Source: Neotamlana nanhaiensis
GTDB lineage: Bacteria; Bacteroidota; Bacteroidia; Flavobacteriales; Flavobacteriaceae
Reading direction: 5' to 3'
Length of the DNA: 64,000 nucleotides
Assembly: GCF_000943555.1 (NCBI RefSeq)
Contig: NZ_JTDV01000002.1
Location: 124,001-188,000, forward strand
This document shows, piece after piece, positions 1 through 64,000 of the stretch (position 1 is its first letter; the number at the start of each line of letters is the position of its first letter). Both the position numbers and the translations under genes were made by a program. The notes beneath the pieces were generated by a model. The model had not been told where the DNA came from, searched no databases, and saw only the letters and a program-made list of their open reading frames with translations.

Positions 1-770
1 ATCAAAAGCTAATAAAAATGGTTAAGAACTATCGTAAAAAAGTAGGCTCTAAAACTGGTGGAATTAAATTACACGCAGAACTTAAACAAGACTTTGTAAA
101 CGCTGATATTAAGATAGGTAGAGACAAGTTCTATGACTTGTTGAGACTTCATAAACTTTTAGTACCTAAAGCTAAAAATTACATCACAACCACAAACTCT
201 AACCATATGTACAAAAAATATAAGAACTTGGTTAAAGACCACGTCCCTACTCGACTAGAACAACTTTGGGTAAGCGACATCACATACATAAAAACTCAAA
301 ATGGACGCAACTATTTAGCTCTCGTAACAGACGCATACTCGAAACAAATCATGGGATATAAACTCGACAATCATTATGAGAACCTCTCTTTGTTGAGAGG
401 CGCTTAATATGGCTATTAAAATAGAAAATACCCCAATATCACTCGGATAGAGGATTCCAGTACTGTAACCCTAAATACACACAATTTGCTAAAAATAATG
501 GTATGATTATGACAAAACAGTATGACCCTTACGAAAATGCTATTGCTGAACGTATTAACAGAACCTTAAAACATGAATAAGGATTAAAACAAACCATTAA
601 AAACACTGAATTAGCCCAAAAATTAACACAACAAGCTATATATTTACAACAACCTAAGAACTCATTTTAGTCTCGATTTAAGAAAACCTGCTGAAGTTCA
701 CCTAAATCAAAACTTGAATTACAAATCATACAGAAAAAATAATGTAAATTTACATCAACTAACAATCTAA
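1..770 (+). pseudogene. IS3-family transposase (OrfB) remnant, 5' part outside the window
   Basis: Reading frame is open from the window edge, so the gene began upstream. The first about 135 codons resemble the rve integrase core of IS3/IS150-type OrfB, with a WVSDITYI stretch carrying the first catalytic Asp. The frame is then lost near 400. A second piece in another frame reads HSDRGFQYCNPKYTQFAKNN and later YENAIAERINRTLKHE, which holds the second Asp and the catalytic Glu, followed by a stop. A third frame reads NNLRTHFSLDLRKPAEVH to a stop at 768-770. At least two frameshifts and an in-frame stop make it non-functional. The right terminal repeat probably lies near 800-825 but I cannot fix it. 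No target-site duplication can be judged. Confidence 0.88.
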
Positions 771-842
771 AAACTTCAAAATTGTTACCAAAAAAAGAGT
801 CAGCCTATATCAGTATAATACAAGAAACAAAACGAATGAGGA

Positions 843-1667
843 ATGAAAAGATTTAGATTAATACTGATAATGTTCTTGGGAATTTTAATGATACCCGAAA
901 TATCAACAGCCTGTTCGGTACTTTATTACATTGATTCAGCAACAGGGAAAATATATGCTGTTAATAGTGAAGACTACTTTTTGGACGTGGATGCATACAT
1001 TCAAATTGAACCAAAGTCAAAGAACAAATTTGCAAGATTATGGTACGGATGGGACAAATTCGCCCAAGGAGGCATTAATGAAGAAGGTCTATTTTTTGAT
1101 GCTGCCATTACACCTGAACAACAGAAAATCAAAGGGTACGGAAACCCAAAAAATAACTTGGGAGACAAAATTTTAGCAAATTGCTCAACAGTTGACGAAG
1201 CATTGAAATTTTTAGAAAGAGAGAAAATAGCGTTGAACAAAAGCCATATGATGTTCGGAGATAAAACAGGAAAAGCAGTTGTAGTAGAATGGGTAGATGG
1301 CAAAAGAAAACTTCATTGGATTAAGGATAACAAATTGATTATAACCAATTTTCTCTTGTCTGAACCAGAAGCAGGCAATTATCCTTGCTATCGGTATGAG
1401 AGCATTGAAAACAGGATTTCGGAACTTGAAGATAGTGGAAAGGAAATCAACCTTTTAAAGATTGGAAATACTTTCGGACAAGCTGGACAACCTGCAAGAG
1501 AACTTGAGAACGGAAGAAGTGGAGGAACAGTTTATACCTCATTTATTGATATTACGGACAACAAATTTTTTCTTTCATATAAATTGAGTAATAAAAATGT
1601 AATTAAACTTGATTTGAACAAGGAGTTTGCCAAATCAAAACGACAGAAAATTGAACTTAAGGAATAA
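843..1667 (+). CDS. Secreted Ntn-type linear amide C-N hydrolase
   Basis: A 274-residue protein with a signal peptide (basic start, hydrophobic core, end near ISTA) directly followed by Cys24. That Cys would become the N-terminal nucleophile after cleavage, as in choloylglycine hydrolase, penicillin V acylase and acid ceramidase-like Ntn hydrolases. Further family-like stretches are NSEDYF near residue 42, the ARLWYGWDKFAQGGINEEGLFFD region (only partly cited), and EPEAGNYPCYRYESIE in the middle. It would cleave a linear amide (bile-salt-like, N-acyl amino acid or beta-lactam-like) in the periplasm; the substrate cannot be predicted. It stands alone between an IS remnant and an attC-like hairpin, which suggests it is a mobile single-gene unit. 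Family call is good, function is open. Confidence 0.72.
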   Translation: MKRFRLILIMFLGILMIPEISTACSVLYYIDSATGKIYAVNSEDYFLDVDAYIQIEPKSKNKFARLWYGWDKFAQGGINEEGLFFDAAITPEQQKIKGYGNPKNNLGDKILANCSTVDEALKFLEREKIALNKSHMMFGDKTGKAVVVEWVDGKRKLHWIKDNKLIITNFLLSEPEAGNYPCYRYESIENRISELEDSGKEINLLKIGNTFGQAGQPARELENGRSGGTVYTSFIDITDNKFFLSYKLSNKNVIKLDLNKEFAKSKRQKIELKE

Positions 1668-1676
1668 CAACGAACT

Positions 1677-1806
1677 GCCAACAATGGCTATTAGTAATTG
1701 CTTGTTCTCGCCTATTTCTGAAAATCCTCGCGGATTTTCAGTTTGGTGTGTATTTGCAAAGTTAAGTGCTAAACCTCACAACAAATCCATAACTAAACAC
1801 GTTGGC
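1677..1806. repeat. attC-like long imperfect hairpin element
   Basis: Starts about 10 bases after the stop of the amide hydrolase gene. The outer arms are GCCAAC (1677-1682) and GTTGGC (1801-1806). Next to them lie partly matching arms (TTAGTAAT near 1691 against the complement of ATAACTAA near 1791). The centre is a perfect 9-bp stem TGAAAATCC / GGATTTTCA (1719-1727, 1732-1740) with loop TCGC. Total length of about 130 bp and bulged, nested pairing are like integron attC sites or the similar dispersed elements of marine flavobacteria. No integrase is visible. The core does not match the classical RYYYAAC/GTTRRRY boxes exactly, so this is an inference. Confidence 0.5.
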
Positions 1807-1897
1807 TAACATTTGAATAATCTTGGTAATTAATGAGAAACAGGTCGTATAAAAAAGTATTAGCCAACCAAAGCAATAAGTAATTACACCTTCTCCA

Positions 1898-2464
1898 CTA
1901 CTTACCATTAAAAGCATTCATAGTGTTATTTACACCAGCTAAACCAAAAGATTTTATAAGCTCTACAGATTTTTCAAGGCGTTCAGGTAGTTGGTTTGTT
2001 TCTTCGTTGGTCCAGTCTCCTAAAACGTAATCTACTTGTCGGCCTTTGTTAAAAGCATCGCTAATTCCAAATCTAAAACGGTTGTATTTGGTTGTATTTA
2101 ACTTAGCTTGAATATCCTTTAAACCATTATGTCCGCCATCGCTTCCTTTGGTTTTTAAACGGATGCTACCAAAAGGCAAGTTTAAATCGTCGGTAATAAC
2201 CAGTACGTTTTCTAACGGAATTTTTTCTTGTGTTTGCCAGTACAACACAGCTTTTCCGCTTAAATTCATAAAAGTATTTGGCTTTAAAAAAATAAAGGTT
2301 CTACCTTTTAATTTATAGGTGGTAACATCGCCTAACTTTTTAGTTTCGAAGGTTAAATCTTCTTGTTTTGCAAAATAGTCTAAAACTTTAAAACCGATAT
2401 TATGACGTGTATTCTCGTATTTATCGCCAATATTTCCTAAACCAACAATTAAAAACTTTTTCAT
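1898..2464 (-). CDS. pth: Peptidyl-tRNA hydrolase
   Basis: A 188-residue protein from the ATG at 2464. It cleaves the ester bond of peptidyl-tRNA dropped from ribosomes, recycling tRNA in the cytosol. Seen: GLGNIG near the start, NTRHNIGF with the catalytic His, PNTFMNLSG, DDLNLPFG and the GSDGGHNGL loop, all in family order and at normal length. The frame is open further upstream, with an alternative ATG at 2524 that would add a basic 20-residue extension; flavobacterial homologues are often annotated with such an extension, so the true start is uncertain. A start at 2554 is unlikely because it falls in a terminator hairpin. Downstream of rplY on the same strand. Confidence 0.95.
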   Translation of the reverse strand: MKKFLIVGLGNIGDKYENTRHNIGFKVLDYFAKQEDLTFETKKLGDVTTYKLKGRTFIFLKPNTFMNLSGKAVLYWQTQEKIPLENVLVITDDLNLPFGSIRLKTKGSDGGHNGLKDIQAKLNTTKYNRFRFGISDAFNKGRQVDYVLGDWTNEETNQLPERLEKSVELIKSFGLAGVNNTMNAFNGK

Positions 2465-2544
2465 AGGATTTGTTTCTTCTATGTAATTTTTTCTTCGGAA
2501 TAATTTATACAAAAACTGAAGCATAAAAACGTTTTTGTAAAAAT

Positions 2545-2588
2545 AAAAAAGCATTCCGAATCTGTAAAATTTCGATTCGGAATGCTTT
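2545..2588 (-). terminator. Intrinsic terminator after rplY
   Basis: Perfect 15-bp stem: AAAGCATTCCGAATC (2548-2562) and its complement (2574-2588) with an 11-base loop. Read on the minus strand it is followed by a T-rich run, so it ends the prs-rplY transcript before pth. Confidence 0.85.
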
Positions 2589-2610
2589 AAATTTTAAATA
2601 AATATTGCGC

Positions 2611-3225
2611 TTATTCTGCAGCAGTAGCTTCAGCCTCTGCTCCTTCAGCTTCATCTTCTTCATCATCTGTAGCAACAGCGTTTCTAGAAGTTTTAACTTG
2701 AGTAACAACTGTGTTATCAGAATGTAAAAGAGTGTAATCTTCGGTTCTAATAGCACCAACATAAATTTTATCACCAATTTTTAATGGTGTAATATCTATC
2801 TCGATAAAATCTGGTAAGTTAGCTGGTAAAGCTTTTACACGAAGTTTTCTTAAGTTTCTTCTTAATACACCACCATTTTTAACACCACGAGAGTTACCTA
2901 CTAATTGTACAGGAATATCTAAAGCAATTTCTTTGTCATCAAATAACTGATAGAAATCTACGTGTAAAATTCTGTCGGTTACTGGGTGAAATTGAATGTC
3001 TTGTAGTACAGCGTTTAAAGTTGTACCGTTTTCTAGCTCAATCACAACTGTATGCGCATTTGGTGTGTATACAAGTTTAGAGAAAGCCAATTCTGGTGCA
3101 GAGAAATGCACTGGCTTGTCTCCTCCGTATAATACGCAAGGAACCTGACCAGCATTACGTAAGGCTTTTGTTGCTTTTTTGCCCACGCTTTCTCTTTGAG
3201 ATCCATTGATTGTAATTGATTTCAT
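2611..3225 (-). CDS. rplY: 50S ribosomal protein L25, CTC type
   Basis: A 204-residue protein that binds 5S rRNA. The N-terminal 90 residues form the L25 domain ([22 protein letters not shown] start; [16 protein letters not shown]). The rest is the TL5/CTC beta domain ([20 protein letters not shown]), ending in the acidic, Ala/Glu-rich tail usual for Bacteroidetes. It lies 24 bases downstream of prs on the same strand, the common Bacteroidetes order prs-rplY-pth, so it is most likely co-transcribed with prs. A strong terminator follows. Confidence 0.97.
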
Positions 3226-3249
3226 TTTCTATTTATATTAATTATTAAA

Positions 3250-4191
3250 TTACATTAAAAATTTTGATGATATAGACTGGTTGTTGTGAACCTTATCCAT
3301 AACATCGGCAAATAATTCGGCACAGCTTAACACTCTAACCTTATCGCTTAAAGGTTTTACTGGAATAGAATCTGTTACTATTAACTCTTCTAATTTCGAA
3401 TTATTTAATCTTTCATAAGCATCGCCCGACAATAATGGGTGTGTACAAATAGCTCTAACGCTTAATGCACCGCGTTCCATCATTAAATCTGCAGCTTTTG
3501 TTAAGGTTCCTGCGGTATCTACCATATCATCAACCAGCACCACATTTTTTCCTGTAACATCACCAATTAATTCCATGTGTGAAATTACGTTGGCTTTTGC
3601 ACGTTGCTTATAACAAATAACAACATCGCTTTTTAAGGCTTTTGCATACGAATATGCCCTTTTAGAACCTCCCATATCTGGCGATGCCATTGTTAAATTT
3701 TCAAGATTTAAGCTTTCTAAATAAGGTAGAAAAATAGTTGAAGCAAATAAATGATCAACTGGTTTTTCAAAAAACCCTTGAATTTGGTCAGCATGTAAAT
3801 CCATCGTTATAATACGCGTTGCTCCTGCTGCTTCAAGCATTTTAGCCACCAATTTTGCCGCAATGGGCACTCTTGGTTTATCTTTTCTGTCTTGTCTTGC
3901 CCAACCAAAGTAAGGAAGCACTGCAGTAATATGTCTTGCAGACGAGCGTTTGGCTGCATCAATCATTAACAACATTTCCATTAGGTTTTCAGGCCCAGGA
4001 TTGGTAGAACCTATAATAAAAATACGTGTACCACGAATAGATTCTTCGTACGATGGTTGAAACTCGCCATCGCTATAGGTTGATGTTATTACATTTCCTA
4101 ATTCGGCACCAAATGCCTTAGCTATTTTTTCGCCTAAGACTTTACTTTGCTTACAAGCAAAAATTTTGGCTTCGGTTATAACAATAGGCAT
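3250..4191 (-). CDS. prs: Ribose-phosphate pyrophosphokinase (PRPP synthase)
   Basis: A 313-residue class I enzyme that makes PRPP from ribose 5-phosphate and ATP for nucleotide, His, Trp and NAD synthesis. Seen: YFGWARQDRKDKPR flexible loop near residue 95, DLHADQIQGFF metal/ATP segment, and the PRPP-binding signature VLVDDMVDTAGTL near residue 220. Length is normal. The first gene of the prs-rplY unit, with a TAAATTTG -7 element about 55 bases upstream of the ATG. Confidence 0.97.
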   Translation of the reverse strand: MPIVITEAKIFACKQSKVLGEKIAKAFGAELGNVITSTYSDGEFQPSYEESIRGTRIFIIGSTNPGPENLMEMLLMIDAAKRSSARHITAVLPYFGWARQDRKDKPRVPIAAKLVAKMLEAAGATRIITMDLHADQIQGFFEKPVDHLFASTIFLPYLESLNLENLTMASPDMGGSKRAYSYAKALKSDVVICYKQRAKANVISHMELIGDVTGKNVVLVDDMVDTAGTLTKAADLMMERGALSVRAICTHPLLSGDAYERLNNSKLEELIVTDSIPVKPLSDKVRVLSCAELFADVMDKVHNNQSISSKFLM

Positions 4192-4243
4192 AGTTAACTT
4201 GTTGTTTTAGAGTGAGCAAACACTGCGTTATTTTTAACGAGGT

Positions 4244-4251
4244 GCAAATTT
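4244..4251 (-). promoter_or_regulatory. Candidate -7 element for prs
   Basis: On the minus strand this reads TAAATTTG, matching the Bacteroidetes TAnnTTTG -7 box. I see no clear TTG -33 element at the expected distance, so the call rests on the -7 match and its place upstream of prs. Confidence 0.5.
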
Positions 4252-4364
4252 ATACATTTATTTTAACCTAAAAAGTATTTAGATGGGATTTTTAACCGAA
4301 ATATGAAAAATATACTTATTTTTGCTGACCAAATACCAATAGAATGTTTTAAAAACATGACTAT

Positions 4365-4446
4365 GCTCAAGTGGCGGAATTGGTAGACGCGCTGGATTCA
4401 AAATCCAGTTTCTTCGGAAGTGTGGGTTCGATTCCCACCTTGAGTA
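4365..4446 (+). tRNA. tRNA-Leu (anticodon CAA)
   Basis: An 82-base cloverleaf. The acceptor stem is GCTCAAG paired with CTTGAGT (one G-T pair), discriminator A. The anticodon stem is CTGGA/TCCAG enclosing the loop TTCAAAA, giving anticodon CAA for UUG codons. A long variable arm and the T loop GTGGGTTCGATTCCCAC are present, as expected of a class II tRNA. CCA is not encoded. A terminator hairpin follows within ten bases. Confidence 0.96.
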
Positions 4447-4451
4447 CAGAT

Positions 4452-4497
4452 AAAATCCGTAATTCATTTATTTTAAAATGATTACGGATTTTTATTT
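4452..4497 (+). terminator. Terminator after tRNA-Leu
   Basis: AAATCCGTAAT (4453-4463) pairs with ATTACGGATTT (4481-4491), with a further inner CATTT/AAATG pairing, then a T-rich tail. Confidence 0.85.
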
Positions 4498-4727
4498 TAA
4501 AAACGTGCCAACATTTAGCCCACACTCCACCATTTTATAGTTTGCACGTGTACGTCTTATGTGTTTTATAAAACCAATCACGACTCGCAATCCTTCAAAC
4601 TTATACTATATTGTCATTCACATTTACAAATTAATCAATCCGTCATTTTTATTTTCAAATTAGTCAATAATAAAATAAATTGCTTCAAATTACATTATAC
4701 CCAAAAAACAACACTAAATAATAACAT

Positions 4728-5931
4728 ATGACTAATTTTAAAGGGAAATTAATGACAGGTATTTGTATTTTACTAATAAATATTAGTTTTTCCCAAACCG
4801 AATTAGAACGAATATCCGTTAAGGGCAATAATTTTGTAACTCCAAATGGAGAAACTATTGTTTTTCGTGGTTTAAACACCAGTGTTCCTGATAAATTAGA
4901 ATCGCAAAGCCAATGGAACAAAGCTTATTTTGAAGAAATAAAGGCATGGGCGCTAACATTGTTAGATTCCCTTTACACCCAACCGCATGGACAAAACGTG
5001 GTAAAGAAAACTATTTAAAATTATTAGATGATGGTATAAAATGGGCTACCGAACTTCATTTATACGTTATTATCGATTGGCACAGCATTGGCAACTTACA
5101 AACCGAAATGTACGATACCACTTTGGAACAGCTAAAAACGCCGATGCTGTTGTGATAGTTTTAGGTGAAAACGGATTGCAATCGGGTGAAGCTCGAAGCA
5201 GAACAAATTTACAATTACCCAGTTTACAACAAGAACTTCTTGAGGCTGTTTACAAAGTAAATCCTAATATCGTTTTAGTATTAAACAACGGACGACCGCT
5301 CGCCATCACTTGGGCAGACCAACACATTCCCGCCATTGTTGAAGCATGGCATTTAGGTACTGAAGCTGGTAACGCCATAGCGCAAGTGCTTTACGGCGAC
5401 TACAACCCAAGCGCCAAATTACCAATGACGTTTCCCCGCAACGTTGGTCAAGTTCCTATTTACTATAATTACAAAAACACAGGAAGACCAACTAACAAAG
5501 ACAACAATGTATTTTGGTCGCATTATTCCGATGTGGAAAAAACACCGCTGTATCCGTTCGGACACGGTTTAAGTTACGCCACTTTTGAATATTCCAACCT
5601 TAAACTTAACAGAAATACCTTCGCTATAGGCGACGACATAAAAGTTTCCGTCAACTTAAAAAACACAGGTAAATTGTTAGGTAAGGAAGTTATTCAACTT
5701 TATATTAGAGATTTCTACGGAAGTGTAACGTGTCCCGTTAAAGAGCTAAAAGGTTTTGAATTGGTCGGCCTAAATCCAGGCGAAACAAAAACGATTTCAT
5801 TCACATTAAACTAAGAACAACTTGGTTTTTACGACAATAATGGAAATTTCATTGTTGAACCAGGTGATTTTAAAGTCTTTGTAGGCGGAAGTTCTGAAAC
5901 AAGTCTAGAAGCAGATTTTGAATTGCATTGA
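4728..5931 (+). pseudogene. Chimeric GH5/GH3 glycoside hydrolase pseudogene
   Basis: The first part (from the ATG at 4728) has a signal peptide ending near NISFSQ and the N-terminal third of a GH5 cellulase-like domain: NGETIVFRGLN, then after a one-base loss near 4946 (a short G run) GANIVRFPLHPTAW and LYVIIDWHSIG. Near 5120-5140 it switches frame and family: from there it is the C-terminal half of a GH3 beta-glucosidase (VIVLGENGLQSGEARSRT, NNGRPLAITWAD, YGDYNPSAKLPMTFP, YPFGHGLSYATFEYS) with its fibronectin-like end. A stop at 5812-5814 interrupts the last 40 residues, which continue in frame to 5931. The simplest reading is a deletion that joined two neighbouring glycosidase genes, plus later point damage. 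Neither active site is complete. Confidence 0.87.
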
Positions 5932-5974
5932 TAAGTAGTTTGCAATTAACTTTTCACAATTAATAGTTACGTCT

Positions 5975-6014
5975 CCTCAAGTGATTCTGAGGCACGAAGG
6001 ATTGTATCGAGAAC
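5975..6014. repeat. Short REP-like element ending in GTATCGAGAAC
   Basis: Contains GTATCGAGAAC at 6004-6014. Related GTATCGAGAA cores occur at 57937-57946 and 62402-62411. It abuts the stop of the neighbouring minus-strand gene. Confidence 0.45.
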
Positions 6015-6986
6015 TTATAAATCAGAATTACCTTTAGTTAAATTAAAAAAGTAAGATGCGGCAACCAAATCTTCTAAAGCATGACCAACCGATTTAAAAA
6101 AGGTAATACTATCGTTGTTTGTTCTGCCTTGTTTTTTGTTGGTACAAAGCTCAAATAAATCGGCTTTTATGGTCTCTTTTTCCAAAACACCTGTGTTTAA
6201 CGGAATAACAATATCGCCGCTTTCTTTCAATCCGCCTTGGTAAGTGTCGATATAAATTTCTGATTTTTTAACTGCCTCATTATCGGCTTCTCTGGTGTCT
6301 TTTTTGTAAGCGCCAACCAAATCTAAATGCTGACCGTCCTGCAACCATTCGCCTTTAATTAATGGTGTAGGTGATAATGTAGCTGTTGAAATGATATCAA
6401 CGTCCTTAACCTTTTCTTCAATAGATTTTATTGGAGTACATGAAAATGATTCATCTTTCAGTGCATTGCAAATACTTTGGGCTTTTTCAAAATCACGTCC
6501 CCAAACATACACCGTTTCTATTGGGCGAACCGCAGCATGCGCTTTTATTAAATTGATAGATAAAGCACCTGTACCAATCATTAATAGTGAACGTGAATCG
6601 GTTCTCGACAAAAAACTACTTGCTAAAGCTGAAGCTGCTGCAGTGCGTTTTGCCGTTAAAGATTTGGCTTCTAAAATAGCTTTAATGTTACCTTTATTCC
6701 CATCTAAAAACAAATACATCCCTTGAATAGCAGGCATATTGTAAACACCGTTATTAGGGCTCACCGTTACTATTTTTATCCCCAACTCCTTTCCAGGATT
6801 GAATGCTGGCATGAGTAATAATGTAGAATCGATATCTTGAACTGGGTTTGGGTAATCGTGATGATGGCGCATTGGCACTAAAAGATCGGGGTTCGCAAAA
6901 CCCACTTTTAAGGCGCTGATAAGTTCACTAAAGTTGCAATGCGCTTCAATAAAAGCATCGGTAATGTATGGTAGTGTGGTGTTCAT
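6015..6986 (-). CDS. Ornithine cyclodeaminase/mu-crystallin family, probably Delta1-pyrroline-2-carboxylate reductase
   Basis: A 323-residue cytosolic NAD(P)-dependent enzyme. Seen: Rossmann region LLMIGTGALSINLIKAH near residue 135, KSLTAKRTAAASALAS with the Lys/Arg of the family, HLDLVGAYKKDTREADNEAV near residue 225, and SVGHALEDLVAA near the end. These last two stretches resemble the Delta1-pyrroline-2-carboxylate reductases of hydroxyproline and D-proline pathways more than true ornithine cyclodeaminases. It would reduce Delta1-pyrroline-2-carboxylate to L-proline, which fits the 4-hydroxyproline genes upstream on the same strand. A terminator sits between it and the gene before, so it has its own promoter or read-through. 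A cyclodeaminase or other imine reductase activity cannot be excluded. Confidence 0.75.
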   Translation of the reverse strand: MNTTLPYITDAFIEAHCNFSELISALKVGFANPDLLVPMRHHHDYPNPVQDIDSTLLLMPAFNPGKELGIKIVTVSPNNGVYNMPAIQGMYLFLDGNKGNIKAILEAKSLTAKRTAAASALASSFLSRTDSRSLLMIGTGALSINLIKAHAAVRPIETVYVWGRDFEKAQSICNALKDESFSCTPIKSIEEKVKDVDIISTATLSPTPLIKGEWLQDGQHLDLVGAYKKDTREADNEAVKKSEIYIDTYQGGLKESGDIVIPLNTGVLEKETIKADLFELCTNKKQGRTNNDSITFFKSVGHALEDLVAASYFFNLTKGNSDL

Positions 6987-6999
6987 GGTTTTGTTTTAA

Positions 7000-7035
7000 A
7001 AAGTATCCCCAAGAATATAACATGTCTTGGGGATA
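7000..7035 (-). terminator. Terminator upstream of the reductase gene
   Basis: An 11-bp perfect stem, TATCCCCAAGA (7004-7014) with TCTTGGGGATA (7025-7035), followed on the minus strand by CTTTTT. It would end the peptidase/glycosidase transcript coming from the right. Confidence 0.75.
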
Positions 7036-7180
7036 ATTAGGGATTGATTGCTATAGAAAAAGTTCTGTTAAATTTGTGTTCAATCTATTTTTTGCGTCAA
7101 ATTCAGCGCGATATAATTCCAATTGAAATATCGCTTTTCTTTCGACTGCGCTCAAGATGACAAGCCTCTTCTTTTTTTAC

Positions 7181-9871
7181 TTACAGTTTTATAGTCATCG
7201 ATTTCTTTTCTAAAGGAATTTTATAAGTGCCTCTTTCTTTTGTATATGGCAATGTAATATCATCATTGTTTACACGTAAATAAGCATTTGGTGTAAATTC
7301 CGTTTTTCCGTTAAGGGTAACTGTAATTGCTTCGGTTTTGGTATTGTAACTCACTTCGCTAAACGTACCAGCATCAAGTGTTAACCACAATTTCTTAGGA
7401 GCAATATACACTTTCGATTTGGCAGCAGTTGTTAATTCAACCGTTACAACATCATCTTTTGTACTTAAATTTCCGCCAAAGGCTAACCAACCAAAATCAT
7501 CGGTTTTGGTAATGTATGTTGCGGTATTCACAGCGTAACCGTAAAATCCAGAACCGTAATCGCCCGATAAATAATCGATGCGCAAAGTTGAAGGATACGA
7601 GTGAAACGCTGCAGGACCAAAGCCATCTTCAGTGATGTTAGAAATACCACCTAGAAGTCCGCCATAACCAACTTTTAATAAGTAGAAATTATCGGGAGTT
7701 TCTCTAAATTGTTTCAATACTGGAATAGCGTTTAAAGACGATCCATAATGGTGAATTTGACGCTCTACACGCGATAATTTTCCGCCGTAAAGGAAATCCC
7801 AATAACGACGCGCATTACCGTTATATGCCCAATGCGGCATTGTTGGCATGTAAGCTAAAATAGCTCGAAGTGTTACCCAGGCTTTTCTGCGGTAACCAAA
7901 ATAGTTAGACCACATATACACTTCTTCTTGTCCGGTAGAATCCCAAGGCATTTCACTACCAAAAGGATATTCTAGTGCATCCCAATGGTCGGCACGTTTT
8001 TTCATTCTGGCTTCTAAATCGGTAGCCATATCGTTGAATTTTTCGGTTTGTAAATCTTTCAAAATATATAAGAAAACCGAGCCTTCCATTTGTCCGAATT
8101 GCGCATAATAAGGCGCTTGCTCAACCATAGCAACACTTGTATGATAAGCTTGCTCTAAATACCAGTCCCAAGGTTTGTTATCTACTAAACCTTCGTTGTA
8201 ACGCGCCAAACGATACATCACCCAATAAGCCGCTGCCACGTGTGGGTAGTTATAAGATCTTCCTGGGTCGTTGGCATGTTTATGATCCCAAGCTGCCCAA
8301 GTTTTATAGTTAATATCGTCGCTATAAGTGCCTTTAGGTAACGAGTCTGGCTCGTAGTAAAACACACTTTTTTTAACGCCGTATTTGTGTTTACCTTCGC
8401 TGTATTGAATATTACCCCAAAGCGTACTATCGATAAAAGTTTGCAGTTTGTTAATTTCGGCTTTGTCGGGTTGAATTAGCTGTTTCATAATAGCCGCTAA
8501 CCAACCGCCAGCGCCACCTTCATCACTTAAACCAGCAACCCAAGCGCGACTGTCTTGTGTAAGTTGTTTTTTGGTTTCGTAGTCGTAACTAATTACCGAA
8601 GGATTTCTTTTAAAAATAGGATCTGGTTGGTCGAACCATTGTTCTGTAGTTAAGAAATGCCCAAAGTCTTTTACAACTTCTGTTTCCGATTTTATAATCT
8701 TATAATTAATAGTTTGCTTTAAGCCATTTTTATAGGTGATGGTTACGCGAGAACGTCCCCATTTTTTACCTTCAACGGTATATTTTTTAGCACCTTTTTC
8801 GGTCGAGCCATTTTCTTTTATTTTTAAAGCACCTTTTGGTTCAATCTCGATGGAAGCCACATCGCTGTTATAGTCAATGAATAATTGTGCTTCGGTATCT
8901 AACGGCACCACATAACCAGGAATTCCTGTGGTTACAGGCTTGTTTTCTTCTTTGAGTGTATTTTGAATGTCTTCAATACCTTTTGAAGGTACTAGTTTTA
9001 ACGAAAAGTTTTTGGTTTCGTTAGGTTGAAGCGTTAACGAGGTTGGTTTGTTCCATGGTGTTACGCCTTGCCATTCGTTATCGGCATAAGCCTTACTATA
9101 AACCATCCATTCGTGAAAACCTTCAAACACAATACTTCTTGGAGTTGGGTCGTCGTTTAATGGTCTGTAAGCTTCAAAAGCCATATTTTCTTCAGGTAAC
9201 ACCAAAAGTGCAGGCCCACGACCATTAAGGCGTTTTACTTCTAAATAACCCGCATCTAAACCTATATACGGATCGAAAAATACGTTTTGAGCATGTGTTT
9301 CGGTTAATGATTTTCCTTCTAAAATATTATTGAAAATCATAGGAATTCCTAAAGCTCCAATTTCTACAGCTGTAGCTAAAGTGTTGCTGATTTCAAAACG
9401 CAATACCAATTGCTCATTTACAATTTCGTAGTAACGTTTTATAGTTACAGGAATATCTGAAGGTAGCGTGTTTGCTAAATTTGCCGCTGCAATAACATTA
9501 CCTGAAACTTCTAAAGGTGTTACTTCGCTACGCTTGGTCGCTGTTGAATAGCTGGTCCAGTCGCCATCGCCAGTTTTTAATCGCAAATTGATATCACCCA
9601 AATGGTATAAACCATCTTTATCACGAATTTCTAAACGATCGCTAGGAGTAAAATCGAATTTTAAATCATCAATAGGTTTTAAACCAGCCACGGTTTGTGA
9701 AGCACGCACTAACTTTAATTGAAAGTGCGGTGTGTTAAACTTTTGGTACACGTTAGCAATACCCAAAGTAGATTCTTTTTCTTCAATGCGACTCCAATAG
9801 CCTTGAGCTTGTATTTGCAACCCGATAAAAAGGGTAATTATAAAGGGTAAGTTGTTTTTTAGTCGTTTCAT
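7181..9871 (-). CDS. Large secreted DUF5695-like protein, putative glycosidase
   Basis: An 896-residue protein with a signal peptide ending near LQIQAQ. The N-terminal 300 residues look like a beta-sandwich domain (FTPSDRLEIRDKDGLYHLGD; VTIKRYYEIVNEQLVLRFEI), then a short Ig-like linker, then an (alpha/alpha)-type helical domain rich in Trp/Tyr and acidic residues (AWVAGLSDEGGAGGWLAA; AAYWVMYRLARYNEG; EMPWDSTGQEEVYMWSNYFGYR). This layout resembles the DUF5695 family, whose function I do not know. It is 22 bases downstream of the DUF885 peptidase gene, so it is part of that operon and probably acts on the same glycoprotein or glycan. The acidic residues of GLSDEGG and the GQEEVYMW stretch are candidates for catalysis. 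Function is inferred from context only. Confidence 0.6.
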   Translation of the reverse strand: MKRLKNNLPFIITLFIGLQIQAQGYWSRIEEKESTLGIANVYQKFNTPHFQLKLVRASQTVAGLKPIDDLKFDFTPSDRLEIRDKDGLYHLGDINLRLKTGDGDWTSYSTATKRSEVTPLEVSGNVIAAANLANTLPSDIPVTIKRYYEIVNEQLVLRFEISNTLATAVEIGALGIPMIFNNILEGKSLTETHAQNVFFDPYIGLDAGYLEVKRLNGRGPALLVLPEENMAFEAYRPLNDDPTPRSIVFEGFHEWMVYSKAYADNEWQGVTPWNKPTSLTLQPNETKNFSLKLVPSKGIEDIQNTLKEENKPVTTGIPGYVVPLDTEAQLFIDYNSDVASIEIEPKGALKIKENGSTEKGAKKYTVEGKKWGRSRVTITYKNGLKQTINYKIIKSETEVVKDFGHFLTTEQWFDQPDPIFKRNPSVISYDYETKKQLTQDSRAWVAGLSDEGGAGGWLAAIMKQLIQPDKAEINKLQTFIDSTLWGNIQYSEGKHKYGVKKSVFYYEPDSLPKGTYSDDINYKTWAAWDHKHANDPGRSYNYPHVAAAYWVMYRLARYNEGLVDNKPWDWYLEQAYHTSVAMVEQAPYYAQFGQMEGSVFLYILKDLQTEKFNDMATDLEARMKKRADHWDALEYPFGSEMPWDSTGQEEVYMWSNYFGYRRKAWVTLRAILAYMPTMPHWAYNGNARRYWDFLYGGKLSRVERQIHHYGSSLNAIPVLKQFRETPDNFYLLKVGYGGLLGGISNITEDGFGPAAFHSYPSTLRIDYLSGDYGSGFYGYAVNTATYITKTDDFGWLAFGGNLSTKDDVVTVELTTAAKSKVYIAPKKLWLTLDAGTFSEVSYNTKTEAITVTLNGKTEFTPNAYLRVNNDDITLPYTKERGTYKIPLEKKSMTIKL

Positions 9872-9893
9872 TTTTAGTTTTTTTCGGAACGGA

Positions 9894-11588
9894 TTATTTA
9901 AAATCGGTTGAGAATTTCCAGTTTGTTTTAGCGTCTTTTTTTATAGGTAAATCTTGAATTACAGAACGTAATATTTCAATAGGCATCATGTTTTCTTGCA
10001 TCACGCGGTCGTGAAATTGCTTTTCTGTCCAACCTTTGGCCAACATTTCATTTCGTAAGGCATAAAATTGTAAACCACCCGTCATATAAGCTAATTGGTA
10101 TAATGGAGGCGTGTAGCTTGTTGCGAACGAGCGGCGTACTTCGGCTTCGGCATTTGCATATTCGTGGCCAACTTCGTTTACCAACATATCGATACATTGT
10201 TGCGGTGTCCATTCACCTAATTGATATTTTAATGAGAAAATAATACGCGCACAACGGTGAATTCTCCAAAATAACATACCCATTTTTTGCTCAGGTGTTT
10301 GCGCAAAATCTTTGTTCCATAGCACAATTTCCCAGTAAAGCGCCCAACCTTCCATCCAGAAAGGTGTGCTAAATACTCTTCGGTAACTTTTATGTCTGTT
10401 ATTCATAAAATATTGCAAGTTGTGACCTGGATGTAATTCGTGTTGTACGGTAGGAAATGAAAAGTTAGGGTTATTACCTCGCATACTCATCATCTTGTCT
10501 TCGTAACTCATATCTACAGTTGGATACGAAATACTAATTTCCCAACCACCAGTAAAAAACGGATTCACCTTTTGGCGCTCAGGCGTCATCATAATCATGC
10601 CCCAAGTTTCTTTTGCTAAATCTGGAATAGTAATGAGGTCTCTGTCTTCAATAAATTTTACGCTATGATCGTAAAGATCTTTAATAGCTTGCGGTTGTTT
10701 ACCTGGTTCTACATAGGTATCTTTTACGTGTTCTAAAGCAGCTTTCCAATCGGTACCAAAGCCCATTTCTTTCGAGGCTTTAATCATTTCTTCTTTACAC
10801 CAATCGAACTGTTTTTCGGCAGTAGCAATTAATTCTTCAGGTGAATATGGAATAAATTCAAACTCCAAATCTTTCACCAAAGCATCACGACCAACAGGCT
10901 TACCAATAATGCCCGAACCGTCGTCTTTTATGCTGTTTTCAGAATAATTTTCAGTTAAAAAACTACGATACAATTTTAAGGCATCGTCTAATTCCGCGTA
11001 AGCGTCTTTAACCCACCATGTAAATTCTGGATCGTATTTATAATAAAACTCGAAAGCTTCTTTTAAGCTACGTTGTAACGATGAAATGACGCGAGACGCT
11101 TTATCGGCAACAATCCAATTTTCAAAAGGTGTTTTTTTTAGGGCTTCGGTTTTTGCCGCAATGGTATTTTTTATACTGTTGAAATATCCAGCAAGCGTTT
11201 TAGAATCGGGTTGTTTACCACGACGTCGCTCTTTTATAAACGTGTACAATGGCGTAGCAAAATCGGCTACATGAGCCACATCTTTATAAGCCTTATAGTT
11301 ATTTTTTAACTGATAAATTTCACGCTTAATTTCGTTGTTAAGCAACACGTAATCGGCTTTTCCTTCGGTGCTTAATGCTTTAAAATCGATAGCTTTAAGT
11401 TCCTTTTGATAGCGCTCGTAAAAGGTGAAGAATCTGCTGTAATATTCCTCCGATTCTCTTACGCTATAAGTACCTTCCAAAGCGCGTTTATCGGCGCTGT
11501 AAGTGTTAATAACATCAATTAATTCGCTCGCATTACTTATAAACATGCAGGATACAATTAAAATTAAGGTGGTTATATTTTTTTTCAT
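9894..11588 (-). CDS. Secreted DUF885 family zinc peptidase
   Basis: A 564-residue protein with an N-terminal signal peptide (MKKNITTLILIVSCMF...). The zinc motif is HELHPGH near residue 385 (an HExxxGH form), with a downstream EGWALYWE supplying the likely third ligand. This matches the DUF885 group, which is distantly related to gluzincin carboxypeptidases. The long N-terminal region is helical. It probably removes residues from peptides in the periplasm. It is 26 bases downstream of the GH146-like gene and 22 bases upstream of the DUF5695 gene, so it belongs to a tight operon of secreted proteins. Cleavage specificity is unknown; a role on Pro/Hyp-rich peptides is inferred from neighbours. 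Confidence 0.82.
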   Translation of the reverse strand: MKKNITTLILIVSCMFISNASELIDVINTYSADKRALEGTYSVRESEEYYSRFFTFYERYQKELKAIDFKALSTEGKADYVLLNNEIKREIYQLKNNYKAYKDVAHVADFATPLYTFIKERRRGKQPDSKTLAGYFNSIKNTIAAKTEALKKTPFENWIVADKASRVISSLQRSLKEAFEFYYKYDPEFTWWVKDAYAELDDALKLYRSFLTENYSENSIKDDGSGIIGKPVGRDALVKDLEFEFIPYSPEELIATAEKQFDWCKEEMIKASKEMGFGTDWKAALEHVKDTYVEPGKQPQAIKDLYDHSVKFIEDRDLITIPDLAKETWGMIMMTPERQKVNPFFTGGWEISISYPTVDMSYEDKMMSMRGNNPNFSFPTVQHELHPGHNLQYFMNNRHKSYRRVFSTPFWMEGWALYWEIVLWNKDFAQTPEQKMGMLFWRIHRCARIIFSLKYQLGEWTPQQCIDMLVNEVGHEYANAEAEVRRSFATSYTPPLYQLAYMTGGLQFYALRNEMLAKGWTEKQFHDRVMQENMMPIEILRSVIQDLPIKKDAKTNWKFSTDFK

Positions 11589-11613
11589 GGTGTTGTGTTG
11601 CTGATTAATTGAA

Positions 11614-14600
11614 CTATTTTAGGGTAACATCTAAATAAACCGAATGACGCCCATAAGAATCGTAGAACGGTTTGTACGTGACACCATCAATGGTGAACTC
11701 TAAATTTTCTGGGTTACCAGTTATGCTTTCATTTAAGTTTTTAGCATCAAGCGTTACTTTGCGCCATTCTTTTCTTGGCTCGTCTTCTTGAGCTGCTAAA
11801 AGTATTGGACCGTAAAATAAACTCGCTATATTTTGCTGATCCATGATAGGTTGTAAATGAAACTGGAATGGTATTTTTAAATCGATAACATCGCCCTTTT
11901 TCCATTTGCATTTTAAGGTTAAATAGGTACCAGGAACGGCATTTACTTTTTGCGTTTTTCCGTTTATTTTAACAGTAAAACCATTAGTTGCCCAATGTGG
12001 TACACGTACTTTTACGCTAAATTTACCTTTGCCGTTAATGGTTAGGCGTGTTTCGTCTTCCTTAGGAAATGCGGTAGTTTGTACCACTTGTACTTTACGT
12101 TCGCGCCAGTTTAAGGTTGAAGGCACATACAAGTTTACATAAAGTGTATTGTTGTCGTCGCTTTTAAAATAAATAGAGTTTTGAAACTTGGTACTACTCT
12201 CTATTGCGGTACCGTTACAACAAGTGAACCCAGTCATGTTTGGATTACCAAATTGCTTAATAGAGCTCGGTCTTAACGGTACGTGATAAGTGTTTGCAGG
12301 ACTATCTTCGGCAACCGAAGCTAAAATATGGTTGTAAAGTCCTTGCTCATAGTAATCCATTAACTCGGTGCGTTGCTCGAATAAGAATAAATTACGACTC
12401 AACTTAAGCATGTTATACGTTGCGCAGGTTTCGTTTTGTCCGCCTGCAGATAATCCGTTTTCGTATAATGTTGAAGGTTCTTTTGTAAAACACTCGGCAT
12501 TTGCAGGGTTTCTGGCACCAGCAACACCACCAATACTGTACATATAATCGTTTGTGGTCATGTACCAAAAATTATCGGCTACATGAAAATATTCTGGTGA
12601 ATTGGTATCGCGGTACATTTCTAAAGCACCCATGATTTGTGGGATATGTTGATTCGCATGTAAACCACGGAAGGTATCTACATTTTTAGCTAAACCATGT
12701 GAATGGTTGGCGTCGCCAAAAAATACTTTAATATTGTCGAAAAGTTGCGCCACTTCTAAGTAGCTCGAATCGTTTGTAATACGGTATAAACGTGCCATAG
12801 CTTCGTTCATGCCACCAAACTCGCCTGCAATGTAGCGGTTCCACATGCTAATAAGTGTTTCGGTTGGTAGTTGACTTAAACGTGCGTGTACCCAAGTACC
12901 CATGCCTTTAGCCACATCTAAAGCTTTTTGGTTACCACTTACTTCGTAAATATCCATTAAGCCTGCTAAAATTTTATGAAGCGTGTAGTAAGGCGCCCAA
13001 ACCTGTGTTTTTTGTCCGCCGTAAGTCGCACCAGCTTCTAGCATGATGAATTGATCTGGTGGATAAGCACTGATGAATCCTTTACCCCAATTCCAGTAAT
13101 CGGTACGGATACCTTCATCACTTAAATCGGAATCGAAAGCCGTTTTATTTGGTCCGAAAGGCACTTTTGTAGGATCGGAAACATGCGCACCTCCCGAAGT
13201 TTTAGGATTTCCAGATAACTCCGATAAGGTGTACAATGTATTCACCATATAATCCATTTTATCGGCAAAGTTTTGCTTAAGTGCTTTGTCGTAACCCGTG
13301 CTTGCATACGCTTGAGCGATAGCTGTTAAATAATGCCCTGTAGCATGACCACGTAATTTAGTTTCTTGCGAATCCCAAACACCTAGCGGTTTTGCGCCAT
13401 CCGGTTGTGGTTGTCCAAAGGCATTTCTAAACATGTATAAGAAGGCATCAGGATTGGTTTCGGCAAGTGTATTTACAAATTTATCGCGGTTTTCTATAAA
13501 TTTTGATTGATGCCCGTGTGTGTCACTGTCTAAAGAAACATCTTCTAAATTGAAGGCTTCAAGAGCACGATTAGGTGTACTCGTTTCGGTTGAAGCTTTT
13601 ACCGTAACAATGGCTTTTGGTGTTATGTTTGAACCTGAAATTTTTCCCGTTACGGTGTATTCGCCTGCTTTTAAAGTTGCACTATTATCGGTTGGTGCTG
13701 GCCAAATAATACGCACTTCAGGACCTGGAACGCCATTGCTGTAAGTAGCAGGCAAGGTTCTTGGTAAACGCGGTAAATGTCCTAATGCAGTTTCAACTTG
13801 CACATCTTCAACCGCAGTTAAAAACTGATTGTAAAGTTGTGGCGTATCTTCCGCGAAAGCGTGCAAATTATCATTCTCGTTATGGCGCTCGTTAACTTGA
13901 TTCTCCATGCCTAAAGCATTAAAGAAAATACGACGTACTTGACGATTGCTTAACGCAATACGGTACACGCGAAAATCGTGTAAATTGGCATCTAATGAAC
14001 CACCATTATCGGCGATAGATTTACCAATGTAAAGTTCGTTGTTCCCGTTTGAGGTGTTGAATAACTTTTCTAATTCTAACTCATCAATTTTTGTCTCTGA
14101 AAGGCGTTTTCCGTTGATGTAAGTGGTGAAGGTTTCATCGGCAATATCGATGGTTACTGCGAAATGATTCCAACGGTCGGCCACTAAACCTTCGGAAGTT
14201 GTTTTAAAAGTACCTTCGGTTTCTGAAACGATATCAGATTGAATGCCTTTTCCTGAATTAGTTGTACTGATGTACACATGCGACTTGCTGCTTTTTCCGA
14301 AGTCGAAAATAACCTGATTATCGGCATTCGATTTTAACCAAATCCAACCTGTAATACTTAACGATTCTACGCTGTTTAGAGTCTGACTTGGTATAGAAAT
14401 ATAGGCTTTGCTTTTTGCAGGAAGCACTAAAGCGCTTTTAAATAGTTTGTCTTTTACAAACTCGGTAGTTGCATTTTTTATTTCGGCATGTAGATTATTT
14501 CTAGACCAATCTTTGGTGTTTTCGTCAAACACATAACGTGCAATTAATCCTGTTTCGCCAATACCATCTAAAATTTGATCGCCTTCTTGCGCTACGGCAG

Positions 14601-14655
14601 TCGCAAAACTATAGAGTGTTAAAAGGGCAAAAACAAATAACTTATTCAGTTTCAT
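11614..14655 (-). CDS. LamG-Ig-DUF1680 beta-L-arabinofuranosidase, GH146-like
   Basis: A 1013-residue secreted protein. Order: signal peptide (to about 22), a LamG/concanavalin-like domain (about 30-250: GLIARYVFDENTKDWSRNNL, YINGKRLSETKI), a bacterial Ig-like linker (about 285-365), then the DUF1680 (alpha/alpha)6 catalytic domain (KLRGHATGHYLTAIAQAYA near 445) and C-terminal beta domains. The zinc/cysteine active site typical of the group is present: NETCATYNML near residue 741 (Glu-x-Cys) and GFTCCNGT near 813 (Cys-Cys). Known members remove beta-L-arabinofuranose, in GH127 from hydroxyproline-linked arabino-oligosaccharides. The KLRGHATGHYL segment looks more like GH146 than GH127. It lies between the DPP4-like and DUF885 peptidase genes, linking deglycosylation to proteolysis. 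Confidence 0.85.
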   Translation of the reverse strand: MKLNKLFVFALLTLYSFATAVAQEGDQILDGIGETGLIARYVFDENTKDWSRNNLHAEIKNATTEFVKDKLFKSALVLPAKSKAYISIPSQTLNSVESLSITGWIWLKSNADNQVIFDFGKSSKSHVYISTTNSGKGIQSDIVSETEGTFKTTSEGLVADRWNHFAVTIDIADETFTTYINGKRLSETKIDELELEKLFNTSNGNNELYIGKSIADNGGSLDANLHDFRVYRIALSNRQVRRIFFNALGMENQVNERHNENDNLHAFAEDTPQLYNQFLTAVEDVQVETALGHLPRLPRTLPATYSNGVPGPEVRIIWPAPTDNSATLKAGEYTVTGKISGSNITPKAIVTVKASTETSTPNRALEAFNLEDVSLDSDTHGHQSKFIENRDKFVNTLAETNPDAFLYMFRNAFGQPQPDGAKPLGVWDSQETKLRGHATGHYLTAIAQAYASTGYDKALKQNFADKMDYMVNTLYTLSELSGNPKTSGGAHVSDPTKVPFGPNKTAFDSDLSDEGIRTDYWNWGKGFISAYPPDQFIMLEAGATYGGQKTQVWAPYYTLHKILAGLMDIYEVSGNQKALDVAKGMGTWVHARLSQLPTETLISMWNRYIAGEFGGMNEAMARLYRITNDSSYLEVAQLFDNIKVFFGDANHSHGLAKNVDTFRGLHANQHIPQIMGALEMYRDTNSPEYFHVADNFWYMTTNDYMYSIGGVAGARNPANAECFTKEPSTLYENGLSAGGQNETCATYNMLKLSRNLFLFEQRTELMDYYEQGLYNHILASVAEDSPANTYHVPLRPSSIKQFGNPNMTGFTCCNGTAIESSTKFQNSIYFKSDDNNTLYVNLYVPSTLNWRERKVQVVQTTAFPKEDETRLTINGKGKFSVKVRVPHWATNGFTVKINGKTQKVNAVPGTYLTLKCKWKKGDVIDLKIPFQFHLQPIMDQQNIASLFYGPILLAAQEDEPRKEWRKVTLDAKNLNESITGNPENLEFTIDGVTYKPFYDSYGRHSVYLDVTLK

Positions 14656-14692
14656 ACGTGATTTTCTTTAGTAATTATTAGTGTTGTGTTTT

Positions 14693-16945
14693 TTAGTTAT
14701 AAATGTCTTTCCATGATGGCGGTGTAACGTCTAGCAAGTGCTTTACAAAAAAGTCTTTACGTTTGCGCTCTCCAAAATCGCCACCCGCAGAATGCCCCAT
14801 ACCTGGAATGGTAACGAGCTCAAAATCTTTTTTAGCTTTAATTAAAGCATCTGCAAATTGCATGGTTGTTGCGGGATCTACGTTATCGTCAACCTCACCA
14901 AGAATAAGCATCAAGTTGCCTTCCATTTGTGCGGCGTTTTCAATGTTTGAACATTCGGCGTAATGCGGCCCAATTGGGTAACCCATAAATTGCTCGTTCC
15001 ACCACATTTTATCCATACGGTTGTCGTGGCAGCCACAAGACGCTACGGCTACATCGTAAAAATCGGAATTAAAAACAAGAGCGGCTCCGGCGTTTTGTCC
15101 GCCAGCAGACGTACCGTGAATACCCACTTTATCAACATTCATGTACGGGTATTTTTTGGCTGCGGCTTTCATCCATAATTTTCTATCAGGAAAACCACCA
15201 TCTTTTAGGTTTTGCCAACAGATATCGTGAAAGGCTTTTGAGCGATTTGAAGTTCCCATACCATCAATTTGCACCACAATAAAACCTAATTCTGCTAATG
15301 CAGACATGGACCAGTAATAAGCGTGAAAATCTTTAGGCACAAAAGAATCGTGCGGACCTGCGTAAATGTATTCTATTATTGGGTAGCTGCGGTTTTCATC
15401 GAATGTTGTTGGGCGCACAATCATGCCCCAAATATCGGTTTTACCATCGCGTCCTTTTGCTGTAAATACTTCTGGAGCAATCCAACCTGTATTTACTAAG
15501 GCACTATGGTCGCCTTTTTGTAAATCGATTAAAGTTTTAGCATTTTTAGTCGATTTTAAAACGGTAACAGCAGGCATGTCTACACGTGAATATTGATCGA
15601 TGTAATAGCTGTAATCATCAGAAAATGTCAATGAGTGATTACCGTTTTCGCTAGTTAAACGCTGCATTTTTTTACCGTCGAAACCAACTTTACAATAGTG
15701 AATAAAGTACGGATCTTGGTTTTTATCTAATCCGCTTGCGGTAAAATAAATTTCTTGATTTTTTTCATCTACATGAACAACTTTTCTAACCACCCAATCC
15801 CCTTTGGTTAACTGTTTTTTTACAGTGCCATCGTTGTTGTACAGGTAAATATGATTCCAGCCATCGCGCTCTGATGTCCATACAATGGATTCGCCATCAT
15901 AAACATCGTAACGGTATTTTTTGCTGCTGTAATCAATAAAAGTTTTGCTTATTTCGTTAATTAAAACGTTAACCTTTCCGGTGTTGGCATCGACTTCAAT
16001 AATTTTATAAGCTTGATGTCCGCGCTGGTTATACTCGAAAGTAAAAGCGCTACTGTTTTTGCGCCAATCGATACGGTTTAAGCTATACTGACTACTAAAT
16101 TCTGAAGTTGGAATACTGATGTGTTTTTTGCTTTCAACATGGAAGAGTTGCGGACTTTTAAACGGCAATTCGTCACCTGGTTTTAAGTAATCGCGCTTTT
16201 GTAAAATAGGTTGAAGCTGATCTTTTGGGCTTGATTCTACAAAGTAAATTTCGCGTTCGTCGCCTGGTTTTACTTTGTAAGCCATGATTTTTTTTCCATC
16301 TGGCGACCATTTAATATACGAAGAGTAATAGTTGCCTTTGCTACCATCGTAACTTAATTGGGTTTCTTCGTTCGTTTTTTGATTTTTTATGTAAAGATTG
16401 TGGTTTTTAATGTATGCCACAATGCTTTTATCGGGTGATTCTACGGGATCGCCTTGGGTTTCGTCAAATCGATTTCCCCAGTAACCACGACCACGACCGC
16501 GATTATTGTTTGATACGGTATCGAGCACCGTGATTTTATAATCGTTTAAATTACAACTTAGTTGAAGGTTTTTAAACTTAAACTTCAAGGTGTTGCTATC
16601 TTTATTTAAATCTAAATCACTTAAATTTAATTTATTAGCATCAGCATTGTTTTCGGTAACACTGCTAATAGCTTCGGCCATTTTGCTATGATCGAAAAAG
16701 ATATTTTGGGTGTTTGTATTGGCATCAACACGATAGTAAACATCACCAGTTTTTGCATTGTTAACATACCAAAGGGTGTTGTTTGGCATCCAATGAAAAC
16801 GAGATGGTGTATTAAACACTTTGTCTCGAAAAAGTGAATCGACCGCAAGCGCCTTTTTGTATTCTTTTAAAGTTCCTTGGCTAAATGAAGAAAAATAGCA
16901 AAGAAAAGCTGTTAATGTAATTAATTTGATTGATGTTAGCTTCAT
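14693..16945 (-). CDS. Secreted DPP4-like prolyl dipeptidyl peptidase (S9B)
   Basis: A 750-residue protein with a signal peptide (to about residue 22), an N-terminal beta-propeller (DPPIV_N; repeats such as SPDKSIVAYIKNHNLYIKN and IKWSPDGKKIMAYKV) and a C-terminal alpha/beta hydrolase. The catalytic Ser is in GIHGTSAGGQNAG near residue 612, the Asp in GEVDDNVDPATT near 690, the His in PGMGHSAGG near 722. DPP4-type enzymes release X-Pro (and often X-Hyp) dipeptides in the periplasm. It has the Gly-x-Ser-x-Gly nucleophile elbow in the form GTSAG rather than the usual GWSYG, a mild departure from classical DPP4. First gene of an operon with the GH146-like, DUF885 and DUF5695 genes (gaps 38, 26 and 22 bases). 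Confidence 0.88.
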   Translation of the reverse strand: MKLTSIKLITLTAFLCYFSSFSQGTLKEYKKALAVDSLFRDKVFNTPSRFHWMPNNTLWYVNNAKTGDVYYRVDANTNTQNIFFDHSKMAEAISSVTENNADANKLNLSDLDLNKDSNTLKFKFKNLQLSCNLNDYKITVLDTVSNNNRGRGRGYWGNRFDETQGDPVESPDKSIVAYIKNHNLYIKNQKTNEETQLSYDGSKGNYYSSYIKWSPDGKKIMAYKVKPGDEREIYFVESSPKDQLQPILQKRDYLKPGDELPFKSPQLFHVESKKHISIPTSEFSSQYSLNRIDWRKNSSAFTFEYNQRGHQAYKIIEVDANTGKVNVLINEISKTFIDYSSKKYRYDVYDGESIVWTSERDGWNHIYLYNNDGTVKKQLTKGDWVVRKVVHVDEKNQEIYFTASGLDKNQDPYFIHYCKVGFDGKKMQRLTSENGNHSLTFSDDYSYYIDQYSRVDMPAVTVLKSTKNAKTLIDLQKGDHSALVNTGWIAPEVFTAKGRDGKTDIWGMIVRPTTFDENRSYPIIEYIYAGPHDSFVPKDFHAYYWSMSALAELGFIVVQIDGMGTSNRSKAFHDICWQNLKDGGFPDRKLWMKAAAKKYPYMNVDKVGIHGTSAGGQNAGAALVFNSDFYDVAVASCGCHDNRMDKMWWNEQFMGYPIGPHYAECSNIENAAQMEGNLMLILGEVDDNVDPATTMQFADALIKAKKDFELVTIPGMGHSAGGDFGERKRKDFFVKHLLDVTPPSWKDIYN

Positions 16946-17080
16946 AGTTTTGAAATATCAATAAAAGTAGATATTAAAACGAAAGACTAACCTCGTAATG
17001 TTAGCTAATACTAATATTATATTAACCTTAACTAAAAGTTAACAGCGAATAAACAGATATTTTAATATTATAAGATCTTA

Positions 17081-18295
17081 TTAATACCCAAACGGGTTTT
17101 CAATACTATGTGCAGGTTGGGTAAACCATTTTGGACCATCTTTGGTGATATAAACATGATCTTCTAAACGAATTCCAAAATCGTCAGGCACAACAAGCAT
17201 GGGTTCTATACTGTAGCAAAATCCAGATTGCAATGGCGTGTTGTTTTCTTTTACGATATACGGATATTCGTGAATATTCAGTCCAATACCATGACCTGTA
17301 CGGTGTGGTAATCCTGGTAAATTATAATCGGGACCTAAACCATGCGATTCAATGTTTTGTCTTGCCGCAGTATCTACATCATGGCAGGTGTTTTCTATCT
17401 GAGAGGCATCAAAGGCTGCAAATTGCGCTTCTTTTTCAACGTCCCAAATTCTACGTTGATAATCGGTTGGTGTACCAAAACTGTAAGTTCTCGTAATATC
17501 TGAGATGTAATTATGCATAGAACAACCTGTATCGACTAAAACAATGTCGTTTTCTTCTAACGGTTTTGGGTTTTTCACACCATGCGGAAACGAGGTGTCT
17601 TTACCAAAAAGCACAATGCAAAAATAAGAACCCGATGCAACGCCGAAACGCTTGTGCGCTTCATGAATAAAATCGGTTACTTCTTTAGCTGTAATACCAA
17701 CTTTTAATATTCTGGCAGCGGCTTTTTGCACTTCAAGCGTGATTTCCATTAAGGACTTTATGATACTAATCTCCGCTTCAGACTTTACCATTCTGCATGC
17801 TGAAATAATTGACTTTCCATTACCTAAAGTTTCAGGTGAGATGGCATCTGAAATACCTTCATATATAAAAAATGGCGTAGATTCATCAATTAAAATGGAA
17901 CCTGCTCCAGTAGCTTCAGTTTCAATAATGGAAGCGAAAAGTTTAAACGGGCTTTCGTGTTCTTCCCAGCAATGGATAGCGCCTTCAATAACCATAAAAT
18001 CTTTAATGGTGCCTTTTTCAAAATGTGGCGCAATGTAATGCACATCGCCGTTACTTAATAAAATAGCGCCCACCATACGCTCGCTTGGGTGCCATTGCAT
18101 ACCTGTAAAATAGAATAAGTTTGTACCCGCGTTTAAGTATAAAGCCTTAACATTTTGTGCTTGCATTAAATCGCAAGCTTTTTTAATGCGGGCTTCGTAC
18201 TCGGTGTTTTGAATAGGTTGAATATGTTGTACTGTTGGTTGTATAGCGTTTAACTCATCTTGAATGGTTGAGCCTCCTATTCCAAATTTACTCAT
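17081..18295 (-). CDS. M24 family Xaa-Pro peptidase (aminopeptidase P/prolidase type)
   Basis: A 404-residue cytosolic metallopeptidase with a creatinase-like N-terminal domain (YLNAGTNLFYFTGMQWHPSE) and a pita-bread domain. The five dimetal ligands are visible: Asp in VLVDTGCS, Asp in DITRTYSFG, His in PHRTGHGIGLNIHEYP, Glu in SIEPMLVV and Glu in IRLEDHVYIT. Such enzymes cut peptides with Pro or Hyp in second position, so it could release free (hydroxy)proline from dipeptides made by the DPP4-like enzyme. No signal peptide. It lies between the D-amino-acid dehydrogenase/lipoprotein genes and the DPP4-like gene on the same strand. Confidence 0.88.
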   Translation of the reverse strand: MSKFGIGGSTIQDELNAIQPTVQHIQPIQNTEYEARIKKACDLMQAQNVKALYLNAGTNLFYFTGMQWHPSERMVGAILLSNGDVHYIAPHFEKGTIKDFMVIEGAIHCWEEHESPFKLFASIIETEATGAGSILIDESTPFFIYEGISDAISPETLGNGKSIISACRMVKSEAEISIIKSLMEITLEVQKAAARILKVGITAKEVTDFIHEAHKRFGVASGSYFCIVLFGKDTSFPHGVKNPKPLEENDIVLVDTGCSMHNYISDITRTYSFGTPTDYQRRIWDVEKEAQFAAFDASQIENTCHDVDTAARQNIESHGLGPDYNLPGLPHRTGHGIGLNIHEYPYIVKENNTPLQSGFCYSIEPMLVVPDDFGIRLEDHVYITKDGPKWFTQPAHSIENPFGY

Positions 18296-18362
18296 GGTGT
18301 TATTATTTTGTAATTAAAGGGTAAAGTGATGCAAAGGTATTGTGGTTGTTTTATGAAAATTT

Positions 18363-19211
18363 TTATTCAAAATATTCAATATCAAAGTTTACGGCTTCAC
18401 CTGAATAATCTATATTTACATTAATTGGATAGTTTTCACTATCATAGGCGTAAGAGAACAATGTTTTACCTCCACTTATTTTTTCTATTGATATAATATT
18501 GTTTTTAAAAAATGGGAAATCGTAACCTTCAAAACCGCCTATAAAAATTCCTTCAAAATCCCAAAAAAACTCAATAAATCGCTCAATGTAAATTGATTCA
18601 AATTGACCATAAAATGGATTTATATTATTATCATATTGTATTGCGAATTCTGAAAGTAGATTATCTGTGTTGTCATATAAATGTGCAGAAATCATATTCC
18701 CATCTGTATCATAACCAAATTTAGTATATTGATTACTTTCGGTCAATTTAATTATCAATCCATTATTGTTTACTTCTATTTCTGCTTGAGAATTAGCATT
18801 TCCCTCAATAGTTCCGGTTAATGTTATAATGTTATCATTGTAATTAATGGTCACGTTTTGAGTGTTCCCTGAATAATTTGACAAAAGACCATTCGAATCG
18901 TATGTAAAAATATATGAGTCGCTATATGATGAAGAACCCGATTCTTGGTAGTTCCATTTAGTTAATCTATTTTCTGAATCATAAATGAAATTAGATGTGT
19001 ATTCAAAATTATTGTAGATTCCATTCAAACTCGAAATCAAGTCATTCTCATTATAGAGGTAGTTTACATTCCTTGTTTCAGAAATTTTTTCGGATTTGAC
19101 TAATTTACTTGTTGTTTCTAGTTCTGGGTTTTCGGGACTCGTGTCTTTTGAACAAGAAAAATTTAAAACGCTTAATAAAATTAGGGTAAAAAATAATTTC
19201 GTTTTTTTCAT
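18363..19211 (-). CDS. Hypothetical lipoprotein with YD/RHS-like repeats
   Basis: A 282-residue protein from the ATG at 19211 (an in-frame ATG three codons upstream is also possible). MKKTKLFFTLILLSVLNFSC is a lipoprotein signal with the lipobox Cys about 20 residues in. The rest is low-complexity, rich in Asn, Tyr, Asp and Ser, with repeated short strands such as NYLYNENDLISSLNG, FIYDSENRLTKW, FTYDSNGLLSNYSG and FGYDTDGNMISAHLYD, like the YD-type repeats of RHS or DUF4595-like surface lipoproteins. Function unknown. It is placed between the dehydrogenase and M24 peptidase genes, with gaps near 67 bases each way. Confidence 0.75.
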   Translation of the reverse strand: MKKTKLFFTLILLSVLNFSCSKDTSPENPELETTSKLVKSEKISETRNVNYLYNENDLISSLNGIYNNFEYTSNFIYDSENRLTKWNYQESGSSSYSDSYIFTYDSNGLLSNYSGNTQNVTINYNDNIITLTGTIEGNANSQAEIEVNNNGLIIKLTESNQYTKFGYDTDGNMISAHLYDNTDNLLSEFAIQYDNNINPFYGQFESIYIERFIEFFWDFEGIFIGGFEGYDFPFFKNNIISIEKISGGKTLFSYAYDSENYPINVNIDYSGEAVNFDIEYFE

Positions 19212-19277
19212 AAGTATCATTGATGTGTTTACAACAAGTAATATTAGTGAATTCGTGGCAATTTATAGGCTATTTTT

Positions 19278-20522
19278 TTACTTAAAACGCTCTGGCGACA
19301 ACGGGTCAACATTAACCGAAGTCTTTTTATTTGCTACAAGTTCTGCAACCAATTGCCCCGTTATTGGCCCTAAACTCCAACCCATCATAGCATGTCCTGC
19401 CGCCACAGTTAAGTTGTTGTATTTGCTTGTTTTTCCAATAAATGGCACGCCATCGGGGGATACTGGTCGTAATCCTGAAGTAGCATTGGCGCGTTCTTCG
19501 GGATTTATTTCTACATCGGTGTAATAGTTTTTTACGGCATTTGCTAAAGCTTCAACACGCTCTTTACGAACAAAGGTATTGTTCCCCGAAAATTCCATAG
19601 TTCCTGCAAAACGCGTGAAGGTATCCATAGGCGTTATGGCAACTTTGGCTTCTAGCAAAATGGTAGGTATGGTTATGCCAGTTGGTCGCTGTACATCCAT
19701 GCTATACCCTTTTCCGCCTTGAACGGGAATGTTTAGCTTTAATTTTGAAGCTAATTCGGTCGTCCAACTACCACTAGCTAACACAAAATTATCTGCTTCG
19801 TAAGTGCTATTTTGAGTAGTAACCGAAGTTATCGCATTATTTTTTATGCTGAAATCGGTTACCGTTTCGTTGATTTTAAATACCACGCCATGTTGTTCTA
19901 ACCATGCCTTCATTTTTGGCATAAAGTGATTTGGCGTCATGTGCGAATCGCATTTGTAATGTACAGCACCAATAACTTTATCAGATAGAACAGGTTCTAA
20001 CTCATGCAACTCTGTTTTGTTAAGTACACTTACATCAAGACCTTCTTTTATGGCTCTTTCGGCAACTTCATGTTCTTCTTCTTCACAATGTTGGGTAGCA
20101 TACGTCATTAAAACGCCTTTTTTCTCGTAATGGAAACTAAAATCCAGTTCGTTTATCATGTTTTCAAAAAGCGTCTGACTTTTCAAATTCAATTCTTTTA
20201 AAACAGGAATAGACTTTTCGACATTTTTGTTGGTAGCCGATTTTTTAAAATGCAATGCCCATTTCATGAAATCGAAATCTACACGTGGCTTAATGTAAAA
20301 CGGACTAGAACTATTAAACATCCACTTTAAACCTTGGGTAATTATACCTGGTGCTGCAAGCGGAATAAAATGACTAGGCGTTAAATACCCAGCATTAATA
20401 AACGAAGCACCTGTGGTAAGGTCACTTTTATCTAGAACGGTAACTTGGTAGTCTTCTTTTAATAAATAATAGGCGCTACAAATGCCTGAGATACCGCCAC
20501 CAATGATAACAACTTTTTTCAT
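19278..20522 (-). CDS. FAD-dependent D-amino-acid dehydrogenase, likely D-hydroxyproline dehydrogenase
   Basis: A 414-residue DAO-family flavoprotein. The FAD-binding motif VVIIGGGISGICSAYYLL is at residues 4-21, a second FAD stretch FVLASGSWTTELA lies near 245, and the C-terminal GHAMMGWSLGPITGQLVAEL is typical of DadA. In a cluster with an epimerase, a deaminase and a semialdehyde dehydrogenase it most likely oxidises cis-4-hydroxy-D-proline to Delta1-pyrroline-4-hydroxy-2-carboxylate, passing electrons to the respiratory chain. It begins its own unit, since a terminator separates it from the epimerase gene. Confidence 0.85.
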   Translation of the reverse strand: MKKVVIIGGGISGICSAYYLLKEDYQVTVLDKSDLTTGASFINAGYLTPSHFIPLAAPGIITQGLKWMFNSSSPFYIKPRVDFDFMKWALHFKKSATNKNVEKSIPVLKELNLKSQTLFENMINELDFSFHYEKKGVLMTYATQHCEEEEHEVAERAIKEGLDVSVLNKTELHELEPVLSDKVIGAVHYKCDSHMTPNHFMPKMKAWLEQHGVVFKINETVTDFSIKNNAITSVTTQNSTYEADNFVLASGSWTTELASKLKLNIPVQGGKGYSMDVQRPTGITIPTILLEAKVAITPMDTFTRFAGTMEFSGNNTFVRKERVEALANAVKNYYTDVEINPEERANATSGLRPVSPDGVPFIGKTSKYNNLTVAAGHAMMGWSLGPITGQLVAELVANKKTSVNVDPLSPERFK

Positions 20523-20570
20523 CTGTTATATTTTATTTACGAGTGTAATGTTTAATATGCTATTAGTCAA

Positions 20571-20617
20571 TTCGAATTCAAATCGGAATCACGAAATTCA
20601 CTCAAACTGACGATGAA
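20571..20617. repeat. Degenerate REP-like palindromic stretch
   Basis: Read on the minus strand this has GTCAGTTTGAGTGAATTTCG followed by an imperfect reverse copy near TCGAATTGAC. It lies in the promoter region of the dehydrogenase gene. Similar GTCAGTTCGAGTG text is seen at 57907-57919. Confidence 0.4.
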
Positions 20618-20650
20618 CATGTTAACATTAGCTCTAATGTTTTAAGTTGA

Positions 20651-20700
20651 AAAATGCGCCAGCAAATTATAGATTTACTCGGCGCATTTTTATTTTTTTA
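20651..20700 (-). terminator. Terminator after the epimerase gene (bidirectional shape)
   Basis: A 10-bp stem AAAATGCGCC (20651-20660) with GGCGCATTTT (20681-20690) and a 20-base loop. The T tract is strong in the plus direction and moderate in the minus direction. It lies directly downstream of the epimerase gene. Confidence 0.7.
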
Positions 20701-20702
20701 AT

Positions 20703-21710
20703 TTATATCACTTGAAATCCGTGAGCGTAAGGGTCGTCGTCGTCAATAATAATATTGTTGTAACCCGTTACTTGCGCCCAACCTTGAATACTTGGTATTA
20801 TGGCTGGCTTTCCGTTAAGCGTTGTTTCTTGCTCAACTTTACCAATAAACTTACTGCCAATAAAACTTTCGTGAATAAAAGGTTCACCTAATTTTAATTT
20901 GCCTTTAGCATGCAATTGTGCAATGCGCGCCGATGTTCCTGTGCCACAAGGCGATCTATCGATGGCTTTATCACCATAAAACACCGCGTTTCTACCCGAT
21001 GATGTTGGGTCAATTGGGTTACCCGTCCAAAGCATGTGGCTAACATCGCGAATGGTATCGTTTTCAGGATGTATAAACATATCTGGATACTTTTCGTTGA
21101 TGCTATTACGAATGACTTGCGAATATTGAACAATTTTACTCGCTGTAAAGTCATGTACGCCACTAAAGTTTTTTTGCGGATCTACAATGGCGTAAAAATT
21201 ACCACCGTAAGACACATCGAAGGTTAATTCGCCCAATTCAGGGCAATCGATAGTTAAATTTTCGGCCGCTAAATACGATTTTACATTAACTAATTTAACC
21301 CAATCTACCTTTTTACCTGTTTGTTGATATTCAATTTCAACTAAACCAGCAGGCGCTTCCATTTTAATTTTTCCTGGAATTTTTGGAGTAATTAAACCTT
21401 CTTCAATAGCAATAGTAATCGTACCAATAGTACCGTGACCGCACATGGGTAAACAACCGGATGTTTCGATAAATAAAATACCAAAATCGTTGTCTGGATT
21501 AGAAGGCGGATAAAGTATGCTACCGCTCATCATGTCGTGTCCGCGAGGTTCAAACATCAATCCCTTACGAATCCAATCGAATTCTTTAAGGAAATGTTGA
21601 CGTTTTTCGCTCATAGTTGCGCCCACTAAATTGGGACCGCCACCAGCTACCACACGAACCGGATTTCCGCAGGTATGCGCATCTACACAAAAAAAGGTTT
21701 TTCTAGCCAT
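20703..21710 (-). CDS. 4-hydroxyproline 2-epimerase (proline racemase family)
   Basis: A 335-residue cytosolic enzyme that interconverts trans-4-hydroxy-L-proline and cis-4-hydroxy-D-proline without cofactor. Both catalytic cysteines are visible: CLPMCGHGTIG near residue 91 and DRSPCGTGTSARIAQLH near 254. Having Cys at both sites separates it from trans-3-hydroxyproline dehydratases, which have Thr at the second. The MCGHG form, with Gly after His, is that of 4-hydroxyproline epimerases and not of true proline racemases. The first step of the pathway in this cluster. A palindrome (21773-21805) separates it from the upstream aldehyde dehydrogenase gene. Confidence 0.9.
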   Translation of the reverse strand: MARKTFFCVDAHTCGNPVRVVAGGGPNLVGATMSEKRQHFLKEFDWIRKGLMFEPRGHDMMSGSILYPPSNPDNDFGILFIETSGCLPMCGHGTIGTITIAIEEGLITPKIPGKIKMEAPAGLVEIEYQQTGKKVDWVKLVNVKSYLAAENLTIDCPELGELTFDVSYGGNFYAIVDPQKNFSGVHDFTASKIVQYSQVIRNSINEKYPDMFIHPENDTIRDVSHMLWTGNPIDPTSSGRNAVFYGDKAIDRSPCGTGTSARIAQLHAKGKLKLGEPFIHESFIGSKFIGKVEQETTLNGKPAIIPSIQGWAQVTGYNNIIIDDDDPYAHGFQVI

Positions 21711-21772
21711 TAAATTACTGTATGCTTTTAGGGCTTTTAAATTATTGTTTTGGTTTTTGATAAAATGTAATA

Positions 21773-21805
21773 AGACCTGTCAGGTTTCAAAAACAAGACA
21801 GGTCT
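21773..21805. repeat. AGACCTGTCAGG-type palindrome, copy 1
   Basis: AGACCTGTCAGGTTT and its near complement ending in AGACAGGTCT form an imperfect hairpin between the aldehyde dehydrogenase and epimerase genes. A second copy lies at 50391-50423. Confidence 0.7.
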
Positions 21806-21819
21806 ATTAAATTTACCTT

Positions 21820-23346
21820 TTATTTTTGTAATCCTTTCGGAAGTAATTCCGAAGGGAATGATTGATAACTTATTGGTCGTACCCAACGTTGAATCGCATC
21901 GGTGCCTACCGAAGTATATTTTGCGTTGGTTGAAGCTGGATAAGGCCCACCGTGATGCATTGACGGGCAAACCTCAACACCTGTTGGAACGCCATTAAAA
22001 ATAATACGGCCAACACGATTGGTTAATGCTTCGACAACCTCACTAAGGTTAGCAATGTCATTATCTTCAGCAATGATAGTTCCTGTTAATTGACCTTCGA
22101 GTGCTTCAATGATTTCTATAAGTTCGGCTTCGTCTTTGCTTGTAACTACTAACGAAAACGGACCAAATACTTCTTGATGTATTTTTGGGTTTGCTAAAAA
22201 GTCTGCACCCGAAACGGTAGCAATTTGTGACGCCGCAAAGTTATCGGCTACATCACTTGTAATTTTAGCAACGGTACTTACACCGCCTTGTGCTGTTACA
22301 CTATCACTATTTTTCACAAAACCAGCTTTTATATTTGGGTGTAACATGCATTGCGCATCTATAGCTACAGTTTTTTCAGCTAAAGCTGTTATAAAATCTG
22401 GCGTATTTTCATCTTCAATAGTTAAAATCAACCCTGGATTTGTACAAAACTGTCCCGTACCCAAAGTAATAGAACCTGCGTAATTTGTAGCAATGGCTTC
22501 ACCGCGATTAGCTATAGCATTTGGCGTAATAACTACTGGATTTATACTACCCATTTCGGCATAAACCGGAATAGGCTCTTCGCGTTGCGATGCTAAATTA
22601 AAAATAGCACGACCTGCACCTATGCTTCCTGTAAAACCAACACCTTTAATTTTTGGGTGATTTACTAAAGCCGAACCAACCACAGTACCACGACCAGAAA
22701 GATGTGAAAACACCCCGTTTGGCATACCTGTTTTTTCGGCAGCTTTAATGATAGCCGAAGCCACAAGCTCTGATGTTGCAGCATGCATTTCGTGAGCTTT
22801 TACAATAACAGGACAACCTGCAGCTAGCGCACTAGCCGTATCGCCTCCTGCTGTAGAGAAAGCAAAAGGAAAATTACTTGCTCCAAAAACAACAACAGGC
22901 CCAATTGGAATTACTGTTTTACGTAAATCGTCTTTTGGTAACGGTTGTCTGTCTGGCATAGCAGCATCAAAGGTGTTGCCTTTCCAATCTTCGTTAGCTA
23001 CTAAATTCGCAAACGATTTTAATTGCATTACGGTTCTACCACGTTCGCCAATAGCGCGACCTTCTGGCAAACCAGATTCGGTAGTATAGACATCAATTAA
23101 TTCTTGATCTAGAGCTAAAATTTCGTCTGCAATAGCGTTTAAAAATTTAGCCTTGTCTTCCCCAGAAACATTTCTAAACGTTTTAAAAGCCGTAGCTGCT
23201 AGTTGTGTCGCTTCTTCAATTTCTTCTGGAGTCGCTTCAACAAAAGCTGTTGGGTTTTCTGTGTTTAGCTTAGGGTTTATAGTTTTAAAACTATAATTGC
23301 CCGTTGCACTGAGTTTGTTTCCAATGTAATTTTTGCCTGTAATCAT
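21820..23346 (-). CDS. 2-oxoglutarate semialdehyde (2,5-dioxovalerate) dehydrogenase
   Basis: A 508-residue aldehyde dehydrogenase. Seen: VVVFGASNFPFAFSTAGGDT near residue 150, the NAD-binding GVGFTGSIGAGRAI near 235, the general base Glu in YAEMGSINP near 265, and the catalytic Cys in GTGQFCTNPGL near 305. The QFCTNPGL and GASNFPFAFS forms are those of the KGSA dehydrogenase subgroup, which oxidises 2-oxoglutarate semialdehyde to 2-oxoglutarate. This is the last step of 4-hydroxyproline breakdown. It is the promoter-proximal gene of the minus-strand catabolic set and diverges from the AraC-type regulator gene. Confidence 0.9.
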   Translation of the reverse strand: MITGKNYIGNKLSATGNYSFKTINPKLNTENPTAFVEATPEEIEEATQLAATAFKTFRNVSGEDKAKFLNAIADEILALDQELIDVYTTESGLPEGRAIGERGRTVMQLKSFANLVANEDWKGNTFDAAMPDRQPLPKDDLRKTVIPIGPVVVFGASNFPFAFSTAGGDTASALAAGCPVIVKAHEMHAATSELVASAIIKAAEKTGMPNGVFSHLSGRGTVVGSALVNHPKIKGVGFTGSIGAGRAIFNLASQREEPIPVYAEMGSINPVVITPNAIANRGEAIATNYAGSITLGTGQFCTNPGLILTIEDENTPDFITALAEKTVAIDAQCMLHPNIKAGFVKNSDSVTAQGGVSTVAKITSDVADNFAASQIATVSGADFLANPKIHQEVFGPFSLVVTSKDEAELIEIIEALEGQLTGTIIAEDNDIANLSEVVEALTNRVGRIIFNGVPTGVEVCPSMHHGGPYPASTNAKYTSVGTDAIQRWVRPISYQSFPSELLPKGLQK

Positions 23347-23444
23347 GAAATTTTTATGCGTAAATATTTTTATAGTCGGTAATTGTCGTCTTGCTGACTT
23401 AGCAGTTTAATTACCTTAATTATACGTTCTTTTCTACGTTTTAT

Positions 23445-23534
23445 AATGGTAATAATACTATTTTTTCTTATTCTACACCGTTACCATTTAATCATAATAT
23501 ATGATATAATATGCACAAAAATAGCCTTTGTGCA
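23445..23534. promoter_or_regulatory. Paired inverted repeats between the semialdehyde dehydrogenase and AraC genes
   Basis: Three inverted repeats lie in the 289-base divergent gap. AATGGTAA (23445-23452) pairs with TTACCATT (23481-23488). ATCATAATATATGAT sits near 23491-23505. TGCACAAA (23512-23519) pairs with TTTGTGCA (23527-23534) over 7 bases. They are good candidate operators for the divergent regulator or a global factor. No binding evidence. Confidence 0.5.
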
Positions 23535-23635
23535 CCTATAGGTAGCAGTGATTATTAACTTATTATAGTACTATATTACCCTATAAATAGGTTTGTGTTT
23601 TATTTTTTAGTAATATTAGCAAAATTAACAATTAT

Positions 23636-24481
23636 ATGAAAGTACTTCCTTTTAAAATTCCGAAACCAGAGAACGAAGCGTTAGTTTACCAAGAAGAAAG
23701 AGAAAATGTATTATACAACCAATTACATCAACATAGTGAGATACAAATTAGCTATGTAGAAAAGGGCGCTGGTACTTTAATTGTAGGTGACACTATTAAC
23801 GATTTTTACCCTGGTGATATTTTGGTTTTAGGAGGCGATGTACCTCATGTATTTAGAACAGATACCAGCTTTTCTGAACTAACCGTTGTTTACACCTTGT
23901 TTTTTGATAGGAATTCATTTGGTAAAGACTTTTTTGATTTACCAGATTTAGAAGGTTGCAATACGTTTTTTAACGAATCGGAAAACGGGATGAAAATACT
24001 TACACACAAGAAAAAACTCGTTAAACAGTTTTTAAAACTTAAAGTCCAAAATAAGGTTGAGCGCATTAGTACACTTTTAAAGATTATAGACCTTATTACG
24101 AAAGCCGAACGTACCGCCTTATCTTCATTTGTTTATAAAAAGAAGTATACCGATGATGAAGGTAAACGCATGAAAGATGTATTTAACTACGCTATGGAAA
24201 ACTACATGGAAATTATTACGCTAGAGGAAATATCTCAAATAGCAAATATGAGTAAAAATGCGTTTTGTCGTTATTTTAAAAAGCGAACCAATAAAACGTT
24301 TTTTCAGTTTTTAATTGAAATTAGAATTGAAAATGCATGTAAAATGATTTACAACAACCCTGACTACTCCATTTCGTCCATTTCTGAATTATGTGGTTTT
24401 CAAAATACCGCTAACTTCAACAGAAAATTTAAAGAAATTAAAGGTTTAACACCATCGCATTACAGGTTGCAACGGTTTTAA
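23636..24481 (+). CDS. AraC-family transcriptional regulator
   Basis: A 281-residue protein. The N-terminal part is a cupin sensor domain (LHQHSEIQISYVEKGAGTLIVGD; YPGDILVLGGDVPHVF). The C-terminal 100 residues hold two helix-turn-helix motifs (ITLEEISQIANMSKNAFCRYFKK and SISSISELCGFQNTANFNRKFK), ending GLTPSHYR as usual. It is divergent from the semialdehyde dehydrogenase gene and upstream of the DapA-like deaminase gene, so it most likely controls the hydroxyproline genes, with hydroxyproline or an intermediate as a possible ligand (inferred). Confidence 0.9.
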   Translation: MKVLPFKIPKPENEALVYQEERENVLYNQLHQHSEIQISYVEKGAGTLIVGDTINDFYPGDILVLGGDVPHVFRTDTSFSELTVVYTLFFDRNSFGKDFFDLPDLEGCNTFFNESENGMKILTHKKKLVKQFLKLKVQNKVERISTLLKIIDLITKAERTALSSFVYKKKYTDDEGKRMKDVFNYAMENYMEIITLEEISQIANMSKNAFCRYFKKRTNKTFFQFLIEIRIENACKMIYNNPDYSISSISELCGFQNTANFNRKFKEIKGLTPSHYRLQRF

Positions 24482-24799
24482 TAGATTCTAAATATTAATT
24501 ATTCTTTGTTACCATCAATATTAGCTTAAAAGTATTTGTACTTAGTTCAGTCTAATATATAAAGTACGGTTTTTATTTTTTATGCTTATGTTTTTGAGCT
24601 GTTTTTCTGACTTTAAAACCTATATTGTACTCCTTACAAATTAAAACTACCTTATTCTTTAATAAAACACTTAAAATAGGATAATATAATATGTCTTTGT
24701 GTTAACAATACTTCATTGGATGAAGTTTTACTTTTTACTTTTGCCTATAACATCAATTGAAAAAAGTTAATTGAGGTTAATTATTGACAATATTAAAAT
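24482..24799 (+). promoter_or_regulatory. Intergenic region with promoter of the DapA-like gene
   Basis: This 318-base stretch holds no gene. The only clear signal is TTG at 24716-24718 and TACTTTTG at 24736-24743, which match the Bacteroidetes -33 and -7 boxes with a 17-base spacer. The transcript would start near 24750 with a leader of about 50 bases. Confidence 0.6.
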
Positions 24800-25768
24800 A
24801 TGATAGAAACAAATAACTCAGATTGGAGACATAGCGTTATGCCGGCTGTGTTTACGTGGTTTAAAGAGTCTAAATCAGGTGCTCTTGAAATTGACATAGA
24901 TGCCACACAAAAATACGCCGCAGATATATTAAAAGTTCAAGGAAAAGGCGGAAGCAGAATGGGTGGACTTGTAGGTTCTGGTACTCTGGGGGAGAATAGT
25001 TACATAAGCGTAGAACAACGCCTTACTTTACTTAAAGCCTTTTCTGAGGTTGCTAAAGAATATAATGTACCGCTAATTAGTGGAGCTGCAGCAGAAACTA
25101 AGGAAGAAGTAGCTAAAATTGTTGAAGGTTTGGCTACTGTTGGCGTAGACACCGTAATGATTATGCCTCCAAAAACTAAGACCCTTCCATCTGATGTTGA
25201 AATGTATGATTACTACGAACTTGCAGAAGAAACAGCAAGAAACGCAGGTGTAACCATTATGCCTTACAATAATCCGGATGCTGCTGGATATCATGCCATA
25301 TCAACCGATCTTCTTAGAAAAATTTCTGTTTTACCAAATGTTACTGCTCTTAAGATATCTACCATAGATGTTTCAATTATTGAAACCTTGATATTAGAGA
25401 ACAAAGATTTAAAAGTTTTGGCAGGTGTAGACTCCGTTACGGTATTTGCAGGACTTGCTGGGGCATGTGGTGGTATTACAGGTGTAGGAGCAATTTTTCC
25501 GAAAGCAAGCGTTAGTATGCAAGAGCATGTTTTAAAAGGAGAGTGGGCAGAGGCAAACAAAATTTCTCAGGCTTTAAACTCTCTATCTTATTTAGATGCT
25601 CAGCCATTACTTATGGAATATCTTAAGCTCGCCATGGGTATTCATCATAATGATGTTGCTGGTGGACTTCGTACCTACGGTTTAAAATTAACGCAACCGC
25701 AAATTGATGATGTTCAAGCAAGATATATTCTAGCAAAAGAAAGACTTGGAGCGTTGGACTTGTTATAG
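24800..25768 (+). CDS. DapA-family Delta1-pyrroline-4-hydroxy-2-carboxylate deaminase (probable)
   Basis: A 322-residue class I aldolase-fold protein. Seen: MGGLVGSGTLGENSYIS near residue 55 (the GxxGE loop), IMPYNNPDAAGYHAIS near 152 with the catalytic Tyr, and ALKISTIDVS near 185 with the Schiff-base Lys. The DHDPS/NAL family includes the hydroxyproline deaminase that turns Delta1-pyrroline-4-hydroxy-2-carboxylate into 2-oxoglutarate semialdehyde and ammonia. Its place between the AraC gene and the rest of the hydroxyproline set supports that over a lysine or sialic-acid role. The gene has its own promoter, so it is separate from the minus-strand catabolic operon. Confidence 0.82.
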   Translation: MIETNNSDWRHSVMPAVFTWFKESKSGALEIDIDATQKYAADILKVQGKGGSRMGGLVGSGTLGENSYISVEQRLTLLKAFSEVAKEYNVPLISGAAAETKEEVAKIVEGLATVGVDTVMIMPPKTKTLPSDVEMYDYYELAEETARNAGVTIMPYNNPDAAGYHAISTDLLRKISVLPNVTALKISTIDVSIIETLILENKDLKVLAGVDSVTVFAGLAGACGGITGVGAIFPKASVSMQEHVLKGEWAEANKISQALNSLSYLDAQPLLMEYLKLAMGIHHNDVAGGLRTYGLKLTQPQIDDVQARYILAKERLGALDLL

Positions 25769-25790
25769 TCGAAGATCCTTAAAATAAAAA

Positions 25791-25890
25791 TGACTGTCTA
25801 AAAAACGTGAAACCTGTCATTCTGAATTTATTTCAGAATCTGAAACAAGTTCAGATTGACAAAAATGTGACTTTTTAGACAGTCTCTTTT
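25791..25890 (+). repeat. Long nested palindrome, copy A, also a terminator
   Basis: Outer stem GACTGTCTAAAAA (25792-25804) with TTTTTAGACAGTC (25872-25884), and inner arms TGTCATTCTGAA and TTCAGATTGACA. A T-rich tail follows. It closes the DapA-like gene. Near copies at 26539-26668 and 61093-61222. Confidence 0.8.
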
Positions 25891-25984
25891 TATTTAATAT
25901 TTTACTTGATTATTTAGTAAATATAGAATCTCTTATATCTTTTCCTTTTCGGTTATAGTGAAGGCTCTTTTTATCAAGTTATCG

Positions 25985-26517
25985 CTATTTTAAACCTCTG
26001 ATAATGGTGTTAGGTGTGCTTTCTGTTAAACCTGTGATAATGCTTTTCCAATTTTTATAAGTAGTTGAGTTAAGCGAAACAGGTGTATTAATGTGATTTT
26101 TTAAATGCATAAAAATATTATTAGGCATTAAAAAAAGCACGTTCAGTATTGATGGATTCTGCAACCGATTTTTTATCGACAAAATAACGGTAAGTAATTT
26201 TAAAACTGTTGTTTTGATCGTTCGCTACAACCCATTCGTTTTTGCTGTTTTTGTGCCATAAAATGGGGTGATTGGTTGTAGATGTCACTTTAAAATCGAG
26301 TATATTTTTGGGAAGTCGATTATTTCGTAATAGCCAGGAGACCAAACAGGAAGTATAAAATGCGTTTCTGTGGTGTTTACATTTTTTATGTGTAACTAGT
26401 GTTTTTGGGCTCTGAAAAGCTTGCAGAATAGTTGAAACTTAGTTAGGCAAAATAAGAATAACTAAGCAAAACAAGCGAAAATACGCAGACATGTTTAAAA
26501 ACAGATTGATACTTCAT
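25985..26517 (-). pseudogene. M61 (glycyl aminopeptidase-like) peptidase, N-terminal remnant
   Basis: A start at 26517 gives a signal peptide (MKYQSVFKHVCVFSLVLLSY) that soon hits a stop. Pieces in shifted frames then match the N-terminal domain of M61 peptidases: HFILPVWSPGYYEIIDFPKN, then (frame changed) NILDFKVTSTTNHPILWHKN and ITYRYFVDKKSV, then (again changed) NNIFMHLKNHINTPVSLNST and YKNWKSIITGLTES. The catalytic HExxH region and everything after residue about 170 are missing. A large 3' deletion plus at least two frameshifts. It lies inside the hydroxyproline cluster and may once have been one of its peptidases. Confidence 0.75.
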
Positions 26518-26538
26518 ATTAATATTTTTAAAAAAGAA

Positions 26539-26668
26539 AGGCTGTAGAAAAAGTTCGTTTTTGTCAATCTAATTTATTTCAGATTTTTTTAAAACACATT
26601 GTAAATCTGCTTAATGAGATCCTGAAACAAGTTCAGGATGACAGATTCATTTACTTTTTCTACAGCCT
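26539..26668 (-). repeat. Long nested palindrome, copy B, also a terminator
   Basis: Outer 16-bp stem AGGCTGTAGAAAAAGT (26539-26554) with its complement (26653-26668). It lies 10 bases after the GH127 stop and would end that transcript. The interior has degenerate GTCA...AGATTT and GATCCTGAAACAAGTTCAGG text. Confidence 0.8.
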
Positions 26669-26677
26669 CAAAGACTA

Positions 26678-29071
26678 TTACTCTAATTCCCACTCAAAAA
26701 TACCTGCGGCATTTTTTTCGGCGAGTTTTACTTCTAGTTTTATAGCTTTTGTTTTTACAGGTTTAAAAGTAACTTCGTTAGCTAAACCTTTTTCTGTGCC
26801 ATAAGCTGTTTTGTTTTCAACAGGAATCCAATTGTTATTGCTGTCTTGGTAATAAATTTTCCAATATTCAGGCACTTTACAACCACCCCAAGGTTTATCG
26901 TCAAACCAATACACGGTAGAGCTGCTTACGGTTTTTTCGGTATCAAAATTATACGAAATCCATTCTGTTGTACCTTCTTTTGGCCACCAATGGTAGTAAG
27001 GTAGCGTTCTGTCTTCGGCATCTTTAGGTACTAATCCGTCGTTAATAGCCACGATAGGCTTAACATTATGCGACGCTTCAATTTTACTTTCCGAAGCCAA
27101 GGTTGGAGCCATTTCAGGCTTTGTGGCGTTTAATTCAATAGGTAACCAAACTGCCATATCGCCACTACCACGATGCGCCCATGCGTAATACGGTATCATA
27201 TTTAAGCTTACATCGGTAGCTACAATTTGTCCGTTGTCGTTGTATCTTAAAGTTTGTGCATCGGTTTTAATCATGTTAATACCGTACAATAAATCTTTTT
27301 TGGTGTTTACTTCAAACTGAGGTTTTTTATTTAGGATAACACTAAAAATATTAAAATCGTTATCTGGCCATTCTGCACAATATACAATTGGTCCGCGCTC
27401 AATAGATACTTTACCGCGATCTTCTAAAACAGCAGGATGCGCTTTAACTGTGCGTGGTTCCATATCGAAAACAACCTCTACGTTATCCCCTTTTTTCCAA
27501 GTTCTTGCAATACTGAAATATCCTTTTTCAATAGTGCTTTCAACAGGTTTTCCATTTACTTTAATGCTGAAGTTTAGCGCTTTTTTATCGGTGTAACTAT
27601 ACAAATTTGATGGTACAACCGTGTTTTGCAACCAACCTGGAACACGTATTTTTAAGTTAAAATTTTGACGCCCTTTAGGTGCAAGATCAATATTTACTTT
27701 TCCGTTCCATGGATAAGAGGTGCTTTGAGTTAATTTTAAGTTTTTGCCTTTTACTTTAAGGTTCGATTCGTTTGCCATGAATAAGTTTACATAAACATCC
27801 TCTTCATCAACCGCATAAATATAACCCGGAACCGATGGAATAAAGCGACTTACGTTTGAAGGGCAACAAGCACAACCAAACCAAGCTTGACGTTGGTGCT
27901 GACCAATAGACTCTAGAGGATTTGGGTAGAAAAAACTTCCGCCATCAAGCGACACCCCAGAGATAAGTCCGTTGTACAACGTGCGCTCTAAAACATCGTA
28001 ATATTTAGCATCGCCATGAAGCAAAAACAAACGATAATTTAAATACACGTTACCAATGGCAGCACAAGTTTCGCAGTACGCCGACATGTTTGGTAATTCG
28101 TAATTTTTACCAAAAGATTCACCATGACCTGTAGCGCCAATGCCACCAGTAATATATAGTTTTTTAGAAACGATGTTGTCCCAAATTTTATCGATGGCAT
28201 GAATGTAATCTTCATCGCCTGTTAACGCAGCTACATCGGCCATTCCAGAGTACATATATGCGGCTCTTACAGCATGTCCAACAGCTTCGTCTTGCTCTAA
28301 AACAGGTTTGTGCGATTGGCTATATTCACTTTTAATTTTGGTATAACCACGTTTATCAAGTAGTAATTTTGCAAAATCTAAATACTTTTTCTCTCCCGTA
28401 ACCACCGATAATTTAGCCATAGCCATTTCGGTAATTTGATGCCCAGGAACAACCATAATTTGTCCTGGTTTATCACCAACTTCGTTTACAGCACAATCGG
28501 CAAATTTTACAGCTATATCTAAAAAGTTACGCTTTCCGGTAGATTGATAATGTGCTACGGCACCTTCAATTAAATGCCCAAGGTTGTATAGCTCGTGGCT
28601 TAAATCTTCTTCTTTTTCCCAACGCTTTGTACCTGCCCAATCATGTGTGTTTTCTGGATTCATAGTACGGAATGTGTACAAATAACCATCTTCTTCTTGC
28701 GCTTTAGCTACAATAGTAATTAAGCTGTCAATGTAAGTCTCTAGCTTTTCATTGGGGTGGGTTTGCATAGAATAACTAGCACCTTCAATGGTTTTGTAAA
28801 CATCGGTATCATCAAAAGTAAAGCCTTCTACTTTGTTGTGTTCGTGCGGGTGTGCCGCCATAACGAAGTTTTCGTAACGGCCTGTTTCTTCACATTTGCC
28901 AAAAGCTAAGGGAATGGTGGTTTCTCTACTCGCTTCAATGCGTTGCCCCCAGAAGGCATCGTTTACCTTAACAGATGTAAAAGGTACAGGTGTAATAGGA
29001 TAACCTGTTTTGGTTTGCCCTACGGAAATTAAGGTACAAAGCGAAAAAACAGCAATGATTAATTGTTTCAT
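26678..29071 (-). CDS. Secreted GH127 beta-L-arabinofuranosidase
   Basis: A 797-residue protein from the ATG at 29071 (longer reading would need a TTG start). Signal peptide MKQLIIAVFSLCTLISVGQ. The catalytic (alpha/alpha)6 domain shows FGKCEETGRYENFVMAA, DTDVYKTIEGASYSMQ, AQEEDGYLYTF, then the active-site zinc set: YCETCAAIGN near residue 333 (Glu-x-Cys) and GCACCPSNVSRFIP near 400 (the Cys-Cys pair, one the nucleophile). C-terminal beta domains follow, including one that resembles a discoidin-like module. The characterised GH127 HypBA1 cuts beta-L-arabinofuranose from hydroxyproline-linked arabino-oligosaccharides of extensins. It lies downstream of the SusC/SusD pair, past two hairpins. 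Confidence 0.92.
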   Translation of the reverse strand: MKQLIIAVFSLCTLISVGQTKTGYPITPVPFTSVKVNDAFWGQRIEASRETTIPLAFGKCEETGRYENFVMAAHPHEHNKVEGFTFDDTDVYKTIEGASYSMQTHPNEKLETYIDSLITIVAKAQEEDGYLYTFRTMNPENTHDWAGTKRWEKEEDLSHELYNLGHLIEGAVAHYQSTGKRNFLDIAVKFADCAVNEVGDKPGQIMVVPGHQITEMAMAKLSVVTGEKKYLDFAKLLLDKRGYTKIKSEYSQSHKPVLEQDEAVGHAVRAAYMYSGMADVAALTGDEDYIHAIDKIWDNIVSKKLYITGGIGATGHGESFGKNYELPNMSAYCETCAAIGNVYLNYRLFLLHGDAKYYDVLERTLYNGLISGVSLDGGSFFYPNPLESIGQHQRQAWFGCACCPSNVSRFIPSVPGYIYAVDEEDVYVNLFMANESNLKVKGKNLKLTQSTSYPWNGKVNIDLAPKGRQNFNLKIRVPGWLQNTVVPSNLYSYTDKKALNFSIKVNGKPVESTIEKGYFSIARTWKKGDNVEVVFDMEPRTVKAHPAVLEDRGKVSIERGPIVYCAEWPDNDFNIFSVILNKKPQFEVNTKKDLLYGINMIKTDAQTLRYNDNGQIVATDVSLNMIPYYAWAHRGSGDMAVWLPIELNATKPEMAPTLASESKIEASHNVKPIVAINDGLVPKDAEDRTLPYYHWWPKEGTTEWISYNFDTEKTVSSSTVYWFDDKPWGGCKVPEYWKIYYQDSNNNWIPVENKTAYGTEKGLANEVTFKPVKTKAIKLEVKLAEKNAAGIFEWELE

Positions 29072-29099
29072 TTTTAGGTGGGTTTTCAAGATAATTTAT

Positions 29100-29479
29100 T
29101 ATTTGTTGGTTTATCCTTCTAGGAAATAAAGCCAAAGAAATTAAAAACTTCTTTGGCTTGATGAAAAATTAAACTAACTCACAATTAACATTATAAACTA
29201 CTAGTAAAGTTTAATGTGCTTTTAACTAGCTGTAAATGATTATTTGTATTGTAAATGTAGTGTCTTATTTATTGAAATTTGAAGTATTATTAACATAAAC
29301 CTGTATTATGTTAACTTATTTTGAGTTTTTGTTGTTAAAAAATTGGTGATAGGCATGTGGTATGATACCTAATTGTATGTAGAATTTATGTTGCTAGTTG
29401 ATTTATTAAACTATAAATCCAGAAAGTATTAATACTTTCTGGCTTTATAATTAGGGAAATAAAAGTTTCAAATGAAAAG
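29100..29479 (-). terminator. Two terminator-type hairpins between the susD-like and GH127 genes
   Basis: The 400-base gap holds no gene. Hairpin 1 is a perfect 12-bp-arm palindrome at 29419-29442 (CCAGAAAGTATT and its complement). Hairpin 2 is AAGCCAAAGAA (29129-29139) with its complement (29149-29159). On the minus strand both follow the SusD stop, so they may be attenuators that give SusC/SusD more transcript than GH127. I see no clear -7 box for the GH127 gene here. Confidence 0.65.
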
Positions 29480-31078
29480 TTAATAGCCTGGATTTTGATC
29501 TAAATTAGAATTTGTGTTTAATTCCTCTAGGCCAATAGGGAATAATGTAGTATAATCTCCCTTTGGTGTGTGATTATACCAGTTTTTTGTTTGATATACC
29601 CCAAAACGAATCATGTCAGAACGTCTTCTTGCTTCTGCAGCAAATTCCCATCCTAATTCGTCTAAAAAGCGACCGTAAGTAACAGTTGTTTGATCACCAA
29701 AATCATCTATATTACCTTCTTCGTCTAATGTGCCGTATTGTACTGTGGTGTTACCAATAAGTTCTGCTCCAGTTACAGTTGCAGTTGTAGCGTCATCAAA
29801 AGATCTCATTCTTATTTGGGTTACAATAGTAGCAGCTTCTTCACTTTTGTCGGTTCTAAGAAGTGCTTCTGCTTTCATCATAAGTACATCTGTATATCTT
29901 AAAAATGGAAAATCTACACTTAGTGAACCGTTGGCTTCTGGTGCAATTTCATATTTACCACATCTAAATCCTTCAGTGAATTCGCAATCGTAAATGCTAG
30001 GCATTTCATTAATTAAGGTCATTACGACACTACCGTCGGTTGCACTTAATTGATCTCCCATTAACCAGGTGTCAGATAATCTTTTGTCGTTTGGATTGTA
30101 GCTATTAATAAATTGAGGGTTGCAGCTTGAGCCACCCCAAGGTTGTGCTTGCATTCCAAAAACAAGTCTGTGGTCCGGTAATAGCATTTTCATATGTGCA
30201 TTCCATTGCCCTGCGAAAATTTGATCGTAAGGAATGGCAAAAACCATTTCAGGGTTGGTTTCGTTGTTTGTAGAAAAGATGTCAGAATAATTTTCAGAGA
30301 GAATAAAGGCATCACTATTGATAATTTCATCACAAGCGTCAATTACATTTGCCCACTGTGGTGTACCAGTGTATACTTCGGCATTTAAATACACTCTAGC
30401 TAAAATGTGGTATGCTGCCCATTTTGTAATTCTACCATATGTCGAAACATCAACAACTTCAGATAAATCTGGTATCACTTCAGTTAATTCTGAAACAATA
30501 AAATTATAAACATCTGCACGAGAACTTTGTACAGGTAATTCATCACTATAACTTGCTATTATAGGTACATTACCATGAGTATCTATAAGCATAGAATAAT
30601 ATAATGCTCTTACACCACGCATTTCGGCAATTATAGCAGCTGCTTGTTCTTCACTAACAGGTAGTTGGCCTAATTCAATTTGTAAAATTACTCGGTTTGC
30701 ACTGTTGATACCATTAAAACAATTTATCCAGGTATTTCGAGGTTGCCATTGGGTTTCGGTCCATTCGTGAAAATGCATTCTTTTGTAAGTTCCACCATCA
30801 TCCCACCCATTTGGGCGTGTTGGGGTGATAAACATGTCGCCTGGTTCTTCTTGTAAATCGAAATATCCTTGCCATCCCATAACAAAACGCATAGGTGTGT
30901 AGGCTGAAGCCATTACAGAAATAATATCGGCTTCAGAAGGTGTAAACGAAGATTCGGTAACTTCAGAAAATACTTCTTCATCAAGATTGGTGCATCCAGA
31001 AATTACGACGGCTATACTTAAGGTTAGAGCGGAAGCTATTAACCTTAAAGATTTTAATGTTTTTATTTTGCTTTTCAT
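29480..31078 (-). CDS. SusD-like outer-membrane glycan/glycopeptide-binding lipoprotein
   Basis: A 532-residue protein with a lipoprotein signal whose lipobox Cys is at residue 29 (VVISGCTN). It has the helical TPR core of SusD/RagB (MRGVRALYYSMLIDTHGNVPI near 153; ITKWAAYHILARVYLNAEVY near 215; RYTDVLMMKAEALLRTDK near 395) and the typical C-terminal ELGWEFAAEARRRSDMIRFG. It binds the substrate on the cell surface and passes it to its SusC partner. It is 11 bases downstream of the SusC-like gene. Confidence 0.95.
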   Translation of the reverse strand: MKSKIKTLKSLRLIASALTLSIAVVISGCTNLDEEVFSEVTESSFTPSEADIISVMASAYTPMRFVMGWQGYFDLQEEPGDMFITPTRPNGWDDGGTYKRMHFHEWTETQWQPRNTWINCFNGINSANRVILQIELGQLPVSEEQAAAIIAEMRGVRALYYSMLIDTHGNVPIIASYSDELPVQSSRADVYNFIVSELTEVIPDLSEVVDVSTYGRITKWAAYHILARVYLNAEVYTGTPQWANVIDACDEIINSDAFILSENYSDIFSTNNETNPEMVFAIPYDQIFAGQWNAHMKMLLPDHRLVFGMQAQPWGGSSCNPQFINSYNPNDKRLSDTWLMGDQLSATDGSVVMTLINEMPSIYDCEFTEGFRCGKYEIAPEANGSLSVDFPFLRYTDVLMMKAEALLRTDKSEEAATIVTQIRMRSFDDATTATVTGAELIGNTTVQYGTLDEEGNIDDFGDQTTVTYGRFLDELGWEFAAEARRRSDMIRFGVYQTKNWYNHTPKGDYTTLFPIGLEELNTNSNLDQNPGY

Positions 31079-31089
31079 AATTCTATTTT

Positions 31090-34086
31090 TTAAAATGTAA
31101 AGTTAACTCCTAGTGAAAATGTTCTTGTAGATGGATATTTGTCACGCTCATCATTTCCTGGTGCTAGTCCTTCTCTATTAACTTCGGGATCAATACCTTT
31201 ATAGCTAGTTATAGTTGCTAAGTTTAAGCCAGTAGCATAAATTCTAAAAGATTGAGTAAACTTTAAAATATTTTTAGGTAATGTGTATCCTAATGTTACG
31301 TTATCTATCTTTAAAAAATCACCATCCTCAACATAATAGCTTACGTATCTTTGTACATCGTTTAATACTGCCTTTCCGTAAACTTGGTCGTAGGCAGAGT
31401 CTAAAGTGTTATAGCTAATGGTAGGGTTTTCGTAAAACATTCTAGAAAAATTTAGTATTTGATAATCTAGAGCACCACGTAGGTTTACCATTAAATCGAA
31501 ATTTTTGTATTTAAATGTGTTATTCCAGCTGTAATAGGCTTTTGGTAATCCATTTCCAAGTACTCGTCTGTCGTCGGTTGTTGCTTCGGTGGCAGAAACT
31601 AAAGTGCCGTCTGGTCGCTCGATAATCCAAATTCCGTTATCATCAATATCTACACTTTTTAAGCCGTAAAAGTTACCAATTGGTTGTCCTTCCTGAACTC
31701 TATGTGTACTAATTTGAATAGGTTCCCCAGTGTAGCCTTGGTCGAAGAAGTCGTTGGTTAGTTGGAATTCATCATTTGAAAGTGATACAATTTTATTGGT
31801 ATTTGTAGAGTAGGTTAAATTAGTAGTCCACTCGAAATTTTCATTTTGCACAGGAGTTATATTAAGTAAAAATTCTAATCCTGAATTTTTGATTTCTGCT
31901 ACATTTGCAGCAATACTTCCGTAAAAATATGGAGGAGTTGGTACGCTATAGTTGAATAATGCATCTTTTGTTGTACGGTTATAGTAATCTATTGCTCCAT
32001 TAATTTTACCATCAAAGAAACCAAAATCTAAACCAACATTAAATTCTTCTTTTTTCTCCCATCTCAAGTCTGGGTTTGCGTTTCTAGAAGGCACTAATTG
32101 TCTTACCCACTGTCCGTTATTAAGGAAGTATTGCCCATAAGTTAAACCACTTAAAGATTGATAATTGTTTCCTGCGTTAATACCTGTAACACCAAAACCA
32201 GTTCTTAGCTTTAAGTTAGATAACCAATCCCAATTTTCGGCAAAGTCTTCTTGATCGACACGCCATCCTAGAGAAACCCCTGGAAAATTTCCCCATTTGT
32301 TGTCTGCTCCAAATCTAGAAGATCCTTCTCTACGCATACTAGCCATAAATAGGTAACGATTGTCATAGTTGTAAGTTACTCTAGCAAAGAAAGCTATAAG
32401 CTTATTTGAGTTTTTATAACTTCCCATACCTGCTTCACCTAGCTGTAAGCCTTGGCCACTGCCTATATTATTGTAGGTAAAAGCATCTGTTGGGAAACGA
32501 CGGTTGTTTACCCAAAAACCTTCATTTGTATTATCTTCATAATTATAACCAGCTAATCCTGTTACTTTATGTGCTCCAAACGATTCTTTATAATCTATTG
32601 TGAATTGCCCATAATTACCAACATAATCGTCTGTTCCTCTCGAAGCAAAACCATCTTGACCACTTTTTACTGTAGATACATGATTTTTGGTTTGGTAAAA
32701 TCCTCTAATATTAGAGTTCCCTTTTCTTGTGTAAAGTCCTTTTACTGTTAAATTATCCAAGATGTCATAGCTCAAAGACATATCGAAACGCGTGTTTCTA
32801 TATCTATTTTGTCCAATCGTTTCTTGAATATAAGCTACTGGGTTGTCGTAAAAATAAACGTCTCTTTCGTACCAGCTTCCATCATCATTTTTTACTGGTT
32901 CTGTTGGGTTTCTTATTAATGCTTGTCTGTAAATATAAGGGTTGAAACTGCTGCCATCTCCAAGTGCGTTAAAAGTTTGTTCGCTTAAAATAATACCAAC
33001 ATTCGCTTTAAGCTTATTATCGAACATGGCATGGTTAACATTGATTCTTGAAGTGTATTTTTCGTTGTTAGATTTCAAGAATATACCTTCGATGTCTCTA
33101 TAGTTAAGAGATGCTGTTAAGTTAGATGTAGAGTTTCCGCCTCTAAAAATTAAACTATGTACTTGACTGTACGCTTCTCTTGTTATTTCGTCAACCCAAT
33201 CTGTACTAGCCCCAAAATCTTCAACGTTTGCACCATTAAAAGTATAACCTTCATCATATTTTTGACGTAATTCGTTTGCGTCTAAAAAATCTAAGGTATT
33301 AGCTATGGTGGTAAGCGATGCATAACCGTTGTATTCTATTGTAGACTTCATGTCGTTTTTACCAGATTTGGTAGTAATAATTATTACACCATTTGTACCT
33401 CGAGTACCGTAAATTGCTGTAGCAGAGCCATCTTTAAGCACGTCGATAGATTCAATATCTTCTGGAGCTACTGTGCTTAAGCTACCAGGTACACCATCTA
33501 CTAAAATTAAAGGGTTAGTTCCTCCTAAAATAGAAGAGGTTCCTCTTAGGCTTATTTGAGTGCCTGTGGTTGGATCACCTGAAGGTGCCGAAACAGATAA
33601 ACCAGCAACTTTACCCTGTATTAATTGAGCGGCGTCTTTTACGTTACCTTGAACAAAGCTTTCAGACTTTACAGTAGCAACTGCACTTGTTACATCTGCT
33701 CGTTTTTGTGTTCCATAACCAATTACTACAACTTCAGATAGTTTTTGTAAATCCTCCTCTAAAGTGATTTTTAAATTAGTATCAGAATCTTTTAATTGTA
33801 TTTCTATAGTTTTAAAGCCTACGTATGAGAATTCTAAAACAGAACCAGAGTTTATTGTGTTAATTGTAAAGTTTCCATCGAAATCAGATGTTGTTCCGTT
33901 TGTTGTGTTCTTTTCTAAAATAGAAACTCCCAGAAGAGGCAAGCCGTTAGCGTCGGTTATATTACCTGATATTTTTTGTTGTGCAAACCCAATGCTTACT
34001 ACTAAAAATAAGACAAAGGAAAGCTTTGTTTTTAGTTTTAAACAAATTGATGTTTTAAAAATTTGGAATAAATTAGTATTATTCAT
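31090..34086 (-). CDS. SusC-like TonB-dependent outer-membrane transporter
   Basis: A 998-residue protein. The N-terminal signal is followed by a carboxypeptidase-D regulatory-like domain (ISGNITDANGLPLLGVSILEK), then the TonB box region (SEVVVIGYGTQKR), plug (GKVAGLSVSAPSGDP; GGTNPLILVDGVPG; DGSATAIYGTRGTNGVIIITTK) and a large beta barrel ending in SLGVNFTF with a terminal Phe. No anti-sigma FecR-interaction extension is seen, so a SusR-like or AraC-type factor is more likely to control it. It imports the substrate, probably a glycopeptide or arabino-oligosaccharide, together with the SusD-like protein. Confidence 0.95.
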   Translation of the reverse strand: MNNTNLFQIFKTSICLKLKTKLSFVLFLVVSIGFAQQKISGNITDANGLPLLGVSILEKNTTNGTTSDFDGNFTINTINSGSVLEFSYVGFKTIEIQLKDSDTNLKITLEEDLQKLSEVVVIGYGTQKRADVTSAVATVKSESFVQGNVKDAAQLIQGKVAGLSVSAPSGDPTTGTQISLRGTSSILGGTNPLILVDGVPGSLSTVAPEDIESIDVLKDGSATAIYGTRGTNGVIIITTKSGKNDMKSTIEYNGYASLTTIANTLDFLDANELRQKYDEGYTFNGANVEDFGASTDWVDEITREAYSQVHSLIFRGGNSTSNLTASLNYRDIEGIFLKSNNEKYTSRINVNHAMFDNKLKANVGIILSEQTFNALGDGSSFNPYIYRQALIRNPTEPVKNDDGSWYERDVYFYDNPVAYIQETIGQNRYRNTRFDMSLSYDILDNLTVKGLYTRKGNSNIRGFYQTKNHVSTVKSGQDGFASRGTDDYVGNYGQFTIDYKESFGAHKVTGLAGYNYEDNTNEGFWVNNRRFPTDAFTYNNIGSGQGLQLGEAGMGSYKNSNKLIAFFARVTYNYDNRYLFMASMRREGSSRFGADNKWGNFPGVSLGWRVDQEDFAENWDWLSNLKLRTGFGVTGINAGNNYQSLSGLTYGQYFLNNGQWVRQLVPSRNANPDLRWEKKEEFNVGLDFGFFDGKINGAIDYYNRTTKDALFNYSVPTPPYFYGSIAANVAEIKNSGLEFLLNITPVQNENFEWTTNLTYSTNTNKIVSLSNDEFQLTNDFFDQGYTGEPIQISTHRVQEGQPIGNFYGLKSVDIDDNGIWIIERPDGTLVSATEATTDDRRVLGNGLPKAYYSWNNTFKYKNFDLMVNLRGALDYQILNFSRMFYENPTISYNTLDSAYDQVYGKAVLNDVQRYVSYYVEDGDFLKIDNVTLGYTLPKNILKFTQSFRIYATGLNLATITSYKGIDPEVNREGLAPGNDERDKYPSTRTFSLGVNFTF

Positions 34087-35193
34087 AATTCATTTTTGTT
34101 GAATTGTTCTTAAAATTGATTTATAATTCTAAGAAACAATGTTGATTAAACTTGTTTTTTTTAACATATAAAAAGATTGATGAGTTGTTTTTTTTGTTTT
34201 AAACTAACTTATTTTTGATGTAAATAGGTCAATTTAGTACAGAAAGTTGTACTATTTCACTTTTTAGTTGATATGAAGTTTTTAACCCGATTATTTAAAA
34301 AAAATATACAAAACGGTTATAGCTTTTTTTGGGTTTAACTCTAATTAAAAGTAAAATATTGAAAAATTACAGTAACAATTATTTAATATGTTTTAGGCTT
34401 AAATTGTTCTAAGCTTTGTAAATACATTTTACTTGGTTTTTTGTGTGTGTTGCCATGTTGAAAATAGTTGAAAATTAGTTAGTTTCTTTATGTTAATTTT
34501 AACCTCGGTACCAGAATAAGGTTGTTTTTTTGTAAAATTATAATGATAATCGTTTCGAGTAATCATCATAATTAGCAGAAACTAATACTATATTAACGGT
34601 TTTTTAAGATTTTAAGAGAAAGAAGTGTAAAATACGTACAGTATTGGTGAAATTACGTTAATACTTTTTGTTTTATTTAGTATTTTCAATAACGCATAAG
34701 CGTATTAATTAAGTCCTTTTTTATTTGTTTTTTAATTGATTAAGTATTCAAAAAAAATCCGGAAAAACTATTTTACTTAAAATAGTTATAAAATGGTGTT
34801 GTTTTAGTTTTGCGTTATTAAAATGTTTTCAATGGTTAACTTTTACACTGTGTATTAAATAAACGTTATATTATATAGTTACAACAGCACACATATAAGT
34901 TTAAAACATTTAGGTTAATTATAGCCGTAATGGTTAATGATTGTGTTTTAATATAGTGAGAGTAAAATACCATTACCTTATTAATATAGTAGCCAGAATC
35001 TATTAAGGTGTAATTACTACTATATTATAATGTGCTGTTTATAAATCTATCTTCTTAATAATTAGCTTTACTTAAGCTTATTGTAGGTTTATGTATTTAA
35101 ATTGGATGTATTTTATGCAATACGTAATTTTTTATATTTCAATTTGATAAATCCGTAATAATAGGCCTATTTAGAATTTTCTTTATTCGTAAT
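34087..35193. other. Long AT-rich intergenic region between the SusC-like and nirB genes
   Basis: About 1.1 kb with no gene I can support. Notable parts: an imperfect palindrome near 34538-34573 (AATGATAATC ... ATCATCATAATT), whose left half resembles a Fur box. ATATAGTAG (34984-34992) is inverted at 35017-35025. Tracts of A/T dominate. The two minus- and plus-strand operons flanking it must start here, but only the nirB promoter is clear. Confidence 0.6.
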
Positions 35194-35226
35194 TAAGTAT
35201 AATTACGTAGTTTTTACTTATATTTG
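35194..35226 (+). promoter_or_regulatory. nirB promoter with 16-bp operator-like site
   Basis: TAAGTATAATTACGTA at 35194-35209 is one of four matches to TAAGTATNNWTACKTA. The -7 box TATATTTG follows at 35219-35226, 20 bases ahead of the nirB ATG. The site lies between where -33 and -7 fall. Confidence 0.65.
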
Positions 35227-35245
35227 TTTTATAAAATACGTAGTT

Positions 35246-37762
35246 ATGAAAAAAATCATAGTAGTAGGTAACGGTATGGTAGGCTATAAATTCTGCGAAA
35301 AATTTGCAGAAAAAGCTACTGATACCTCATTTAAGTTAACCGTTTTTGGTGAAGAACCACGTCCGGCATACGACCGCGTTCACTTAAGTGAATATTTTGA
35401 AAACCAAGATGCAAAAGCTCTAGAAATGGCTCCAGCCGAATGGTATTCTGAAAATAACATCGATTTAGTTACAAATGAACGTGTGGTAGATATACACCGT
35501 TCGTCTAAAACTATTACTACATCAAAAGATAGAACTTTTACCTACGACTATTTAGTACTTGCCACAGGATCGTCTCCTTTTGTACCACCAATTAAAGGTG
35601 TAGAAAAAGAAGGTGTATTTGTGTACAGAACTATTGAAGATTTAGAAGGCATGCTCGCTTACGCAGCTAACTTAAAAGCCATAAAGCCAGATGCTAAAGC
35701 TGCGGTTTTAGGTGGTGGTTTGTTAGGTTTAGAAGCTGGTAAAGCAGTTTTAGATATGGGTTTAGAACCACATATCGTAGAGTTTGCACCAAAGTTAATG
35801 CCACGACAGTTAGATTCTAGAAGTAGTAATGTATTGCAATTAAAGTTAGAATCTATTGGTTTAAATATTCATTTAAGTAAAGCTACGAATCAAATTTTAG
35901 GCGACGAAGCTATTATAGGGATGGAGTTTGGCGAAGACGATGTGCTAGATGTAGACATGCTAATTGTTTCAGCAGGTATTCGCCCGCGAGACGAACTCGC
36001 CAAAACTTGCGATTTAGAAGTTGGCGTACGTGGTGGTATTTTGGTTAACAACAAAATGCAAACTACCGATCCAGATATTTTTGCTATTGGCGAAGTGGCT
36101 TTGTTAAATCAAATGATTTATGGTTTGGTAGCTCCTGGTTACGATATGGCAGAAATTGCGGTGAAGCAAATTTTAGGTGAAGCCGATGCTGAAATGCCAA
36201 AAGATATCGATATGTCAACCAAATTGAAACTAATTGGTGTTGATGTAGCTAGTTTTGGCGAACCATTTATGCCAGCATCAAAAGGCCATTCTATTATATA
36301 TGAAGATAAAACCAAGTTTTTATACAAACGTATTAATGTAAGTCACGATCGTAAAAAATTACTTGGTGGCATTTTAGTTGGCGATGCGGCCGATTATAAT
36401 ATGCTACACCAAATTTATATGAATGGTATGGCTATTCCAGAAGAGCCAGCGCAATTAATTTTACCAAGTAGCGATGGTGCTGCAGCATTTGGCGATGTTA
36501 TGGATTTACCAGACGAAGCTCAAATATGTTCGTGCGAAAGTGTAACAAAAGGTCAAATTTGTGGTGTTATTGAGAGTGGTGAAGCTAAAGATTTAGCTGA
36601 TGTTGTGTCGTGTACAAAAGCAGGAACTGGTTGTGGTGGCTGTAAACCAATGGTTAAAGATATTGCCGAAGCAACTTTAAAATCGCTCGGTATCGAGGTT
36701 AAAGATTCTATTTGCGAACATTTCGATTACAACCGTCAAGATTTATATAAAATTATTCAGGTAAAAGGCTATACAACTTTTAACCAAGTGTTAGACAGTC
36801 ACGGAAATGGTGGTCATGGTTGTGAGCTATGTAAACCCGTAGTGGCATCGTTAATGGCAAGTATACATGCCGATACAGCTAATAAAGAATACGCTATTCA
36901 AGATTCAAACGATAGGTTTTTAGCAAACATTCAGCGTAACGGAACCTATTCTGTGGTACCGCGAGTTCCAGGAGGCGAAATTACACCAGACAAGTTAATT
37001 GCTCTTGGTGAAATTGCTAAAAAATACAATTTATATACAAAAATAACGGGAGGTGTTCGTATCGATTTATTTGGTGCTACATTAAATCAGTTACCATTAA
37101 TTTGGAAAGAATTAATTGCTCATGGTTTCGAGAGTGGTCATGCCTATGGTAAATCGTTGCGTACGGTAAAAACTTGTGTAGGTTCTACGTGGTGCCGTTA
37201 CGGCATGGACGAAAGTGTGAGTTTTGGTATTGAGTTAGAAAACCGTTACCGTGGTATTCGTGCGCCTCATAAAATTAAAGGAGGTGTTTCGGGCTGTATT
37301 CGCGAATGCGCCGAAGCTCGTGGTAAAGATTTTGGTTTAATTGCTGTTGAAGGCGGTTGGAATCTTTATGTTGGTGGTAATGGTGGCGCAAACCCACGTC
37401 ATGCCGAATTATTTGCAGAACAAATAGATAACGAAACCGTAATTAAATACCTCGATCGTTACTTAATGTTTTACATGCGAACTGCCAAACCTTTACAGCG
37501 TACTGCCGCATGGCAAGAACGATTAGAAGGCGGATTAGATTATTTAAAAGAAGTTATTATTGATGATAAATTAGGAATTGCTAAAGATTTAGAAGCCGAA
37601 ATGCAAACCCTAGTTAATAAGTTTGAATGTGAATGGACACAAGCTGTTAACGACCCAGAAATGATGAAGCGATTTAGCCATTTTGTAAACAGTAATGACG
37701 ACGACGATAATATAGTTTTTGTACCAATGCGCGAACAAAAAATGCCTGAACCCTGGAAATAA
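35246..37762 (+). CDS. nirB: Nitrite reductase [NAD(P)H], large subunit
   Basis: An 838-residue cytosolic enzyme that reduces nitrite to ammonium with NAD(P)H. Order: FAD/NAD(P)-binding domain (VVGNGMVGYKFCEKF at the start; VLGGGLLGLEAGKAV near 155), a BFD-like [2Fe-2S] domain (CSCESV near residue 427; GTGCGGCKPMV near 461), a second BFD-like repeat (GHGCELCKPV near 528), and the siroheme/[4Fe-4S] domain with CVGSTWC near 643 and CIREC near 684. All cluster ligands are present and length is normal. First gene of an operon with nirD, a DUF4202 gene and a two-component system, all closely spaced. Confidence 0.96.
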   Translation: MKKIIVVGNGMVGYKFCEKFAEKATDTSFKLTVFGEEPRPAYDRVHLSEYFENQDAKALEMAPAEWYSENNIDLVTNERVVDIHRSSKTITTSKDRTFTYDYLVLATGSSPFVPPIKGVEKEGVFVYRTIEDLEGMLAYAANLKAIKPDAKAAVLGGGLLGLEAGKAVLDMGLEPHIVEFAPKLMPRQLDSRSSNVLQLKLESIGLNIHLSKATNQILGDEAIIGMEFGEDDVLDVDMLIVSAGIRPRDELAKTCDLEVGVRGGILVNNKMQTTDPDIFAIGEVALLNQMIYGLVAPGYDMAEIAVKQILGEADAEMPKDIDMSTKLKLIGVDVASFGEPFMPASKGHSIIYEDKTKFLYKRINVSHDRKKLLGGILVGDAADYNMLHQIYMNGMAIPEEPAQLILPSSDGAAAFGDVMDLPDEAQICSCESVTKGQICGVIESGEAKDLADVVSCTKAGTGCGGCKPMVKDIAEATLKSLGIEVKDSICEHFDYNRQDLYKIIQVKGYTTFNQVLDSHGNGGHGCELCKPVVASLMASIHADTANKEYAIQDSNDRFLANIQRNGTYSVVPRVPGGEITPDKLIALGEIAKKYNLYTKITGGVRIDLFGATLNQLPLIWKELIAHGFESGHAYGKSLRTVKTCVGSTWCRYGMDESVSFGIELENRYRGIRAPHKIKGGVSGCIRECAEARGKDFGLIAVEGGWNLYVGGNGGANPRHAELFAEQIDNETVIKYLDRYLMFYMRTAKPLQRTAAWQERLEGGLDYLKEVIIDDKLGIAKDLEAEMQTLVNKFECEWTQAVNDPEMMKRFSHFVNSNDDDDNIVFVPMREQKMPEPWK

Positions 37763-37785
37763 GCTAACAACCTTAAAAAAACAAT

Positions 37786-38163
37786 ATGGAAGAAGTTTTA
37801 GAAAAATACACGGCAACCAAAATAGAAGATGTTAAGGTTTGGTTTAAAGCAGCATCAATTAGCGATTTTCCTGCCGACGGTGGCGCTTGTGTAAAGTATA
37901 AAAATAAGCAAATTGCGGTTTTTAATTTTGCTCGATTAAATAAATGGTATGCCTGCCAAAATGTTTGTCCGCATAAAATGGAAATGGTATTGTCGCGCGG
38001 TATGATTGGAGACGATAAAGGCACACCAAAAGTAGCTTGCCCGTTACATAAAAAAACATTCTCGTTGGAAAATGGTGAAAATTTAAATGGCGATTTAGAA
38101 GCTATTGCAACTTATCCTGTAAAAATTGAAGAAGAAAATGTGTATATTGGCTTTGCAGACTAA
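37786..38163 (+). CDS. nirD: Nitrite reductase small subunit
   Basis: A 125-residue Rieske-fold protein that partners NirB. Seen: WFKAASISDFPADGGACV, KQIAVFNFARLNKWYACQNVCPHK and the second segment CPLHKKTFSLENG. The CPH and CPLH segments look Rieske-like, although NirD proteins usually lack the full cluster set. The gene starts 23 bases after nirB and is co-transcribed with it. Confidence 0.94.
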   Translation: MEEVLEKYTATKIEDVKVWFKAASISDFPADGGACVKYKNKQIAVFNFARLNKWYACQNVCPHKMEMVLSRGMIGDDKGTPKVACPLHKKTFSLENGENLNGDLEAIATYPVKIEEENVYIGFAD

Positions 38164-38175
38164 TATTTAAAACAC

Positions 38176-38760
38176 ATGAAGCCTACAAGATTTGAAACCG
38201 CAATTGCTTTAATTGATAATAAAAACGCCGAAGATATAAACGTTTACGAAACCCATGGCATTAAGTTTCCAAAAGAGTTATTGTATTCGCAGCGTATGTC
38301 GCAAAAATTATTACAATTTAAACCAAACGCTTCAAGAGCATTACAAATAGCAGCGCGGGCACAACATATTTGCCGTTGGAAAATTGATAGAGACGAGTAC
38401 CCAATGGATCGTGTAGGTTATTTAAAATGGCGCGAGTCTTTAAAAAAATTACATGCCGATTTAACCGAATCTATTTTAAAAGACGTAGGTTTCAACGACG
38501 AGTTTATAAAACGTGTAACCGATTTAATTAAGAAGAAACTCATAAAGAAAAACGAAGAAACACAAATACTCGAAGATGTTATTTGTTTGGTTTTTCTAGA
38601 TTATTATTTCGATGAGTTTGCCGAAAAGCATTCCGACGAAAAAATTATTGATATTCTTCAAAAAACTTGGGTTAAAATGTCTGATGAAGGTCATGAAGAA
38701 GCTTTGAAAATAAAATATTCCGATAAAAGTTTAGCGCTTATAAAACAAGCATTATCATAA
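38176..38760 (+). CDS. DUF4202 domain protein
   Basis: A 194-residue helical, soluble protein with conserved-looking segments YSQRMSQKLLQF, IAARAQHICRWKIDRDEYP and DVICLVFLDYYFDEF. The paired His and Asp/Glu residues (AQHICRW; EDVICLVF; DEFAEKH) recall HD-type metal sites, but the family's function is unknown to me. It is 12 bases from nirD and 12 bases from the sensor kinase gene, so it is translated as part of the nitrite reductase operon. A role in NirBD assembly, metal or nucleotide handling is only a guess. Confidence 0.75.
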   Translation: MKPTRFETAIALIDNKNAEDINVYETHGIKFPKELLYSQRMSQKLLQFKPNASRALQIAARAQHICRWKIDRDEYPMDRVGYLKWRESLKKLHADLTESILKDVGFNDEFIKRVTDLIKKKLIKKNEETQILEDVICLVFLDYYFDEFAEKHSDEKIIDILQKTWVKMSDEGHEEALKIKYSDKSLALIKQALS

Positions 38761-38772
38761 AAACAAATAAGT

Positions 38773-40629
38773 ATGAATAATAACAGCAACACCTTGGACC
38801 AACGTACCTTTGGTAAGTTAAGTCGGTTGTATGTTATTGCACTTACAGTTATTGCTTTGTCTATTATTGTTAGTCAGTATTTAGTACGAAAGCATCTTAA
38901 TACACAAGAAAGCGATTCTACAATTATTAACGTTGCGGGTCGCCAACGAATGCTTAGCCAAAAACTCACTAAAGATGTGGTTAAGTTATCTTCCGCTAAA
39001 AATTTAGAAGCACAGCTTCAGCTTAAAAATCAAATAAAACAAACCTTGCTACTTTGGGAAACCTCGCATTATGCTTTGCAAAATGGTAGCGATAGTATGG
39101 GTTTACCCGGAGATAATAGTAAAGCTATTCAGCAAAAATTCAAAAAATTAAATCCTGTTTTTTTAAGTATAAGCAACGCTTCAAAAAGTATTATTTCTAA
39201 AATAGAAAACACGCCGCCTTTACCATTAACCCAATACGAAGCAGCTATTGAAACGGTTACCAACGCCGAAAGTAATTTTTTGGTTTTAATGGATGATATT
39301 GTAAACCAATACGATGTCGAGGCGAGTAAAAAAGTAAATTGGTTGCGCCAATTAGAAAGTTTTATTACCATTTTTACCCTGTTAGTGCTATTGCTAGAAT
39401 TTTTATTTATTTTCTGGCCAACAGCTAAAAATATTCGAGGTACATTATCCGATTTACTTCGTGCCGAACGCAAAGCTAAAAAAATGGCTATTGAGGCGGA
39501 TGAACTTAGTCTTGCCAAAGAAAAATCGATTAAAGAACTGCGTGCGCTAAATTATGCAATGGACGAAACCTTGCTTTTTGCTCGAATTACTCCCAATGGC
39601 TCGCTTGTGCATATGGGAAAAAAATTCTCAAAATTATTTAGAGTATCTCGTTTTAGCGTGTCAAGTTCTTTTGCCGAAATTCTTTCCATCCATGAAAACG
39701 AACAAGTAATAATTGAAAATATAATTACTAAGCATAAAAAAATAGGTTGGCAAGGCGAGGTAAAAGCAACAACTAAAGATGAAAAAGATATTTGGTTAGA
39801 AATGGCTTTTATTCCTTTTAACCCTTCCGAAGACAAATCAGAATTACTTATAATCGCTTCCGATATTACGTATAGAAAAGAGGCACAACTTGAAATTGAA
39901 CGATTAACAAAACAAGGTTTTGATGAAAAAATGAATCATCAAAAAATTATTTCAAGTCAAATTATAGAAAATCAAGAAAAAGAGCAAAGTCGTATAGCTA
40001 AAGACGTTCACGATGGTATTGGGCAAATGCTTACAGGGTTAAAATATAATTTAGAAAGTATAAATTTAAGTGACACAGAAAAAGCTTCGCAAAAAATTGA
40101 ATACTTAAAAGAATTAGCTTTAAATATTATAAAAGGTGTACGTACGGCAACTTTTAATTTAACACCTCCAGAATTGTCCGATCATGGTATTGTGCCCGCA
40201 ATTACAAAATTAACACAAGAACTTACTAAGTTAACCAATAAAAATATTCAGCTTTTTAATAAAAGTAATTTTAATCAGCGATTAGATTCTTTAGTCGAAA
40301 TTAATATTTATCGTATTGTACAAGAAGCTATTAACAATGCTATTAAGTATGCCGATTCATCGTATATTATTGTGTCGCTGTCGCATAGCGAAAATATACT
40401 TAGTATTGTTATTGATGATAATGGTAAAGGTTTTAACCCTAACAAAGTAGATAAAGTAAAAAATGGCGATGGCGGTATGGGAATGACGTTTATGAAAGAA
40501 CGCATAAAATATATTGACGGACGTCTGTTTTTGTCGTCCGAAGCAGGAAAAGGCACACGTGTAACCTTAAACATACCTTTACCAAAACAAGTAGATTCGG
40601 AAAAATTAGTAAATTTACCAACCATTTAA
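38773..40629 (+). CDS. NarX-like sensor histidine kinase
   Basis: A 618-residue membrane protein. TM1 is near residues 18-38. A periplasmic PilJ/NarX-type domain follows with INVAGRQRMLSQKLTKDV, which looks like the nitrate-binding P-box region. TM2 is near 195-215, then a coiled linker, a PAS domain (about 260-375), HisKA_3 with the phospho-acceptor His413 (AKDVHDGIGQM) and a C-terminal HATPase (NAIKYADSSYII; IDDNGKGFNPN; GGMGMTFMKERI). Class of NarX/NarQ. It probably senses nitrate or nitrite and acts on the response regulator 13 bases downstream. The ligand is inferred. Confidence 0.88.
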   Translation: MNNNSNTLDQRTFGKLSRLYVIALTVIALSIIVSQYLVRKHLNTQESDSTIINVAGRQRMLSQKLTKDVVKLSSAKNLEAQLQLKNQIKQTLLLWETSHYALQNGSDSMGLPGDNSKAIQQKFKKLNPVFLSISNASKSIISKIENTPPLPLTQYEAAIETVTNAESNFLVLMDDIVNQYDVEASKKVNWLRQLESFITIFTLLVLLLEFLFIFWPTAKNIRGTLSDLLRAERKAKKMAIEADELSLAKEKSIKELRALNYAMDETLLFARITPNGSLVHMGKKFSKLFRVSRFSVSSSFAEILSIHENEQVIIENIITKHKKIGWQGEVKATTKDEKDIWLEMAFIPFNPSEDKSELLIIASDITYRKEAQLEIERLTKQGFDEKMNHQKIISSQIIENQEKEQSRIAKDVHDGIGQMLTGLKYNLESINLSDTEKASQKIEYLKELALNIIKGVRTATFNLTPPELSDHGIVPAITKLTQELTKLTNKNIQLFNKSNFNQRLDSLVEINIYRIVQEAINNAIKYADSSYIIVSLSHSENILSIVIDDNGKGFNPNKVDKVKNGDGGMGMTFMKERIKYIDGRLFLSSEAGKGTRVTLNIPLPKQVDSEKLVNLPTI

Positions 40630-40642
40630 ACTAAGTAGAATT

Positions 40643-41311
40643 ATGGATGTTATTAATGTTGTTTTAGCCGACGATCACGTATTAGTACGCGATGGCATAA
40701 AGGCGCTCTTAGAAGATCAAGTAGGCATAAATGTAGTAAATGAAGCTTCCGATGGTGCTGAAGCCATTGAAATTATTAATAACGAGCAACCTCATGTTTT
40801 AATTGTAGATATACGTATGCCAAATAAAAATGGCATCGAGGTGGTTGGCGAGCTTAAACAAACACATCCTAATGTTAAAGCCTTGGTGTTGTCTATGCAC
40901 GACTCCGAAGAATACGTAGTTAAATCAATTCAAGCTGGTGCCGATGGTTATATGCTTAAAGGAGCGAGTAAAGACGAATTTTTAAAAGCGCTTAACACCG
41001 TGGCTTCAGGAGGTAAATATTTTACAGGTGAAGTATCGGAAATATTGCTTAATAATTTTGTTAATGGTAATGTGACTCCAGAAGTACCAAAGCGAGAAAT
41101 TTCAAAAGAAGACGATCCGTTTAAACTTACTAAACGCGAAAGGCAAATTTTAGAGCTTGTTTTACAGTTAAAAAACAATAAGGATATTGCCAAAGAGTTA
41201 GAAATAAGCAAGCGTACTGCCGAGGTACATCGGTTTAACCTTATGAAAAAACTTGAAGTTAAAAACCTTATGGAACTCACCAATAAGGCTAAAGAATACC
41301 AACTTATTTAA
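40643..41311 (+). CDS. NarL/FixJ-family response regulator
   Basis: A 222-residue regulator with a receiver domain (acidic pair Asp10/Asp11, phospho-acceptor Asp56 in VDIRMPN, Lys in GYMLKGAS) and a C-terminal LuxR-type HTH (KLTKRERQILELVLQLKNNKDIAKELEISKRTAEVHRFNLMKK, cited in part only). Partner of the NarX-like kinase. It may bind the 16-bp palindrome found upstream of the nitrate genes, though NarL sites normally look different. Last gene of the nir operon before a strong terminator. Confidence 0.93.
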   Translation: MDVINVVLADDHVLVRDGIKALLEDQVGINVVNEASDGAEAIEIINNEQPHVLIVDIRMPNKNGIEVVGELKQTHPNVKALVLSMHDSEEYVVKSIQAGADGYMLKGASKDEFLKALNTVASGGKYFTGEVSEILLNNFVNGNVTPEVPKREISKEDDPFKLTKRERQILELVLQLKNNKDIAKELEISKRTAEVHRFNLMKKLEVKNLMELTNKAKEYQLI

Positions 41312-41412
41312 CTAACTTAGGTTACTCTGGATATCTATCTTAATTTAAAAAAATTGATGCAATCTTTTTATTAATTTTAGACTTATTTTAAAATATTACA
41401 GACTTAATATTT

Positions 41413-41454
41413 AGCGATTTATGTTTTTTTAAAGCATAAATCGCTTCTTTTTTT
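41413..41454 (+). terminator. Terminator of the nir operon
   Basis: An 11-bp stem AGCGATTTATG (41413-41423) with CATAAATCGCT (41435-41445) and a following T run of 8 or more (41446-41454 region). Classic intrinsic terminator. Confidence 0.88.
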
Positions 41455-41532
41455 AGCATATTCTTAAAAAGTAAATTTCCTAATTATCAAAATCGTATAA
41501 ATCATATAATACGTAGATTTTATTATTAAAAT

Positions 41533-41554
41533 TAAGTATTTATACTTATTTTTG
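41533..41554 (+). promoter_or_regulatory. Nitrate reductase gene promoter with perfect 16-bp palindrome
   Basis: TAAGTATTTATACTTA at 41533-41548 is a perfect inverted repeat (7-bp arms, 2-bp centre). It overlaps the -7 box TATTTTTG (41547-41554) by two bases. The ATG lies 74 bases after the -7 box. The strongest of the four matching sites. Confidence 0.7.
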
Positions 41555-41627
41555 TTTAAACTCAAGCTTAATATGTATTTGGTTAAATTTAAGTTATAAA
41601 AGTTTAAATTAGTTCAAAACCTTCGTT

Positions 41628-44600
41628 ATGTTAAAAAAAGAAATTAAAACAACATGTTCGTATTGCGGTGTAGGCTGCGGAATTGTTATTAAAAAAGATA
41701 ATAACGACAAGGTTTTTGTTGAAGGAGATAAAGATCACCCTGTAAACAAAGGGATGCTATGTAGTAAAGGTATGAATCTGCATTATGTAGCCAACGATAC
41801 TTCCGATAGAATTTTATATCCAGAAATGCGCTGGAGCAGATCGCACCCAAGAGAGCGTGTTACTTGGGATGATGCCCTCGATAGAGCTGCAAGCGTATTT
41901 AAAACCATGATTAAAAAATACGGTCCAGATAGTGTAGCATTTTATGTATCTGGACAAAGTTTAACCGAAGAATATTACATCGCTAATAAATTAACCAAAG
42001 GCTTTTTAGGAACCAATAACATCGATACTAACTCGCGTTTATGCATGAGTTCGGCAGTGGTTGGTTATAAAAAAACATTTGGTGAAGACAGCGTACCTAT
42101 TTCGTACGAAGACATAGAATTGGCAGACTGTTTTTTAATTACAGGTGCAAATCCTGCATGGTGTCATCCTATATTATTCAGACGCATTGAAAAGCATAAA
42201 GAGGAAAATCCTAATGTAAAAATTATAGTTGTAGACCCTAGAAAAACCGATTCTGCAAACTTTGCCGATTTTCATTTACAACTTATCCCTGGAACAGATA
42301 TTATTCTGTATAATGCCATTGCACGTTGTATTTACGAACGCGGATTAATAGATGAGCATTTTATAAATAACTATACCGATGGTTTTACTGCCTATAAAGA
42401 GCTTATTTTTAAAACATCGGTAAAGCAAGCCGCAAAACAGTGTGGTGTACCAGAAAAATTAATTCGTAAAGCTGCCGATATTATTGGGCTTTCAAAAGGT
42501 TTTATTAGCATGTGGGCCATGGGCTTAAACCAAAGCGTTATTGGTACCGATAAAAATGTATCCCTTTTAAACCTCTCGCTTATTACAGGAAATGTTGGTA
42601 AACCCGGTGCAGGTCCTTTTTCGTTAACAGGACAACCTAACGCTATGGGCGGACGCGAAGTTGGCGGTATGGCAAATTTACTAGCGGTTCATAAAGATTT
42701 AGCAAATGCCGAACACAGACGCGAAGTAGCGCAATTTTGGGGTGTTGAAGAGATTTCGCCTAAACCTGGATTAACCGCTACCCAAATGTTTGATGCTTTA
42801 GAATCGGGTAAATTAAAAGCCATTTGGATTGCCTGTACAAACCCGTCGGTAAGCCTACCTAATTCACATAAAATTGAAAAAGCCATGACAAACGCTAAGT
42901 TTGTGGTGGTACAAGATATATCGCATAAATCCGATACTACCGAGTATGCCGATTTATTACTTCCCGCCGCAGGTTGGTTGGAAAAAGAAGGAACCATGAC
43001 AAACTCTGAGCGTCGTATTTCGTATTTACCAAAAGAAATTCAGGCGCCAGGTGAGGCTCGACCAGATGTTGAAATTTTCTGCGACTTTGCGCAGCGCATG
43101 GGCTTTAGAGGATTTAATTATAACAGTACCGAAGAAATTTACGACGAGTATTGTAGCATGACCAAAGGCACTAATATTGATGTGTCGTTTCTTAATTACG
43201 ACCGTTTAAAAACCGAAGGTACATTTCAATGGCCTGTGCCAGAATACAGGCATGCTGGAACACCGCGTTTGTTTGAAGATAAAGTATTTTATACTCCATC
43301 AAAAAAGGCCATTTTTAACGTGCCTTCTTCTATTGAAAATACCGCCGTAAAACCAAACGACGATTTTCCTTTAGTTTTAACCACAGGGCGTGTGCGAGAC
43401 CAATGGCATACCATGACCAAAACTGGTAAGGTAGCTCGATTAAAAACGCATTACCCAAAACCTGTTTTAGAAATTAATCCGGTTGATGCTTATCTCAACA
43501 ATATAAAAGATGGCGATATAACGCAAATTACTAGCGAAAATGGTGAAGTTCGCGTACGTGCTAAAGTCACTAAAAATATTGCCAAAGGCGTTGTATTTTT
43601 ACCTATGCATTGGGGCAAACAGTTGCAAAATACCTTAAACAGAGCAAATAATTTAACACATACGGTTTTAGATCCAACATCGAAAGAGCCCGATTTTAAA
43701 TACACCCGTGTTAAAGTTGCCAAATACAAAAAACAAAAAGATAAAATTATAATTGTTGGTGCTGGAGCAGCAGCTTTTAGGTTTGTTCAAAATTATCGCG
43801 AATTAAATGAAGCAGACGAATTACATGTGTTCTCAAAAGAGCCAAATTTATTCTATAATCGAGTATTACTTCCCGAGTATGTTACCGATGAGTTAAGTTG
43901 GGAACAATTACTTAAAATTAAGAAATTCGAACTTTCAAAACTCGACATTAACGTGCATCCAGAAACGTTTATTGTCGAAATAAATCAGAAAGAAAAATAT
44001 GTAATCGATAACAAACACGAGAAACATAGTTTCGATAAACTTATTTTAGCTACAGGAAGTCGTGCCTTTGTGCCTCGCGATGTTCAAATAGATTTGCCTG
44101 GGCGATTTACCATGCGTAATAAAAAAGATGCTGACGATTTTAAGGCTTATTTAGATGCCACAGGATTACCTCCAGAAGAGCAACATGTTGTAATTGTTGG
44201 TGGCGGTTTACTTGGTTTGGAGCTCGCTGCAGCAATGAAGCATAAAAATGCGAAAATAACCATTATTCAACGTGCTTCCCGATTAATGGAGCGTCAATTA
44301 GATAGTATTTCCAGTAAATTATTGTCGCTCGATGTGCAGGAACGTGGTATTCAAATTTATTTTGACAATGAAGTAAGCACGGTTTTCGATGATGAAGATA
44401 CGGGCGAATTAAACATCACCTTAAAAAGTGGTAAGTTTTTAACAGCAAATGCCATTGTTTATGCAATCGGGACGATTCCAAATGTTGAAATGGCTAGAGA
44501 AAATGGTATTTTATGCGGAAGAGGCGTTAAAGTAAATGAGCATTTACAATCGTCAAACCCCGATATTTTTGCCATTGGTGAAATTGCTGAATATAACAAC

Positions 44601-45149
44601 CAATTATTCGGAATTACCTCGGCTGCCGAAGAGCAAGCCAATATTTTAGCCAATTATATTGCGGGCGATTTAGGCTCGTCTTACCATGGTTCGGTTCTTA
44701 TGAATATTTTAAAATTCAACGATCTAAACTTGTGTAGTATTGGAGATATTAAAGTACCCGAAAACGATGAAAGCTATGAAGAAATTATTTTCACCGATAT
44801 AAAAAAGCGTTATTATAAAAAATGTATTGTAAAAAATGATTTGCTTATTGGTGCGGTTTTAATGGGCGACAAAAATGAATTTGCCGAATTTAAATCGATG
44901 ATTGAAAGTAAAATAGAAATGGCCGAAAAGCGTGATAGCTTATTGCGAAGCGCCTCAAATACCGAACCTGTAAAAGGCGAATTGGTGTGCTCTTGCAGTC
45001 AAGTTGGCGTAGGTAATATAGAAGAAGCTATTCGTGGCGGATGTGCCGATTTTACCGAGTTATGCAATTCTACAGGAGCTGGTTTAGGCTGTGGTAGTTG
45101 TAAAACCGAAGTACGAGAAATTCTAAATAACTCAAAAGTATTAGCATGA
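41628..45149 (+). CDS. nasA: Assimilatory nitrate reductase fused to NasB-like flavoprotein and BFD domain
   Basis: A 1173-residue protein that reduces nitrate to nitrite. Order: [4Fe-4S] motif C10-x2-C13-x3-C17 with C44, the bis-MGD molybdopterin domains to about residue 700 (FYVSGQSLTEEYYIANKLTK; FLITGANPAWCHP; TGRVRDQWHTMTKTG near 590; MHWGKQLQNTLN), then a linker into an FAD/NAD(P)-binding domain from about 705 (IIIVGAGAAAFRFVQ; VVIVGGGLLGLELAA), then a C-terminal BFD-like [2Fe-2S] domain with LVCSCSQVG near 1119 and GLGCGSCKTEV near 1155. NasA and NasB are separate in many bacteria and are joined here. The next gene overlaps it by 4 bases. Confidence 0.9.
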   Translation: MLKKEIKTTCSYCGVGCGIVIKKDNNDKVFVEGDKDHPVNKGMLCSKGMNLHYVANDTSDRILYPEMRWSRSHPRERVTWDDALDRAASVFKTMIKKYGPDSVAFYVSGQSLTEEYYIANKLTKGFLGTNNIDTNSRLCMSSAVVGYKKTFGEDSVPISYEDIELADCFLITGANPAWCHPILFRRIEKHKEENPNVKIIVVDPRKTDSANFADFHLQLIPGTDIILYNAIARCIYERGLIDEHFINNYTDGFTAYKELIFKTSVKQAAKQCGVPEKLIRKAADIIGLSKGFISMWAMGLNQSVIGTDKNVSLLNLSLITGNVGKPGAGPFSLTGQPNAMGGREVGGMANLLAVHKDLANAEHRREVAQFWGVEEISPKPGLTATQMFDALESGKLKAIWIACTNPSVSLPNSHKIEKAMTNAKFVVVQDISHKSDTTEYADLLLPAAGWLEKEGTMTNSERRISYLPKEIQAPGEARPDVEIFCDFAQRMGFRGFNYNSTEEIYDEYCSMTKGTNIDVSFLNYDRLKTEGTFQWPVPEYRHAGTPRLFEDKVFYTPSKKAIFNVPSSIENTAVKPNDDFPLVLTTGRVRDQWHTMTKTGKVARLKTHYPKPVLEINPVDAYLNNIKDGDITQITSENGEVRVRAKVTKNIAKGVVFLPMHWGKQLQNTLNRANNLTHTVLDPTSKEPDFKYTRVKVAKYKKQKDKIIIVGAGAAAFRFVQNYRELNEADELHVFSKEPNLFYNRVLLPEYVTDELSWEQLLKIKKFELSKLDINVHPETFIVEINQKEKYVIDNKHEKHSFDKLILATGSRAFVPRDVQIDLPGRFTMRNKKDADDFKAYLDATGLPPEEQHVVIVGGGLLGLELAAAMKHKNAKITIIQRASRLMERQLDSISSKLLSLDVQERGIQIYFDNEVSTVFDDEDTGELNITLKSGKFLTANAIVYAIGTIPNVEMARENGILCGRGVKVNEHLQSSNPDIFAIGEIAEYNNQLFGITSAAEEQANILANYIAGDLGSSYHGSVLMNILKFNDLNLCSIGDIKVPENDESYEEIIFTDIKKRYYKKCIVKNDLLIGAVLMGDKNEFAEFKSMIESKIEMAEKRDSLLRSASNTEPVKGELVCSCSQVGVGNIEEAIRGGCADFTELCNSTGAGLGCGSCKTEVREILNNSKVLA

Positions 45150-46582
45150 TGACAGAGCCATATAGACTGCGAATTAACGGCGGTGTTTTATCGCCAGGGG
45201 AATTAAAATATATTTGTGAAGCTGCCGAATATTTAGGGTTAGATGCCATTTCGTTTGGCTCGCGACAAGATATTATTTTCCCCGAAGAAATCGATGAGAG
45301 TAAGTTTAGCGAATTCAATAAAATCACCTTTGTAAAACCAAAGCGCGATGGTGTAGAAAACTTATCATCATCATACGTATCGGCCGATATTTTACCAAGC
45401 ACCTCATGGCTTACCAGCGATAGATATTTATACATTATTGAGCAGTTTAAGCACCATTTAAAATTGCGTGTAAACGTTACCGATCCTAAGCAGCGTTTGG
45501 TGCCATTATTTACAGGAAATGTAAATTTTGTAGCCTCAGAACATGAAGATTATTGGTATTTGTTTGTTCGATTACCAGGCTGGAAAAAAACACAAATGTA
45601 TCCCGCTTTAATTTATAGTTGGGATATGGATAAAATTGAAATGGCAATTGAAAACGTGCTTCAGGAAGATCCTGAAAATGTTGAAACCATTTTTCAATTA
45701 GTTAGCGATGCTGTTGACACTAATAATAGAACCGTAGATAAACCGCTTGAAGTACCATTTTACCCGTTTCCGTATTACGAAGGCATGAACCGCATTGGCG
45801 ATAAGTATTGGTTAGGTTTATACTGGCGAAACAACCGTTACGATATTAAATTTTTAAAAGCACTTTGCGAAATTTGTGCCGAAAATAAAGTTGGTAAAAT
45901 ATCTATTACACCTTGGAAAAGCTTTATTGTAAAAGGAATTCCTGCCGAATCGAAATTAGATTGGGAAAAATTATTAGGACGTTTTGGTATAAACGTGCGC
46001 CATTCTATGTTGGAGATGAATTGGCATATTCCTGTAAATGATAAGGATGCGCTAAATCTTAAAAAATACTTAGTTACCAATTTCGATCAAAACGATATAA
46101 GTACATACGGGTTAACTTTTGGAATTACCAGTTTCGATAGTTCAACTTATAATTTTACATCTATTGTAATTGAAAAAAATAAAGCGCCAGAATCTGTTGG
46201 CGACTTTATAATTCGAGATACTTATAATTTGCTGTATGCAAAGAATTTCGATCCCAACACACGTGAATACATTGTTCATGTTCAAGATGTTGATATGGTG
46301 GAATTACCAGGATTACTAATGGAATTAAGTAAGTTGTATTTTGAAGAATTAGGAAATGAAAAATACGACACTGAAGCAGAACATATTATTACTGAAGCTA
46401 CCGAAGAAAAAGTTTATCAATGTAACGAATGTTTAACGGTTTACAATGACGAATACGGCGATATTACTCAAGATATTCCGCCAAAAACACCATTCGATAA
46501 TTTACCAGAAACGTATCAATGTTCGTTATGCGAAGCACCTAAAAGTAGTTTTGAAAAAAAAGTATTAGTAAATAAAATTTAA
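45146..46582 (+). CDS. Sulfite/nitrite reductase-like protein with C-terminal rubredoxin
   Basis: A 478-residue protein overlapping the end of the nitrate reductase gene by 4 bases (ATGA). The N-terminal 350 residues look like nitrite/sulfite-reductase ferredoxin-like half domains (YRLRINGGVLSPGELKYICE; GISITPWKS-type strand near 255), but the cysteines that hold siroheme and [4Fe-4S] are absent. The C-terminal 50 residues are a rubredoxin: VYQCNECLTVYNDEYGD and then YQCSLCEAPKSSFE, with four Cys in two CxxC pairs, the normal Fe site. Probably an electron carrier or assembly protein dedicated to the nitrate reductase. The role is inferred; I do not know a characterised homologue. Confidence 0.8.
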   Translation: MMTEPYRLRINGGVLSPGELKYICEAAEYLGLDAISFGSRQDIIFPEEIDESKFSEFNKITFVKPKRDGVENLSSSYVSADILPSTSWLTSDRYLYIIEQFKHHLKLRVNVTDPKQRLVPLFTGNVNFVASEHEDYWYLFVRLPGWKKTQMYPALIYSWDMDKIEMAIENVLQEDPENVETIFQLVSDAVDTNNRTVDKPLEVPFYPFPYYEGMNRIGDKYWLGLYWRNNRYDIKFLKALCEICAENKVGKISITPWKSFIVKGIPAESKLDWEKLLGRFGINVRHSMLEMNWHIPVNDKDALNLKKYLVTNFDQNDISTYGLTFGITSFDSSTYNFTSIVIEKNKAPESVGDFIIRDTYNLLYAKNFDPNTREYIVHVQDVDMVELPGLLMELSKLYFEELGNEKYDTEAEHIITEATEEKVYQCNECLTVYNDEYGDITQDIPPKTPFDNLPETYQCSLCEAPKSSFEKKVLVNKI

Positions 46583-46702
46583 TTTTTTGGTTTGAAAGGA
46601 TGCATATTGTCAGTTTAAGCGGTTAATTGGTTAGTTAAAACCTTAAGAAGGATTGAGGATTTCTCGATAAAAATGTTTTCAGTTAGCTTAAGCTGGCATG
46701 TG

Positions 46703-47701
46703 CTATCCACCAATAGTTATCATGCTTCGGTTTTTACCATGTAAATCAGGCGTTTTTAATTTTTTGAGCGTATCCATGCCACCACGAATTTTAAATTTAG
46801 CTGCTACCGCTTTTTTAATTACTGGTTCTATGGATTTACCTTCTCGTAACGTGGTTAATAAATCTGATTCTTCCGAAGAAAATAAACAATTTTTCAATTG
46901 CCCATTAGCGGTTAATCGTAGTCTGTTACAGGAATCGCAAAACGGATTGGTAACCGAACTTATTATAGCAAAACTTCCTTTGTAACCTTCAATTTTATAG
47001 TTTTTAGAGGTGTCGTTTGGAGCATCAGTTAATCGAATAATATCTTTTTTATCAAAGGCTTCTTCTGCAAATTGCATCACTTCTGCATACGATATCATTT
47101 TACTCATATCCCATTTATTGCCATCAAAAGGCATGAACTCAATAAAGCGAACCGAAATGGGTAAGTCTTTTGTGAATTTTATAAAATCTACAATTTCATC
47201 TTCGTTAAACCCTTTCATTAATACGGCGTTTAGTTTAACGTTAAAACCTTCGTTTATAAGTTGTAAAATGTTGTTATAGACTTTGTCGAAATTATTACGT
47301 CGCGTGATATGCGTGAATTTGTCTTTGCTAAGCGAATCGAGACTCACATTAATATTTTTAACGCCGTATTTCTTTAAATCATCAATAAAACGATCGATAA
47401 TTACTGCGTTTGATGTGATAGACAATTCTACAGGTAGCGACGCTAGTTTTTCTAAAATGGTGCTAAAATCTTTACGAACAAGAGGTTCTCCACCGGTTAA
47501 CCTAATTTTTGTTACACCATGGTTTACAAAGGTTTTTGCGATGTTGTACACTTCTTCGTAGGTCATTAAATGACTTTTAGGAGACAAAGGCACACCAGCT
47601 TCGGGCATGCAATACGTACAGCGTAAATTGCAGCGTTCGGTTAACGAAATGCGCAAGTAGCTGTGTTGTCGGTTAAATTTGTCTGTTAATATGTTTGTCA
47701 T
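46703..47701 (-). CDS. moaA: GTP 3',8-cyclase (molybdenum cofactor synthesis)
   Basis: A 332-residue radical SAM enzyme, the first step of molybdopterin synthesis. The N-terminal cluster motif CNLRCTYC is near residue 23, the second [4Fe-4S] cluster is CDSCNRLRLTANGQLKNC near 260, and the protein ends in Gly-Gly, as needed for activity. Normal length. The last gene of the minus-strand moe/moa run; the convergent nitrate reductase operon ends 120 bases away. Confidence 0.97.
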   Translation of the reverse strand: MTNILTDKFNRQHSYLRISLTERCNLRCTYCMPEAGVPLSPKSHLMTYEEVYNIAKTFVNHGVTKIRLTGGEPLVRKDFSTILEKLASLPVELSITSNAVIIDRFIDDLKKYGVKNINVSLDSLSKDKFTHITRRNNFDKVYNNILQLINEGFNVKLNAVLMKGFNEDEIVDFIKFTKDLPISVRFIEFMPFDGNKWDMSKMISYAEVMQFAEEAFDKKDIIRLTDAPNDTSKNYKIEGYKGSFAIISSVTNPFCDSCNRLRLTANGQLKNCLFSSEESDLLTTLREGKSIEPVIKKAVAAKFKIRGGMDTLKKLKTPDLHGKNRSMITIGG

Positions 47702-47744
47702 TTTATATTAAGTATTTTGTTTTCCAGACCAAAACCTAACAGGC

Positions 47745-48656
47745 TTAATCATGTCGCGCACCTCTTAAAACGCCAAATACATGTTGCACCGACGGAAAAA
47801 TGGCATCCATAGATTCTTTGGCGCCATTTGTAGAACCGGGAAGTGCTAAAACCAAGGTGCTTCCAATAGTTCCTGCAACACTGCGCGATAGCATAGAATA
47901 CGGCATACGTTGTTGTCCGTAATTTCTAATAGCCTCTTCAATACCGGGTATGCGTCGGTCTAAAATTGGCATTAATGCTTCGGGTGTTACATCGCGTTTT
48001 GAAAGCCCGGTACCACCAGTGAAAATTACCAAATCAATCCCCATACTTTCATAGCTTTTGGCTTTATTTTGAATGCTTTCAAGCTCATCAGGAATAATCA
48101 CGTATTCCGAAATACTAACCTCACAAGCTTTTAACTTTTCAATAATGGCTTTTCCGGCTTTATCTTCTTTATGTCCTGCCGAAATAGTATCGCTACAAAC
48201 CACTACTGCAGCGGTTAAATCGGTTTTAAATTTGTTTTTGTAATCCGATTTGCCGCCTTTTTTGCTTAGCAGTTTTATCGCGTGAATTTCAATGCCTTTG
48301 TCAATTGGTTTTAGCATATCGTACATGTTTAAAGCCACAACGCTTGCGCCATGCATCGCTTCAACTTCTACGCCAGTTTTGTAAATGGTTTTTACCGTAA
48401 AAATCACACGGATATCTAAACCGTCTATTTTGTATTCAACGCCAGTAAATTCAATGGGTAACGGGTGGCAATCGGGTAAAATATCAGGTGTTCGTTTTAC
48501 ACCTAAAAGTCCCGCCGCTTTACTCATGGCAAACACATTACCTTTCGGAACGGTATCGTTTTTTATAGCGTCGATGGTTTCAGGCTTGCTTACTTTTACA
48601 GTCGCTTGTGCAACCGCCGTTCGTAATGTTGTTTTTTTATGTGTGATGTCTACCAT
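47745..48656 (-). CDS. moaCB: Bifunctional MoaC-MoaB molybdenum cofactor protein
   Basis: A 303-residue fusion. Residues 1 to about 150 are MoaC, cyclic pyranopterin monophosphate synthase (VDITHKKTTLRTAVAQATVK; DCHPLPIEFTGVEY; MHGASVVALNMYDMLKP; HAIKLLSKKGGKSDY). Residues about 165-303 are MoaB/Mog-like (VVCSDTISAGHKEDKAG; VIFTGGTGLSKRDVTPEA; LALPGSTNGAKESMD), which adenylates molybdopterin. Such fusions are known in Bacteroidetes. It lies 44 bases upstream of moaA. Confidence 0.93.
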   Translation of the reverse strand: MVDITHKKTTLRTAVAQATVKVSKPETIDAIKNDTVPKGNVFAMSKAAGLLGVKRTPDILPDCHPLPIEFTGVEYKIDGLDIRVIFTVKTIYKTGVEVEAMHGASVVALNMYDMLKPIDKGIEIHAIKLLSKKGGKSDYKNKFKTDLTAAVVVCSDTISAGHKEDKAGKAIIEKLKACEVSISEYVIIPDELESIQNKAKSYESMGIDLVIFTGGTGLSKRDVTPEALMPILDRRIPGIEEAIRNYGQQRMPYSMLSRSVAGTIGSTLVLALPGSTNGAKESMDAIFPSVQHVFGVLRGARHD

Positions 48657-48800
48657 TATAGTATTTTCTATTGTATTTTTATTAATTATTTTTTCAAGAT
48701 TCCTTTTAAATATTACCTTTATTTTCTGAAATTGATTGTCTTTTTATGTGATTTTGAACAAAAATTTTGATTTGGTTTATAGCGTGTTCTTTTAGATTAA

Positions 48801-49244
48801 TCAATTATTTACTTTCCATTGATGCGATTCGTCTTCAAAAATTTCTTTGCCAAATACAGGAACATTAGCTTTAATTTCTTCAACTACATATTCTAAGGCT
48901 TCAAAAACGACTTTTCGATGTGGCGCCGAAACGAATACAAACAGACAAATTTCACCTGCTTTAACAGTGCCTAAACTGTGGTAAATATGCATGCAAGTCA
49001 GGTCGAATTTTTCGAAAGTGGCCTCTCGAATATCATGAAATTTTTGGTTTGCCATGTCTTCGTATGCGGTATATTCTATCGCTGAAACTGTTTTGCCATC
49101 AACATCATCGGCACGTACTTGACCTAAGAAAATATTGTGTGCTCCAATGCTGGTTTTGCTTTGGTGTTTGTAAATGCTGTTGCCTATAAATTCATGCGAA
49201 ATGGCACCTTCTCTAAATACATTTTTGGGTTTTTTGTCTTTCAT
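48801..49244 (-). CDS. moaE: Molybdopterin synthase catalytic subunit
   Basis: A 147-residue protein that with MoaD inserts dithiolene sulfur. Seen: ISHEFIGNSIYKHQSKTSIG, HNIFLGQVRADDVDGKTV, IYHSLGTVKAGE with the active-site Lys region, and VSAPHRKVVFEALEYVVEEI. Normal length. The gap of 145 bases to moaCB is the largest within this run. Confidence 0.95.
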   Translation of the reverse strand: MKDKKPKNVFREGAISHEFIGNSIYKHQSKTSIGAHNIFLGQVRADDVDGKTVSAIEYTAYEDMANQKFHDIREATFEKFDLTCMHIYHSLGTVKAGEICLFVFVSAPHRKVVFEALEYVVEEIKANVPVFGKEIFEDESHQWKVNN

Positions 49245-49255
49245 AGATTTATTTT

Positions 49256-50374
49256 TTAGTCATTGCGAGGAACGTGGCAATCTTTTTTACCTTCTTCGTA
49301 ATGACGCATGTTTGCATAATTCTTTATCTCCTGAGCACCTTCTTCAATACTAAAGCAATTGGTAATTCCAGATTCATTTAATAGTTTAACAGCTCTTTTG
49401 CTGCGTGTTCCTGATTGGCAAAACAAGTAGTTTTCTGAGTGATTTTTAAATTGATCAAGATGATTTTGAATTTCGCTAAGCGGAAGTGAAACCACATTAA
49501 ATTCATCTACTTTTGGTTGCTCATGGGCTTCGCGCACATCAATAATTTGAATGTTTTTTTTGTTGATAATGCTTTTGAAGGAAACCGTGTTAACCACTTC
49601 GCAATTAAGTTTTATTGATTGTGAAGTGAATGCAGCCGATTTTTCTAAAACTGAATTTACAATCGCTTCATTTTTATTGATTTTTAATGTCGATGATTGA
49701 TTGGTTAGCGTGTTGAAACAGAATAATTTTCCAGATAACACTTCGCCAATTCCCGTGATTATTTTTATGACTTCGTTGGCTTGTATGCTGCCAATAATTC
49801 CGGGTAAAACACCTAAAACACCAATTTCTGAACAGTTAGGAACGGCATCTTTTTGTGGCGGATTAGGAAATAAACAGCGGTATGTTGGTCCGTTTTGATA
49901 ATTAAATACCGAAACCTGACCTTCAAATTTGTAAATAGCTCCAAAAACTAGCGGTTTGTTGGTAATTATGCAGGCATCGTTAACAAGGTAGCGGGTTTCA
50001 AAATTGTCCGATCCATCTACAATAATATCGTATTGCTCAAATAATTGCAATGCATTTTGATAGGTAAGTGCTTCAGGATAACTTTTTATTTCAATGTCAT
50101 TATTTAAATCTTGCAAGGGTTGTTTTGCAGCCAGCGCTTTGTTTTTACCTAATGATGAATCTCCAAACAGAACCTGTCGTTGCAGGTTTGAAAGTTCTAC
50201 AACATCAAAATCGATAATACCCAACGTGCCTACGCCAGCGGCAGCAAGGTATTGTAAGATGGGACACCCCAATCCGCCAGCACCAATAACCAAAACTTTG
50301 GCTTTAGAAAGCTTGTTTTGGCCTATTTGTCTAATCTCTGGTAGAATGATATGTCTGTTGTATCTATTTGTCAT
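49256..50374 (-). CDS. moeB: MoeB/ThiF-type adenylyltransferase with rhodanese domain
   Basis: A 372-residue protein that activates the MoaD C terminus. The E1-like domain shows VLVIGAGGLGCPILQYLAAAGV (residues 29-50, nucleotide loop), DFDVVELSNLQRQ and DGSDNFETRYLVND. The C-terminal 100 residues are rhodanese-like with a Cys in LFCQSGTRSKRA that could carry persulfide. The four Cys of the zinc site of classical ThiF/MoeB are only partly present (CLFPNPP), so metal binding is uncertain. Twelve bases upstream of moaE. Confidence 0.9.
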   Translation of the reverse strand: MTNRYNRHIILPEIRQIGQNKLSKAKVLVIGAGGLGCPILQYLAAAGVGTLGIIDFDVVELSNLQRQVLFGDSSLGKNKALAAKQPLQDLNNDIEIKSYPEALTYQNALQLFEQYDIIVDGSDNFETRYLVNDACIITNKPLVFGAIYKFEGQVSVFNYQNGPTYRCLFPNPPQKDAVPNCSEIGVLGVLPGIIGSIQANEVIKIITGIGEVLSGKLFCFNTLTNQSSTLKINKNEAIVNSVLEKSAAFTSQSIKLNCEVVNTVSFKSIINKKNIQIIDVREAHEQPKVDEFNVVSLPLSEIQNHLDQFKNHSENYLFCQSGTRSKRAVKLLNESGITNCFSIEEGAQEIKNYANMRHYEEGKKDCHVPRND

Positions 50375-50390
50375 TTGTTGCTCTTTTTCT

Positions 50391-50423
50391 AGACCTGTTA
50401 GGTTTTTAAAACCTGACAGGTCT
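50391..50423. repeat. AGACCTGTTAGG-type palindrome, copy 2
   Basis: AGACCTGTTAGGTTTT (50391-50406) pairs with AAACCTGACAGGTCT (50409-50423). Shares its core with 21773-21805. It sits between moeB and moaD, where it may act as a weak terminator or an mRNA processing site. Confidence 0.75.
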
Positions 50424-50435
50424 GATCTCGTATTT

Positions 50436-50669
50436 TTATCCTCCAGAAAATGGTGGTAATAAAGCTATTTCAGCACCCGATAGTTCGGTATCTACCGAAA
50501 CAATTTCTTGGTTCTGTGCTATTTGAAAATCTTTTTGTTTTAAACCTTTATGTTTATTTAATAACAGATTTAAAAGGCTTGATATTTGACCTTTTTCTAT
50601 GGTTATTAATTCTTCGGTGGTGTTTGTTGTTTCAACAAGTTGACCAAAATATTTAATAGTTATTTCCAT
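50436..50669 (-). CDS. moaD: Molybdopterin synthase sulfur carrier subunit
   Basis: A 77-residue ubiquitin-fold protein ending in FSGG, the Gly-Gly that is adenylated and thiocarboxylated. I chose the ATG at 50669 (MEITIKYFGQLVETT); a TTG two codons upstream is less likely. It overlaps the 3' end of mobA by 17 bases, so translation of the two is coupled. Confidence 0.92.
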   Translation of the reverse strand: MEITIKYFGQLVETTNTTEELITIEKGQISSLLNLLLNKHKGLKQKDFQIAQNQEIVSVDTELSGAEIALLPPFSGG

Positions 50670-51237
50670 TTGCAATAGCTTTAAAATCGTTTGGTGTGTT
50701 AACGTTTATAGTTGTGTTTTCTTCAGCTTTATTTAAAATTACAGATTTTGTTTTTAGAGATTTTAACACGTTTTGCAATCGGCGTTCATTGTTGTTAAGT
50801 GCTGTTTTAAACATCTCTAAAGTTTCTGTTTTATACATAGCAATTAAAGGCATGGTTTTGCCGTTGCTTTCTATTTGAATAACATCGCTCGTGGCGTCAA
50901 CAGCATCAATCAATTGTTGTAACACAGCCGTATTGATAAACGGAATATCACAACTTAACACCAAATTATACTTAGTTTTCGATACATTTAAACCTGAATA
51001 AATACCTGCTACGGGACCAGCATTTTTTATTTCGTCTTCTATTCTTTTACAATGAAAAGCATCATAATCAGGATTATCAGAAATAATTAAAATTTCAGAA
51101 ACCAATGGTTTTAAAGCATTAATACTATGGGTTGTGAAATGTTTATTGTTCAGTTTTAAAAAACCTTTGTCTGTTCCCATTCTTGAGCTTTTTCCGCCCG
51201 TTAAAACAATGCCTGTTATGTTACTTTCATCAATCAT
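50653..51237 (-). CDS. mobA: Molybdenum cofactor guanylyltransferase
   Basis: A 194-residue nucleotidyltransferase that attaches GMP to molybdopterin, giving the MGD cofactor used by nitrate reductase. The nucleotide loop is GIVLTGGKSSRMGTDKGFL near residues 8-26. The Asp pair DDE-like site is in LSCDIPFIN near 93. Ends inside the moaD region. The neighbouring TauE/SafE gene is 1 base away. Confidence 0.93.
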   Translation of the reverse strand: MIDESNITGIVLTGGKSSRMGTDKGFLKLNNKHFTTHSINALKPLVSEILIISDNPDYDAFHCKRIEDEIKNAGPVAGIYSGLNVSKTKYNLVLSCDIPFINTAVLQQLIDAVDATSDVIQIESNGKTMPLIAMYKTETLEMFKTALNNNERRLQNVLKSLKTKSVILNKAEENTTINVNTPNDFKAIANGNNY

Positions 51238-51238
51238 T

Positions 51239-51979
51239 TTAAGTAAACATTAGTTTTGCACAAGCAATTACGAGCACAAAAGCTAAAATGTATCGTAATT
51301 TTTGATTGTTTAGTTTTTTACTTCCTAAAAATCCGCCAAAGACCCCGCCAATTAAAGCGACTGCAACCAAAACGAACGATCCTGTTTCAATAGTTACACC
51401 GCTACTTATTTGTCCGATTAAACCCGATGCAGAATTCACCCATATAAATAAGGCCGAAACTGCCGCAGCCTCCTTCATTTTGCCCCAATGCAACAATAAA
51501 ATTATGGGTGTGAGTATAATGCCGCCGCCAATACCAATAAGACCCGAAAAGAAGCCAATAACGCCACCAACGACAAGTCCTTGCCACAGTTTTACGGGTT
51601 TAATTTCGTCTTTTTCTTTTCCGAAAACATTCAGCATTTTTAAAATGGCAAAAATCAGTAGAATGGCTAAGGTCTTTTTGTAAATAGAAGCATCAATTTC
51701 AATAGTTCCGCCTAAAAAAGCACAGGGAATAGAGCTTATTGCAAACGATAAAAACAGCTTTTTATTGAAATGTCCTGCTCTAAAATAATAGTAAAAGGAA
51801 ATGCCTGCCACAAATAAATTTAGTAACAAAGCGGTTGGTTTCATGGTGTTTGGGGCAAATGAAAATAATGCCATTAAAGCCAGATAACCACTTGCGCCGC
51901 CATGACCTACACTGGCATATAAAAATGAAATGACAGGTAGAATGGCTAAGAATAAATATATGTTTTCGGTTTGTAGCAT
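51239..51979 (-). CDS. TauE/SafE-family anion transporter
   Basis: A 246-residue membrane protein with about eight hydrophobic segments (for example LAILPVISFLYASVGHGGASG near residue 10 and GLIGIGGGIILTPIILLLHW near 140). TauE/SafE proteins export or import small oxyanions and sulfonates. In this operon it could move nitrite, sulfite or molybdate, or be linked to sulfur trafficking for MoaD. Direction and substrate cannot be read from sequence. Confidence 0.88.
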   Translation of the reverse strand: MLQTENIYLFLAILPVISFLYASVGHGGASGYLALMALFSFAPNTMKPTALLLNLFVAGISFYYYFRAGHFNKKLFLSFAISSIPCAFLGGTIEIDASIYKKTLAILLIFAILKMLNVFGKEKDEIKPVKLWQGLVVGGVIGFFSGLIGIGGGIILTPIILLLHWGKMKEAAAVSALFIWVNSASGLIGQISSGVTIETGSFVLVAVALIGGVFGGFLGSKKLNNQKLRYILAFVLVIACAKLMFT

Positions 51980-52027
51980 AATAAAAGTGCCTAAAGTGCG
52001 CTTAAGTATTTAAAGGTTAAAGTGGTT

Positions 52028-52381
52028 TTAAAGTTTGTTTGCAATGGATGTAAATAGAGCTAATAGTTCTTTTGCTTCTTTAATAATTGTGTTCAATTGT
52101 TTAGATTCAACCCAATTCAAGTCGTTAATTATTTCTAACCAATATTCAGTTTCACTTGCTTCACTTTCGCTTATTTTAATTTTGTTTTTAAAATCTTTTT
52201 TACTCCTAGAGCGATTGGCTTCGCGATAATTTGCACCAATGCTTGTTCCAGATTTTGTTATTTGATTTCTAATTACTTTGCCTTCAATTGTATTTGGTAA
52301 TGTTGCGGATAGTTTAATTACCGAAATCCCAAAAAGTCGGGTTCTTACTTCAAGTTGTTTTGCAAATTCTTTGTTGTTCAT
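52028..52381 (-). CDS. Four-helix bundle protein (23S rRNA IVP type)
   Basis: A 117-residue all-alpha protein with FAKQLEVRTRLFGISVIKL, GKVIRNQITKSGTSIGANYREA and the RSKKDFKNKIKISESEASETEYWLEI stretch (cited in part), typical of the small four-helix bundle family found within rRNA intervening sequences and as lone genes in Bacteroidetes. Function unknown. It stands within the Mo-cofactor gene run but is not expected to belong to that pathway. Confidence 0.88.
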   Translation of the reverse strand: MNNKEFAKQLEVRTRLFGISVIKLSATLPNTIEGKVIRNQITKSGTSIGANYREANRSRSKKDFKNKIKISESEASETEYWLEIINDLNWVESKQLNTIIKEAKELLALFTSIANKL

Positions 52382-52446
52382 TTTTTAAGGTTTACTCAGT
52401 TTAACTTTAAACTTTAGACACTTCTAACTTTAGGCACTTCTATGAC

Positions 52447-52785
52447 CTACAAGCTTTCAATTTTAGTTAATTCTTTATCTAAAAAATCCCAACAATTTTT
52501 GTTTATGGTATCAAAGGCTTTAATTAGTGATTTTCCATATTCGGTTAACTGAGCACCACCACCACCTTTGCCGCCAATACTATTTATGGTTACAGGTTTT
52601 TTAGCCGATTTGTTAACGGAATCAATTAAATCCCAGGCTTTTTTATAGGATATTTTTTCTTGTTTTGCAGCTTTCGATAAAGATCCCGTTTGGTCTATAG
52701 CTTTTAATAAATGCACACGACCTTCGCCAAGTAGCACATGGTTTTCGAACTCTATCCAAATTCTGCTTTTAATTTTATAACTCAT
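52447..52785 (-). CDS. ModE-like winged-helix protein (DNA-binding domain only)
   Basis: A 112-residue protein matching the N-terminal winged-helix of ModE: VLLGEGRVHLLKAIDQTGSLSKAAKQEKISYKKAWDLID with GGKGGGGAQLTEYG, cited in part. The molybdate-binding TOBE part is missing, as in other short ModE-like proteins. It is 2 bases downstream of moeA. Likely a molybdenum- or nitrate-linked regulator of this operon; whether it senses anything is open. Confidence 0.9.
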   Translation of the reverse strand: MSYKIKSRIWIEFENHVLLGEGRVHLLKAIDQTGSLSKAAKQEKISYKKAWDLIDSVNKSAKKPVTINSIGGKGGGGAQLTEYGKSLIKAFDTINKNCWDFLDKELTKIESL

Positions 52786-52787
52786 AA

Positions 52788-53966
52788 TTAAACGGGTAAT
52801 AGCATGGTTTCAACGGTGTCACCAATCTTAATTTCGCTCACTTCTTGTGGTACAAAAACCAATGCGTTAGCCAGAGCAAAAGTGTGTTGCATTGCCGAAC
52901 TTTGACCTTCTAAAATAGTGACGTTATCATTATTATAAATCGCTTTTAAAAATTGAGGACGATCGCCTTTTTTTACAAAAGCAGTTTCAGATTTTGCTGA
53001 AACTGTTGGTAAATCAACCCTTTCGTTATTCATCATGATTTGAAGCGCTGTGTAAACATATTTGTAGAAACAGGTCAAAGCTGCTGCTGGATTTCCAGGT
53101 AGCGCAAATATGTTAGTGTGGTTTTTAGTGCCGAAAAACAACGGTTTTCCTGGTTTTTGCATCACTTTATAAAAATGTTGGGTAATATTTAATTTAGTAA
53201 GTGCATCGCCAACAAAATCATAATCACCAACCGATATACCACCGGTAATTAATACTAGATCGTGGTTTGTAATGGCTTCTCGTAATGTGTTGTAGGTGTT
53301 ATCAAAATCGTCGTTTACTTTTAAAATGGTAACATCGTAAAATTTCAAACTGTACAGTGCGCTCAGGAGCATTTTAGAGTTGCTCTCATAAATACAACCA
53401 TATTCAAGAGGTTCACCCGGATTTACTAATTCGTTTCCAGTTGTAATAATGGCGATATTTGGTTTTTTAAAAACATCAATGGTAGTAACACCTAAAGAGC
53501 TAAGGTAGCCAATAGCAGCGGGTGTAATTTTTGTGTTTTTCTCAAGCGCCAAGGCTCCTGATTTTACTTGCTCGCCAATGGGGCGAATGTTTTCATGTTC
53601 AAATACCGAGGTTGTTACAGTAATCTCATTAGCTTTAGCGGCTACTTTTTCTTGCATGACAACTGCATTTGCAGTTTCTGGAACTGGAGCGCCAGTAAAA
53701 ATACGAATAGCTTCACCTGCTTCTAAAACAGGTTGCTTATTATCGCCTGCTTTCACTTCGCCAATTAATTTGTAAGTATTTTGATTGTGCATGTTTAGCG
53801 CATAACCATCCATAGCCGATTGCCTAAAAGGTGGCATGTTTATATTTGAGTAAACATCGCTAAATAATTTATAACCATTAGCTTTTTCAACAGGTTTTGT
53901 TGCTTTTCGTAGCATAGGTTTACAGTGCTTTTTAACAAGATTAATGGCTTGATTAACTGAAATCAT
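52788..53966 (-). CDS. moeA: Molybdopterin molybdotransferase
   Basis: A 392-residue protein that inserts molybdate into adenylated molybdopterin. Seen: MPPFRQSAMDGYALN near residue 41, RIFTGAPVPETANAVV, the MPT-binding ITGGISVGDYDFVGDAL near 240 and KPGKPLFFGTK then FALPGNPAAALTCFYKY. Normal length. First gene of the minus-strand run down to moaA, with a TATATTTG -7 box facing the fnr-like gene across a 236-base gap. Confidence 0.95.
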   Translation of the reverse strand: MISVNQAINLVKKHCKPMLRKATKPVEKANGYKLFSDVYSNINMPPFRQSAMDGYALNMHNQNTYKLIGEVKAGDNKQPVLEAGEAIRIFTGAPVPETANAVVMQEKVAAKANEITVTTSVFEHENIRPIGEQVKSGALALEKNTKITPAAIGYLSSLGVTTIDVFKKPNIAIITTGNELVNPGEPLEYGCIYESNSKMLLSALYSLKFYDVTILKVNDDFDNTYNTLREAITNHDLVLITGGISVGDYDFVGDALTKLNITQHFYKVMQKPGKPLFFGTKNHTNIFALPGNPAAALTCFYKYVYTALQIMMNNERVDLPTVSAKSETAFVKKGDRPQFLKAIYNNDNVTILEGQSSAMQHTFALANALVFVPQEVSEIKIGDTVETMLLPV

Positions 53967-53985
53967 AGTGTTCGCTATATATAAA

Positions 53986-54047
53986 CAAATATAACGATAT
54001 TACTTTTAGATTCCGCGAAGTACTTAGATTTTTATAATAAATACTTA
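53986..54047 (-). promoter_or_regulatory. moeA promoter with degenerate operator-like site
   Basis: On the minus strand, TATATTTG at 53986-53993 is the -7 box. Further upstream, 54032-54047 reads TAAGTATTTATTATAA-like text, which matches the left half of the TAAGTATNNWTACKTA site but not the right half. AAGTACTT, a perfect 8-bp palindrome, lies at 54018-54025. Confidence 0.5.
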
Positions 54048-54131
54048 ATTAACAAGCAATAAATATGATATTGATAAAATGAAAGCTCAATATTTGCATG
54101 ATTTGTAAAAATACGTATAAATCACAAAAAC

Positions 54132-54153
54132 TAAGTATTTTTACGTATATTTG
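54132..54153 (+). promoter_or_regulatory. FNR-like gene promoter with operator-like site
   Basis: TAAGTATTTTTACGTA at 54132-54147 matches the nitrate-region motif. The -7 box TATATTTG (54146-54153) overlaps its last two bases. If the product binds here it would regulate itself. Confidence 0.65.
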
Positions 54154-54202
54154 AAGTATAACCCAATTAACATTTTCTTTTTTGATTACAGACACTTTAA
54201 TA

Positions 54203-54943
54203 ATGCCTAAAACAACTTCTATGAATAGAAAACAAGCATCTTTTGATGTGGGTTGTGCTGCGTGTCAAAATTATAATTGCTTGATAAAAAGAAACTTAGG
54301 AGCGGGTTTAGATACGCATTTTGAAAAGAAAAATAACTTACGATGTAAAAAAGGACAGCAATTTATTATTGAAGGCGCACCAGTTAATGGCCTCTTCTTT
54401 GTGCTTAAAGGAAAAGTAAAGGTGTTTAGAACCGGTATTAACGGAAAAGAACAAATTGTGCGTTTTGCAAAAGAAGGCGAAATTATTGGGCATCGCGGAT
54501 TTGGTACCGAAGAGTTTTATTCTATTGGAGCTATTGCTCTAGAGGATAGCATTTTGTGTTATTACTCTAAATCGGTGTTACAAGACGCCTTACTATCTAA
54601 CTCCAAATTAGCTTACGATTTTATGATGTTTTACGCCGATGAGCTCAATAGAAGTGAATCGAAAGTAAAATCAATTTCGCAAATGACGGTAAGAGAGCGC
54701 GTTATTGACACCTTATTATATATACATCGAAAATTTGGACTAAATAAACAATACCTAAATGTGGTATTGAGTAGAAAAGAGTATGCAGATCATGCTGGAA
54801 CAACCGAAGAGCAAGTAATTCGTGTATTTTCTGCCTTAAAAAAGGAAAAGCTTATTTCTACAAACGGAAAAAAGATTATCATAAATAATATTGAGCATTT
54901 AAAAAGCGAATTAAGCGAGCATCATTTTTATTTAGATAGTTAA
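54203..54943 (+). CDS. Crp/Fnr-family regulator with FNR-like cysteines
   Basis: A 246-residue regulator from the ATG at 54203 (a TTG at 54182 would add 7 residues). The N-terminal Cys set is C18, C21 and C26, and C119 lies in the sensor domain (DSILCYY). Escherichia coli FNR uses C20, C23, C29 and C122 to hold an oxygen-sensitive [4Fe-4S] cluster. The spacing here is very close. The cNMP-like beta roll is residues about 50-130, the HTH is near 200-225 (YADHAGTTEEQVIRVFSAL, with a Glu-x3-Arg). Likely senses oxygen or NO and controls the nitrate genes. An additional Cys48 is present. No cluster evidence. Confidence 0.85.
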   Translation: MPKTTSMNRKQASFDVGCAACQNYNCLIKRNLGAGLDTHFEKKNNLRCKKGQQFIIEGAPVNGLFFVLKGKVKVFRTGINGKEQIVRFAKEGEIIGHRGFGTEEFYSIGAIALEDSILCYYSKSVLQDALLSNSKLAYDFMMFYADELNRSESKVKSISQMTVRERVIDTLLYIHRKFGLNKQYLNVVLSRKEYADHAGTTEEQVIRVFSALKKEKLISTNGKKIIINNIEHLKSELSEHHFYLDS

Positions 54944-54968
54944 AATCACTTTTATCAACTTCAACCCT

Positions 54969-55010
54969 AAAAAAGTCATATGTAAATTACGTATGACTTT
55001 TTTATTTTAT
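54969..55010 (+). terminator. Terminator after the FNR-like gene
   Basis: AAAAAAGTCATA (54969-54980) pairs with TATGACTTTTTT (54992-55003); the stem can extend by two more pairs including a G-U. Followed by T/A-rich DNA. Confidence 0.85.
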
Positions 55011-55137
55011 ACGTATTTAATTCAAGTTGTAAACGTACTATTTACAAGGGGTAACAAATAAATATGATTTTTAGCAGGTTTATAAATGCTAAAAAAGTTG
55101 TTTTTACATGTTTGATATCATTGGCGAGATTAGATTC

Positions 55138-55175
55138 TACGTATATATTTGTCAAAAAATAAGTATTCATACTTA
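55138..55175 (+). promoter_or_regulatory. Transporter operon promoter with palindrome just after the -7 box
   Basis: The -7 box is TATATTTG at 55144-55151, with TACGTA just before it (55138-55143). The perfect 16-bp palindrome TAAGTATTCATACTTA is at 55160-55175, near or just after the predicted start of transcription. That location would suit a repressor. Confidence 0.65.
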
Positions 55176-55199
55176 GTTAACTATAAAAACTGAATTAAA

Positions 55200-56597
55200 A
55201 TGAAATCACAATTAACTAAATTAACAAGTCTTGTAGCACTTTCGGTAGTGTTATTTGCTTGTGGCGGAAAAAGCTCGAAAAAAGAAGAGAAAGTTGTTGC
55301 TGAAGTTGTATCTACTTCAAAAACAAAACAACTAGAGATAGAAAAACCACAATTAACTTTTGGTTTTATCAAATTAACCGATATGGCACCTTTAGCTATT
55401 GCAAAAGAAAAAGGTTTTTTTGAAGATGAAGGATTATTTGTTTCTGTTGAAGCACAAAGTAACTGGAAAAATGTACTAGATCGTGTTATCGATGGACAAT
55501 TAGATGGTTCACACATGTTAGCAGGACAACCTATTGCTGCAGGTGCTGGTTTTGGTCGTCAAGCCGATTTAGTTACGCCATTTTCTATGGATTTAAATGG
55601 TAATGGTATAACAGTATCTAACGATGTTTGGAGCAAAATGAAGCAAAATGTTCCTACTGGAGAAGATGGCAAGCCTATTCACCCAATAAAAGCCGAGGCA
55701 TTAAAGCCTGTAATTACCGAATATAAAAATGCTGGTAAAGCATTTAAAATGGGAATGGTATTTCCAGTATCTACACATAACTACGAAATTCGTTATTGGT
55801 TAGCTGCAGCAGGTATTCACCCAGGTATGTATACTGCAGAAAACGTACAAGGACAAATTGATGCTGAAGTTTTACTTTCTGTTACACCTCCACCACAAAT
55901 GCCAGCAACTTTAGAGGCAGGTACTATTTATGGTTACTGTGTAGGTGAACCATGGAATCAGCAAGCTGTATTTAAAGGTATTGGTGTTCCTGTAACAACC
56001 AACTATGATATTTGGAAAAACAACCCTGAAAAAGTATTTGTAATGACAAAGAAATTTGTTGAGGAAAATCCAAATACAGCAGTTGCGGTTACTAAAGCTT
56101 TAATTCGTGCTGGTAAATGGTTAGACGAACCAGGAAACAGAGCTGAAGCTGTAAAAATATTATCAATGTCGCAATACGTTGGTGCAGACGAAGCGGTATT
56201 AGCAAACTCTATGACAGGTACTTTCGAGTTCGAAAAAGGCGACAAGCGCGAGATGCCAGACTTTAATGTATTCTACAAATACAACGCAACATATCCATTC
56301 TACTCAGATGGTATCTGGTTCTTAACTCAAATGAGACGTTGGGGACAAATTCCAGACGCTAAACCAGCAGATTGGTATGCAGAAACTATAAAAGATATTT
56401 ACAGACCAGATATCTGGAAAAAAGCAGCAACGCTTTTAGTTGAAGAAGGTCAAATTCCTGCAAGCGATATACCAACTACCGATGGTTATAAACCTGCAAC
56501 TACCGATTTTATAGATGGAAAAGTTTATGATGCTAAAGACCCAATAGCCTATATAAACAGCTTCTCTATTGGAAATAAAGATAAAGCAGTACAATAA
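55200..56597 (+). CDS. nrtA: Nitrate-type ABC transporter substrate-binding lipoprotein
   Basis: A 465-residue lipoprotein. The lipobox is VVLFACGG (Cys at residue 21). The CmpA/NrtA fold is seen in [30 protein letters not shown] (cited in part), [16 protein letters not shown] and [34 protein letters not shown]. It binds nitrate, nitrite or bicarbonate in the periplasm. The context (nitrate reductase, NirBD) favours nitrate. A terminator-type hairpin follows before the permease gene. Confidence 0.92.
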
Positions 56598-56624
56598 TAA
56601 TTATTAAGTGTTTTAAATAAAAAG

Positions 56625-56666
56625 TGAAGGGGAATTTTACTCCCAAAAAGTTTCTCTTCATTTTTT
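56625..56666 (+). terminator. Attenuator-type hairpin between the binding protein and permease genes
   Basis: TGAAGGGGAA (56625-56634) pairs with TTTCTCTTCA (56651-56660) with two G-U pairs, then TTTTTT (56661-56666). Partial termination here would give more binding protein than permease, as is usual in ABC systems. Confidence 0.65.
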
Positions 56667-56702
56667 CTACAATCCATTAAAAACCAATAAAATTTACACA
56701 TC

Positions 56703-57809
56703 ATGAGCCAAAGTTTAACATTAAATAAAATATCCAAATTCATGGGATTAGGATTTATATCGACACTAAAGGATCTGTTTACTGGAAAGCTAGAAAAACA
56801 GGACTATGCAAAGTTTTTAAGAAAATTTATCGTGCCAATTGTATCTATATTTTTATTTATTGGTATTTGGCATATGGGCGCAAAAGCCTTATATAATATT
56901 GAAGCCGAATTTAAAATTGAAAAAGCTTTAAACGAACAAGGTCAAGCGGCTGCTGATGCTTTAAAAGCATGTATTGCCTCCGGCGATATTAGTTGCCAGC
57001 CAAACACCTTACCATCGCCAGCACAGGTTTGGGATTCGTACAAATCGTTATTAAACGACCACCGAATTATTAGTGCAGATAAAGCAGCTTTTAAAGAAAA
57101 AACGGCGGCATTAAACGAAAAGCGTATAGCCGATGGTAAAGACCCTATTGTTTACACGGGAAGACCATCGTTTGTCGATCAAATTTTTAGAAGTTTAAAA
57201 ACGGTATTCGCAGGGTTCTTTTTAGCCTTTTTAATTGCAGTGCCACTAGGAATATTTATTGGTTTAAGTCCAACTTTAAAGAGTGCATTTAACTGGTTTA
57301 TTCAAATTTTCAAGCCAGTATCTCCTGTAGTTTGGTACTTATTGGTTTTTATGATTGTAAAAACCTTATTAATCGATTCTAGTGAAGATAGCTCGTTTAC
57401 CATTTCGTTTATAAGTGTTGGTTTATGTTCTATGTGGGCTACATTAGTAAATACTGCAATGGGCGTATCTACGGTAGATAAGGATTATATAAATGTTGCT
57501 AAAGTTTTAAAACTTGGGCCATTTCAAAAAGTATTTAAAGTGGTTTTACCATCGTCGTTACCACTAATCTTTACAGGTTTAAAAATTACATTATCTGTAG
57601 CGTGGATGGTTTTAATTGCTATTGAATTATTAGCCCAAAGTCCTGGTTTAGGATTATTTGTTTGGGAAGAGTTCCAAAACGGTGCTAACGACTCTAACGC
57701 TAAAATTATAGTAGCCATGTTTGTTATTGGTATTATAGGTTTCTTGTTAGATAGATTGATGCTGTTTATACAAAACACGGTATCGTTTGATAAAACCGAT
57801 GCGATTTAA
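56703..57809 (+). CDS. nrtB: Nitrate-type ABC transporter permease
   Basis: A 368-residue inner-membrane protein. TM1 is near residues 42-60 (FIVPIVSIFLFIGIWHMG). A periplasmic stretch of about 100 residues follows. The BPD_transp_1 domain starts near 155 and has the EAA-like loop EF-x-region near IDKDYINVAKVLKLGPFQKVFKVVLPSSLPLIFTGLKI (cited in part). The extra periplasmic insert is longer than in cyanobacterial NrtB. Downstream of the binding protein gene. Confidence 0.9.
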   Translation: MSQSLTLNKISKFMGLGFISTLKDLFTGKLEKQDYAKFLRKFIVPIVSIFLFIGIWHMGAKALYNIEAEFKIEKALNEQGQAAADALKACIASGDISCQPNTLPSPAQVWDSYKSLLNDHRIISADKAAFKEKTAALNEKRIADGKDPIVYTGRPSFVDQIFRSLKTVFAGFFLAFLIAVPLGIFIGLSPTLKSAFNWFIQIFKPVSPVVWYLLVFMIVKTLLIDSSEDSSFTISFISVGLCSMWATLVNTAMGVSTVDKDYINVAKVLKLGPFQKVFKVVLPSSLPLIFTGLKITLSVAWMVLIAIELLAQSPGLGLFVWEEFQNGANDSNAKIIVAMFVIGIIGFLLDRLMLFIQNTVSFDKTDAI

Positions 57810-57904
57810 ATCAAGTTTTATTCAAGACCGTTAGTAAGCTTAATTATTAAAAAGCTTAATGTGAGTTGAAAACTGTGTTAGGGATAGAGACGGTATCCTT
57901 TTTT

Positions 57905-57950
57905 ATGTCAGTTCGAGTGTGATGCGATAGCGAACGTATCGAGAACAAAT
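57905..57950. repeat. REP-like element (GTCAGTTCGAGTG ... GTATCGAGAAC)
   Basis: GTTCGA (57911-57916) is inverted with TCGAGAAC (57939-57946). Similar text occurs at 5975-6014, 20571-20617 and 62382-62440. In the gap between the permease and first ATPase genes. Confidence 0.55.
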
Positions 57951-58006
57951 AAAAAAGATTTAGCCGAAAGCCCGACCTGATAGGGAACACCCAAAAAACA
58001 AATAAA

Positions 58007-58855
58007 ATGGCATACTTAGAATTAAATAATATAAACAAAACCTACGGTACAGGTGATAATACTTCGGAGGTGTTATCGAATATTAACCTAAAGATTGAAG
58101 AAGGTGAGTTTGTAGCAATTGTAGGTTTTACCGGAAGTGGTAAAACAACGCTAGTAAACTTAATAAATGGGTTAATTACGCCTACATCGGGCGAGGTACT
58201 TTTTAAAGGACAAAAAGTTGAAGGAACGAGCCATGACCGCGGAGTTATTTTTCAAAATTACTCGTTGTTACCTTGGTTAACTGTAGGGCAAAATGTGTAC
58301 GTAGCGGTAAAGGAAGCGTTCCCAAAAAAGAGTAAAAAGGAGTTGCAAGAATTGGTTGCCGAATATATTGAAATGGTAAACCTTACACCAGCAATAAACA
58401 AGCGTCCAAAGGAATTATCGGGTGGTATGCGCCAGCGTGTATCGGTAGCGAGAGCTTTAGCTATGGATCCTGAAATGATTATTATGGATGAGCCACTTGG
58501 TGCACTTGATGCTTTAACAAGAGGGAATCTGCAAGACGAAATTTTAAATATTTGGAGCAGAAATAAGCGTACAGCACTTTTAATTACTAACGATGTAGAT
58601 GAAGGTATTTATATGGCAGATCGTATAATTCCGCTTCGTCCAGGACCAAAAGCAACTTTAGGACCAGAATTTAAAATTGATATTGAAAGACCTCGCGATA
58701 AAACCGAGCTTAACGATAATACCAATTTTAAAGAAACCCGAAATGCTATTATTGAGTATTTAATGGATATAGGGAATGAAAGAAAATCGGAAGAACGCGA
58801 AGCTTTCGTGTTGCCAGATTTAGCGCCAAAAGATTTTGTTAACCAATTTAAATAA
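58007..58855 (+). CDS. Nitrate-type ABC transporter ATPase 1 (switch His replaced by Asn)
   Basis: A 282-residue ATPase. Walker A is [10 protein letters not shown] near residue 45, signature [15 protein letters not shown] near 138, Walker [12 protein letters not shown] near 158. The switch (H-loop) is ITNDVDEG near 193, where the usual His is Asn. The paired ATPase 2 keeps ITHD. So this half site may be degenerate in the heterodimer. It follows a 197-base gap that holds a REP-like element. Confidence 0.9.
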
Positions 58856-58864
58856 GTAAGTATC

Positions 58865-59692
58865 ATGAGTGTAATAACAGCAAATACAGCAACAAGTTCT
58901 GATATAAATGCCTCATTTCCTTCTCACGAAGTGATGCTTGATTTAAAAGATTTAAAAAAAGTATACCCAACACCAAAAGGCGATTATGTGGTACTTGAGC
59001 ATTTAAATCTTCAAATTAAAAAAGAAGAATTTGTTACTATAATTGGGCATTCGGGTTGTGGTAAAACAACCATGCTTTCTATGATTGGAGGTTTAAACGA
59101 AATTTCTGGAGGACATATTTCGGTTTTAGGAAAAAATATAAAAGGTCCAGGACCCGATCGTGGTGTTATTTTTCAAGCACCAAGTTTAATGCCATGGATG
59201 ACGGCCTTACAAAATGTACTTTTAGGTGTAAACCAAGTGTTTCCGCATGCTACCAAAGCACAACGTAACGATATTGCAAAATATTATTTACAAAAAGTAG
59301 GGTTAGAAGAAGCTTTTAACAAACGCGCAAGCGAGCTATCGCAAGGTATGCAACAGCGTGTTGGAATTGCTCGTGCATTTGCCATAAAACCAAAAGTATT
59401 GCTTTTAGATGAGCCTTTCGGGATGTTAGATTCGTTAACCAGAGGCGAACTACAGGATATTTTAATTGAAATCTGGAACAAAGAAAAAATTACAGCCGTA
59501 ATGATTACGCACGATGTAGATGAAGCTATCTTTTTAGCCGACAGAGTAGTAATGATGACCAGCGGACCTCGTGCAAAAATTGGCGATGTTTTAAATATAG
59601 ATTTTGAACGCCCAAGAACACGTAAAGCCGTTTTAGAACATGATGATTACTATAAATATCGCAAACACTTAATTGATTTCTTAGAACACTAA
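58865..59692 (+). CDS. Nitrate-type ABC transporter ATPase 2
   Basis: A 275-residue ATPase. Walker A GHSGCGKTTM near residue 60, Q-loop VIFQAPSLMPWM near 100, signature LSQGMQQRVGIARAF near 158 (Gln in place of the second Gly of LSGGM), Walker B LLLDEPFGMLD near 180, switch ITHDVDEA near 216. It starts 9 bases after ATPase 1, so the two act as a heterodimer with one fully canonical switch. Confidence 0.92.
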   Translation: MSVITANTATSSDINASFPSHEVMLDLKDLKKVYPTPKGDYVVLEHLNLQIKKEEFVTIIGHSGCGKTTMLSMIGGLNEISGGHISVLGKNIKGPGPDRGVIFQAPSLMPWMTALQNVLLGVNQVFPHATKAQRNDIAKYYLQKVGLEEAFNKRASELSQGMQQRVGIARAFAIKPKVLLLDEPFGMLDSLTRGELQDILIEIWNKEKITAVMITHDVDEAIFLADRVVMMTSGPRAKIGDVLNIDFERPRTRKAVLEHDDYYKYRKHLIDFLEH

Positions 59693-59740
59693 TACGAACA
59701 ATAAAAACTAACACTAACACAAACAAAATAATTAAGAAGA

Positions 59741-61030
59741 ATGAGAAAGCAAGTAATAATTTTAGGATTACTATTTTTAGGATGTTTACAAATAGTACAA
59801 GCTCAATTTACTTTAGATGGTGAGTTTAGACCACGTACAGAATACCGCCATGGTTTTGGTAGCTTAATTAACGATGAAGCAGAACCTGGTTACGGAATTT
59901 CAACAAGAATTCGTTTAAATACGGGATATAAAACCGATGCTTATAAGGTTTTTATAAGTTTGCAGGATGTTATGGTTTGGGGTGAAAACCGTCAAATTTT
60001 ACCATACGATCAAAATAACTCATTTGGAGTATTTCAAGCTTGGGCAGAATTACAATTAGGAGGCGGATGGTCTACTAAATTAGGGCGCCAAGTATTATCT
60101 TACGACGACCAACGTATTCTTGGTGGGTTAGATTGGGCACAACAAGGGCGTAACCACGATGCGGCATTAGTTAAATATGCTAAAGACGGTTTTAAAGTAG
60201 ATTTTGCCTTTGCATTTAACCAAGATTATAGCAATCCAACAGGATTTGTATCTGCAGGAAACGAATATAATACTACTGGTTTTTTCTCCTATAAAACCAT
60301 GCAAATGGTGCATTTAAATAAAGCTTGGGAAAAGTTTTCTGGTAGCTTATTAATAATGAATAATGGTTTTCAAAATGATGGCGCTGGGTTAAATGATGTT
60401 GCTAATTTACAGACTTTAGGAGCTCATTTAAAATTTACTCCAGGTGATTTTTCAGTAGCAGCAAATGCTTATTTACAAATAGGTGAAGCTATTTATAGTC
60501 CTCCAACAGGACCAGTTTATAAAGATGTAAAAGGAGCTTATCTTTTAGGTTTAGATTTAGGGTATAAGTTGTCGCCAAAAGTAACTTTAGGAGCTGGTGT
60601 TGAGGTAATAAGTGGTAATGATGAAAGTGATGCAGCTAATACTGGAGCATTCTTCCCATTATACGGTACAAACCACAAATTTAACGGGTTTATGGATTAT
60701 TTCTACGTAGGTAATCACGCTAATTCTGTTGGTTTGGTTGATATTCATGCTAGTGCGAATTTTAAACTAGGAAAAACATCTAGCTTATTAGTTAAAGTAT
60801 TAAACTTTAGCGGTGAGCAAGAAATTACCGAAGGCGAAAAAGCTTTAGGAACCGAGTTAGATATAGTATTTAAAAAGGCGTTTAAAGGTTTTGCTTTAGT
60901 AGCAGGTTATTCGCAAATGTTTGCTGCCGATGGTATGTACGCATTAAAAGGAATGCCAGAAGATGTTGCGGCTAGCGGACAAAACTGGGCTTGGGCAATG
61001 CTTGTGCTTAAACCAAAGTTTTTAAACTAA
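59741..61030 (+). CDS. Outer-membrane porin of the alginate-export-like family
   Basis: A 429-residue beta-barrel protein with a signal peptide ending near IVQAQ. Segments alternate as barrel strands: FRPRTEYRHGFGSL, STRIRLNTGYKTDAYKV, WSTKLGRQVLSYDDQRI, HDAALVKYAKDGFKVDF. Resembles the alginate export/DUF1302-like porin family. Placed 48 bases after the second ATPase gene, it is very likely the outer-membrane nitrate pore of this operon. The C terminus (LVLKPKFLN) lacks the typical final Phe. Confidence 0.82.
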   Translation: MRKQVIILGLLFLGCLQIVQAQFTLDGEFRPRTEYRHGFGSLINDEAEPGYGISTRIRLNTGYKTDAYKVFISLQDVMVWGENRQILPYDQNNSFGVFQAWAELQLGGGWSTKLGRQVLSYDDQRILGGLDWAQQGRNHDAALVKYAKDGFKVDFAFAFNQDYSNPTGFVSAGNEYNTTGFFSYKTMQMVHLNKAWEKFSGSLLIMNNGFQNDGAGLNDVANLQTLGAHLKFTPGDFSVAANAYLQIGEAIYSPPTGPVYKDVKGAYLLGLDLGYKLSPKVTLGAGVEVISGNDESDAANTGAFFPLYGTNHKFNGFMDYFYVGNHANSVGLVDIHASANFKLGKTSSLLVKVLNFSGEQEITEGEKALGTELDIVFKKAFKGFALVAGYSQMFAADGMYALKGMPEDVAASGQNWAWAMLVLKPKFLN

Positions 61031-61092
61031 AAAAAAATAAGAATTTGGATAGGTGAAGAAGAAGAAGGTGTAGATTTTATTTGGGTTGAAAG

Positions 61093-61222
61093 GAGGCTGT
61101 CTAAAAAGTATGAAATCTGTCATTCTGAATTTATTTCAGAATCTTAAATGATTGATTTCCTAAACACATTAGAATCTGAAACAAGTTCAGATTGACAACA
61201 ATGTGGCTTTTTAGACAGCCTC
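61093..61222 (+). repeat. Long nested palindrome, copy C, also a terminator
   Basis: Outer 16-bp stem GAGGCTGTCTAAAAAG (61093-61108) with its complement (61207-61222), and inner GTCATTCTGAA / TTCAGATTGACA. It closes the porin gene and the transporter operon. Confidence 0.82.
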
Positions 61223-61247
61223 TTTATTTTTGTTAATTCTGAATTAA

Positions 61248-62376
61248 TTATTCTGCGGTTAACAGTACAAATAATACATCGTGCGATTCTATGGTACTTT
61301 TTAGATTGCGATTAGTATCTCCAATATTTTTGCACTTAAAAAGATCTCGTAGCCTAAAGGTGTTACTTTTCATATCTACATATTTACTATTCACGTTGTC
61401 GCTTAGGTTGTATTTTTTCCAATCGAAATTAATCTCTTTTGCTTCATTACTCATATTTACAAAAGCCATAGCCCAATTATTATTTTCAAGTGGTTTAATC
61501 CATATTTCAAAATCGCCTTCGTTTGTAAACCTAAACCCTTGAATACCTAATTTATCTTGGTTTATTGCAATAACTTCTTTGTTTGATAGGGTTTTTACAG
61601 TTTCTTTTGATGCAATGCGTAAATCGTTACCCATAATTAAAGGCGATGCTAAAATACTCCACATAGCAAAGTGACTGCGGTCTTCGGCGTTGGTCATGCC
61701 GTTACCTACTTCCATCATATCGAAATCGTTCCAGTGGTTTGGACCAGCATATTTACGAATATCGTTATGTGTGTTTATTATTTTCCAAATACCTGAAGAG
61801 CTCCACGAGCCATGGCCTACTTCGCAATCCCAACAATTAATAATATCGCCTGTTACGCGCCATAATTGACCAATGTTTTTCCCCATTTCCAAGGTTCGTT
61901 ATCGCCCCATTCGCAAATACTAAATACAATAGGTCTTCCAGCCTTATACAACGCATCACGCATGGTAATATAGGCGCTTTCGGCATTAATTTTTCCAGTA
62001 TCGCACCAATCGTATTTTAAATAATCTACGTCCCACGAAGCGTATGCACGTGCATCTTGATATTCGTGTCCACGACTTCCTGGATAACCTGCACAGGTAG
62101 TAGCACCTGCGCAATTGTAAAAACCAAATTTTAAACCTTTGGCGTGAATGTAATCTGCTAAAGCTTTCATGCCGCTAACGAATTTTTCTGGATTTGCGAT
62201 TAAATTACCGTTAGCACCACGCTCTTTAGCCATCCAACCATCATCTAGAACAATATATTCGTAGCCCGCATCTTTTAAGCCTAGCTCAATAAATTTATCG
62301 GCTATTTCTTTAACTAAGGCTTCGTTAATATTGGTACCAAAGGTATTCCAGTTGTTCCAACCTAAAAGAGTGGATT
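61248..62376 (-). pseudogene. GH27 alpha-galactosidase, broken and 5'-truncated
   Basis: From right to left the pieces read LLGWNNWNTFGTNINEALVK (62376 end), YIVLDDGWMAKERGANGNL, then FGFYNCAGATTCAGYPGSRG, YLKYDWCDTG (the nucleophile Asp) and FSICEWGDNEPWKWGK. There a one-base loss in a GGGGAAAAA run near 61870-61885 changes frame into GQLWRVTGDIINCWD and NHWNDFDMMEVGNG (the acid/base Asp), then the C-terminal beta domain to 61248. No start codon or signal is seen upstream; the N terminus is replaced by unrelated DNA that carries a REP-like element. The catalytic residues survive but the frame does not. Confidence 0.88.
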
Positions 62377-62381
62377 TGCGT

Positions 62382-62440
62382 ATAGCAACGAACCAAATTT
62401 GTATCGAGAAGTAATAGCTTCAAAATCACTCGAACTACAA
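62382..62440. repeat. REP-like element beside the GH27 remnant
   Basis: Contains GTATCGAGAA (62402-62411) and CACTCGAAC (near 62433-62441), the same two cores as at 57905-57950. It marks the point where GH27 homology ends. Confidence 0.5.
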
Positions 62441-62546
62441 AAAAGCACCATTAATAATTCACATATTTTCTATTTTCAAATTAAATACTGGTTAATATTT
62501 ACAGTTTATGCGCTAATTATCGTCGGTCATTAAACTAGTTGGAGTT

Positions 62547-62575
62547 TAACTTTGTAAGTATCGTGTATATACACG
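62547..62575 (+). promoter_or_regulatory. Candidate GH43 promoter and palindrome
   Basis: TAACTTTG at 62547-62554 fits the -7 box. CGTGTATATACACG at 62562-62575 is a perfect 14-bp palindrome just downstream. No clear -33 box. The ATG follows 37 bases later. Confidence 0.5.
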
Positions 62576-62611
62576 CCATAAATCAATCGAAAAAATAACT
62601 AAACAACTGTC

Positions 62612-64000
62612 ATGGCTATTAAAAAAATACTTTGCTATTTACCAATTGTTTTATTGTGTATATCATTATCATGCAATCAACAAATCACTAACACCAACAT
62701 CAAACAATCAAAAAGCACCATTGGCAATCCTGTTTTACCAGGTTACTATGCCGACCCAACCATTAAAAAATTTGGCGACACCTATTACATTTACGCAACT
62801 ACAGATAATGAAATGTTAGCATCGGGAGCACCGACGGTTTGGTACAGTAACGATTTGCAAAATTGGTACAATTACACCATGGAAATTCCGTCGCTATCCT
62901 CTGTAAATCTTCGTAATTATTGGGCACCAGATATTATTGAAGGTAAAGACGATAAGTATTATTTATACTTTGGAAACTGTCAAGCAGGTTGTAATATTTA
63001 CGGCTATGTTTCAGATACACCTGTTGGTCCTTGGGAAAAATTAAACGAAGACGACACGCCTGTTATCGCTCATAATTATCCACGTCCAGGATTTCCATCG
63101 TTAGACGCACAATTTTTTACCGATACCGACGGAAAAGTGTATGCCTATTGGGGTACTTGGGTGCATTATAATGGTGGTTATGCGGTTGGTGAATTGAATA
63201 CCGATACTATGAAGGATATTATAAACCCTGAAAACATTCCTTTGGAGCAAACACCAAATCCGTTTGAGGCGGCTTACATGATGAAAAGAGGAGACAAATA
63301 CATTTTGATGTATTCGGGTGAATCTTGTCACGACGAAACTTATAAAGTTCTTTATGCTTATGCCGATTCGCCTTATGGGCCTTTTACACCTGGCGAAAAC
63401 AATCCTATTTTAAGCACTAACGACGACCAAACCACGCATGGCCCAGGGCATCATTCGGTGTTAGAAGATGGCGATGATTACTACATTGTATACCACAAAC
63501 ACGATTACCCAATGACGCGCGGCGGAATGGCAAGACAAGTGTGTATTGATAAAATGGTTTTTGAAAACGATTTTACCATAAAAGCTGTTGTACCAACCAA
63601 TAAAGGTATTGCGCCTATTGTAAAATCAACCGTTCCTGAAAACATAGCTTTTGAAGCTACTGCAACAGCATCTTCAAGCTACACATTAAACTCCTTAGAA
63701 TATAAAGACTACACCTATAAACCGAGTTTTGCTACTGATGATAATAACGCCACCATGTGGAAGGCGGCAACAAATACATTTCCAGAAAGTTTAACTATCG
63801 ATTTAGGTGAAGAAAAAAACATAAAACGTATTGCTACTCAATTTGAATTTGCGAGCTATTTCTACCAATACAAACTTGAGGTTTCTAGTGATAATGAAAA
63901 TTGGACACTTTTTGCTGACCAGTCTAAGAATCAAACTTCAGGAAGCCCAATGATTGATGATAACGATGCTGCTGCACGCTATGTAAAACTTACGGTTTTA
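62612..64000 (+). CDS. GH43 family glycosidase lipoprotein with F5/8-type C domain, 3' end outside the window
   Basis: At least 463 residues, open at the window edge. MAIKKILCYLPIVLLCIS ends in a lipobox (LSCN). The GH43 five-bladed propeller shows the three expected acidic residues: Asp in YYADPTIKKFGD, Asp in PSLDAQFFTDTDG and Glu in NPFEAAYMMKRGDKYILMYS. Other matches are YWAPDIIEGKDDKYYLYF, THGPGHHSVLEDGDDYYIVYH. From about residue 345 a discoidin-like (F5/8 C, CBM32-type) module starts (FEATATASSSY; SLTIDLGEEKNIKRIATQF; YKLEVSSDNENWTL). GH43 enzymes attack arabinan, xylan or galactan side chains. It is divergent from the broken GH27 gene and may open another polysaccharide locus. Confidence 0.92.
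   Translation, partial: MAIKKILCYLPIVLLCISLSCNQQITNTNIKQSKSTIGNPVLPGYYADPTIKKFGDTYYIYATTDNEMLASGAPTVWYSNDLQNWYNYTMEIPSLSSVNLRNYWAPDIIEGKDDKYYLYFGNCQAGCNIYGYVSDTPVGPWEKLNEDDTPVIAHNYPRPGFPSLDAQFFTDTDGKVYAYWGTWVHYNGGYAVGELNTDTMKDIINPENIPLEQTPNPFEAAYMMKRGDKYILMYSGESCHDETYKVLYAYADSPYGPFTPGENNPILSTNDDQTTHGPGHHSVLEDGDDYYIVYHKHDYPMTRGGMARQVCIDKMVFENDFTIKAVVPTNKGIAPIVKSTVPENIAFEATATASSSYTLNSLEYKDYTYKPSFATDDNNATMWKAATNTFPESLTIDLGEEKNIKRIATQFEFASYFYQYKLEVSSDNENWTLFADQSKNQTSGSPMIDDNDAAARYVKLTVL

Follow-up and report, generated by a model that had tools for sequence, protein, structure and literature searches.

In the genome of Neotamlana nanhaiensis, the gene for a fused assimilatory nitrate reductase (NR) is followed on the same strand by a gene encoding a protein of 478 amino acids, in which a body resembling siroheme sulfite/nitrite reductases is joined to a C-terminal rubredoxin. 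This rubredoxin-tailed protein accompanies one clade of Bacteroidota nitrate reductases, and in many Bacteroidota it seems to be an as yet undescribed helper dedicated to nitrate reductase. The explanation that we favour, and to which we give an even chance, is a pseudo-reductase subunit that binds NR and bears an electron carrier on a tether. Should the protein prove to be a subunit of NR, the current picture of how electrons reach bacterial assimilatory NR would be incomplete, and the protein would be a clear example of a siroheme reductase that has become a pseudo-enzyme. Two simple questions thereby become testable: what reduces the rubredoxin, and what ligand occupies the old siroheme cleft.

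Gene layout and annotation

The gene lies in a 64,000-nucleotide stretch of DNA (hereafter, the window). Upstream of it, in this order, are genes for NirB, NirD, a DUF4202 protein, a PilJ-type kinase, a response regulator and NR. The relevant features of the window are as follows.

35246..37762, + strand: NirB, siroheme nitrite reductase large subunit (PF01077, PF03460; TIGR02374 over cut-off)
37786..38163, + strand: NirD, Rieske-type small subunit (TIGR02378 over cut-off)
38176..38760, + strand: DUF4202 protein of the nitrate cluster (PF13875, E 2.6e-75)
38773..41311, + strand: histidine kinase with PilJ sensor domain, and LuxR-type response regulator (family matches)
41628..45149, + strand: fused assimilatory NR with 4Fe-4S/Mo domains, FAD/NAD(P) module, Rubredoxin_C and BFD [2Fe-2S] (Pfam, NCBIfam)
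44268..44282, + strand: end of beta2 of the NR NAD(P) fold, Q881-R-x-x-R885, predicted to be of the NADPH type (sequence comparison and a general rule)
45146..45149, + strand: ATGA overlap of the NR stop and the start of the rubredoxin-tailed ORF (sequence)
45146..46582, + strand: rubredoxin-tailed pseudo-sulfite/nitrite reductase, 478 aa, the subject of this study (Pfam, conservation, hhalign)
45146..46357, + strand: body, residues 1-404, two-lobed siroheme-reductase fold without 4Fe-4S ligands (two PF03460 stretches, hhalign, Foldseek/VIA, dN/dS)
45866..45877, + strand: near-invariant internal C241-x-x-C244
46358..46408, + strand: variable linker, residues 405-421 (dN compared with that of the body)
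46415..46552, + strand: rubredoxin domain, residues 424-469, with Cys 426/429/459/462 (PF00301)
46703..53966, - strand: molybdenum-cofactor genes and a TauE permease (Pfam: MoaC-MoaB fusion, MoaE, TauE)
within 46703..53966, - strand: MoaA, MoeB-like, MobA, ModE-like and MoeA (translations read, no family match)

Read from its first ATG (45146), the rubredoxin-tailed ORF overlaps the end of the NR ORF (stop codon TGA, 45147-45149) by 4 nt, as an earlier sequence-only reading of this DNA had reported; a start at the second ATG, at 45149, would leave an overlap of 1 nt. Among 80 close relatives, the two genes overlap by 1-4 nt in 64 and are separated by a gap of at most 30 nt in 8 and of 56-224 nt in another 8. 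This gene layout suggests that NR and the rubredoxin-tailed ORF may be translationally coupled.

Pfam detected the PF03460 half-domain in two stretches of the protein (E 4.3e-12) and the PF00301 rubredoxin at residues 424-469 (E 6.6e-14). No NCBIfam model fits the protein, the top match being the rubredoxin model NF045768 with a score of 39.1 against a cut-off of 90. In two annotated plasmid records, from Hymenobacter and Spirosoma, the relatives are labelled only 'rubredoxin' and adjoin a gene labelled 'nitrate reductase'. No description of a rubredoxin-tailed NR partner was found in the open-access literature, in agreement with the earlier suggestion that such a protein had not been described.

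Distribution and association with nitrate reductase

Relatives of the body were found in 29 of the 395 genomes of an even draw from Bacteroidota; the further matches in this draw, at E values above 1e-10, comprised the rubredoxin part alone among the matches listed. A second, class-level draw yielded a relative in 21 of 395 genomes. Among GTDB genomes, at least 580 stretches were confirmed as relatives and the best 80 were kept (the close loci); the closest named relatives among these best 80 of at least 580 belong to Tamlana species, with 90-92% identity. Because it is conserved in 29 of 395 Bacteroidota genomes and in at least 580 GTDB stretches, the ORF is not a chance one. A plasmid search reaching beyond Bacteroidota returned six records, four of which (two from Persicobacter and one each from Hymenobacter and Spirosoma) matched more than 80% of the query; in the other two, both Azospirillum plasmids, the match was confined to the rubredoxin. 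Four sequence sets, each including the window sequence, were assembled: A1 with 15 of the 28 relatives from the even Bacteroidota draw, A2 with 38 of the 80 close loci, A3 with 20 of the 36 relatives outside these 80, and A4 with 77 of the 80 close loci (L047, L055 and L057 were excluded).

NR is the same-strand neighbour of the gene in 104 of 105 loci (80/80 close, 16/17 diverse and 8/8 further loci), which are not proven to be independent because some may represent the same species and the genome draws overlap. For approximately L070 to L072, the adjacency is taken from the survey of the 80 close loci. The association with nitrate reductase that had been proposed from the window alone is supported by these loci. 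In L123 and L177, the two genes are separated by an ORF of 269 or 168 aa, and in L122 by a gap of approximately 0.7 kb. The single exception (genome G126, L124:273-1553) is a relative at a contig edge that ends before the rubredoxin; searches of this genome detected neither NR nor NirB, and this relative without a rubredoxin is likely a relic.

The association also holds at the genome level. The fused NR is present in 28 of the 29 genomes that contain the protein (27 in the NR draw, plus G391 by a separate search). In a draw of 390 genomes, 32 contain a near-full-length fused NR, and 27 of them also have the rubredoxin-tailed protein; it occurs in every one of the 27 genomes in which NR shares 57% or more identity with that of the window. 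No match to it was obtained in the other five, whose NRs show 48-54% identity. Not every NR of the fused architecture thus requires the protein. NirB was found in all 22 tested NR-bearing genomes with the protein, compared with none of the five without it (no match over cut-off). Because NirB is inverted in G249, G182, G088 and G723 and lies on a different contig in G190, it is NR to which the gene is tightly linked.

In the five genomes without the protein (L142-L146), the fused NR lies beside NirA-like and flavodoxin/CysJ-like genes, identified mostly by reading, and not beside NirB or the rubredoxin-tailed protein. PF01077 reductases were confirmed among the genes beside the partner-less NR in two genomes, G050 and G008.

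The body retains a siroheme-reductase fold and has lost the cluster ligands

Sequence comparisons support the derivation of the body from a siroheme sulfite/nitrite reductase whose catalytic cluster ligands were lost. PF03460 was matched by all 21 diverse members of the family. In a one-profile comparison by hhalign, the profile of the body aligned with that of 16 sulfite/nitrite reductases, picked for full length among search hits, over 400 columns that include both lobes (probability 97, E 1.1e-10, 12% identity). Recognizing this relationship required profile-profile comparison; a search of PDB sequences with the body profile gave only a single chance match, Hcp1 (E 0.31). Using the first AlphaFold2 model (mean pLDDT 61), Foldseek placed sulfite reductase at the top (E 1.1e-10 to 4g39) and NirA seventh; VIA-align superposed the body on NirA (1zj8_A) with a Z score of 16.7, 283 residues being aligned at 3.7 A, chiefly within residues 1-290 of a model of the same mean pLDDT of 61. 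These results substantiate the sulfite-reductase-like body noticed in the sequence-only reading. The two AlphaFold2 runs (39 and 78 sequences, 63-92% identity) reached mean pLDDT values of 61 and 59 and were poor at residues 283-417, mostly below 50; because the models are poor, we claim no geometry for the cleft or the Cys residues.

PF01077, the 4Fe-4S/siroheme domain, is absent from the nine families listed for the 21 members at E <= 10, a listing from which the HMMER filters discard most matches above approximately 0.1. The four Cys ligands, which are present in all 16 reductases, have no Cys counterpart in the body: in the profile alignment, three fall in gaps and one is opposite F330. 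Given these two findings, the conclusion that the ligands were lost stands. The earlier reading had correctly recognized this loss, but assigned the ligands to the ferredoxin-like half-domains, whereas they belong to PF01077. According to the profile alignment, the conserved Gly positions of the reductases are also gone, several basic positions are not preserved, and other conserved reductase residues are replaced (R131 by E71, R171 by L/P105 and Q99 by I44).

Basic residues of the type of R7, R40, K106 and K/R108 bind siroheme and anions in sulfite reductase. In the body, the kept cleft positions are R40 (117 of 117 sequences), R/K7 and K/R108 (115 of 117 each), together with N72 (117 of 117); the basic position K106 is also fully or partly kept. 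Judged from the lost ligands, the body is probably without siroheme, with some of the basic siroheme/anion cleft residues remaining. It has acquired a new set of invariant residues, including C241 (117/117) and C244 (116/117, with Ser in one member). This internal pair had been overlooked in the earlier Cys inventory, which was right about the four Cys of the rubredoxin.

The rubredoxin tail and selective constraint

By its sequence, the tail is an intact rubredoxin, in which a redox-active Fe(Cys)4 centre would be expected. It matches PF00301 with 52.1 bits against a cut-off of 23 and contains both CxxC knuckles, and 116 of 117 sequences have the complete set of four Cys, in line with the C-terminal rubredoxin noted earlier. 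In L026 and L029, the loop between the rubredoxin Cys is shortened and the four Cys are kept. Rubredoxins usually have Gly right after each CxxC, a usual feature rather than a defining one; here, residue 430, after the first CxxC, is L/M/F in 105 of 117 sequences, and residue 463, after the second, is acidic (E/D) in 105 and Gly in eight. The tail is the sole PF00301 match of the window's genome at E <= 0.001 and the only one genome-wide in 20 of the 22 searched genomes with both NR and the protein. No PF00301 match was found in the other two, G391 and G190, where the tail is shortened, or in the five NR genomes without the protein. Residues 409-472 alone also match the flavorubredoxin NorV model NF003954 (E 5.2e-7, below cut-off), and Pfam detected no flavodiiron domain in the protein.

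When the window was compared with two close relatives, dN was 0.025 and 0.042 for the body, 0.023 and 0.023 for NR, 0.49 and 0.40 for the linker, and 0.19 and 0.16 for the rubredoxin. The corresponding dN/dS ratios were 0.02-0.03 (body), 0.02 (NR), 0.43-0.79 (linker) and 0.14-0.17 (rubredoxin), and are rough because dS is approximately 1 or more in most comparisons, near saturation. The constraint on the body is about equal to that on NR, and the dN values look like those of a body under tight constraint to which a more loosely constrained carrier is tethered.

The nitrate reductase and its NAD(P)H module

The NR of the window (1173 aa) consists of a Mo/4Fe-4S catalytic part fused to a NirB-like FAD/NAD(P)-Rubredoxin_C-BFD module. 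The FAD module matches the model for NorW, the NADH:flavorubredoxin reductase (E 1.6e-46, below cut-off), and this match, together with that of the tail to NorV, makes electron transfer from FAD to rubredoxin plausible. However, NorW is not the closest match of the module: NirB (E 4.9e-90) and some other reductases are closer, so the rubredoxin is not singled out as its partner. NR holds a complete chain from FAD through [2Fe-2S] to [4Fe-4S]/Mo. The idea that NR has lost a redox centre for which the rubredoxin substitutes was rejected, because the Cys residues of BFD and of the N-terminal part are all in place in those partnered NRs that were compared.

The residue at the end of beta2 in the NAD(P) fold predicts the use of NADPH or NADH. 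In the 25 partnered NRs compared (the window and 24 diverse loci), it is Q in 20 and H in 5, followed by R in 24; in all 80 close loci, the two residues are Q-R. It is E in all five partner-less NRs and in the 8 NirBs that were readable by pattern. By this rule, the NR clade with the partner is predicted to use NADPH rather than NADH. The apparent NADH-to-NADPH switch tracks the presence of the partner, and the two may go back to a single event in one clade.

Possible roles of the rubredoxin-tailed protein

We propose that the two-lobed body of a siroheme sulfite/nitrite reductase, after losing its cluster and its ability to act as a reductase, was turned into a docking module for NR, which it would bind most likely at the NirB-like FAD/[2Fe-2S] module. 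The flexible linker would let the cell's only detected rubredoxin swing, so that it could relay single electrons between the NAD(P)H/FAD module of NR and the iron-sulfur/Mo centres, or to another acceptor. Such a protein would probably be stoichiometric with the assimilatory NR. We favour this explanation because NR is the adjacent gene in all but one locus and co-occurs with the protein in all but one genome, because the tail is the sole rubredoxin in most genomes searched, and because the lone exception, G126, is without NR, NirB and the rubredoxin tail. The NorW and NorV matches (both below cut-off), a dN/dS of the body near that of NR and the retention of four Cys even in the shortened rubredoxins of L026 and L029 argue in the same direction. 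Several points count against it. An extra carrier is not obviously needed, because the NR chain is complete and five of the 32 genomes have the NR without the protein. Conservation is stronger in the body than in the carrier, which might also be so in a chaperone or a binding enzyme; the protein co-occurs with NirB as well as with NR; and the AlphaFold2 models are poor over residues 283-417.

For the same reasons, namely the complete NR chain and the NRs that do without the protein, a role as an NR-specific maturation factor is the main rival, a serious one although somewhat less likely. The body would attach to apo-NR or to its Mo-bisPGD/Fe-S centres, while the rubredoxin would protect or reduce the site during assembly, a role comparable to that of HoxR/HupI for hydrogenase or of NarM for cyanobacterial NR. 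Such a factor would fit the overlapping genes, the confinement of the protein to one NR clade in our draws, a degree of constraint on the body close to that on NR, and the new invariant residues with the C241xxC244 pair. However, no chaperone family was matched in Pfam or NCBIfam at E <= 1, other NRs of the fused architecture manage without the protein, and C244 is Ser in one member.

A more speculative and rather unlikely reading is that the basic cleft of the retired siroheme reductase was rebuilt for another anionic ligand, either a cluster-less siroheme or the Mo cofactor in transit, which would be worked on with electrons from the rubredoxin and C241xxC244; the protein would then be a cofactor-handling NR redox partner of a new kind. 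We consider it improbable that the protein is itself a catalytic reductase, fed by the rubredoxin, that uses siroheme or another cofactor without 4Fe-4S and has as its substrate nitrite, NO or hydroxylamine that escapes from NR. The end-to-end alignment of the body with active reductases, the partly kept cleft (R40, R/K7, K/R108 and N72) and the strong constraint on the body speak for catalysis, whereas the four Cys ligands, the Gly positions and the counterparts of R131, R171 and Q99 are lost and NirB and NirD are encoded beside the gene. A nitrogen or redox sensor, in which the state of the rubredoxin iron or the binding of nitrite tunes NR or links it to NirB, would accord with the co-occurrence with both enzymes and has a precedent in the regulatory kinase PknG, which has a rubredoxin domain (PMC10232911), but is very unlikely, as a PilJ-type two-component system is already encoded at the locus and Pfam and NCBIfam detected no effector-binding or regulatory domain in the protein.

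Comparison with known systems

The siroheme reductases CysI and NirA (PF03460 and PF01077) share with the partner protein the two-lobed body of 400 columns, both half-domains and some basic cleft residues. In contrast, the partner is without the 4Fe-4S/siroheme Cys, PF01077 and the Gly positions, and has new invariant residues and the rubredoxin tail. The gene order of NR and its partner mirrors the domain order of NirB, in which a FAD-Rubredoxin_C-BFD part is followed by a siroheme-reductase module. However, NirB keeps PF01077, and its siroheme domain, tried as the nearest relative of the body, was rejected as a weak match (hhalign probability 8.6, with a NirB profile of nine sequences and Neff 1.6).

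NorV is the flavorubredoxin of E. coli and NorW is its reductase. The resemblance to this pair lies in the C-terminal rubredoxin and in the FAD module of the neighbouring enzyme, which matches NorW below cut-off and less well than NirB; the partner body, however, has the fold of a siroheme reductase and not a flavodiiron one, and the FAD module and nitrate reductase form a single fusion protein. The class III hybrid cluster protein (7e0l) likewise joins a rubredoxin to a metalloenzyme fold, but there the rubredoxin is N-terminal, at the start of the chain, and the body is of the hybrid-cluster fold. Accessory genes beside metalloenzyme genes are also known for the cyanobacterial NR factor NarM and for HoxR/HupI, rubredoxins for hydrogenase. 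They resemble the present case as dedicated accessory genes adjoining a metalloenzyme gene, whereas the Pfam and NCBIfam scans of the partner showed no sequence relation to them.

Other genes in the neighbourhood

In many close loci, a DUF4202 gene (PF13875) lies between NirD and the nitrate sensor kinase, and no mention of DUF4202 was found in the open-access literature. On the other side of the rubredoxin-tailed gene, positions 47745-48656 of the window encode MoaC fused to a molybdopterin-binding domain of the MoaB/MogA type (PF01967 and PF00994). A NarK-like transporter gene adjoins NR in several distant relatives, and a homologue of this transporter with 52% identity is encoded approximately 0.2 Mb away in the genome of the window (G000:C10:376847-378115). 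Further upstream in the window, positions 26678-34086 contain polysaccharide-utilisation genes, including a GH127 beta-L-arabinofuranosidase and a SusC/SusD-like pair recognized by sequence reading.
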